Numbered from the stretch's first letter, positions 1 through 32,192 are shown. The stretch is 32,192 nt of DNA from a virus (IMGVR_UViG_3300028840_002151:1-32192); one strand, 5' to 3'. Notes: generated by a model not told the origin, from the letters alone. Numbers and translations: made by a program.

Positions 1-34
1 CTCTGGCTCTGGCTTTGGCTCTGGCGATGGCTAA
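1..34 (+). CDS. C-terminal end of an upstream gene (partial)
   Basis: The first bases continue an open frame from before the window: codons from base 2 read SGSGFGSGDG and then stop with TAA at 32-34. Only a Ser-Gly-rich tail of about ten residues is visible, so no function can be given. Low-complexity SG tails are common at the ends of viral and secreted proteins, and this stretch could also be read in other frames. Confidence 0.4.
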   Translation, partial: SGSGFGSGDG

Positions 35-55
35 TATTCAAAAAACTCAATTAAG

Positions 56-154
56 ATGATACATCCAAGCTTGTCAAGGACTAATAGGATTCAGGAATTC
101 ACGCTGGAAGACCTGAGAAGGCTAAAGGACCCCAGGACTCTCAAATGGAGTTAA
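56..154 (+). CDS. Hypothetical 32-aa protein
   Basis: An ATG-started frame of 32 codons ends with TAA. The product starts MIHPSLSRTNRIQEF and ends LRRLKDPRTLKWS, a basic, probably helical peptide. No Shine-Dalgarno sequence is visible before the ATG. The reading frame is supported mainly by ordinary codon use and by filling the space between the upstream stop and the promoter at 162. It may be the end of a longer product or not a gene at all. Confidence 0.35.
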   Translation: MIHPSLSRTNRIQEFTLEDLRRLKDPRTLKWS

Positions 155-161
155 TTGAAGA

Positions 162-170
162 TTTTTATAC
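162..170 (+). promoter_or_regulatory. Archaeal TATA-box promoter, leaderless, for the ParB-like gene
   Basis: TTTTTATAC lies about 27 nt before the ATG at 193, the usual distance from an archaeal TATA box to the transcription start, so the mRNA should begin at or next to the start codon. No Shine-Dalgarno sequence is present, which agrees with leaderless translation. The 29 bases from 162 match those from 30981 with only three differences. Confidence 0.7.
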
Positions 171-192
171 TCCAAATATATAAGTATATAAA

Positions 193-843
193 ATGGACCA
201 AAAATTTATTATCGAAAAAATTAAAGTTTCTGAATTAAAGGATCACCCAAAAAATTATAGAAAACATCCAGAAGACCAGATAAAACACATAATTAAAAGT
301 ATAGAACAACATGGAATTTATAGAAATATCGTAATAGCAAAAGATAATACTATATTAGCTGGGCATGGAGTAGTTACCGCTGCAAAAAAATTAAAAATTA
401 ATGAAGTTCCAGTTATCAGATTTAATATAGATTCAGATTCTCCACAAGCATTAAAACTTATTATTGGAGATAACGAGATTTCTAAATTAGCTGAGGTAGA
501 CGATTATGAATTATCTAATTTATTAAAAGAAATAAAAGATATAGATTTAAACGAGCTTCTAGGAACTGGGTTTGATGAAAAGACATTTATAAATCTATTA
601 ATGGTATCTCGCCCTTCTAGTGAAATAAAAGATTTTAATGAAGCTGCTGAATGGATAGGTTTACCCGACTTTATTCCAGTAAGCGGGGATATAAAAGTTA
701 TAGTACATTTTAGAAACATAGAAGATAGAAAAAAATTTTTTAATTTAGTAAAACAGAAATTTACTGATAAAACTACTTCAATATGGTATCCAGAAAAAAA
801 TATTCAAGACATTAATTCTTTAAAATTTGAAGAAAATGATTAA
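193..843 (+). CDS. ParB-like N-terminal domain protein
   Basis: The 216-aa product carries a ParB/Srx-type domain in about residues 8-85: a proline/Asn-rich strand (DHPKNYRKHP), a helix ending SIEQHGIYRNIVI, and the nucleotide-pocket loop AGHGVVTAAKKL in place of the GERRxRA box of chromosomal ParB. The C-terminal third (about 145-205) is a separate small domain ending in KSIWYPE-like sequence (TTSIWYPEK). ParB-fold proteins of this shape occur in virus genomes beside terminase and DNA-modification genes. The gene is leaderless and overlaps the glycosyltransferase gene by 8 nt. Both are far more AT-rich than the flanking genes. It is unlikely to be a partition protein, since no ParA is seen; the biochemical role is unknown. 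Confidence 0.8.
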   Translation: MDQKFIIEKIKVSELKDHPKNYRKHPEDQIKHIIKSIEQHGIYRNIVIAKDNTILAGHGVVTAAKKLKINEVPVIRFNIDSDSPQALKLIIGDNEISKLAEVDDYELSNLLKEIKDIDLNELLGTGFDEKTFINLLMVSRPSSEIKDFNEAAEWIGLPDFIPVSGDIKVIVHFRNIEDRKKFFNLVKQKFTDKTTSIWYPEKNIQDINSLKFEEND

Positions 844-1741
844 ACCAAAGTATCCAATATATATTATTTCTAAAGGACGAGCTGATAAATGTTTAACTGC
901 TAATTTTTTAATTAAAGATAATGTAGATTTTAAACTCGTAGTAGAACCGCAAGAAGCTGAAAAATATTCTTCTAAATATGGAAAAGAACGTATTTTAGTT
1001 TTACCATTTAATAATCTCGGTCAAGGTTCTATCCCTGCTAGAAACTGGGTATGGGAACACGCTAAAAAAACTGGTATAAAAAGACATTGGATTTTAGATG
1101 ATAATATTAGATTGATTCGTAGGTTATATAAAGGAAAAAGAATTCCATGTAACAGCAATATAGCTTTTTCTGTCGTAGAAGATTTTGCAGACAGATATGA
1201 AAATATAGCTATAATCGGTTTAAATTATACAATGTTTGTTAAACCATTTACTACTAAAAAACCATTTTATTTAAATGCTCATGTTTACTCTTGTATTCTT
1301 ATTCTTAATGAATTACCTAATAGATGGAGGGGAAGGTATAATGAAGATACTGATTTATGTTTACAAGTTTTAGCTGATGGCTGGTGTACAGTTTTAATAA
1401 ATACATTTATGTGCGATAAAATAGCTACAATGAAAATGAAAGGAGGGAACACAGATGAGCTTTATAAAAATCATGGAAGATTAGATATGGCTAAATCTTT
1501 AGAAAGAGCTTGGCCTTATGTAGTAGAAACTAAAAGAAAATTTAAAAGACCCCAGCACCATATAAAATTTAATTGGAAAAAATTCGATACTCCATTAAAA
1601 AGACGAAAAGATATAGATTTTGATTCTTTAACTAATGATAAATATAACATAAATTTAATAGAAGTAAAGGAAATTAAAGATACTGAGCTTAAGAAATTAA
1701 AAAAAGAATATAAAAACATTAATAATAAAAAATTAGAATGA
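836..1741 (+). CDS. TET-associated glycosyltransferase (TAGT-like), DNA hypermodification
   Basis: The 301-aa product matches my recollection of the TET-associated glycosyltransferase family: N-terminal YIISKGRAD, the conserved FNNLGQGSIPARNWVWEHA block, an acidic ILDDNI motif near residues 88-89 that would bind metal and nucleotide sugar, and a second acidic motif NEDTDLCLQ near 170. Family members are proposed to add sugars to hydroxylated bases in viral DNA, protecting it from host nucleases. The C-terminal 45 residues are Lys-rich and look disordered or DNA-binding. I chose ATG 836 over the TTG at 827; it overlaps the ParB-like stop. No TET/JBP oxygenase or hydroxymethylase is visible here, so the acceptor base is unknown. 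Confidence 0.75.
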   Translation: MIKPKYPIYIISKGRADKCLTANFLIKDNVDFKLVVEPQEAEKYSSKYGKERILVLPFNNLGQGSIPARNWVWEHAKKTGIKRHWILDDNIRLIRRLYKGKRIPCNSNIAFSVVEDFADRYENIAIIGLNYTMFVKPFTTKKPFYLNAHVYSCILILNELPNRWRGRYNEDTDLCLQVLADGWCTVLINTFMCDKIATMKMKGGNTDELYKNHGRLDMAKSLERAWPYVVETKRKFKRPQHHIKFNWKKFDTPLKRRKDIDFDSLTNDKYNINLIEVKEIKDTELKKLKKEYKNINNKKLE

Positions 1742-2196
1742 GTGTATATTATTCAGATAAAATTAGAGAAAGGGCGTTTTCTCTGTTCTGCCAGGGTATG
1801 CCAATGGAGACCATAAGCAAGAAGCACTTCAAAGGGCGGCCCAGTAAACAGACGCTATGGAAGTGGCACAATGAAGAGGGCTGGAAGAAGCGTAAGGCTG
1901 AGATAGATAAAGAAGTTGACAAGGGAGTAGACGAAACCCTGACGCAGATGCGGGCCAGGCAAAGGCGGGTGTGCAGGGCTATCCAGATAGAGTACATACG
2001 GGATCTGAAAGCCGGGCAGGCCAAGATTCTGACATCCGACATAGCCAATATAATGAAGCACGAACTCTTGCTGGCGGGGGAAGCGACCGAGAGAACGGAG
2101 GGACAGATTACGCTCATAGATGTCATAAAGCGCGCAAAAGCGCATGAGAAGGCGCTGCTAAAAAATGCTAAAAGGATTTCAAAAGAGCCTAAGTAG
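1738..2196 (+). CDS. terS: Terminase small subunit
   Basis: This 152-aa protein opens with a homeodomain-like helix-turn-helix (about residues 5-48; REGION: AFSLFCQGMPMETISKKH then a TLWKWHNEEGWKKR recognition segment), typical of small terminases that bind the packaging site. A charged helical region (50-110) would form the oligomer core. It directly precedes and overlaps the large terminase by 32 nt, the classic arrangement. The start ATG overlaps the previous stop by 4 nt. Base composition changes sharply within its first 15 codons, from the AT-rich cassette to the roughly balanced composition of the structural genes. Confidence 0.8.
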   Translation: MSVYYSDKIRERAFSLFCQGMPMETISKKHFKGRPSKQTLWKWHNEEGWKKRKAEIDKEVDKGVDETLTQMRARQRRVCRAIQIEYIRDLKAGQAKILTSDIANIMKHELLLAGEATERTEGQITLIDVIKRAKAHEKALLKNAKRISKEPK

Positions 2197-3502
2197 GGTA
2201 GGGCTGTTCGAAGTCTTGACGGGCTACAGACCATATTCCTACCAGGCCAGGATACTGCTCGACGATAGCGATATAATGGTCGTAAAATCGGGGAGGCAGG
2301 TCGGCAAGAGCGAGGTGGTCAGCGTGATAGGGTTCCTCCACGCGCTCATGAATGACACCTCCACCGTACTCATAACGTCCGCCACGGATAGGCAGGCCAG
2401 GATAATCTACGACAAGATAGAGGCCATAATGCTGCGCCATAAGGAACTCTATGACCTCATAGAGCGCAAGAATAATGAAGGCATGAAATTTACTAATGGG
2501 AGTGAGATAAAAGTCCTTCCCAGTGGGGAGGGCTACACTATAAGGGGGTTCACCCCGACGCTTATAATAATCGACGAGGCCGCGTATGTGAAAGACAAGG
2601 TCTATACTGCGGTGGAGCCTATGATGTTGCACGGTTCGAAGCTGATACTGATAAGCTCACCATTCGGCCAGCGGGGGAGATTCTGGGAGTATTGGAATAG
2701 TAATGACGCTGGTGTGGGAAAACATGAAGTCACATGCTACGACTGCCTAGCAGAGCAGACGGAAAAGAAAAAGCAGAAACTTATGGAAAAAGACCTTTCC
2801 AGGAAAAAAGAGAGTATGACGGAGAACGAGTTCCGTCAGGAGTATCTAGGGGTTTTCGTAACCGACGAGGACACATACTTTCCGAGGGAGCTGATAGTCG
2901 GGTGCATAAGCGATGAGATAACTGAGCACCACCAGAAAGAAGAGGGATGGACCTATTATCTGGGACTAGACCTGGCGAGGATGGGGTTAGACGAGAGTGT
3001 GTACACTATCTTGGCAGTTAAGGATAAGAGAGGAATGGTCGTCAATCTCCAGACCACCTCCAAAAAGCCGCTGACAGACAGCATGGGGAGGGTACAAGCC
3101 TTGCACCAGGCGTTTGACTTTACAAAGATTTACATAGACGAGTCTGGGCTGGGCGGTGGGAGCGTAGATTTCCTCAAGGAGCGCAACTTGCCAATAGAGC
3201 CAATCACATTCACCCTGAAGAATAAGGAAGAGTTATATAAGAACCTGAAATTGCAGATGGAAAAGTCTATGTTGAAGTTCCCTAACAACAATAAATTGAT
3301 TGAACAACTAGCGAATATGCAATATGATTATACCTCGACCAGGCTGATGAGAATCCACCACCCAGATAGGGGGCACGACGACTATCCAGATAGCCTAGCG
3401 TTAGCTTGTTGGGGGCTGTATGAGAAGCCGTTTGTGTTTGATTTCGGGGACGATTATGGAGAATATAAAGACGACAAGGGAAGGACAATCAGAAGACTCT
3501 AA
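2165..3502 (+). CDS. terL: Terminase large subunit (ATPase-nuclease)
   Basis: The 445-aa DNA-packaging motor has both expected domains. ATPase: Walker A GRQVGKS at 43-49, Walker B LIIIDE at 133-138, and the coupling motif ISSP at about 163-166. RNase H-like nuclease: acidic residues in YYLGLDLA (D269), IYIDESG (D325) and DDYPDS (D409). It would cut concatemeric DNA and pump it through the portal. The C-terminus KPFVFDFG is echoed in the following small protein. Length is typical for a compact virus terminase. Confidence 0.95.
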   Translation: MLKGFQKSLSRVGLFEVLTGYRPYSYQARILLDDSDIMVVKSGRQVGKSEVVSVIGFLHALMNDTSTVLITSATDRQARIIYDKIEAIMLRHKELYDLIERKNNEGMKFTNGSEIKVLPSGEGYTIRGFTPTLIIIDEAAYVKDKVYTAVEPMMLHGSKLILISSPFGQRGRFWEYWNSNDAGVGKHEVTCYDCLAEQTEKKKQKLMEKDLSRKKESMTENEFRQEYLGVFVTDEDTYFPRELIVGCISDEITEHHQKEEGWTYYLGLDLARMGLDESVYTILAVKDKRGMVVNLQTTSKKPLTDSMGRVQALHQAFDFTKIYIDESGLGGGSVDFLKERNLPIEPITFTLKNKEELYKNLKLQMEKSMLKFPNNNKLIEQLANMQYDYTSTRLMRIHHPDRGHDDYPDSLALACWGLYEKPFVFDFGDDYGEYKDDKGRTIRRL

Positions 3503-3659
3503 GCCAAAACAACCGTTTATATTTGATTTTGGAGGCGGGAGCGTGGAGGCCGTGGTCAGGGACGAGAAGGGGAAGAAATACCTCTACCCCCTGGATCCCA
3601 AGACGGAGAGGCCTTTTCTCATGCACAGGGACGGGAGAATCGTAAAAGCGGGTGATTGA
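3456..3659 (+). CDS. Small protein sharing the terminase C-terminal motif
   Basis: This 67-aa frame starts inside the terminase gene (47-nt overlap) and ends next to the following ATG. An upstream GTG/ATG-type start at 3420 would lengthen it; I prefer ATG 3456, just after GGGGAC. Residues 18-27 read KQPFIFDFGG, very like the terminase end KPFVFDFGDD, and both are followed by a charged DxKGR/DEKGK stretch. This suggests the small gene arose by duplicating the 3' end of the terminase gene. The remainder (YLYPLDPKTERPFLMHRDG) is not recognised. Function unknown. Confidence 0.6.
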   Translation: MENIKTTREGQSEDSKPKQPFIFDFGGGSVEAVVRDEKGKKYLYPLDPKTERPFLMHRDGRIVKAGD

Positions 3660-3971
3660 ATGACATTCAAATTCGAGAGAAAGGGCAGTTGTCTGATATG
3701 CGGTAACTGCTGTAAGGTTCTGAAGATAAAAATAAAATACAGGGTAACGGGGGATGTTGTAAAATATCTTGAGACACGGGGGGTCAGGGTAAAGAGAGGA
3801 GGCAAGTATACAATCTTAACTATAGATTACCCATGCCCTTATCTGCTTCCGACTGGAAAGTGCAAACTCAAGGGAATGGAAGATAGGCCGTTAATATGTG
3901 ACGAATCGCCTGTCAGGAAATGGCAGTTGGTTGATGGTTGCGGCTATAGGTTTGAAGAGGTGAAATATTGA
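3660..3971 (+). CDS. YkgJ-type cysteine-cluster (CxxCxxCC) protein
   Basis: The 103-aa protein begins with C-x2-C-G-x-C-C (CLICGNCC, residues 11-18), followed by CPY (about 59), CKL (68) and C (80) before DRPLIC, and C94. This spacing is that of the YkgJ / zinc- or iron-chelating cysteine cluster family. Such proteins are thought to hold a metal ion or Fe-S cluster; no reaction is established. It abuts the previous gene. A second, divergent member lies at 5112, so the virus keeps two. Confidence 0.75.
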   Translation: MTFKFERKGSCLICGNCCKVLKIKIKYRVTGDVVKYLETRGVRVKRGGKYTILTIDYPCPYLLPTGKCKLKGMEDRPLICDESPVRKWQLVDGCGYRFEEVKY

Positions 3972-3980
3972 TTTATATAC
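3971..3980 (+). promoter_or_regulatory. TATA-box promoter, leaderless, for the small-gene operon
   Basis: ATTTATATAC just after the YkgJ-like stop codon is centred about 28 nt before ATG 4005, with AT-rich sequence and no Shine-Dalgarno in between. It should drive the run of small genes as a leaderless transcript. Confidence 0.65.
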
Positions 3981-4004
3981 TTTTATTAATAAAATATTAT
4001 AAAA

Positions 4005-4163
4005 ATGTCGGAATTTTTCTTAACTCAGAATGGGGAGATAACTTTTAAAAGGAAGATTAGGGCTGGGAAGAAAACGTTATATTTGACGATTCCCGTAGAA
4101 CTTCACGGCAAATTCGCCATAGGTTCCGCAGAATATCAGGTTACTCTTAAACCTTTAAAATGA
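4005..4163 (+). CDS. AbrB/SpoVT-like small DNA-binding protein
   Basis: This 52-aa protein reads as beta strand-turn-strand segments: ITFKRKIRAGKKTLYLTIP then VELHGKFAIG and YQVTLKPL. The order (basic strand, short hairpin, T-I-P, then a terminal VTLKP strand) is that of archaeal swapped-hairpin AbrB-type regulators such as MazE-like antitoxins. It is the first gene after its own leaderless promoter, so it may control the small-gene operon or act as an antitoxin without a visible toxin. Assignment is by eye. Confidence 0.55.
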   Translation: MSEFFLTQNGEITFKRKIRAGKKTLYLTIPVELHGKFAIGSAEYQVTLKPLK

Positions 4164-4240
4164 CACTGACTGACTGGCAGTGGAGCTGCCTTATTACGGC
4201 TATGGTGGGCGACACCATTCTAACGATAATAGGAGGCTAA
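4160..4240 (+). CDS. Hypothetical 26-aa membrane-like peptide
   Basis: The ATG overlaps the previous stop (ATGA) and the 26 codons end in GGA GGC TAA, where the GGAGG also serves as ribosome-binding site for the next gene. The peptide MTLTDWQWSC is followed by a hydrophobic stretch LITAMVGDTILTIIGG that could enter a membrane. The coupling on both sides supports translation, but it is very short. Confidence 0.45.
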   Translation: MTLTDWQWSCLITAMVGDTILTIIGG

Positions 4241-4243
4241 AAA

Positions 4244-4390
4244 ATGGAAGAGGACAAGAAGAAGTTTCCACTAAAGGAGATTTCAGACGAGTTGGTGAAC
4301 GCTAACAAAAGGATTAAGGAACTAGAGGAAGAGAACAAAAAACTACAGCAGTACAAGATTGCGCAGATGAAAGGGGTGGAATTCAAATAA
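4244..4390 (+). CDS. Small coiled-coil protein (48 aa)
   Basis: AGGAGG lies just before this ATG. The product is strongly charged, and residues 17-40 (heptad-like LVNANKRIKELEEENKKL) predict a parallel coiled coil, probably a dimer. It could be a bridging or anti-repressor peptide. No family is recognised. The next ribosome-binding site follows its stop at once. Confidence 0.65.
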   Translation: MEEDKKKFPLKEISDELVNANKRIKELEEENKKLQQYKIAQMKGVEFK

Positions 4391-4406
4391 ATGGAGGTGA
4401 TTGAAA

Positions 4407-4493
4407 ATGCCGGATAGAGACGGACGCGGTCCGAGAGCGAGAAGCCCCAGGCCGAGTAGAAGAAAGGGTGGACGACAATTAGGAGGCTGCTGA
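4407..4493 (+). CDS. Basic 28-aa peptide, DUF5320-like start
   Basis: GGAGGTGATT precedes the ATG, a strong site. The peptide starts MPDRDGRGPRARSPRP and is dominated by Arg, Gly, Pro and Ser. The beginning resembles the MPxGDGTGPxG opening of DUF5320-type small proteins, but the rest of that family is missing. It could bind nucleic acid. Its 3' end supplies GGAGG for the next gene. Confidence 0.5.
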   Translation: MPDRDGRGPRARSPRPSRRKGGRQLGGC

Positions 4494-4499
4494 GTTGAA

Positions 4500-4616
4500 A
4501 TGACTGAGAAGAAATTCTGGACTAAGGAAAACAAGACGTACTACAAGGGCTTCGTCGCTGGAGTCTTCTGGACCGTAGTGGGTTTCGTTACGGGAGTATT
4601 ATTAAGATGGCTCTGA
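4500..4616 (+). CDS. Single-pass membrane protein (38 aa)
   Basis: A GGAGG six to seven bases before the ATG and a 10-nt overlap with the next gene support translation. Residues 1-16 are charged (MTEKKFWTKENKTYYK). Residues 17-36 form one membrane segment (GFVAGVFWTVVGFVTGVLL), ending RWL. The charged N-terminus suggests it stays in the cytoplasm. Function unknown. Confidence 0.6.
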   Translation: MTEKKFWTKENKTYYKGFVAGVFWTVVGFVTGVLLRWL

Positions 4617-4840
4617 TTGACTGGAAGGGGAGCAAGTCGAAGTCCAAGTGCTGCTACTGCGGCAAGCCGGTGCCAAACTGGGCCAGGTATTACCCCAATT
4701 TGCGGCACCTGGTGGTTAAGCTGGCGAAGGGCAAGGTGGCGCACAGCTACTGCCACCAGTACGCGCAGAGGACGGAGTTTATGAAAAAGACTATGGGGGT
4801 CGATACAGGCTGGCAACCTGGTAGGGAGGATAAGAGATGA
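4607..4840 (+). CDS. Zinc-binding small protein (77 aa)
   Basis: The product has CCYCGKPV at 15-22 and a later HSYCHQYA near 46-53, a C-x2-C ... H-x2-C arrangement able to bind one zinc. It is basic throughout, so nucleic acid binding is plausible. The gene overlaps both neighbours (10 nt upstream, 4 nt downstream), fitting coupled translation in the small-gene operon. Confidence 0.7.
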   Translation: MALIDWKGSKSKSKCCYCGKPVPNWARYYPNLRHLVVKLAKGKVAHSYCHQYAQRTEFMKKTMGVDTGWQPGREDKR

Positions 4841-4935
4841 GCTTTGGTGACATGTTTATATTCAGATGTCCCGAATGCGGGAAGATGATGAAAATAGAGG
4901 TTAAAAAACTAAAGGAGGTAACTAATGATGGATAA
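4837..4935 (+). CDS. Half zinc-ribbon peptide (32 aa)
   Basis: ATGA overlap with the previous stop starts a 32-codon frame. The product, MSFGDMFIFRCPECGKMMKIE, holds a single CPECGK knuckle, half of a zinc ribbon. It would need to dimerise or join a partner to hold zinc. Its 3' end contains the AAAGGAGG that serves the next gene, which it overlaps by 11 nt. Confidence 0.55.
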   Translation: MSFGDMFIFRCPECGKMMKIEVKKLKEVTNDG

Positions 4936-5119
4936 CAAAGGCGGTATAATATCTGCAATCCTGATATGCGGGGTGTTGTTGATAATAGCTGGGACATGGT
5001 TAGGGAATAGCAGTCTTACTTCATTAGGTAACGCGTTCCTGTCTATTCTGTTTTGGCTGTTTGTAATCGTAGTGGCAATTATAATCGTGTCTTTTTTATT
5101 ATTTTTGAAATATGGGTAA
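4925..5119 (+). CDS. Two-pass small membrane protein (64 aa)
   Basis: AAAGGAGGTAACTA precedes tandem ATGs at 4925 and 4928; the product starts MMDNKGG or MDNKGG. Two hydrophobic segments, about 8-24 (IISAILICGVLLIIAG) and 38-61 (AFLSILFWLFVIVVA...), are separated by a short polar turn. The C-terminus is KYG. It resembles small holin- or superinfection-exclusion-type proteins in layout only; no family is recognised. Confidence 0.65.
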   Translation: MMDNKGGIISAILICGVLLIIAGTWLGNSSLTSLGNAFLSILFWLFVIVVAIIIVSFLLFLKYG

Positions 5120-5414
5120 ATGTAAGCGTTGTGGGTTCTGCTGCAAAGTCCAGGTAATGCAGATGAACACGGAGGAGGACTTGGAGGCGTGCAGGCTAAG
5201 AGAAAACTACCTGATGGAGGTCAGACATAAGGGAAAGACCTACGTGGTGATGGAAAGCAAATGCTCATGCCTTTTGCTGCACTATAATAAATTTACTAAC
5301 TATTCATGGTGCACTATATACCCAAGAAGGCCTAAACTGTGTAGAGGAAACCCAAATGATATGAAACTGTGGAAGAAGATTCACCCAGATTGCGGCTTAT
5401 TTGACAATGATTAA
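5112..5414 (+). CDS. Second YkgJ-type cysteine-cluster protein
   Basis: The 100-aa protein starts MGKCKRCGFCCKV, the C-x2-C-G-x-C-C signature at residues 4-11, followed by CSC (51-53), CTIYPRRPKLC (about 67-77) and C95. The C-x-IY-x-x-RP-x-x-C block is the best-known family mark and is clearer here than in the paralogue at 3660. It probably holds a metal or Fe-S cluster; its role in a virus is unknown. It overlaps the upstream membrane gene by 8 nt and is followed by the tRNA. Confidence 0.8.
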   Translation: MGKCKRCGFCCKVQVMQMNTEEDLEACRLRENYLMEVRHKGKTYVVMESKCSCLLLHYNKFTNYSWCTIYPRRPKLCRGNPNDMKLWKKIHPDCGLFDND

Positions 5415-5433
5415 AAAACTAAGGGGGGATTTT

Positions 5434-5573
5434 AGCGAGGTGGAATAGTCAGGTCTAGTTCGCCAGGCTCATATTACTCCACGTATTCTCTCGTTCTGTG
5501 GTTATCACTTCATTTACCACCCCCAAAGAGTAAAAGAAACCTGGTTGCGGAGGTTCAAATCCTCCCCTCGCTA
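5434..5573 (+). tRNA. tRNA-Met (CAT), initiator-like, with a 65-nt intron
   Basis: Exons 5434-5473 and 5539-5573 fold as a full cloverleaf. The acceptor AGCGAGG pairs with CCTCGCT (5566-5572), with discriminator A5573. The D arm GAAT/GTTC has GG in its loop, the anticodon stem is CCAGG/CCTGG, the loop is CTCATAA with anticodon CAT at 5470-5472, and the T arm is GGAGG-TTCAAAT-CCTCC. CCA is not encoded. The A1-U72 pair and the AGCG...CGCTA ends are features of archaeal initiator tRNA, but the anticodon stem has A-T instead of the third G-C pair. No separate TATA box is seen, so it is probably processed from the operon mRNA. Confidence 0.88.
5474..5538 (+). other. tRNA intron after position 37
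   Basis: Removing these 65 nt restores a normal seven-base anticodon loop. The boundary may shift by a base because A occurs on both sides. Inside, TTACTC (5474-5479) pairs with GAGTAA (5528-5533), bringing the splice sites together, and CCAC/GTGG forms an inner hairpin. I cannot draw a perfect 3-4-3 bulge-helix-bulge, so a relaxed motif cut by splicing endonuclease is inferred. Confidence 0.75.
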
Positions 5574-5603
5574 TTCAGGATTAAAGTCTAAGGAGGTGAA
5601 ATA

Positions 5604-6368
5604 ATGAAAAAATCTACTAAACCTAAGGAAGACATGGAAATCATTCCAAGACCTAACTGGTACGAGGGCAGGAGGAAGAACCCTAGGGTGGGCATAGCGG
5701 TAAGCAACATAGGAGCTATGTCCTCGGCATTCGTGAGGAGCATGATGGCAATAATGAGAGATAGCATGTTCAACGGGATTGTAATAGATTTTATACTGGA
5801 CGAGACCAAGCCACTGGACGATTCAAGGAACGTTACAGTTAAGGAGCTGATGGCGTGCGATCCCGACTACATATTCTTTGCTGATGCGGATATGACATTC
5901 CAGCCCCCGACAATACGCTGGCTATTGGAGCAGGGGAAGGACGTCATAACGGCGGTCTACTGTCAGAAGCAGCCGCCCCATTACCCAGTGCTGAGGATGT
6001 TCGACAAAGACGAGGGACACTACCAAGTGGTGAGGAGCTACCCGAAGGGGAAGGTGTTCACTGTCGACTCGTGCGGGGCGGGGGCATTGTTGGTGAAAGC
6101 TAGCGTGTTCAAGAAGCTTAAAAAACCATATTTCAAGTGGGATTACGAAAAGGGGATAAGCGAGGACATATACTTCTGCGAGAAGGTTAAGAAAGCTGGA
6201 TATGAGATATGGGTGGACGGCGGCGTGGAGTGTGGGCACATGGCGGATATGAGGCCGATAGAACCGAAAGACTTTTGGGGCGCTTATCTCAGGAATCTAA
6301 GTCTGACCGACAAGGAAACAATAAAGACATTCGACTTTAAACAGGAGGAACCTAAATTAACCAAATAA
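5604..6368 (+). CDS. GT-A fold glycosyltransferase
   Basis: TAAGGAGGTGAAATA precedes the ATG, an excellent site. The 254-aa protein has a nucleotide-sugar domain: RVGIAVSN at 28-35, the metal-binding DxD motif FFADADM (D94, D96), and GISEDIYFCEKVKKAGY at 184-200, whose ED pair is the usual catalytic-base region of family-2-like enzymes. The final helix ends EEPKLTK. No membrane segment or signal is seen, so it acts in the cytoplasm, perhaps on virion proteins or viral DNA. It differs from the TAGT-type enzyme at 836. Its 3' end carries the ribosome-binding site of the next gene. Confidence 0.85.
   Translation: MKKSTKPKEDMEIIPRPNWYEGRRKNPRVGIAVSNIGAMSSAFVRSMMAIMRDSMFNGIVIDFILDETKPLDDSRNVTVKELMACDPDYIFFADADMTFQPPTIRWLLEQGKDVITAVYCQKQPPHYPVLRMFDKDEGHYQVVRSYPKGKVFTVDSCGAGALLVKASVFKKLKKPYFKWDYEKGISEDIYFCEKVKKAGYEIWVDGGVECGHMADMRPIEPKDFWGAYLRNLSLTDKETIKTFDFKQEEPKLTK
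6343..6348 (+). promoter_or_regulatory. Shine-Dalgarno AGGAGG that fixes an ATT start
   Basis: AGGAGG inside the end of the glycosyltransferase gene is followed seven bases later by ATT at 6356. An in-frame stop (TAA 6353-6355) sits just before that ATT, and no ATG, GTG or TTG follows until near the end of the frame. Confidence 0.65.
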
Positions 6369-6682
6369 AATTTAGTCATGACTACATAAAGCTGGTTGGC
6401 TGTCCAACGTCTGCTGTCTTACTGGCGATATTCAAGACACACTATAATAAGCTAAGAAAGGATTTCATAGAGTTCGACACCGCGTATGTAGAATGGGATG
6501 AAAAGAAGAAGGACTTTGTCAATGGCAACTATCCACTACCGAAAACAGATTTATTAGTTTTACTACTGCAGGATACGGAAGGGCTATTTACAACAATCCG
6601 CAGATGGACCGAAAAAAAGGAAGAGTATTATAGTTCAAAAGTTGGGGAGAAGTTTGATATAGTGATGACAAGAAAACAGTAA
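6356..6682 (+). CDS. Hypothetical protein with an ATT start codon (108 aa)
   Basis: This frame is invisible to searches limited to ATG/GTG/TTG. It begins ATT AAC CAA ATA after an ideally spaced AGGAGG and runs to TAA at 6680. The product (M/I)NQIKFSHDYIKLVGC has a mixed alpha/beta look, an acidic middle (FIEFDTAYVEWDEK), and FTTIRRWTEKKEEYY near residues 78-92. It gives me the impression of a conserved archaeal/viral small protein family, but I cannot name one. It overlaps the glycosyltransferase by 13 nt, implying coupled translation. The ATT start is inferred; a CTG at codon 13 is a poorer alternative. Confidence 0.75.
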   Translation: MNQIKFSHDYIKLVGCPTSAVLLAIFKTHYNKLRKDFIEFDTAYVEWDEKKKDFVNGNYPLPKTDLLVLLLQDTEGLFTTIRRWTEKKEEYYSSKVGEKFDIVMTRKQ

Positions 6683-6720
6683 TCTTTATTAATAAGTAAC
6701 CGTAAAACTAGCAATTAAAT

Positions 6721-6746
6721 CTAGTATGGTCTTAGGATAATACTAG
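6721..6746. repeat. Inverted repeat, operator or terminator candidate
   Basis: CTAGTAT (6721-6727) and ATACTAG (6740-6746) form perfect 7-bp arms around 12 nt. It lies in the only gap between the 108-aa gene and the portal gene, directly upstream of the portal TATA box. A regulator site is the simplest reading; a weak terminator followed by GGGTTTTCC is possible. Confidence 0.45.
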
Positions 6747-6752
6747 GGTTTT

Positions 6753-6761
6753 CCTTTATAC
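6753..6761 (+). promoter_or_regulatory. TATA-box promoter, leaderless, for the portal/head operon
   Basis: CCTTTATAC is about 27 nt upstream of ATG 6785 and no Shine-Dalgarno precedes the ATG, so a leaderless late transcript for the structural genes is likely. Confidence 0.6.
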
Positions 6762-6784
6762 AATACTGGAGTGGTCTTACGCTA

Positions 6785-9115
6785 ATGGCACTAACTCACG
6801 AGGAGAAGCGTAGGGCAGATTATAAAAGTTTAATGTCTGGAGTAGAGGAGAAGATCACTCCTGCTAAGCCTTCTGCTATGGCTGGAGCATTACTGAAGCC
6901 ACCCCTATCCACCCACCAACTTGGAGGAATACCCAAACCCACACGAACCATGCCCGATGTCCTTCAAGCTTTTGACCAGTCTGCGCTATATAAAGCGGTT
7001 ATACCTGAGTGGTTGTATAAGCCGATATTCGGGAAGCCGAGGAATGTCAACGTGCCTGAGATGAGGCGACTGGCCAAAACTCCCCAGATAGCGATGTGTG
7101 TTAACACGATAATAAACGAGGTTACTTCTATTCCTTGGGAGATACAGCCCAAGGATCCCAATAACTATTCGCAGGCGCATATAGACGAGGTAACCGAGTT
7201 CCTGAAAGACCCCAACAGGAACAAGGAGAACTTCAAGCTTATTCTGAGGCAGTTGGTACAGGACGTTCTGGAGATTGACGCCGCGGTCTTGGTGAAGATT
7301 TACGACTACAGCAGCTATTATGAGGACCCTGAGACTGGGATGTGGTTCCTGAAGCCTTTGGGTATGAGGAAGCTTGTAGGGATAAAGCCTTACGACGGGA
7401 TCAATTTCACGGCGAACCCAGACAGCTACGGGATTCTGCCCGAACAGATGGCGTATTGGCAGTACTCGTGGGCGACTTACCAAAGGCCAACGGCGTTTGC
7501 GAGGGACGAAATCGTGTATATGCTCCAGTATCCGCAGACCACTAGCGGAGTTTACGGGAGAAGCCCCGTCGAGTTGCTGATGGACATTGCCCAGGCGCTT
7601 TTATATTCGGTGAACTATCAGAAGGAGTTTTATGACTCCAATGCTATCCCCCAAGGGATTCTATCGGTTTTAGATGCTTCGGATTCTCATATAAAAGCTA
7701 TGCGAGCGCGCTGGGACGATTATCTGCTCAGGACGGACGAGTTTGGAAATAAAAGACGGTATTTCCACAAGATTCCGATAACCAACCAGGATACGAAATT
7801 TACATCCATAACATTATCTCCAGTAGAGTTACAAGTTCTTGAGAGCCAAAAGATATGGCTTGATATTGTAATGGCTGTTTTCAACATTACCCCCTCTGAG
7901 CTAGGGTTTACACAAGATGTGAACAGGGCTACGGATTTGAGCCAGACCGAGGCGTTCAAGAGGAAGGCTGTCAGGCCGATACTGGAACTGCTGAAATTCC
8001 ACATTAACACCGAGATTATATCGGAATTCCAGTATGACGACATAGAGTTCAACTTTGTCGAAGAGGACATGGTGGACATAAGAAGGAAGAAGGAGATAGC
8101 GTGGCAGGAATTAAAGCTGAAGGTTACAACCCCTAATGAATACAGGGAGAAATTCGGGAAGGACGAGAACGAGAAAGCTCCTTTGGAGTGGGGCGACGAA
8201 CCAGTGGGGGCGGGGAGCATAGGCGCAGAGATAGGACAGAGTATGGACGAAGCATTTAGCGAATTATCACCGAATGATGAATCCCCAAAACCCCCCGCAG
8301 GATTCAGAAGCTGGGAAGAAGCTATAGAGGAGTTTGAGAAGAAAGCCATAACGACAACGACTGGCGGCGCTGGAACTCCAGGCTCAGCGTTGGCTGTCTC
8401 AGGAAGCTACGGAGGAGTTTACCCAACGATTCCGAACACCACGGAGAGGAAACTTGCCAAGATAATAAGCTCGTGGCTCAACGGGAGGCTGATGGAGATT
8501 ATGAAAGACCTCAAGCACCAAGTTGACGTGCAGGGAAAGGCACTGGATAGAAACATTCTTGAAAAGGTAATAGAGAGAGTAACGTCTTTCTTGAGGCCAA
8601 GCGACACTATGAGGATGGAGATAGCTGAAGTAGCTAGAACTGGGTATATGTATGGGCATGAAGCCGCAGAAAAGGCTCTTAACATGAACGTCGAACCCGA
8701 CACCAAGATGCTAACCCAGATTCAGAACATGATGCTTAATGATGTCGTTGGGATGACCGACGACATAGCCAAGAACGTCAGACGGGTTCTTAATGACGGT
8801 TATATGAAAGGCGAGTCCATCAGGGATCTAGCCAATAGAATCAAAGGCGTGTTTGAGGGACTTACCGAGGCACGGTCTAAGATGATAGCGAGGACAACGC
8901 TCGTCAAAGCCGCGAATCAGGGGAGGGTTGAGGCCTATAAGGACAGTGGAGTGGTTCAAAAGCTTGAATGGATAACAGCTAAGGATAATAGGGTATGCAA
9001 GGAGCATTGTAAGAAACTGGATGGAAAAGTATTTGGAATCAAAGATGCACCGAGGCCGGTCATAGACACGCACCCGAATTGCAGGTGCATGCTAATACCA
9101 TATTTTGAAAAATGA
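6785..9115 (+). CDS. Portal protein fused to MuF-type head morphogenesis domain
   Basis: The 776-aa protein joins two modules. Residues about 70-470 are a portal: MRRLAKTPQIAMCVNTII, the YWQYSW region, an YGRSPVELL helix start, and QEFYDSNAIPQG-like sequence. Portals form the 12-fold ring through which terminase pumps DNA. Residues about 625-774 are a MuF/SPP1 gp7-like domain with the hallmark ARTTLVKAANQGR helix, then C-x3-C and HPNCRC at the end, a probable metal site. A low-complexity Gly/Thr/Pro linker (about 490-545) separates them. Fusions of this kind are known; MuF proteins are usually separate and enter the prohead with the scaffold. Confidence 0.92.
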   Translation: MALTHEEKRRADYKSLMSGVEEKITPAKPSAMAGALLKPPLSTHQLGGIPKPTRTMPDVLQAFDQSALYKAVIPEWLYKPIFGKPRNVNVPEMRRLAKTPQIAMCVNTIINEVTSIPWEIQPKDPNNYSQAHIDEVTEFLKDPNRNKENFKLILRQLVQDVLEIDAAVLVKIYDYSSYYEDPETGMWFLKPLGMRKLVGIKPYDGINFTANPDSYGILPEQMAYWQYSWATYQRPTAFARDEIVYMLQYPQTTSGVYGRSPVELLMDIAQALLYSVNYQKEFYDSNAIPQGILSVLDASDSHIKAMRARWDDYLLRTDEFGNKRRYFHKIPITNQDTKFTSITLSPVELQVLESQKIWLDIVMAVFNITPSELGFTQDVNRATDLSQTEAFKRKAVRPILELLKFHINTEIISEFQYDDIEFNFVEEDMVDIRRKKEIAWQELKLKVTTPNEYREKFGKDENEKAPLEWGDEPVGAGSIGAEIGQSMDEAFSELSPNDESPKPPAGFRSWEEAIEEFEKKAITTTTGGAGTPGSALAVSGSYGGVYPTIPNTTERKLAKIISSWLNGRLMEIMKDLKHQVDVQGKALDRNILEKVIERVTSFLRPSDTMRMEIAEVARTGYMYGHEAAEKALNMNVEPDTKMLTQIQNMMLNDVVGMTDDIAKNVRRVLNDGYMKGESIRDLANRIKGVFEGLTEARSKMIARTTLVKAANQGRVEAYKDSGVVQKLEWITAKDNRVCKEHCKKLDGKVFGIKDAPRPVIDTHPNCRCMLIPYFEK

Positions 9116-9134
9116 AAAAGAAGTGTAGAAAGAA

Positions 9135-9380
9135 ATGATATTCGACTTAAGATGGGAGGATTTTCAAAGATTGATGGCAGGAGCAATGATACTTTATATA
9201 GAAGGTAATCTCGATATTGTAATGTATAAGTCGGCTGACGGAATATGGTTAAGGTGCTTGAAAATGTTTGCAGATGAGGAGGAAATGATTACATTCAAAG
9301 TTACTTACCTCAGGGACGATAACTCGGTCAAAGTACTGAACGCTGAGAAAGATATTACATTGAAAATTTCAACTTACTAA
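9135..9380 (+). CDS. Hypothetical 81-aa protein between portal and head genes
   Basis: The product is acidic and predicted mostly beta: IFDLRWEDFQRLMAG, then alternating strands LYIEGNLDIVMYKS and ITFKVTYLRDD. No Shine-Dalgarno stands before ATG 9135. It may be a small head-associated protein, since it lies in the head module, but no family is recognised. Confidence 0.6.
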   Translation: MIFDLRWEDFQRLMAGAMILYIEGNLDIVMYKSADGIWLRCLKMFADEEEMITFKVTYLRDDNSVKVLNAEKDITLKISTY

Positions 9381-9388
9381 ACTGAATA

Positions 9389-10105
9389 ATGGCACTACCA
9401 AAAAGCACCGTTGATAGAGAGCGTAAGAAATTCGTGACTGATGATAGTGGCGACACGGCAGTAAGAATTAAAAGCCCTGATACTATCACCGTAGATGCCA
9501 CAGGACAAGGGGATGTCCCAACAACGTTAGATGGGGAAAAAATACAAATTACTGATGGACTTGTAGCAGGACAATTAAGATTAGACAGGGCTACGGAAGG
9601 AGTACCTATACTTGACTATTCTCACCACGAGATACATAATGGAAATCATTTCTATGTCGCTGGGACTCAGGATATAGCTAACAATGCTAATCTAGACTTT
9701 TTATGGGTATGCCCAAATACGGATAAGTGGGCGCATGCTCTTTGGGAATTGGACTCGGAAGTAGAAATGACTATGAGCTTGTATGAGGATGTTATTACTT
9801 CTGATAATGGTACTTCCAAGACGGTATTTAACAATAATCGTAATTCAGAAACAACAGCAACCGTATTAGCATATACCACTCCTACTCTAAATAGTGGCTC
9901 ATTAGGGGATGGTTCTGACGGAGGGACGCTAGTATGGCAAAAGACGATTGGTTCTGGGAAGAAACTAGGTGGGCAAGGTAGTAGAGATCACGAGTTCGTA
10001 GGTAAGAGAAACACGAAATATTGGTTCAGGATAGCTAATTCGAGTGGCAATACTGGATGGATTAACTATGACTTTTATTGGTATGAACTTGTAGATATAA
10101 ATTGA
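9389..10105 (+). CDS. Virion structural protein, beta-sandwich type (238 aa)
   Basis: The first 50 residues (MALPKSTVDRERKKFVTDDSGDTAVRI) match a start I recognise from many tailed-virus virion proteins. They are followed by EIHNGNHFYVAG, NNANLDFLWVCPNT, an NNNRNSE loop near 148-154, and a C-terminal strand pair INYDFYWYELVD. That set belongs to a common structural/decoration family with a jelly-roll-like C-terminal domain. It probably decorates the capsid or tail. Asn and Gly are frequent and cysteine is nearly absent, fitting an exposed protein. Confidence 0.7.
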   Translation: MALPKSTVDRERKKFVTDDSGDTAVRIKSPDTITVDATGQGDVPTTLDGEKIQITDGLVAGQLRLDRATEGVPILDYSHHEIHNGNHFYVAGTQDIANNANLDFLWVCPNTDKWAHALWELDSEVEMTMSLYEDVITSDNGTSKTVFNNNRNSETTATVLAYTTPTLNSGSLGDGSDGGTLVWQKTIGSGKKLGGQGSRDHEFVGKRNTKYWFRIANSSGNTGWINYDFYWYELVDIN

Positions 10106-10119
10106 ATGGAGGACGCATA

Positions 10120-10329
10120 ATGTATAGAACATTTAAAATTGAAGATGAGAGCGGAGATAAATATGAGTTTAATATTTATCCCTCTCAGAATAATTTAATA
10201 GAAATAGTGAATGATGAGATTAATATGACTCTTGATACAAAGAAAAATTTGCTGGAAATGATTAGCTATGTCAATCGTTTTATGTCTGGGAACACGATTT
10301 GCAAACTGGATGTGGATGAGGAAGAGTAA
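10120..10329 (+). CDS. Hypothetical 69-aa acidic protein
   Basis: GGAGG at 10108-10112 is seven bases before ATG 10120, which I take as the start. An earlier in-frame ATG at 10102 lies upstream of that site. The product MYRTFKIEDESGDKYEFNIYP reads as two beta strands followed by two helices (LDTKKNLLEMISYVNRFMSG), ending in an acidic KLDVDEEE tail. Function unknown; it could be a small head chaperone. Confidence 0.65.
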   Translation: MYRTFKIEDESGDKYEFNIYPSQNNLIEIVNDEINMTLDTKKNLLEMISYVNRFMSGNTICKLDVDEEE

Positions 10330-10338
10330 TCTTTATTA
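10325..10338. repeat. 14-bp element AGTAATCTTTATTA, also at 6678-6691
   Basis: The same 14 bases overlap the stop codon of the gene ending at 6682 and of the gene ending at 10329, both just before a new head gene. The T-rich core could be a terminator, and at 10331 CTTTATTA could be a weak TATA box about 30 nt before ATG 10367. Confidence 0.4.
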
Positions 10339-10366
10339 CAACTGAAAATTAAATAAGGTCGGAAAA

Positions 10367-11407
10367 ATGCCTCTAAAACCAAAGTATGAGAAAATCAAGA
10401 GAGCCATGATATCAAAGTATGGCAAAAAGAAAGGCGAGCAGGTATTTTATGCATGGTGCAATAAAGAAGGGGTAAATCCAGATGTTAAGAGCATATTCGA
10501 CATTGCATCCGAGCCGCTGACATTTTTCACTGATGAGACAGCATTTTCTGAGATTAATACGAAGGGGGACAAGAAATACTACGTTACTGGTTATATCTCA
10601 ACCTCTGATTTAGATTCTGTTAATGATATAGTAACTAAGGAATGTTTGATGGATATGGTTAAGCAGCTAAAGAGCAGGACCATAAAACTTGATATAGAAC
10701 ACGAGGCCTATAGGAAAGACCCGACCATTGTTCCAATAGGGAAGATAACCGAGGCCAAGCTCGACGAGAAGGGGATATGGATTAAAGCAGAGTTGAACAG
10801 GCACAGCTCTAGGTTCAAGGAGGTATGGGGGAGCATACAAGAGAAAATGCTGGACGCGTTTTCGATCACATTTAAGCCCTTGCAACATATTGACAAGGAG
10901 ATAAACGGCATTACGACGCGGATGTTGTATGCCATAAAGTTATTGAACGTCGCGCTGACGGGGAATCCAGCGAATGAGATGGCTACCATGACGGGGGCTT
11001 TTACAAAAAGCTTAGATTTAATCAAGGAGGATAAGAAAATGGCAAACGGAGATGAGGAAGAACAGCCAAAAGAGGGAGAGGAGCAGCCAGATACATCCGA
11101 GGCTAAGAAGTCAGCGGAGGAAGTAGAGGTTGTGGAAAAGAAAGACCTCAAGTCTTTGAGTGAGACTATTGAATCGCTCAAAGAGGAGGTCAACGGGATA
11201 AAAGAGAGTATCGAGAAGCAGACAGAGACCAAGGACGTAAAGGAGAAATTGGAGGCAGATATCAAGGTTTTGACTGATGAACTAGCCGATATCAAGAAAA
11301 AGCTCGCGGAGCCAGTGATAAAGGCCACTGCCCCAGACACGTTCAGGGAGAAGAAGGGAGTCGCAGTGAAAGAAGACGCACAAGGAATGTTAAGCCTTGT
11401 CAGATAA
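10367..11407 (+). CDS. Prohead protease fused to a scaffold-like domain
   Basis: The 346-aa product has three parts. Residues 1-42 are a basic helical segment (KYEKIKRAMISKYGKKKGEQVFYAWC). Residues 70-215 are an HK97-type prohead protease: the catalytic His in LDIEHE (H112), the nucleophile in DAFSITF (S166), and the closing ALTGNPAN motif. Residues 225-346 are an acidic spacer (DEEEQPKEGEEQP) and then a long coiled coil of scaffold type (about 250-318). The protease should trim scaffold and capsid N-termini during maturation. Order protease-scaffold-capsid matches many siphoviruses. Confidence 0.88.
   Translation: MPLKPKYEKIKRAMISKYGKKKGEQVFYAWCNKEGVNPDVKSIFDIASEPLTFFTDETAFSEINTKGDKKYYVTGYISTSDLDSVNDIVTKECLMDMVKQLKSRTIKLDIEHEAYRKDPTIVPIGKITEAKLDEKGIWIKAELNRHSSRFKEVWGSIQEKMLDAFSITFKPLQHIDKEINGITTRMLYAIKLLNVALTGNPANEMATMTGAFTKSLDLIKEDKKMANGDEEEQPKEGEEQPDTSEAKKSAEEVEVVEKKDLKSLSETIESLKEEVNGIKESIEKQTETKDVKEKLEADIKVLTDELADIKKKLAEPVIKATAPDTFREKKGVAVKEDAQGMLSLVR
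11024..11030 (+). promoter_or_regulatory. Internal ribosome-binding site AAGGAGG for a nested scaffold
   Basis: AAGGAGG within the protease coding region is eight bases upstream of ATG 11039, which is in frame with the protease. It is as strong as the site used for the capsid gene (AAGGAGG at 11406-11412). Confidence 0.6.
11039..11407 (+). CDS. Nested scaffold protein (122 aa), in-frame start inside the protease gene
   Basis: This start would yield residues 225-346 of the protease-scaffold protein alone, beginning MANGDEEEQPKEG. The product is acidic with a coiled coil from about residue 25 to 95 (SLSETIESLKEEVNGIKES and following) and a basic C-terminal tail FREKKGVAVK that could bind the capsid protein. 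The layout equals the known lambda C/Nu3 arrangement, where most scaffold is made from an internal start. The strong ribosome-binding site is seen; translation is inferred. Confidence 0.6.
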   Translation: MANGDEEEQPKEGEEQPDTSEAKKSAEEVEVVEKKDLKSLSETIESLKEEVNGIKESIEKQTETKDVKEKLEADIKVLTDELADIKKKLAEPVIKATAPDTFREKKGVAVKEDAQGMLSLVR

Positions 11408-11420
11408 GGAGGAAAAGAAA

Positions 11421-12521
11421 ATGACAACAGATTTCGGAGATGGTGGAGGAGTTAATCCACAGATAGCCTATCATAACAGCTTTGGAGGGTTGGTGAATCA
11501 TGGGCAGTGTTATTCAGACCCCCTGGAAATCAAAACTGGCGATTACAGAGAGGAGCTTGGAAAAAGCTTTTTAGAAATGAGAGGTATTGAGGGGAAAGCC
11601 GTAACTGCCACATCAGGAGGTACTGGAACTGCTGGATATGCAATGATTCCTATTTATGTTGATCCACGGATTGTCGATATCACTAGGAAGTACACACCCC
11701 TGGTTGAGATAATCCCAAGGGTTGCAAACATGGGGACTACGGCGGATTTCAACAGGTTGGAAACAAAGGCAAGTGCAGTATTCGCTGGAGAAGATGCTGC
11801 ATTGAGTGAGCAGACAGATACATATGACAGGAGTTCACACCCCATAAAATATCTATACTCAGTTGGTAAGGTAACTGGACCCTCGCAGGCCGCGTATCCG
11901 TCCTATATTCTCGGTGGGTTTACCCAGTCAGCAGCACCAACAGCTAAGCAATTAGACGTTGTTGTTAAGACCAGGGCGCTGAGGGAATTGGAAGAAAATG
12001 CGATTGTTACGGGTTCGACTGGTACTACATCAACATGGTTTGACGGTTACCAGCAGCAGATTGGGACAACTAATACTGTTGACAAGAACACTGCTGCAGT
12101 ATCCTTGGATGATCTATATACGGCGGTTCAGTACGCGTTTGACGACGCAGGGAGGCCGAATATCGCTCCTTGTGGTTCCAGCGTGTTCACGGATATAGCT
12201 AACCTAATGATAGACCAGTTTAGGTACGGGCCAAAAGACCTGACCGCAGGGAAGTTACCTTGGGGCTATGAGACCATCCAGATTAATACAATGGTCGGGC
12301 AGATACCGATTCTCCCGTCTATGTATGAGAGCAATGTATCTGGGAGTAAGGCAATATATTTCATAGACCTGAATGAAACAGAAATGAGAGTGTTGCAGGA
12401 TGTAACATACGAGGAGTTAGCAAAGACAAACGACTCTGAGAAGTTCATGCTGAAAGTTTACGAGGCTTTGGTGTTGAAAGCTCCAGAGTTTTGTGCATCA
12501 GTTACGGAGATTTCAACTTAA
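11421..12521 (+). CDS. Major capsid protein, HK97 fold
   Basis: The 366-aa protein follows the protease/scaffold gene and a perfect AAGGAGG. An in-frame TTG at 11397 precedes that site and is not used in my reading. Recognisable parts include IPIYVDPRIVDITRKYTPLVEIIPRV (N-arm to E-loop region), an acidic E-loop (AGEDAALSEQTDTYDRS), the spine-helix region TRALRELEENAIVTG, and the P/A-domain strand LPSMYES. The first 50 residues may be removed by the protease. Cysteine is rare (three in all). The size is normal for a T=7 siphovirus capsid. Confidence 0.85.
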   Translation: MTTDFGDGGGVNPQIAYHNSFGGLVNHGQCYSDPLEIKTGDYREELGKSFLEMRGIEGKAVTATSGGTGTAGYAMIPIYVDPRIVDITRKYTPLVEIIPRVANMGTTADFNRLETKASAVFAGEDAALSEQTDTYDRSSHPIKYLYSVGKVTGPSQAAYPSYILGGFTQSAAPTAKQLDVVVKTRALRELEENAIVTGSTGTTSTWFDGYQQQIGTTNTVDKNTAAVSLDDLYTAVQYAFDDAGRPNIAPCGSSVFTDIANLMIDQFRYGPKDLTAGKLPWGYETIQINTMVGQIPILPSMYESNVSGSKAIYFIDLNETEMRVLQDVTYEELAKTNDSEKFMLKVYEALVLKAPEFCASVTEIST

Positions 12522-12557
12522 TCTCCACTTCTCTTATTTTTTAAGGAGATATAGAAA

Positions 12558-13547
12558 ATGGCAATCACAAGAGGATTGAGGAGGGTTGGAGGCGCAGGGG
12601 CAGCCCCACCATATGCACACGGCCCCTATGCATGGAGCGAACATATAACTTTTTCTAGTGGAGTTAGTGGAGCTAATACACCAGGAAACATCTGGTATGT
12701 TGACGGTGAGAATGGCACAAGCGGTGAAGATGGAAAGAGTTGGAGTAGTGCATTAGACACTATACAGGCAGCTGTAGATTTATCGGGTGATAATACTGCA
12801 GATGTGATATATGTCGCCCCACACAAATATACTGAGAATGTAATTATTGAAAGCCATGAAGGTCTGACAATACAAGCGATTATTCCAGGTTGGACTACGC
12901 GAGTTAGAGCTAGTGATGCAACAACTAAGTATGCTGGAACAGCGCCTTCAGTTAGTGGTTATTGCTTCCTGATATTGGATAGGAATGTCACGGTAGACGG
13001 ATTCTGCTGTGATGCTGACGGCGGATATGGTGGTGTTTACATAGGAGATGGTGGTGAAATTACAGCAACAGGCGGTTTGCCAGCCTCTAACAACAACAAT
13101 TCAGCTAATTCAACTGTTAAGAATTGTCTTATCAGGGCTGGAACGGCTGGTGTTACTTTGCATGGATGTTCCGATAACTGTTTGATAGAGAACAATGTAT
13201 TTTCGGAGCTGAAGGGAGTTGGTGTTGACATCCAAGCTGGGACTAATAGGACGAACCAAAGACCGATAATAACAAACAACACGTTCTTTGCTGGTTCAAG
13301 TTCGACCTATGGAATTGACGAGGATAACTCAGCAACGAATGTAGGGACAGTAGTACACGGTAATGTGTTTGCAGAGCGAGCAGGACAGTGGACACATGCT
13401 ATACGTTTCCAAGCTGCAGGTGTGCATTTCATAAGTGGTAATTATTTCATGTGTGATAATACATGGAGCGCACCAAGTACGAGCTGGATTGCAGGTAACT
13501 TTGGACCTAACGGAGCAGACGGCAGCGAAGTAGTATCGGAGGCTTAA
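12558..13547 (+). CDS. Parallel beta-helix virion protein (329 aa)
   Basis: GDNTADVIYVAPHKYTENV opens a pectate-lyase-like, right-handed beta-helix with repeating coils (NSTVKNCLIRAG, NCLIENNVFSEL, RPIITNNTFFAG, GTVVHGNVFAE), about residues 60-310. The N-terminal 50 residues are Gly/Ala/Pro-rich, like a virion-anchoring tail. Its place directly after the capsid gene suggests a head decoration or fibre rather than a tail spike. No catalytic acidic triad is evident. AAGGAGAT is the ribosome-binding site. Confidence 0.7.
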   Translation: MAITRGLRRVGGAGAAPPYAHGPYAWSEHITFSSGVSGANTPGNIWYVDGENGTSGEDGKSWSSALDTIQAAVDLSGDNTADVIYVAPHKYTENVIIESHEGLTIQAIIPGWTTRVRASDATTKYAGTAPSVSGYCFLILDRNVTVDGFCCDADGGYGGVYIGDGGEITATGGLPASNNNNSANSTVKNCLIRAGTAGVTLHGCSDNCLIENNVFSELKGVGVDIQAGTNRTNQRPIITNNTFFAGSSSTYGIDEDNSATNVGTVVHGNVFAERAGQWTHAIRFQAAGVHFISGNYFMCDNTWSAPSTSWIAGNFGPNGADGSEVVSEA

Positions 13548-13548
13548 A

Positions 13549-13686
13549 ATGGATGAGATAAATTTAGCCAAGCTAGAGCCTCTTGAGAGCTTGACGGATG
13601 AGGCTGCAAAAAAGTTAGGGATAACGAGAGAAAATGCAGACAACAAGAAAAAGGAGAAGCCCAAGAAAAAGGGGCTTCTTTCTTAA
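13549..13686 (+). CDS. Basic 45-aa peptide ending in a terminator hairpin
   Basis: CGGAGG, part of the previous gene, lies six bases before the ATG. The product MDEINLAKLEPLESLTDEAAKKLGI is helical, and its last 15 residues are Lys-rich (KKKEKPKKKGLLS). The Lys-coding tail doubles as an inverted repeat (see the terminator at 13655). It could be a small head or connector helper; function unknown. Confidence 0.55.
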   Translation: MDEINLAKLEPLESLTDEAAKKLGITRENADNKKKEKPKKKGLLS

Positions 13687-13700
13687 TTTTTAATATAAGG
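13655..13700 (+). terminator. Hairpin-plus-T-tract terminator
   Basis: AGAAGCCC (13655-13662) pairs with GGGCTTCT (13672-13679) around a 9-nt A-rich loop, followed by TTCTTAATTTTTAATAT. The stem sits in the end of the 45-aa gene. It could thin out transcription after the capsid and beta-helix genes. Confidence 0.5.
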
Positions 13701-13711
13701 AGGAATGAAAA

Positions 13712-14002
13712 ATGGCAGCTATAACAAGTGGAATAACCACAAGGGGGATAGTTCCATCCCTAAGTAAAAAGATATTGTATGTTGAGACACCATCTACTGC
13801 AGATAGCGCGGACACTATAGACCTGACATCTAGCGATGTCACAGGTGGTGAGACTCTAGCATCCGTGGACTTTGTAATAGCATGGGATCAAACAAGTGGT
13901 GATATTGTGACTGTTACTGAAAGTTCTGGGACGATAACCATAGATGCTGCAGGTGGTACTAGCGACCATACATACGGTATCCTAGTAGTTGGAGAAGCCT
14001 AA
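13712..14002 (+). CDS. Small decoration-like protein (96 aa)
   Basis: A strong AAGGAGG precedes the ATG. The protein starts MAAITSGITTRGIVPSLSK and is nearly all beta strand with Thr/Ser/Gly/Asp turns (TIDLTSSDVTGGETLASVDFV, TVTESSGTITID). It has no cysteine and few aromatics. This profile suits a capsid cement or trimeric decoration protein; position after the capsid gene and the terminator following it suggest high expression. No named family. Confidence 0.65.
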   Translation: MAAITSGITTRGIVPSLSKKILYVETPSTADSADTIDLTSSDVTGGETLASVDFVIAWDQTSGDIVTVTESSGTITIDAAGGTSDHTYGILVVGEA

Positions 14003-14021
14003 GGGCAATAGGTGAACCAAG

Positions 14022-14045
14022 GCCTTGAGAAATCAAGGCTTTTTT
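14022..14045 (+). terminator. Intrinsic terminator, GCCTTGA-GAAA-TCAAGGC plus T6
   Basis: A perfect 7-bp stem with a GNRA-type GAAA loop is followed directly by six T, then CATTTTTTTA. It is a textbook bacterial-type terminator, placed between the decoration-like gene and the connector genes. Archaeal polymerase can stop on the T-tract alone; the hairpin is unusual there. Confidence 0.75.
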
Positions 14046-14066
14046 CATTTTTTTAGGAGGAAGAAA

Positions 14067-14339
14067 ATGGTAAACTTTAAGAACATATCGAAAGAACCTA
14101 TAAGAGTAATCGTAGAGGCAGGAAAAAGACGAAAGGGCGAACCTTTTGCTAGGTATAGAAATATGAAGTCTGGAGTTGTAAGGACGTTTACTGGACTAGC
14201 CATCGAATCAGCTAGGAAAGATCCAAGACTACAGGAAACAAATGAGACTGCCGCCCCAGACAACGACAAGTCTAAGAAGGCAGAAAAAGCGAAAGAGGAC
14301 GAGAAGGTAGTTTCAACTAAGGCTATGGCAGCTACTTGA
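14067..14339 (+). CDS. Small head/tail-region protein (90 aa), basic with charged tail
   Basis: TAGGAGG six to seven bases upstream supports ATG 14067; an in-frame TTG at 14025 lies within the terminator and is unlikely. The protein begins MVNFKNISKEPIRVIVEAGKRRKGEP, a short beta unit of a kind also seen in the 57-aa protein at 16618 (MKLKNISGGALKFKT). Its last 40 residues are a Lys/Glu/Ala-rich, probably disordered tail. Function unknown. Confidence 0.65.
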   Translation: MVNFKNISKEPIRVIVEAGKRRKGEPFARYRNMKSGVVRTFTGLAIESARKDPRLQETNETAAPDNDKSKKAEKAKEDEKVVSTKAMAAT

Positions 14340-14341
14340 AA

Positions 14342-14497
14342 ATGGCATACACCGTAACAAAGATTGCAACGAAACCTGTGGAGGAGATTCACACCGCAAT
14401 AGCGACAGCGTGGAACGCCGCTTCGGTAACCACGCACCATGAAACAGTTATTGTCGTAACTGGTGGAAACGCTTATGCTTGGATAATATACGAATAG
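14342..14497 (+). CDS. Hypothetical 51-aa protein
   Basis: This frame begins two bases after the previous stop and ends four bases before the next ATG, with no room for other genes. The product MAYTVTKIATKPVEEIHTAIAT is followed by HHETVIVVTGGNAYAWIIYE, alternating helix and strand. It has codon use like the neighbours. It could be a small connector or decoration subunit; no family recognised. Confidence 0.6.
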   Translation: MAYTVTKIATKPVEEIHTAIATAWNAASVTTHHETVIVVTGGNAYAWIIYE

Positions 14498-14500
14498 ACA

Positions 14501-15325
14501 ATGGCATACGCAACGACGCAGGAAGTAGTTCAGACTGGAGGATTTTACGAAGGGGTCTATGATAAGGAGGCAGTCGGAACCGGGAACGGCACTACCAAGC
14601 TATTCACCCTAGACCATAACCCAGTCGTGAATGGAAGCCTCGTCGTTTATGTTAACAGCGTTGCGCAGACAGAAACCACCCATTATACCGTGAACTATAT
14701 TACTGGAGAGATAACCTTCGTAACCGCCCCGACGGATACCTATGCTGTTGAGGCGACTTATTGGTATTTCACGATTAAGATAGACTCCGACGTTATAAGC
14801 GACTTCATAACCGAGGCCGACGCTTGGGTGGACGAGTACACTGGGCAAAAATGGGAGACTACGACTGCAACAAGCGAGAAGTACGACGGCAACGATACCG
14901 ACACTCTGTTTTTGCGGTCGGACCATAATCCAATAATATCTCTGACGGCTTTAACGATAGGGACTACCAGTATTACAACTTCATACGTTTATGTCTACGG
15001 TGATGAAGGGAAACTCGTCCTTGGAGACAGCGCGGAAGAGAGCGTATTTCTTGATACCGACCCGCAGTACATAACAGTATCTTATACTTACGGGACGGCG
15101 ACCACCCCAGGAAGAATAAAGGGATTGGCTAGGACCATAGCGGCTATAAAAGGTCTTATAGCGGTAATGGGTGGGACGTATGATGACGTTACATCATGGA
15201 CAGCTAGGGATATGGCCGCGAATGTCGGGGAGCCGTGGGTCAACTTGGCTAGAACTGCGGAAAAGTTGGAAAAACAGGCGAATGCAATGTTAAAGAACAT
15301 AAGAAAAAGACCTTCAATCTACTAA
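14501..15325 (+). CDS. Head-tail adaptor (connector) protein
   Basis: The 274-aa protein has an inserted beta domain in the first 90 residues (TGNGTTKLFTLDHNPVVNGSLVVYVNSV, FVTAPTDTYAVEATYWYF). A gp6/gp15-type connector core follows: DVISDFITEADAWVDEYTGQKW, then TPGRIKGLARTIAAIKGLIAVMG helices and a terminal basic helix. Such adaptors sit under the portal ring. The position, two to four genes after the capsid and just before two more connector-like genes, fits. The extra N-terminal domain is longer than usual. Confidence 0.7.
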   Translation: MAYATTQEVVQTGGFYEGVYDKEAVGTGNGTTKLFTLDHNPVVNGSLVVYVNSVAQTETTHYTVNYITGEITFVTAPTDTYAVEATYWYFTIKIDSDVISDFITEADAWVDEYTGQKWETTTATSEKYDGNDTDTLFLRSDHNPIISLTALTIGTTSITTSYVYVYGDEGKLVLGDSAEESVFLDTDPQYITVSYTYGTATTPGRIKGLARTIAAIKGLIAVMGGTYDDVTSWTARDMAANVGEPWVNLARTAEKLEKQANAMLKNIRKRPSIY

Positions 15326-15786
15326 TGGCTAATTTAACAGTTTATCAAAGGAATGTGGACCAGATATTTGACAGAAATCAGGAATATGCAGTATTAGATA
15401 CAGTATCATGGACAATAAATACCGACGGGGAAAAGACTACTTCAAGCTCCTCAAAATCTCTAATAAAAGTAATCATGCAGGACATTACGGCCGACGACAG
15501 GGTCAGGATAACAGCAGGGCACCTACCGAAGTCGGACGCCGTCGTTTTGGTTCCCAGAAGTTACACTTTGAACAAAGGCAAATATTTGGATGGGGCGACC
15601 ACGAAACAAATGTTCATACACTATCCAGGCGACGGTTCTACCACTCCTCCGTCAGCGGCGAAAAAGTATGAAATTACATCTGTCGAAGTGGTCCCCCATC
15701 CAGCCGATAAAACGCCGGACAATTCCTCTGGTGCGAATAAACTCTATACCACTGCATTTTTAAAGGAGGTTCAAGCAACGGGATGA
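15325..15786 (+). CDS. Probable head closure (stopper) protein
   Basis: ATG overlaps the previous TAA by one base. The 153-aa product is mostly beta, with central block KVIMQDITADDRVRITAGHLPKSD followed by VVLVPRSYTLNKGKYL, like the barrel of connector stopper proteins that close the head until tail joining. It sits between the adaptor and the gp10-like gene, the normal place for a stopper. Family assignment rests on order rather than a clear motif. Confidence 0.55.
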   Translation: MANLTVYQRNVDQIFDRNQEYAVLDTVSWTINTDGEKTTSSSSKSLIKVIMQDITADDRVRITAGHLPKSDAVVLVPRSYTLNKGKYLDGATTKQMFIHYPGDGSTTPPSAAKKYEITSVEVVPHPADKTPDNSSGANKLYTTAFLKEVQATG

Positions 15787-16172
15787 CTGTCAAGATAGAA
15801 ATGGAGGGCTTGGACGCCGCAATCCAGGAGATAACGAACAAGCTCAGGGATTACTGCCTCTTTTACATGGAGGCAGGGGCTAAGAGAAATGCACCTAAAG
15901 ATACGGGTTATATGGCTAGTCAGATTTATTCCAAGCCCACTGGAAATGGTTCTGGGGAGGTTGTATCGCCGGTTGGCTATTCGGGTTATGTCGAATTCGG
16001 AACCCAGAACATCAAAGTTGGGACTCCAGAGAAGCCGAGGACTGAGTGGGAAGCGCTGCGGAAGCGCGGAGGCAGAGGTCAGACTATGCCTTTCATGAGG
16101 CCACAGGTTTACAAACTAGAGGCGCACTTAAGCGGATTAAGTGGAGAAGAATGGCAAGAGCTGATGAAATAG
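15783..16172 (+). CDS. HK97 gp10-like neck/tail protein
   Basis: The 129-aa protein shows the gp10 pattern: an amphipathic N-terminal helix (MEGLDAAIQEITNKLRDYC), AKRNAPKDTGYMASQI (the conserved A-P-x-D-T-G motif, residues about 37-46), YSGYVEFGTQN (Y-x-x-Y-V-E-x-G-T), and PFMRPQV near the end (P-F-x-R-P). These marks are diagnostic of the neck protein found between stopper and tail terminator. The ATG overlaps the previous stop as ATGA, downstream of AAAGGAGG. Confidence 0.88.
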   Translation: MTVKIEMEGLDAAIQEITNKLRDYCLFYMEAGAKRNAPKDTGYMASQIYSKPTGNGSGEVVSPVGYSGYVEFGTQNIKVGTPEKPRTEWEALRKRGGRGQTMPFMRPQVYKLEAHLSGLSGEEWQELMK

Positions 16173-16612
16173 TAAGGGACACGTTGAAGGATAACAGGGC
16201 GAGTTACAGCTACCTAAACACCTGCGGAACTAGGATGTATTTCGAGTTTCCAGATGTGGCGCTGGGCGCTTCGTCATTTCCATTATTAGTATGTCAAAAG
16301 GTAGCGCACTCTGGGACTCCATGGGCGCTAGGCGGAGGCAACCAGAGGAATAGAACCCTAGTGCAGATTGACATATACATGATTCTAAACGACTACGAGA
16401 CAGTTTCCACTGTTAAGTATTACGACAACCATCTCCTAAAGAAAATCGCCACAGATGTGTTTACATGCCTCAGGGCGAAGATTTACGACACGTCGGGGGT
16501 TTTCAGGTATGTAGAAATATCGGACAGGCGCATGCCAGAGGAAGAGATTGAGAAGTTTCCAGCGGCGAGAAGGACGTTGGAGATCGAATTGCTTTTAAAA
16601 GACGCGGAGTGA
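16151..16612 (+). CDS. Probable tail terminator (tail completion) protein
   Basis: I chose ATG 16151 (GTGGAGAAGA upstream) rather than the long overlapping start at 16046. The 153-aa product begins MARADEIVRDTLKDN and includes FPLLVCQKV, RTLVQIDIYMILNDYETVSTVKYYD and a closing RRTLEIELLLKDAE strand, an alpha/beta layout like tail terminators that cap the tail tube. Position between the gp10-like and tube genes agrees. It overlaps the gp10-like gene by 22 nt. Confidence 0.6.
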   Translation: MARADEIVRDTLKDNRASYSYLNTCGTRMYFEFPDVALGASSFPLLVCQKVAHSGTPWALGGGNQRNRTLVQIDIYMILNDYETVSTVKYYDNHLLKKIATDVFTCLRAKIYDTSGVFRYVEISDRRMPEEEIEKFPAARRTLEIELLLKDAE

Positions 16613-16617
16613 GGAAA

Positions 16618-16791
16618 ATGAAACTAAAAAATATATCGGGTGGGGCGCTCAAGTTCAAGACGCTGGATAATTTCGTGGCTCCAGAGGGCTTATTCGAATG
16701 CCCTGATGAGATTGCTGAACAACTCTTAAACAATGACGCAATTAGAAAAGTAAAACAAAAAATAACAAAGGAGGCAAAAAACAATGGCTGA
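16618..16791 (+). CDS. Small tail-region protein (57 aa)
   Basis: GAGTGAGGAAA precedes ATG 16618; a GTG at 16609 is less likely. The product MKLKNISGGALKFKTLDNFVAPEGLFECPDEIAEQLLNN has a short beta unit and then a helix, with a Lys-rich end. The opening is similar to that of the 90-aa protein at 14067, suggesting two copies of one fold. Its 3' end holds AAAGGAGG for the tail tube gene, overlap 8 nt. Confidence 0.6.
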   Translation: MKLKNISGGALKFKTLDNFVAPEGLFECPDEIAEQLLNNDAIRKVKQKITKEAKNNG

Positions 16792-17737
16792 AACATATAG
16801 TGGGGTATTGGCGTATGTAGCGTGGGGAGAAGAAAGCACCTACGGTACGGCAGCAACGACAATAGACCAGTGGGAATTAATGAGAAATGTAAATGCAAGG
16901 CTTGGGCATAATTCCATACCAGTGAAGGGTCTGGGTGCCAGATATACGCAGGCAATAAAGCCAGGACCTACAGATGGAGCTTTCTCCGCTGAAATGGTCC
17001 TACAGGATATGAGGATGCTCACGGCAATAGGGGGAATGGCTGATACGAAGACGGGCAGTGGCGACATCACGCACACCATAGTCCCCGCGACCACCATAGA
17101 TTCTGGAACAATAGAGCTAGGCCACAACGGAACTGCGGATGTAATTTATAAGTTGACTGGACTCATGATAAACTCATGGACTCTGAATCTAACGTTAAAT
17201 GATGTTGCGACAGTTAGTTTAGATTGCATATACCAGGAAATCGACGACTCAGACACGACAGCTCAAACACCATCATTCAAGACTACTGATCCATTTGCTT
17301 TGGCAGAGATACAGGCGAAAGTCGGGGATTCGGCAGTGGCAGAAGTACAGAGCGGTAGTCTAACTTACAATAATAACTTGGTCCCGATAAGGGGTCTGGG
17401 GAGCGCGGATCTGACGGACATAATGCCTGGGCCGTTGGATGTGACCTGGAGCATGAACCTGAACATGAGAGACATAACGTTTCACGAGTATATAGAGGAC
17501 AACACAGAGATAGACTTCGAGTTCGTATTGACGGAGTCCGCAACCAGAAACATAACGTTCACCATGAATAACTCCGTCATAGACGGCTGGAGCGAACCAG
17601 CGGATGTCGGAGGCGGAGTTGTTAACGTGACAATTGACGGAATAGCGAGATATGACAGTGCCGAAGGAGTAGCGGCGAACAAGAATATAATCCAGATAAT
17701 AGAGGATAACGCGATAGACGTGGACTATGACGCTTAA
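16784..17737 (+). CDS. Major tail tube protein
   Basis: The 317-aa protein starts MAETYSGVLAYVAWGEESTYGTAA, the usual opening of siphovirus tube proteins. It contains two similar halves: SIPVKGLGARYTQAIKPGPTDGAFSAEMVLQDMRML in the first and VPIRGLGSADLTDIMPGPLDVTWSMNLNMRD in the second. This internal duplication is seen in some tail tube proteins. Strong AAAGGAGG upstream predicts high expression, as needed for the main tail component. An NVTI sequon occurs near the C-terminus. Confidence 0.85.
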   Translation: MAETYSGVLAYVAWGEESTYGTAATTIDQWELMRNVNARLGHNSIPVKGLGARYTQAIKPGPTDGAFSAEMVLQDMRMLTAIGGMADTKTGSGDITHTIVPATTIDSGTIELGHNGTADVIYKLTGLMINSWTLNLTLNDVATVSLDCIYQEIDDSDTTAQTPSFKTTDPFALAEIQAKVGDSAVAEVQSGSLTYNNNLVPIRGLGSADLTDIMPGPLDVTWSMNLNMRDITFHEYIEDNTEIDFEFVLTESATRNITFTMNNSVIDGWSEPADVGGGVVNVTIDGIARYDSAEGVAANKNIIQIIEDNAIDVDYDA

Positions 17738-17915
17738 GTGGGAGGAGGTTCCGACGTCCTGGGACTACGGAACTCGCCTCACCGATAGGGACGTCAGGGC
17801 AGCTACCAGAGACAGTCTGGTTATTGACCTGATAAAGCAAGCAGACAGCTATATGGTGAGGCGAAACCCATTTAACGACGAGATTCAGATTCATCTGCGG
17901 AGGATGAGAAAATGA
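17727..17915 (+). CDS. Small protein before the tail chaperone (62 aa)
   Basis: It overlaps the tube gene by 11 nt and the chaperone by 4 nt (ATGA). The product MTLKWEEVPTSWDYGTRLTDRDVRAATRD is charged with two helices and a basic end (IQIHLRRMRK). It may be a tail assembly helper; no family recognised. Confidence 0.6.
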   Translation: MTLKWEEVPTSWDYGTRLTDRDVRAATRDSLVIDLIKQADSYMVRRNPFNDEIQIHLRRMRK

Positions 17916-18247
17916 ATGAAAAGACAATAAAGCTGCCGGAGAGCGGCAAAACGGTAAAAATAAAGAAGCTTCTGGGGAGGGAGTACTTCGAGGCGAGCAA
18001 GAAGGCGAGGACGATGCTCCCCACAGGAGAGATGTCTATAGACCCCTATGACCAACAGCAGGAGGTCGTGCGGGCGTGCATCATTGACACGGACGAATTC
18101 AAGAAGGCGGACTTCGATGAACTGCTGGTGGCGGATACGCTTACCCTAATAAGGGAGGTTGACATATTCATATCCCCGCCGGACGTCAAAAAAAAATTAT
18201 TAGAGCAGTCGCTTCAGGATACAAAGACATCAGGGACCCAGAAATAG
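17912..18247 (+). CDS. Tail assembly chaperone, unshifted product (G-like)
   Basis: GGAGGATGAGAAA precedes the ATG. The 111-aa product MNEKTIKLPESGKTVKIKKLLGREYFEA has the short beta start and helical body of tail chaperones. It sits between the tube and tape measure genes, where lambda G/GT-type chaperones lie. Near its end nine consecutive A (18188-18196, codons AAA AAA AAA) allow slippage into the -1 frame. If read straight through it ends LLEQSLQDTKTSGTQK. Confidence 0.75.
   Translation: MNEKTIKLPESGKTVKIKKLLGREYFEASKKARTMLPTGEMSIDPYDQQQEVVRACIIDTDEFKKADFDELLVADTLTLIREVDIFISPPDVKKKLLEQSLQDTKTSGTQK
18188..18196 (+). promoter_or_regulatory. A9 slippery site for -1 ribosomal frameshifting
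   Basis: Nine A follow GAC GTC in the chaperone frame. Slipping back one base on A AAA AAA enters a frame that is open from 18163 to 18459. The next -1-frame stop upstream is TGA at 18160-18162. This is the standard site and geometry for siphovirus G/GT chaperones. I do not see an obvious pseudoknot. Confidence 0.7.
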
Positions 18248-18459
18248 TAAGACTGCTCAGAAATCGCATGTATGCGGAGAAATACGGTTGGACGTTTCGG
18301 GAGACCGAAGGACACTATGTCAGCGACCTCAGGGCGCTGGAGATACTGGAGTTTGAGGAATCCCGATTGAACAAGAACAAAGGAGATGGCGGGAGCGTCG
18401 ACTTGACGAGAAAGCTCCCGAGAAGCATAAAGAGAGGATTGAAACATGGCAGAGGCTGA
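18196..18459 (+). CDS. T-like extension of the tail chaperone (-1 frame)
   Basis: In the -1 frame from ATT 18196 the sequence reads IIRAVASGYKDIRDPEIVRLLRNRMYAEKYGWTF..., helical and charged, to the stop at 18459. Joined to the first 95 codons it gives a fusion of about 182 aa, whose extra 87 residues would contact the tape measure. An ATG at 18268 exists but has no ribosome-binding site, so separate translation is unlikely. The stretch 18196-18267 has no start and is coding-like, which supports fusion. Confidence 0.72.
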   Translation: MIRAVASGYKDIRDPEIVRLLRNRMYAEKYGWTFRETEGHYVSDLRALEILEFEESRLNKNKGDGGSVDLTRKLPRSIKRGLKHGRG

Positions 18460-19747
18460 GTTTCCAGTAAAGCTGAAGTTTATTGTGGACAATGCAGGAG
18501 TCCAGCAGATTTCGAAGGCAATAGGCGGCGGCTTCATGGACGGAATGCGCGGTGGCATATTGGGCGGAGGAGGCGGCTCCGGGATGATAGGCGGTCTTGG
18601 CGGCCTGTTCGGGAAGGCTGGCGTATTCGGACTGATGGTAAAGGGGCTGGACCAGCTGAACACTACGGTTACCAATATGTTCAAGTACTCCCCGGCCATG
18701 ACACAGAGCCTCAAGGCGCTTGAGACCTCGTTCTTCTTGATAATGAAGCCGATAGGGGACTTCATAGGCGCAATCCTGAGGCCCGTCGCGATATGGCTAT
18801 TGGACTGGATTGTCAAGAACAGGGAGCTCGCGACACTTATAGGAGCTGTTATACTTGGACTGGCGGCGATTAAGACAGTATTACTCGGTAAAGGGCTTGT
18901 TGAAACTATAACTGGCGGCGGCGGTGCTGCCGTTGGTGCAGCTACTGGAGTAGGTACTGGTGCAGCTGCCGGGGCGGGTCTATTAGGACTGGGTGCCGCA
19001 GCCGCGGGTGGTGCTGCTACAGGATTAGGTATTTTATATCTACTAAGGGAAGCTGCAAAGGGAGAATATACTGGGAGAAGAGGGGAAAACATACAATATC
19101 AAAGAAGGCCTCTCAGTTTTGGAGGGACTTTTGGACCCGAGGCTGACATTTATGGCTCATGGCCAGATATTTATAGATGGATGCAAGACCAAGGGTTTTC
19201 TGGGGGGTACACTTCGTCAGGTATGGGACGTCCGTATATGAGCGAAATAGAAGAAATGCAGAAATTTGCCAAAGAGATAAATGTGGAACTTCACGCTCAT
19301 AGAGACACCCTGAGAGAAACAGATTTGAACTTGAACAAATATGCTAAATATTTAGAAGATTCTAATAAGTCTGCAGAAGAAATTGCTTTGGGATTGCAAA
19401 GTTCAAGAAAACACGCACTTGAATATATAGGCGGTGGCGGAAAATTGCCCATAGGAGTTGGAATTGGGATGGGCTTAGAATTAGAAGAAATACCTAAGAC
19501 CGTAGAAGCTATAAATAAGATGGAAAATGAGGTTGATAATACTACCTTTACAATTACTGAATATGCTGGTTCATTACGCAACTTAATAGATGCAACTGGG
19601 AAGTGTATACTCTCATTTAACGACTTATCGGAAGCCCAGTCAAAAGGCTTATTCACAGTCGGGAGAAGTCCCGCCAAAGGCGGCTATGGCGGAGAGAAAC
19701 CGCAGAATTGGAGAGTTAGGACTGGAAAGACAAATCCTTACACTTAA
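18446..19747 (+). CDS. Tape measure protein (short)
   Basis: The 433-aa product starts MAEAEFPVKLKFIVDNAGVQQISKAI, a typical tape measure opening. It has two Gly-rich stretches (about 27-58 and 153-195), amphipathic helices, and hydrophobic segments (IGDFIGAILRPVAIWLLDW at 110-128, LATLIGAVILGLAAI at 132-146). The second half is charged and helical. Using the usual 1.5 A per residue, it predicts a tail of about 65 nm. It overlaps the chaperone by 14 nt. Bases after about 19020 are visibly more AT-rich, as if the C-terminal half had another origin. Confidence 0.75.
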   Translation: MAEAEFPVKLKFIVDNAGVQQISKAIGGGFMDGMRGGILGGGGGSGMIGGLGGLFGKAGVFGLMVKGLDQLNTTVTNMFKYSPAMTQSLKALETSFFLIMKPIGDFIGAILRPVAIWLLDWIVKNRELATLIGAVILGLAAIKTVLLGKGLVETITGGGGAAVGAATGVGTGAAAGAGLLGLGAAAAGGAATGLGILYLLREAAKGEYTGRRGENIQYQRRPLSFGGTFGPEADIYGSWPDIYRWMQDQGFSGGYTSSGMGRPYMSEIEEMQKFAKEINVELHAHRDTLRETDLNLNKYAKYLEDSNKSAEEIALGLQSSRKHALEYIGGGGKLPIGVGIGMGLELEEIPKTVEAINKMENEVDNTTFTITEYAGSLRNLIDATGKCILSFNDLSEAQSKGLFTVGRSPAKGGYGGEKPQNWRVRTGKTNPYT

Positions 19748-19749
19748 AA

Positions 19750-20133
19750 ATGACATACTCACTAGGTTCGGTTACATTCGCAGACGGGGAAGTCATAGAA
19801 GTTAGGAGCAATTTGAAGGCTGGTATAACCACTATCCCTATGCCCTTCAAGGAGAGCACCGACACGCTTGTGTACAACTACGAGGGGGTAACCAGGGAGG
19901 TGATGATACGGGGTCAGTTATGGGGCGCTTCGGACGCGGCTATGGCGGCGAGGGCGAACACGATAGAGGCGCTTCTGACCGCTGAACAAAGTTCCGTAAA
20001 GCTCATATGGCCGCTGAAAACCAGCGGGATATACGTCAAAATCATAGACATAACGTTCGACACCAGGAAAGACCCGGCTCCGTCGAGCTATACCGAGTTC
20101 ATGATAAACTGCGTAGAGTCTTCGCAGGACTGA
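19750..20133 (+). CDS. Probable distal tail / tail-tip component (127 aa)
   Basis: The product MTYSLGSVTFADGEVIEVRSNLKAG is beta-rich with RGQLWGASDAAMAARANTIEALLT helix and WPLKTSGIYVKIIDITFD strands. It lies between the tape measure and the adhesin/hub genes, where the distal tail protein belongs. I see no residue-level signature that separates a distal tail protein from a baseplate ring protein, so the role is given by position. Confidence 0.6.
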   Translation: MTYSLGSVTFADGEVIEVRSNLKAGITTIPMPFKESTDTLVYNYEGVTREVMIRGQLWGASDAAMAARANTIEALLTAEQSSVKLIWPLKTSGIYVKIIDITFDTRKDPAPSSYTEFMINCVESSQD

Positions 20134-20134
20134 A

Positions 20135-23100
20135 ATGGTTGAGATAAAAGAAAGAAGGACGAAAATCGCAGCTGGAAGCGGAGGATTGGTAATAATATTA
20201 ATAATCTTGTTTTTTCTCTCAGACCAGCCAGGTATCATATATGGTGTTAAGTTCTATTTCCCAGTTTACGCCACGTGCGACGTATTAAACTGCTTTATAG
20301 AGGGCAACATTTCGCATAATTTCACCAAAAGCATCTGCTTCTCGAAGGACAGGCTAAGCGGGGAGTTTCCAGAAATAGCGCGGCAGATTAACTTTAGGTA
20401 TCTGGGAAACGTATCTTTAGAGACTTATGTTTACGGGGTAATTGAGCGTAACTATACGTGTCAATATAGCGCTACTTGGGACGCAAACAATACGTGGTGT
20501 TGGTATCTGGACATAAACGGAAGCAATATCACAGTTTTTTCCGTGTCGAATTGGACCCACGGAAACGCACAGACAAAGACAGTCTACTGGGACGAGTACG
20601 GGATAATCGGAACTAAGCAGCTAACAGTTAAAGACTGGAAATCCGTCCCACAGGAGATTTGCCTTAAACCGAATGTTAATTACACTGTTAGGATAGATTT
20701 CGAAAAGCCCCCCTGGTCTATGGGGAAATTCAATATATCCGTAAGACTTCCAAACAATATGAGCGCCACTAGATTCGGACTGGACCCATGGTGGTCGGAC
20801 GACTATTCCAAAAGAGTTGAGATACGTTTGGAAAACTTAGATAACGTAGACCACTCTGAGGAATTGATAGAAATAGATTACGGGGATCTTTTTACATCTA
20901 GTTTATATAGCAAAATAGAGTTTAGGATGGTTAACGAAACTGGCACCGACCAGGTAACCGTGAACGTGAGTATTCTGGGCAACCACATAGGCGACAGTTA
21001 TCAGACAACTGCAAATTCTTTGACTTCATGGTATGCCGATAACGGAGGTTTTTATCAGTCGTTCAGGGCGAACAGGAGCAATATATCGGCGATAGCCATA
21101 AACCTAGCGCGGGACGGAACGGGAGATGTTTCGGGTTGGAGGACCCTAGAAATCCAGTCTTCTTGTGGGGGGATAGTATTGTGCAATACTTCTATAAAGA
21201 ACCATAACAACGAGACTAATATATCGACTTCGAATGGCTGGGTGAATACCACTATCGTCTGCAACGAGTTAACCCCACTTGATACCTATTTTATATATTT
21301 CAAATGTAGCGGATGCGCTGGAAACAGCAATAATGATTTACAGGTCCATGGCGCGGTTAACACACCTAATTCTTATCCTTTAGGTCAGTTTCTTGATACT
21401 GGTTGCGGGGGCTCTAACCATGACGTTGCCTTTAAAATCTATTATGATAATGATACGACCTTTAGAGCGAATGAGAAATTGGCTTTCACTCTTGATGACA
21501 ATATAATAAACGGGGACGGGAATGAGAGAACCTTGGAGTTATATTATAACAACAACGGCGCTTCAGACTTAAATTATACTTTAGATACGTCAAACCCATA
21601 TTATGATACGGATAGCAATTATACAGTCGGCTCGGAAGAGAGTGCAGCGGCGGGCGCTGGCCTCACATGGGTCTGGAACATCACCAAGAACAGTACGTCT
21701 AACACTCATATGTCTATCAATGTTTCCGTAAAGGCTGACGCGGCTATAATAGCATGTAACGTTGATATCGATGGAACTAACTATACGATGTCAAAGGATA
21801 ATAGTACGGGATTTGACTATACGTGGACAGTTCTCGCAGACGGTAACTATACTCTTAGAGCTTATTGTAATGATACGTCCAATATTACAACCATGACTAC
21901 GATAGCATGGTATAAGTATGATACCACCTCTCCAGTTGTTTCATGGGCCTCTTGGACTGGTCATAATATTACCACCACGGTTAAGGATACCACAATTAGA
22001 ACGACCGCCGATGAAACTGTAAACTGCACATTACACTTTAACGGAACCGATTATTCTAATGCCACCTCGGCTCTTTCTCATTCGTGGAGAATAACCAATG
22101 CGAATCAGGGGAACCATAGTAGTATAAATGTTACTTGTGATGACTTAGCCAATAATAAAGGATATTCTACTAGCGCATGGTGGAATGTAAGCTATCAGGA
22201 ATGCGAGATACTAAATACTTCTGGACAATACTATCTAAGACGAGGGAATATATCAAATCATGGCAGCTCGTGTTTCAATATATCTGCTGACAACGTAACC
22301 TTGGATTGCGCTGGCTATACGATAGACGGAACCAGCCCCGGCTCTGGTACTGCTTCTGGGATCAATATTACTGGAGCCACCAATGTGACGATAGCGAACT
22401 GCACGGTAACGGAGTTCAGATACGGCGTTTACGCCAGGGGGATGTTCAACTCTACCGTCAAGAACAATACCGTCTACGACCATACGCATAGCGGGTTTTA
22501 CTGGGATTCTGACGATTATAATTCCCTGCACAACAACACCGTTAACGGAACTACCTATGCGATGTATCTGACGTCATCCATAGGGAACAAACTCGACAAC
22601 AGTAGCTTTTCCACTGTTAGCGGAAATGCCATGTATGTAACAGGGAGCTCCGCCGATAACCAGTTTAAGAACAGCACGTTTTATTCTAATACGGAAGATG
22701 TGTTTTATTATGGAAGTGGTGCTTATAGCAATACCATAAAAAATTGTTCTTTTAATGGGGGGGATGGAACTACAGATTATATGATAGACATCTATGGAGA
22801 TAGTTTGACTGTTGATAATATAATTGTGGAAACTACATCTGCTTGTGGATTGAATTTAGATGGTTCAGAAAATGTTGTCGTGGCAAATAGTACAATAACG
22901 TCTAAGAGGTGGGGACTGCGTATACGTGCAGCAACCTTTCAGAATACAATAAAAAACAATACCATCTCTGCTACTACTACATCTTCTCAGTCGATGGTAG
23001 TTATTGGCGACCATAATAGTATCTACAACAACACTATCCTCTCTTCGAATGATGGTGTTCTCATATCATTTGACACGGGTAACCACAACAACTTCACAAA

Positions 23101-24568
23101 CAATACTGTGTTTGTGGATGATATAGCAATAAAAGTAGCGGGGGGTGCTAGAGATAATATATTTAAAAATAATTCTATTACAAGTGATACTCTTGACTTT
23201 GGTATATGGGTAACAGATGGAGCCCATGACAACAACTTCACAAACAATACAATAACGAAAGCAGCTAAAGGAATTTATCTGAATATAGTAAATTCTGGGT
23301 ATCCCGATTTAAAAGACAATTGGTTTATAAATAATACGATAGTAGGTACTACAATGTGGGGCGTGGATACTAGAGATTCTACTGGAGTCTGTGGACCTAA
23401 CTATTTTCTTAATACTACTTATGACAAAGAATATGTAAGTTCTGGTTGCGAGCTTGTCAGGATGTGGTATGTTACGGTCAATGTAACTAACGGCTCTACC
23501 CAGCTAAACGCAAATTACACTTTCTACAACAACTCCCAGGAGTTGGCCTACAACGGCACCACGGGGGCTGACGGTCTGGCGACCGAGAAAGTGATAGAAT
23601 ACAAGAACATCTCCGGCACGACCTACTGGCATACGAATTACACTGTAAACATAACCAAGAACGGGTTCGATACGGCGAACACCAGCCAGAACATAACGAC
23701 GAACAGGCGGTTGAACTTCACGCTGACTGATATAGAGTGCAGCGTAATCGTGGCGATAAGCTGGAACATATACGGAGCCGTCACCACTTTATTTTATCCA
23801 GCGTCCAACACATCTCAGAATGTCAGCGCTCTTGGACAAATAGACCTAAACAATTCCGATCAGGTTACGTCAACTATGGTAGTGTATAGCAACCATACCA
23901 CAAACAGTTCTGGAGGAGCTTCAAACGCCACCGATGGGGACTTGACGACCGCGTGGTATTCTGCATCCGATTACCCCCTAAGGGCGTATTGGCAGGTGGA
24001 TTTGGGAGAGAACATGACGAACATCTCCACAATGAAATGGTACTTCATAAAGGGCGATAATGCTTCCAGATACTTTAACATCTCATATTCGCTTGACAAC
24101 CTGACATGGACGAATCCGAGTTGGGGATGGTTCCTATATGGGACTAACGGCAGTTGGAATTCAATATCGCCGACAGATGATATAACGGCTCGTTATATAC
24201 GGCTACTATTTGTAAATGAATATACAAATGTGAGTAATACTACAGCTGGAGAAACCGACGTTGTAAGTTCGTTTTTAGGCGGACTTGCAGAATTTGAGGT
24301 CTATCTTGATGGTAAGGGAATCTTCAATATCACATCGGACGAGGATGCAAACATAACGGTCAGGATAAACGAAACACATTCAAACATTACTTTCAAGATT
24401 TCCAAGGATTTCAACGTCAGCCATAGCAAGGTTATGACAACGTCTTACCAGGAAATTTTAAACATAACTACCCCGAACACGTATTACCAGCTTTGGGCTT
24501 GGGCTAACCTAAGCGGGGACATAGCGGATTACAGTTATCTTTGGGACTTTTATTGTATTCCAGTATGA
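20135..24568 (+). CDS. Giant sequon-rich surface glycoprotein / adhesin, 1477 aa
   Basis: Domains in order: a short basic N-terminus, then a membrane segment GLVIILIILFFLSD (about 17-30); cysteine- and sequon-rich beta domains (35-210, with 11 N-x-S/T sites); a region starting DPWWSDDYSKRVEIRL (about 217); Ig-like domains with DGNYTLRAYCND (about 565); a NosD-type parallel beta-helix (about 690-1090; NNTV/NNTI coils); a PEGA-like beta domain (about 1110-1200); and a discoidin (F5/8 type C)-like domain (about 1225-1390, ATDGDLTTAWYS... YWQVDLGE), which usually binds sugars. Sequons run throughout, implying N-glycosylation outside the cell. Placed between tail tip and hub genes, it probably recognises the host. 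Bases about 22690-23450 are markedly AT-rich. Confidence 0.8.
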   Translation: MVEIKERRTKIAAGSGGLVIILIILFFLSDQPGIIYGVKFYFPVYATCDVLNCFIEGNISHNFTKSICFSKDRLSGEFPEIARQINFRYLGNVSLETYVYGVIERNYTCQYSATWDANNTWCWYLDINGSNITVFSVSNWTHGNAQTKTVYWDEYGIIGTKQLTVKDWKSVPQEICLKPNVNYTVRIDFEKPPWSMGKFNISVRLPNNMSATRFGLDPWWSDDYSKRVEIRLENLDNVDHSEELIEIDYGDLFTSSLYSKIEFRMVNETGTDQVTVNVSILGNHIGDSYQTTANSLTSWYADNGGFYQSFRANRSNISAIAINLARDGTGDVSGWRTLEIQSSCGGIVLCNTSIKNHNNETNISTSNGWVNTTIVCNELTPLDTYFIYFKCSGCAGNSNNDLQVHGAVNTPNSYPLGQFLDTGCGGSNHDVAFKIYYDNDTTFRANEKLAFTLDDNIINGDGNERTLELYYNNNGASDLNYTLDTSNPYYDTDSNYTVGSEESAAAGAGLTWVWNITKNSTSNTHMSINVSVKADAAIIACNVDIDGTNYTMSKDNSTGFDYTWTVLADGNYTLRAYCNDTSNITTMTTIAWYKYDTTSPVVSWASWTGHNITTTVKDTTIRTTADETVNCTLHFNGTDYSNATSALSHSWRITNANQGNHSSINVTCDDLANNKGYSTSAWWNVSYQECEILNTSGQYYLRRGNISNHGSSCFNISADNVTLDCAGYTIDGTSPGSGTASGINITGATNVTIANCTVTEFRYGVYARGMFNSTVKNNTVYDHTHSGFYWDSDDYNSLHNNTVNGTTYAMYLTSSIGNKLDNSSFSTVSGNAMYVTGSSADNQFKNSTFYSNTEDVFYYGSGAYSNTIKNCSFNGGDGTTDYMIDIYGDSLTVDNIIVETTSACGLNLDGSENVVVANSTITSKRWGLRIRAATFQNTIKNNTISATTTSSQSMVVIGDHNSIYNNTILSSNDGVLISFDTGNHNNFTNNTVFVDDIAIKVAGGARDNIFKNNSITSDTLDFGIWVTDGAHDNNFTNNTITKAAKGIYLNIVNSGYPDLKDNWFINNTIVGTTMWGVDTRDSTGVCGPNYFLNTTYDKEYVSSGCELVRMWYVTVNVTNGSTQLNANYTFYNNSQELAYNGTTGADGLATEKVIEYKNISGTTYWHTNYTVNITKNGFDTANTSQNITTNRRLNFTLTDIECSVIVAISWNIYGAVTTLFYPASNTSQNVSALGQIDLNNSDQVTSTMVVYSNHTTNSSGGASNATDGDLTTAWYSASDYPLRAYWQVDLGENMTNISTMKWYFIKGDNASRYFNISYSLDNLTWTNPSWGWFLYGTNGSWNSISPTDDITARYIRLLFVNEYTNVSNTTAGETDVVSSFLGGLAEFEVYLDGKGIFNITSDEDANITVRINETHSNITFKISKDFNVSHSKVMTTSYQEILNITTPNTYYQLWAWANLSGDIADYSYLWDFYCIPV
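23085..23250 (+). repeat. 22-bp direct repeat within the beta-helix
   Basis: The 22 bases starting ACAACAACTTCACAAAC at 23085-23106 recur at 23229-23250, exactly 144 bp (48 codons, about two coils) apart. They encode (H/D)NNFTNNT, so this is a recent duplication of beta-helix coils. Confidence 0.7.
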
Positions 24569-26136
24569 CGACGATAGGAGGGACGGTCTACGCGCCGCCG
24601 ACGGAAACTGGAAGATTGAGGTCGAGAGTAGTCTACAAGTTGGTCGACGGGGACGACTACGTGGACATCTCAGATTACGTCTACCGTTGGGTGACTGTGG
24701 AGGATATAGAGAAACCGATAAGTACGGCGAAAATCAACTTGTCCCCCGTGTTTATAACCGACGATTTAGACGATACGATTATCGACGGGACAGAGATACG
24801 GATATATGTCGGCGACTCAGTACCGAGCGAGCTTTGGTTCGCCGGGATAAAGACCGACCTGGAGCAAGACGGGGTCACGGGGGTAATGCACTGTGTGAAT
24901 ACGGGGATTGAACTGGAGAGGAGGGAGGTTACGCAGGATTTCATCTACCACAAAGACCCTGTATACTCCGGCAGGCTGGTTGAGATAGCCAAGTACATGA
25001 TAGACAATTACACCACACTTGACAGCCAGGGGATAGAATATACTTCAACCAAACTATCGGACAAGATAATATGCGATCACGAACCAATCATAGACGTGCT
25101 CAAGAAAATAAAGGAAACCCTGCAGTGGGAGCATTACGTCAGGAACGGGGTGTATTACCTGCATTCCTCGAACTATATAGACAACAGCGTTACTTTAACA
25201 GTAGGAACCGACCTTGTTGCTTTCGGGGACTGGAGCAGGGATAATAGCAACCTTGTCAACAAGCTTACAGTTTACGGGGCGAGTGAGAGCCATTCTACCC
25301 AACAGCTTTTCAGCGGCGACGGCACGGAGAACCAGGAGTTCGAACTCACGTACCCGTATTTCAGTAATGTGAAGGTCGAGATTGACGTAGCCGGGACGTG
25401 GACGGAAAAGACAGGCGCAATCCCAGGCTCCACTACCGGGACATACGATTACACGATGCACCCAGATTCCAGCCAGAAGCTTATTAGGTTCGACGGAACG
25501 ACCGGGTATAACCCCCCAGCGGCCGCGGATAATGTTAGGGTTACATATACCCATGCTTGGCAAGTTCCGTATACCGCACAGGACGACATAAGCATTGAAA
25601 AGTACGACAAATACGAGAAAACTATGTATAGACCAGATTTAAAAACCAAGGATGACGTCGTCGAGTTCACCAAGAAGTACCTGACGAATTATAGTTCCCC
25701 CTTCAAGATAGGGACTGTGGTGTGCAAAAGGAGCAATTTAAGAGTGGGGGAGCGTGTAACTATTGTTGACAGCAGGAACAACGTCAACGAGGCGTTTACG
25801 ATAACTAGGATGGAAATGGCGTGGCCGGAGTATCTCTGCACCCTGGATGTCGGAAGCCAACCGAGAAACCTTGGGGACTGGAGGCGCGGGCTTAACGAGA
25901 GGGTCAGGAGATTAGAAGAGGAAAACCGCGGATACGCGTCCGCTTCTAGATACGAATGGTTACATAAACCTGAGGTAACTATAAACACCTCGATTTCTTA
26001 TTTTAAGTTGGAAACGTCAGTTAAGGGCTCGAACTTTTTGCTTGGATCCAGCGGAACCGACATACTCGGTAGTTCCGGGACGGGAACCCCGCTCGGAGAT
26101 ACTACAAAAACTACTGTTATAGAGGAGACATTTTAA
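24565..26136 (+). CDS. Tail hub / Tal-type protein (gp27-like)
   Basis: ATG 24565 overlaps the adhesin stop as ATGA; an upstream TTG is unlikely. The 523-aa protein begins with hub-type beta domains (RVVYKLVDGDDYVDISDYVYRWVTVEDIEKPISTAKI), includes IIDGTEIRIYVGD and a helical DHEPIIDVLKKIKETLQWEHYVRNGVYYLH piece, and continues with NSNLVNKLTVYG (a mark of the tail-hub family). A coiled-coil helix (RRGLNERVRRLEEENRG, about 440-456) and a short Gly/Ser/Thr-rich tail follow. It would form the trimer at the tail tip. No lysin domain is seen at its C-terminus. Confidence 0.75.
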   Translation: MTTIGGTVYAPPTETGRLRSRVVYKLVDGDDYVDISDYVYRWVTVEDIEKPISTAKINLSPVFITDDLDDTIIDGTEIRIYVGDSVPSELWFAGIKTDLEQDGVTGVMHCVNTGIELERREVTQDFIYHKDPVYSGRLVEIAKYMIDNYTTLDSQGIEYTSTKLSDKIICDHEPIIDVLKKIKETLQWEHYVRNGVYYLHSSNYIDNSVTLTVGTDLVAFGDWSRDNSNLVNKLTVYGASESHSTQQLFSGDGTENQEFELTYPYFSNVKVEIDVAGTWTEKTGAIPGSTTGTYDYTMHPDSSQKLIRFDGTTGYNPPAAADNVRVTYTHAWQVPYTAQDDISIEKYDKYEKTMYRPDLKTKDDVVEFTKKYLTNYSSPFKIGTVVCKRSNLRVGERVTIVDSRNNVNEAFTITRMEMAWPEYLCTLDVGSQPRNLGDWRRGLNERVRRLEEENRGYASASRYEWLHKPEVTINTSISYFKLETSVKGSNFLLGSSGTDILGSSGTGTPLGDTTKTTVIEETF

Positions 26137-26137
26137 A

Positions 26138-26515
26138 ATGACAACCACAGCTATGATAACGACGGCAGGTCAGGACCAGATACAGACGGACTTCTTACAA
26201 CTGCTTGCAGACGCCATCCAATTCGGGGAGCTTGGAACCGGGACGACCGCCGCGACTGCTTCGGACACCGCCGTAGAGTCTTCAGTATCTGGGTCGAACA
26301 GGAGATGGGACAGCTTTGAGGTTGGTTCCGACTACGTCGAATTCGTCTATACCGCTGGGTTCGACGAGTTTGACGGAAACGATATAAGCGAGATAGTAGG
26401 GAAGGATTCGGAAGGAACCGTGTTCTTCAGGATAACATTCACGGCTCAATCCAAGACGACAACGAATGAGTTTATATTTACGATAAGAATTCCGATAACA
26501 TTCACGCAAAACTAG
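26138..26515 (+). CDS. Tail fibre-type protein (125 aa)
   Basis: The product starts MTTTAMITTAGQDQIQTDFLQLLADAIQFGELGTGTTAATASDTAVESSV, very like the N-terminal attachment segment of many short tail fibres, then beta strands (DYVEFVYTAGFDEF, FFRITFTAQSKTTTNEFIFTIRI). It follows the hub by one base and precedes the three fibre-like genes. It is probably the piece that joins fibres to the tail tip. Confidence 0.6.
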   Translation: MTTTAMITTAGQDQIQTDFLQLLADAIQFGELGTGTTAATASDTAVESSVSGSNRRWDSFEVGSDYVEFVYTAGFDEFDGNDISEIVGKDSEGTVFFRITFTAQSKTTTNEFIFTIRIPITFTQN

Positions 26516-26611
26516 ATGGAAAAAGAAAGATTTAAGGGAAAACTTCGAATTGGAAAACCAGAACTGAGCATTTCGACAAGGACAAGAAATGACGCATCCG
26601 AGCAAGATTGA
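26516..26611 (+). CDS. Hypothetical 31-aa basic peptide
   Basis: The ATG follows the previous stop directly and the frame ends 23 nt inside the next gene. The peptide MEKERFKGKLRIGKPELSISTRTRN is basic. No ribosome-binding site is visible. It fills an otherwise empty 73-nt gap, which is the only real support; it may not be translated. Confidence 0.35.
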   Translation: MEKERFKGKLRIGKPELSISTRTRNDASEQD

Positions 26612-27185
26612 CGGGGATACGGTGACCCATACGGAATGGAACAACCAGGCGGAGGAGTTCAGGGTAAAGGTTACCAGATTTCAGAGAGCCGGGCCATTAA
26701 CCTTTGCCAGTTCGGGCTGGGATAAGCAGATTGTTGGAACGTTAAATCCAGAAGGCAGTTACAGCGCCGTGTTGGGGATATATGCTACTTTTGAAGTTGA
26801 TGCGGGATATACTTCCGGCGGAATAGATAATGAAAACCTTATTAGATTCATAATTACAAATATTAATAATTCAGGACATGCAAGCGGAAATCAAAGTGTC
26901 GTTACTAGATATGTCAGAGAACACGAGGATTCAGGCGAAAACTGGATAAGCAAGACAATCTACTCCACGTTCAACGACGGGGATCAGGATTATGAAACGG
27001 ATAACACTGAACCTAGACAATGCTATTTTCCATGCGGAGCTACGGAATATACGATATATATACAGGCATGTAGTATTAATGAGGATAATGGGGGATTCAG
27101 TGGGAAGAGTCCGAAAATCCGAAATATTGACGCTTACGTCTACTGGCTTGACAACTGCTATCTGATAACGGAGGGAATACCATGA
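26589..27185 (+). CDS. Fibre-like protein A (198 aa), first of three tandem relatives
   Basis: The product begins MTHPSKIDGDTVTHTEWNNQ, a DGD-x-hydroxy-E start used by many viral fibre proteins, and ends with strand KIRNIDAYVYWLDNCYLI. Between are beta strands (GSYSAVLGIYATFEVDAG). The layout matches the next two genes: polar start, Y-x-I/V-L-G strand in the middle, I/V-x-V-Y-x-Y-x-D strand at the end. Probably tail or head fibre. A sequon NNS occurs at about residue 93. Confidence 0.6.
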   Translation: MTHPSKIDGDTVTHTEWNNQAEEFRVKVTRFQRAGPLTFASSGWDKQIVGTLNPEGSYSAVLGIYATFEVDAGYTSGGIDNENLIRFIITNINNSGHASGNQSVVTRYVREHEDSGENWISKTIYSTFNDGDQDYETDNTEPRQCYFPCGATEYTIYIQACSINEDNGGFSGKSPKIRNIDAYVYWLDNCYLITEGIP

Positions 27186-27760
27186 CTGTCGGAAGGATAA
27201 GACAAAAGCACGATACCAATTATCCATTAACTGGAGATGACTGGACTGAGAACGGGAATTTGCTTAGGTGCTATGTTAGAAGATTCAGTGATAATAATGA
27301 ACATAAATTTGGGTGTTCTACGGCATATGAAGACTGGGACGCCACAAACTGGGAGCTAATCACACGGTGGGACTGGAACTTTAAGACGGACGACACGACA
27401 TATAATATTATTTTGGGTATGAGATTCGAATGTGAGATGAAGAAGGACGGGGACAATCAGCCTTATGCACGTATACTATTGACAAATACTGGAGAGGACA
27501 GCTCTTACGATTACCAATCCAACAACAAGACCTTTGAATTAATGAGCGACAGTCTCACGAACTCTGGGACGAGTTACGCAGAGAGGGTAGTAACTTGGAA
27601 TATGTGGGATAGAGTTGACAGAGCCACAGCAAGACAGTACCAGCCAGGGGAGCAGGAGAGATATAAGTTTGATATTGTAGCGACTGGAAACGGTTGGATA
27701 AAAAATATGACAGTTGATGTTTACTACTTCGATAGGGGATATATGTTTACAAGTTATTAA
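27182..27760 (+). CDS. Fibre-like protein B (192 aa), second tandem relative
   Basis: GGAGGGAATACC lies before the ATG, which overlaps the previous stop. The product starts MTVGRIRQKHDTNYPLTGDDWTEN, has TTYNIILGMRFECEM in the middle and ends MTVDVYYFDRGYMF. Trp, Asp and Tyr are common (WELITRWDWNFKTDD), as in glycan-binding surfaces. Same overall plan as its neighbours but sequence has diverged strongly. Confidence 0.6.
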   Translation: MTVGRIRQKHDTNYPLTGDDWTENGNLLRCYVRRFSDNNEHKFGCSTAYEDWDATNWELITRWDWNFKTDDTTYNIILGMRFECEMKKDGDNQPYARILLTNTGEDSSYDYQSNNKTFELMSDSLTNSGTSYAERVVTWNMWDRVDRATARQYQPGEQERYKFDIVATGNGWIKNMTVDVYYFDRGYMFTSY

Positions 27761-27761
27761 T

Positions 27762-28259
27762 ATGACATTTCACACGAAATCGGACGGGGACAATCTGAGC
27801 GATACGGAGTATATGGAGAGCTTAGATGAGGACTGTAGGATTTGGGTGCAGAAGTATACTAGAGCTGGCGAGAGCAGCGGAGATGGAAAGCAAGACGATA
27901 TAGGGACTCTCACGGTACAGTCGGGCAGTAACTATGCCATTATTTTAGGTGTTGTATTGAAGACGGACATACACAGCGGCGAAGCGTTTGTCCGCATAAA
28001 AGGGACTGGTGGTAGTTCCTTTGATGTTTGTAACTTAGTTAATAATGAGGGTAACTACAAGACAATGCGATCTGTGCCATGGATGCCTGCAACTCTCTGC
28101 GAGACCAAGAGGACTGGGAGTGGAGATATAGATACTAGGGAGGACGCTCTACTCCATTACGCGTCCTATGACATAGACGTTTACCATAATGGCGCTGGGA
28201 CTCATACTCAAAATGTAGAGGTTTATATTTATCACTTGGACAATGGAACACTACAATAA
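27762..28259 (+). CDS. Fibre-like protein C (165 aa), third tandem relative
   Basis: ATG 27762 directly follows the previous stop, and I prefer it to an internal start within gene B at 27714. The product starts MTFHTKSDGDNLSDTEYMES, includes GSNYAIILGVVLKTDI and ends VEVYIYHLDNGTLQ, giving clear similarity to the A and B products at start, middle strand and end. Probably another fibre or receptor-binding subunit. Confidence 0.6.
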   Translation: MTFHTKSDGDNLSDTEYMESLDEDCRIWVQKYTRAGESSGDGKQDDIGTLTVQSGSNYAIILGVVLKTDIHSGEAFVRIKGTGGSSFDVCNLVNNEGNYKTMRSVPWMPATLCETKRTGSGDIDTREDALLHYASYDIDVYHNGAGTHTQNVEVYIYHLDNGTLQ

Positions 28260-28271
28260 GGAGGAAAGACG

Positions 28272-28892
28272 ATGAAAATGACGTATGTCTTGGTGGGGTT
28301 ACTCGCCATGGGGCTCTTTTGGAGCGCCCACGGTTGCTGTAGCCCGACACCGATAAGTGGAAAAATACTAAGCGACTGCGACAGCAAGCCACTGGAAAAC
28401 GTGAAAGTGAAATTGGAATCCGATACTTCAACGACCAATAAGTACGGGTGGTTTTTCCTTACCGCCCACGGAAACGGGTATAAATGGATTACAGCCACAC
28501 TGGAAGGATACAAGAAGTACAGGACGAAGATAGATGTGAAATGCGGCCTGCCGGTATTCATGTACATTAGGATGGAACCAAATTATGGTTGCGAACCTGA
28601 GTATTGGTGTGGGGATGAGATATGCGATGAGACTGAGAACTGCTCTACGTGTCCTCAAGACTGCGGGGAGTGCGAAGAGCCAGAACCAGAGCCAAAACCG
28701 AAAACCACAAAAAAGAGCACACATGGTCACTGCGACCACTGTTTTTTTGTCGGTGGATTGGCTAGGTATTATCAAAACCTTCAGTTCGGCTGGTGGTACA
28801 AATATGCGGAAGACTGCGGAATAGAGTATGACCGCAAGATACCACCGCAGAATTTAAGGCATTTATGTAATCTAAAGGAGGCTATGAAATGA
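28272..28892 (+). CDS. Secreted Cys-rich protein with carboxypeptidase-regulatory-like domain
   Basis: AAGGAGG before the ATG supports the start. Residues 1-22 form a signal peptide (MKMTYVLVGLLAMGLFWSAHG) ending at CC, a possible lipidation or cleavage site. Residues 27-100 are a CarboxypepD_reg-like beta domain (ISGKILSDCDSKPLENVKVKLES... TNKYGWFFL). The segment CGDEICDETENCSTCPQDCG (113-132) is a Cys motif common in archaeal surface proteins, followed by an EPEPEPKPK linker and a His/Cys-rich C-terminal domain (HGHCDHCFF). It would act outside the cell or on the virion. Confidence 0.7.
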   Translation: MKMTYVLVGLLAMGLFWSAHGCCSPTPISGKILSDCDSKPLENVKVKLESDTSTTNKYGWFFLTAHGNGYKWITATLEGYKKYRTKIDVKCGLPVFMYIRMEPNYGCEPEYWCGDEICDETENCSTCPQDCGECEEPEPEPKPKTTKKSTHGHCDHCFFVGGLARYYQNLQFGWWYKYAEDCGIEYDRKIPPQNLRHLCNLKEAMK

Positions 28893-29290
28893 CAATAGAC
28901 GTAGAAGAAGTTTTAAGGAAATATATACGGGAAAGGGCTTCTAAGCCTGTTTATGACCCGTGTGGGGAAGATGCACATACCAAAGCGCAAGTGTTTGATA
29001 CTTATCCTGTTGTAAGACTAGAAGAGTTGCCTTGGGCTGACGACAATATCTTCCATGTGGGTGAGGAGCTGACTATAAATGTTGGCATAAGAGACATGAC
29101 CGCAGGTAAACCTGCACCTGTCATTCCAATCCCGAAAATAGAGGTTTTTGTAAGAAGACCAGATGGAATGGAAATCTCGGGTATAACAAACGAAGACGGA
29201 AAGGTGATGCTTACCCCCGACATAGAAGGAAGATGGAGCTTTTCTATTCCTGTCTTTGGGGTAGCGCCAATGTTTAATGTGGTGAAATAA
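28889..29290 (+). CDS. Ig-like domain protein (133 aa)
   Basis: AAAGGAGG and an ATGA overlap give the start. The N-terminal 45 residues are helical and charged (MTIDVEEVLRKYIRER). Residues 50-130 look like one Ig/CARDB-type sandwich: FHVGEELTINVGIRD, KIEVFVRRPDGMEISGITNEDGKVMLTPDIEGRW. No signal peptide is visible. It could be a virion component or a partner of the secreted protein before it. Confidence 0.6.
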   Translation: MTIDVEEVLRKYIRERASKPVYDPCGEDAHTKAQVFDTYPVVRLEELPWADDNIFHVGEELTINVGIRDMTAGKPAPVIPIPKIEVFVRRPDGMEISGITNEDGKVMLTPDIEGRWSFSIPVFGVAPMFNVVK

Positions 29291-29291
29291 A

Positions 29292-29573
29292 ATGGAAATA
29301 CCGATAGACATAACGACATTGTTCGGATTTGCCGTATTCGCCGGTAGCCTACTCAGCGGGATAGTCGGATACATAAATAGGCCAGATAGTGAGGAGTTTG
29401 AACTTCCGAAATTCAGCAAGACGGTGATTGTGGCAATAATAGGTGGTGCGTCCGCTTTTATGGCAGCCATAGATACGATAAACCAGCAGTCACCCTGGTT
29501 TCCGCTAGTATGTATAGGATTACTGGTAGGTTGGGGCGCCGATAGTGCAAGGAACGGAATCGGGCTGAAATAG
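29292..29573 (+). CDS. Holin-like membrane protein (93 aa)
   Basis: The protein has three possible membrane segments, about 8-27 (TLFGFAVFAGSLLSGIVGYI), 43-60 (TVIVAIIGGASAFMAAID) and 68-84 (PWFPLVCIGLLVGWGAD). Polar turns and a short basic tail separate and end them. Size, topology and grouping with two other small membrane genes at the end of the structural module suggest a holin, but no lysin is next to it. Confidence 0.6.
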   Translation: MEIPIDITTLFGFAVFAGSLLSGIVGYINRPDSEEFELPKFSKTVIVAIIGGASAFMAAIDTINQQSPWFPLVCIGLLVGWGADSARNGIGLK

Positions 29574-29592
29574 GCCCATTTCTTTTTTTAAA

Positions 29593-29847
29593 ATGGTTGG
29601 AGAATTAGAAAGGATTGAAAAGAAACTAGAGAAGATTGCAGAGGAGGTAACTGATATTAGAATATCTGCTGGCAGAACAGAAGAACACCTAGGCACTATA
29701 AATGGAAGATGTGAGGCTAGAATAAAGGATATCAAAGAACTCAGGCAGAAGATTAGCAATAACACCAAGGCTATTTGGTTGGCAACTGGCGGCGTAATGG
29801 TACTCGGCATTGTTTTATCCATCATCAGCATATTAAAATCATTATGA
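29593..29847 (+). CDS. Coiled-coil plus membrane anchor protein, XhlA-like
   Basis: Residues 1-60 are helical with heptads (LERIEKKLEKIAEEVTDIRI, then IKDIKELRQKISNNTKA), and one C-terminal membrane segment follows (AIWLATGGVMVLGIVLSIISIL, 61-82). This order and the N-T-K-A-I-W junction are those of XhlA/haemolysin-type phage membrane proteins that work with holins. The ATG follows a T-rich stretch (TTTCTTTTTTTAAA) with no ribosome-binding site. Confidence 0.6.
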   Translation: MVGELERIEKKLEKIAEEVTDIRISAGRTEEHLGTINGRCEARIKDIKELRQKISNNTKAIWLATGGVMVLGIVLSIISILKSL

Positions 29848-30161
29848 AACGCTCTCAAATTGATTTTAAGGCATTATTTGTCGGGTTGGTATTATTTATC
29901 TTCATAGCCTTAATCTTCGATTCTACGGCTATTTCCTATGTTCTAGCGCTAATTCTGGCGTTTATCTTGGGTTACTGGGCCAATGAAAAGAACAGACCAC
30001 CTAAAATTTGTTCTTGTTCCCACTCCTGGGGCGTTGACTCTTCCACTCTTGATTATACAAGCGATTACACACCTGATTTAAGCACTTCTCAAACTCTTCA
30101 AGATTCGACAAATTATCATTATACATTTGATTCAACTCCTGAAAGCTCATTTTGTTTCTGA
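29844..30161 (+). CDS. Two-pass membrane protein with Ser/Thr-rich tail (105 aa)
   Basis: ATG 29844 overlaps the previous stop as ATGA. Two hydrophobic segments (LFVGLVLFIFIALIF at 11-25 and YVLALILAFILGYWA at 32-46) are followed by basic NEKNRPPK and a polar tail (CSCSHSWGVDSSTLDYTSDYTPDLSTS...). The basic residues just after the second segment suggest both ends are inside. It completes a set of three small membrane genes. Function unknown. Confidence 0.65.
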   Translation: MKRSQIDFKALFVGLVLFIFIALIFDSTAISYVLALILAFILGYWANEKNRPPKICSCSHSWGVDSSTLDYTSDYTPDLSTSQTLQDSTNYHYTFDSTPESSFCF

Positions 30162-30195
30162 ATCTTTCAATCCCATATAATATAAAGATTGCACT

Positions 30196-30250
30196 TATTA
30201 TTAATTAATTATAATATATAAATTATTAATTATTAATTAATTATTAATTA
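30196..30250. repeat. TTAATTAA/ATTATTAATTA repeat block
   Basis: ATTATTAATTAATTA, ATTATTAATTATTAATTAATTA and similar overlapping units fill 55 bases, with at least two TTAATTAA palindromes. Candidates are a DNA-unwinding element at a replication origin, or operators for the ribbon-helix-helix protein encoded next. Confidence 0.55.
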
Positions 30251-30296
30251 ACTGTCTCTACTACTCCCTATTATTTTTTATTTAAATAATTATTTA

Positions 30297-30305
30297 TTTA
30301 TATAC
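30297..30305 (+). promoter_or_regulatory. TATA-box promoter for the regulatory genes
   Basis: TTTATATAC predicts transcription from about 30325-30330. That leaves only about ten bases before ATG 30339, with AAGGAGGT (30326-30333) at the very 5' end of the mRNA. Confidence 0.6.
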
Positions 30306-30338
30306 TTATAACATCTAATATAACTAAGGAGGTAAAAA

Positions 30339-30746
30339 ATGGCAAAAAGAATAAGGACCTTTTATCTGACTGATGAAGTGATAGACACCTTGGAGGAAAG
30401 GGCGAGACAAGAAGAAGTTTCTGTTTCATTCATAATGGAGAACCTTGCACGCGCGTATTGCGATTTGCCGCAGACATTCTCCACATTGATTGAGGCCGTA
30501 AAGAAGGCGTCCCCACAAGTAACTTCTGAGATGGACACGTTGCAGGAGGAGAAAAAGAAGCAGAGGGATAAATTCTTTGGGGATCTATTGAAAGACTATA
30601 ATAAGAAAAGCCATAATCCTATATTCAACAGGAAGGGGTTTATCAACGCGTGGGCAACGGACATTGCGCTAAAATACGGGCTGCAGTTCCTAGATAGTGA
30701 AATTGAGGAGTATCTGGAGAAAAACAAAAATGGCGATATCAATTAA
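30339..30746 (+). CDS. Ribbon-helix-helix regulator with helical C-terminal domain
   Basis: Residues 4-40 are a CopG/Arc-type ribbon-helix-helix: a strand RIRTFYLTDEVIDTL followed by helices EERARQEEVSVSFIMENLARAY. The rest (about 55-135) is helical and charged, with HNPIFNRKGFINAWATDIALKYG, perhaps for tetramer formation or partner binding. At 135 aa it is longer than a minimal Arc protein. It follows the AT-rich repeat block, which may be its operator. It overlaps the next gene by 17 nt. Confidence 0.75.
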   Translation: MAKRIRTFYLTDEVIDTLEERARQEEVSVSFIMENLARAYCDLPQTFSTLIEAVKKASPQVTSEMDTLQEEKKKQRDKFFGDLLKDYNKKSHNPIFNRKGFINAWATDIALKYGLQFLDSEIEEYLEKNKNGDIN

Positions 30747-30978
30747 GGATAAGCTGGACCTGATTTATGGAGGATTGAGCGACGAGTTTTACATGCCTTG
30801 GGCAGTAAAGGAAGTCGCTATGGTACTCAGTCTAAGCGAGAAGAAGTCCAAAGAATACCTGAAGACTCTGGAGAGGCGCGGATGGATAAAGCAGAAGGAC
30901 GGGGAGCTGTGGAAATTCATAAAACTACCGAAAAAGGACACCATACAGGACATAGATGAGAAACTCCTAGAGGAATAA
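30730..30978 (+). CDS. Winged-helix DNA-binding protein (82 aa)
   Basis: I use ATG 30730, not the longer start at 30697 inside the RHH gene. Residues 20-65 look like a winged helix: YMPWAVKEVAMVLSLSEKKSKEYLKTLERRGWIKQKDG, where SEKKSKEYLKTLERRGW is the recognition helix plus wing. The short acidic tail ends DEKLLEE. It is translated with the RHH protein, so both probably control the switch between early and late genes. Confidence 0.7.
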   Translation: MAISIKDKLDLIYGGLSDEFYMPWAVKEVAMVLSLSEKKSKEYLKTLERRGWIKQKDGELWKFIKLPKKDTIQDIDEKLLEE

Positions 30979-30980
30979 GG

Positions 30981-30989
30981 TTTTTATAC
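30981..30989 (+). promoter_or_regulatory. TATA-box promoter with AT-rich follow-on, copy of the promoter at 162
   Basis: TTTTTATAC and the following 20 bases match 162-190 with three differences. By analogy transcription should begin near 31012, giving a leader of about 70 nt before ATG 31084. Confidence 0.6.
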
Positions 30990-31011
30990 TTAAAATATAT
31001 AAATATATACT

Positions 31012-31083
31012 TCATATAGAGCTTTGAGAGTCAAAGCGTGGAAGGGGGCGAAAGCCCCCCCGTCCGCTACATAGGAGGAAAGG
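31012..31083 (+). ncRNA. Structured 5' leader with two hairpins
   Basis: Hairpin 1: GCTTTGA (31021-31027), GAG loop, TCAAAGC (31031-31037). Hairpin 2: GGGGGC (31044-31049), GAAA tetraloop, GCCCCC (31054-31059), extendable by GGA/TCC and AGC/GCT (35-37 with 66-68), which competes with hairpin 1. AGGAGG (31073-31078) follows. It may be a regulatory leader, a stability element, or a small RNA; no known riboswitch class is recognised. Confidence 0.5.
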
Positions 31084-31206
31084 ATGAAAGAAAGGACCAC
31101 GATAAACATAATGAAGGATACGAAGAGGAAACTCAAAATCGCCCAAATCAAGGGCAATTACGGCAGTTATGACGATATAATCCTCGATAAACTCAAAAAC
31201 GGCTGA
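31084..31206 (+). CDS. Minimal ribbon-helix-helix protein (40 aa)
   Basis: AGGAGGAAAGG precedes the ATG. The product MKERTTINIMKDTKRKLKIAQ then GNYGSYDDIILDKLKNG has the strand (RTTINI), first helix and S-Y-D-D-I-I-L second helix of an Arc/antitoxin-like RHH, the smallest size that can form the dimer. It probably represses its own or a neighbouring promoter; AACACAA repeats follow at once. Confidence 0.7.
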   Translation: MKERTTINIMKDTKRKLKIAQIKGNYGSYDDIILDKLKNG

Positions 31207-31208
31207 AA

Positions 31209-31247
31209 AACACAATATCTTGTGTTGTCAGCACCTCAAGAACACAA
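31209..31247. repeat. AACACAA repeat cluster, operator candidate
   Basis: AACACAA (31209-31215), its inverse TTGTGTT (31220-31226) and another AACACAA (31241-31247) lie in the gap between the 40-aa RHH gene and the next TATA box (31253). Paired 7-base sites are the kind RHH dimers bind. The first pair could also fold as a hairpin. Confidence 0.5.
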
Positions 31248-31252
31248 TTTGA

Positions 31253-31263
31253 TTTTTATATAC
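31253..31263 (+). promoter_or_regulatory. TATA-box promoter for the 120-aa gene
   Basis: TTTTTATATAC predicts a start near 31285 and a leader of about 30 nt. GAGGTGAAAC before ATG 31314 is the ribosome-binding site. The operator-like repeat ends five bases upstream of the box. Confidence 0.6.
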
Positions 31264-31313
31264 TAAACTGATAATAATATCGAAATATATAAATTTCAAT
31301 GAGGTGAAACAAA

Positions 31314-31676
31314 ATGAAAAAAACTGAAAAAGGTCGTGAGGGAGGCCAAAAAGTTAATCTCAACACCCTCGTAGAACAGTCCAAAGAGCGAATAACAAAA
31401 CAAGAGTATATCCGAAAGTGGAAAGACTATACCGACCAGTTGCGAGGAATAGGGTTTAATCTGGATTCTGATGGGGATACTAGATTAATGAAAACACTCA
31501 ACACACTAAACGATTTGATAGAGGAAGCTGCAATTAGAAGAGAGCGTGATTTTACCGAGAGGGAATTAATGTGCGACGGCGGATGCCCGCATTACGAGGC
31601 TTCTGGCTGGGACAACAGGGGATGCAAAAACGGAGGCAAATATAACCAATGTGACGACTGCTACGATTACGTTTAA
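31314..31676 (+). CDS. Hypothetical protein with Cys-rich C-terminus (120 aa)
   Basis: The first 85 residues are helical and charged (VEQSKERITKQEYIRKWKDY, MKTLNTLNDLIEEAAIRRE). The last 35 contain CDGGCPHYE, CKNGGKYNQC and CDDCYDYV, that is six Cys and one His, able to bind one or two zincs. Early-region position suggests a regulator or host-takeover protein. No family recognised. Confidence 0.65.
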   Translation: MKKTEKGREGGQKVNLNTLVEQSKERITKQEYIRKWKDYTDQLRGIGFNLDSDGDTRLMKTLNTLNDLIEEAAIRRERDFTERELMCDGGCPHYEASGWDNRGCKNGGKYNQCDDCYDYV

Positions 31677-31687
31677 GGAGATTGAAA

Positions 31688-32192
31688 ATGTGCAACGCGT
31701 TTAGCTGTCTGGTCGACAGGAGTGGAAAAGTCTACTGGGAGTTTGCAGTAGATTCTCATTCAGATTTGGTCGATAAATTCAAATTTAAAGACGACACAAT
31801 AAATCCCGACAGGATGAAGTTCGCCAGGGCGGAGATTTCCCCGAAGAATGGTGACTACCTCAAACCCGATGAGTGGGAATTCAAGGTGGACGAGAGAATA
31901 GAACCGTCATGGCTGAATGAAAGGCATGAAAGGGCTTGTTGGTCTGCATGGAAAAAATGGAAAAAGCAACTAGATGAAATTATGTTGGTTAAAGAAATCA
32001 TTCATCCATTCGAGATAAAGCCCCCGAAGAAGATAACAAAGGAGCACATCGAACTCCTTAAGAAGTGGGATTCCGTGTGGGATTCCGTGGAGGGTTCCGT
32101 GAGGGGTTCCGTGTGGGATTCCGTGGAGGGTTCCGTGGAGGGTTCCGTGGGGGATTCCGTGGGGGGTTCCGTGGGGGGTTCCGTGTGGGATT
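31688..32192 (+). CDS. Protein with xxSV tetrapeptide repeats (partial, runs off window)
   Basis: AAGGAGATTGAAA precedes the ATG. The first 126 codons encode a unique domain MCNAFSCLVDRSGKVYWEF, YLKPDEWEFKVDERI and a helical, basic linker ending FEIKPPKKITKEHIELLKK. Then ten complete 12-base units encode WDSV, EGSV, RGSV, GDSV and GGSV, and the frame is still open at the window edge. I recall proteins of this plan, with a unique head followed by x-x-S-V repeats, in viral and archaeal genomes. Their function is unknown to me. The repeats would form a regular beta or solenoid-like stalk. Confidence 0.8.
   Translation, partial: MCNAFSCLVDRSGKVYWEFAVDSHSDLVDKFKFKDDTINPDRMKFARAEISPKNGDYLKPDEWEFKVDERIEPSWLNERHERACWSAWKKWKKQLDEIMLVKEIIHPFEIKPPKKITKEHIELLKKWDSVWDSVEGSVRGSVWDSVEGSVEGSVGDSVGGSVGGSVWD
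32066..32192 (+). repeat. Tandem 12-bp coding repeats, ten units plus a partial
   Basis: Each unit is N1 G(A/G)T TCC GTG with N1 = TGG, GAG, AGG or GGG. TCCGTG is invariant at the DNA level, while only the first codon and the middle base of the second codon vary. Such identity points to recent expansion by slippage or recombination, and to unit number differing between relatives. The array continues beyond the window. Confidence 0.9.

Follow-up and report, generated by a model that had tools for sequence, protein, structure and literature searches.

Between the genes for a Dit-like baseplate protein and the baseplate hub, a virus with a likely archaeal host carries a single open frame for a giant protein, P0001, which, judged from its sequence, is a virus-encoded surface protein; its domains and sequons support a build like that of an archaeal cell-surface glycoprotein. 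The whole stretch of DNA analysed, called the window below, is a 32,192-base virus record from IMG/VR with an ordered virion-gene module. We will show that proteins of the same kind occupy the same slot in related viruses, and we will argue that display on the infected cell is the explanation to be favoured for P0001.

The TerL of the window (2165-3502) is 45% identical to that of a contig in an archaeal MAG and has HGTV-1 as its best cultured match, and the portal, which carries a gpF domain (6785-9115), has its best match in HRTV-28. Since the core proteins are closest to those of archaeal tailed viruses, an archaeal host is likely, and the virus is probably a tailed virus of archaea (archaeal Caudoviricetes). 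A profile of the major capsid protein (MCP) of the clade matched 0 of 544 archaeal genomes in the four phyla searched, in a search run without a positive control.

The module runs in the order TerL, portal, protease, MCP (11397-12521), tail completion, tail tube (16784-17737, plus strand; PF18906, E=4e-27), tape measure, Dit-like protein, giant ORF and hub, and the succession of tube, chaperone, tape measure, Dit and hub genes is that of HRTV-28. The tape measure protein (18446-19747, plus strand) was assigned from its Gly/Ala-rich sequence with a hydrophobic core, from gene order and from an iterative profile, which also recovers its counterparts in relatives.

The original prediction had placed the giant gene between tail-tip and hub genes, and this position is borne out by the fold of the left neighbour and the profile of the right one. 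The Dit-like protein on the left, of 127 aa (19750-20133, plus strand), gave an AlphaFold model (pLDDT 76) with a tail-tube/Dit-type fold, which Foldseek matched to phage baseplate proteins (E ~2e-5; SPP1 Dit 2x8k, TM 0.64). A profile search of the PDB with the Dit family returned chance matches only. For the hub on the right (24565-26136, plus strand), a family profile containing no halovirus sequences matches the HFTV1 baseplate hub 9h4p with E=3.3e-8, and with HRTV-28 and more relatives added the match reaches E=3.2e-13; the window hub is also ~29% identical to the hub of the related contig G098 (E=9e-23). BLASTP of the window tail proteins against HRTV-28 found no significant match, and the homology of the hub and the Dit-like protein was established from profile and fold. 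A single base separates the Dit stop from the start of the giant gene, whose own stop shares an ATGA with the start of the hub; the reading frames of the giant gene and the hub are probably translationally coupled.

P0001 has 1477 residues (20135-24568, plus strand, as are all its parts given below). These coordinates and this length agree exactly with the original prediction, which had also named a membrane segment near the start, 11 early sequons with many more to follow, a NosD-type beta-helix and a discoidin-like domain, all of which were recovered. The hydrophobic segment, at about residues 16-30 (20180-20224), has a Kyte-Doolittle value of 2.7 over 15 residues and is preceded by KERRTK; by hydropathy alone it would be a signal anchor or membrane segment in the positive-inside, N-in orientation. 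It is followed by an N-terminal ectodomain with 11 sequons (residues 31-215; 20225-20779) and by a DUF2341-like region (residues 216-515; 20780-21679) opening with LDPWW, where the pattern LDPWW..Y.K is common to the slot protein of the relative G099. Pfam gives no match to DUF2341 (PF10102) in P0001 itself, and an AlphaFold model of residues 1-520 had a pLDDT of 30 and no usable fold. An Ig-like (Big_7-like) stretch comes next (residues 519-576; 21689-21862), with a Pfam match (E=0.00095) that falls short of the cut-off.

The right-handed beta-helix/NosD region has approximate limits at residues 691 and 1090 (22205-23404) and scores above the cut-off for both PF13229 (E=1.3e-43, 148.8 bits with a cut-off of 25.9, best stretch 741-877) and PF05048 (E=1.4e-12, 47.9 bits with a cut-off of 23.6). 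The carboxypeptidase-regulatory-like repeat behind it (residues 1109-1197; 23459-23725) is 32% identical to a giant exported protein of the relative L173, whose own CarboxypepD_reg matches lie below the Pfam cut-off. Finally, an F5/8C (discoidin, CBM32-like) domain at residues 1256-1365 (23900-24229) is recognised in a scan limited to the C-terminal piece (PF00754, E=6.6e-12, 46.1 bits with a cut-off of 28.2), while the Pfam scan of the full-length protein contains none; the CBM32 structure 5zu6 matches the C-terminal part in a PDB search (E=1.3e-4). A PHROG search with P0001 gave no match, and thus no known fibre family, and literature searches found no description of the P0001 family.

In total, P0001 carries 93 N-glycosylation sequons, compared with a shuffled mean of 35.4 (sd 4.9, max 55), which corresponds to an excess of z ~12, and the reversed motif [ST]xN occurs 30 times. 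Because NNT-type repeats could confound this result, a second count was made with the beta-helix left out, and 70 sequons remain where 23.5 ± 4.2 are expected. In the remaining predicted proteins of the window, the density is 0-2 sequons per 100 residues. An internal control is provided by a beta-helix protein of the virion module that lacks an export signal (12558-13547, plus strand; PF13229, E=1.2e-6), whose family has 42 sequons compared with 58 expected, and is thus if anything depleted. The gene of this protein adjoins the capsid gene.

Across the clade, the sequon excess tracks export as read from the sequences. In a survey of 448 ORFs of at least 250 aa, in which N-terminal segments were called by hydropathy and not by a trained signal predictor, z>3 was found for 25 of the 34 ORFs with an N-terminal hydrophobic segment and for 3 of the 412 without one (Fisher p ~3e-30, related sequences not being independent). 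The ratio of forward to reverse motif is 1173:536 with a hydrophobic N-terminus, compared with 1520:1459 without. Sec export with N-glycosylation on the outer face would fit all of the sequon and export data of the clade. Other TerL-related phage loci, with 303 ORFs, yielded no exported sequon-dense ORF, and neither did nine cultured tailed viruses of archaea so far as they were scanned; among these nine, the scan took in all but the ends of HRTV-28, HCTV-2 and phiCh1 and the first 50 kb of HGTV-1 and HVTV-1, which in HVTV-1 may not include the tail module.

Direct searches of phages, viral contigs and archaeal genomes returned no full-length relative of P0001, and related viruses were therefore sought through alignment of TerL and then of MCP. 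This gave a clade of ~75 related viral contigs, from which L019 was excluded because its MCP forms a very long branch. As the slot we took the interval that separates the hub from the gene following the tape measure. In G106, the tape measure is followed by Dit (profile, 3e-23), a 1227-aa ORF with 76 sequons and a weak membrane segment (1.9), and the hub (6e-117). The corresponding order is a 181-aa ORF, a 548-aa ORF with 42 sequons and the hub (4e-60) in G109, and a 180-aa ORF, two ORFs of 806 and 1054 aa (38 and 60 sequons) and the hub (2.6e-22) in G100, while the contig of G099 ends inside a 982-aa slot ORF with 52 sequons. For the Dit-like gene, a profile match exists in the window and G106 alone; in G109, G100 and G099 the gene was assigned by its position. 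By profile, Dit lies directly against the hub in 11 other relatives, and G098 has no insert in the slot. Within the clade, loci that have the slot gene can be compared with loci that lack it.

The slot proteins share the anchor, the ectodomain and a WW motif, and Pfam recognises DUF2341 (PF10102) in three of them (G106, G100b and G099). At the sequence level, they are related at their N-terminal halves through a chain of weak to moderate similarities: G099 to G100b (1e-13), G099 to G106 (5e-5), G100b to G106 (1e-4) and, weakly, residues 109-269 of P0001 to the G099 protein (E=8e-4 for one comparison). On the MCP tree, where the place of the window is moderately supported (93), the two slot states need at least two changes, compared with a shuffled mean of 4.6. 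Many relatives have further exported giants, with LamG, MAM, beta-helix or Ig-like domains, in their virion-gene clusters outside the slot, and some of these look fibre-like, with GDGSxLTN-type repeats after a signal-like N-terminus.

Two other origins of the arrangement were considered. A chimeric contig is rejected, as the arrangement recurs in independent contigs, and a recent foreign insertion of the giant gene is disfavoured by a fourfold-site composition near that of the neighbouring genes. The original prediction had seen in P0001 an archaeal surface protein captured by a virus. The surface-protein build holds, whereas an isolated capture does not: comparison of the same locus in related viruses finds exported sequon-dense giants in the slot of G106, G109, G100 and G099, and going by these sequences P0001 is not a one-off, the same kind of protein filling the slot in at least three other complete loci.

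As to function, we consider it fairly probable that P0001 acts mainly on the surface of the infected cell. It would be made late, when the tail genes are expressed; Sec would insert it so that the N-terminus stays inside, and a host oligosaccharyltransferase of the AglB type would N-glycosylate it, its surface location and its glycans being predicted. Staying anchored, it would become a lectin-like, sugar-coated adhesin covering the infected cell, and by binding or masking envelope glycans or the S-layer it could prevent the virus's own virions, whether new or released, from re-adsorbing. The position of the gene next to the hub would keep such a mask matched to the attachment apparatus. Given action on the infected cell surface, receptor masking is the likeliest role of P0001, with no more than about an even chance, and the main alternative use of the displayed protein would be an altered adhesion or aggregation of infected cells. 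A precedent for a phage protein that blocks a receptor is the superinfection exclusion lipoprotein Llp of T5 (PMC9586334). Llp is exported to the envelope of the infected cell and blocks the receptor of the same virus, which for P0001 is a guess; unlike P0001, it is a small bacterial lipoprotein working from the periplasm, and the two are not homologous. The infected cell surface is favoured because a tail assembled in the cytoplasm would not meet the exported ectodomain before lysis. Counting against display, the gene lies among virion genes, and, as the strongest objection, the HFTV1 counterpart in the slot is a virion tail fibre.

In HFTV1, the gene of this fibre, gp42, is located between those of the baseplate-tail connector gp41 and the hub gp44 (PMC12494034). 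Like P0001, gp42 is thus encoded between Dit-like connector and hub genes and has a beta-helix, and the hub families are detectably related. By analogy, P0001 could be a receptor-binding fibre or baseplate decoration of the virion that is exported, N-glycosylated at the surface and joined to the hub after lysis or anchor cleavage, which we regard as unlikely. Receptor-binding proteins commonly have CBM32 and beta-helix domains, the fibre-like look of some other clade giants points the same way, and virion proteins of HRTV-DL1 show faint glycoprotein staining, possibly including the host-attachment protein ORF24 (PMC10384203). ORF24 resembles P0001 in being a sequon-bearing, possibly glycosylated attachment protein of a tailed archaeal virus, a likeness drawn from its description, and it has nine sequons compared with 93. 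On the other hand, gp42, which has 443 aa and is observed in the virion, differs from P0001 in that its N-terminus lacks a hydrophobic segment and its sequons are not in excess (6 sequons, 4.4 expected). Moreover, tails assemble in the cytoplasm, away from an exported ectodomain, the 11 relatives with adjacent Dit and hub have no such gene, and the position of the short proteins encoded at 26138-28259, downstream of the hub, is a better one for fibres.

Since gp42 is neither exported nor sequon-rich, either the slot has been reused, or the clade makes its fibre via the cell surface, an option that is kept because HRTV-DL1 virions stain faintly for glycoprotein. The latter case, in which a receptor-binding tail part is built outside the cell by export of the slot protein, N-glycosylation by the host and joining to the hub on or after lysis, would give a cytoplasm-assembled virion with N-glycoprotein fibres, and appears quite improbable to us. 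The original prediction of a receptor-binding or display protein thus fares best in its second part, as display fits the export and sequon statistics best; a receptor-binding role on the virion would agree with the tail fibre that holds the same slot in HFTV1, yet this fibre lacks both the membrane segment and the sequon excess.

It is also conceivable, although we consider it very unlikely, that P0001 is encoded by a cargo gene (moron) that came from a cell, has no role tied to the tail and was inserted where the late operon tolerates it. Its domains are those of archaeal cell-surface proteins, and the genome of the archaeon S141 (G009) has 2300-aa proteins with matching beta-helix parts. One 2311-aa ORF of S141 (L054) shares with P0001 an N-terminal hydrophobic segment, dense sequons and beta-helix repeats. 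The similarity of the S141 NosD/beta-helix proteins to P0001 is local only, however, with no discoidin domain or common architecture found, and the P0001 gene, unlike those of archaeal NosD/beta-helix surface proteins, stands in a virion-gene operon. The exported giants at other positions of the virion-gene clusters and the two slot-state changes on the MCP tree would agree with a cargo gene. Against it, four or five viruses have proteins with related N-terminal parts in the slot, the one-base spacing and the ATGA overlap couple the gene to its neighbours, and the fourfold-site composition is close to theirs. An ordinary cytoplasmic tail fibre with a coincidental hydrophobic start and coincidental sequons would suit the gene position between Dit-like and hub genes and the domain types, but is strongly disfavoured, to the point of being exceedingly improbable, by a sequon excess of this size that is tightly linked to N-terminal hydrophobic segments throughout the clade.

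Tailed viruses assemble in the cytoplasm, and archaeal N-glycosylation takes place outside. Exported, sequon-packed giants in a baseplate operon would therefore either show archaeal viruses repainting the infected cell or explain N-glycans on tailed virions, a question raised by the glycostained virions of HRTV-DL1. The giants in this slot suggest that the viruses of this clade either change the decoration of the infected cell or grow attachment proteins that are coated with sugars.

Besides the genes for the large terminase subunit (TerL), portal and capsid, the window codes for a beta-helix protein (12558-13547) that adjoins the capsid gene and is conserved in the clade of related viral contigs (G098, G099, L208, L213 and others). 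These capsid-adjacent proteins share a PPYxxGPYxW-like N-terminal motif. We consider the window protein and its relatives to be probably head decoration or virion proteins.

The left end (1-1741) is compositionally distinct, with a G+C of 29-33% and GC3 of ~0.15 as compared to ~45% and ~0.5 for the rest of the window, and is a candidate mosaic or early region. Encoded here are a protein resembling ParB-N and a glycosyltransferase of the TET-associated type (PF20691, E=9e-52). Between TerL and portal, an Anp1-like, glycosyltransferase-type protein (5604-6368; weak Pfam match, below cut-off) could be a virally encoded sugar-transfer enzyme. Two CxxCxxCC proteins, putatively zinc- or iron-chelating, are also found there (3660-3971 and 5112-5414).

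Downstream of the baseplate hub gene lie three tandem ORFs of ~190 aa each (26589-28259), the first and third being paralogous (E=5e-8); these are candidate fibre or receptor-binding proteins. A short protein at 28272-28892 begins with what looks like a signal sequence and is perhaps the window's second exported protein; it also contains a Cys-rich stretch, CGDEICDETENCSTCPQDCG, and a carboxypeptidase-regulatory-like domain (match below cut-off).

In six relatives (L157, L175, L177, L206, L212 and L213), the virion-gene module codes for proteins with cleavable-looking signal peptides, several of which carry tail-fibre-like GDGSxLTN repeats. Two others code for sequon-dense proteins 3' of the capsid gene, with lipobox-like starts (IFGCIGQ in L141, 9180-10424; IAGCLGQ in L197, 7245-8852), and these are possibly lipid-anchored members of the clade's exported kind.
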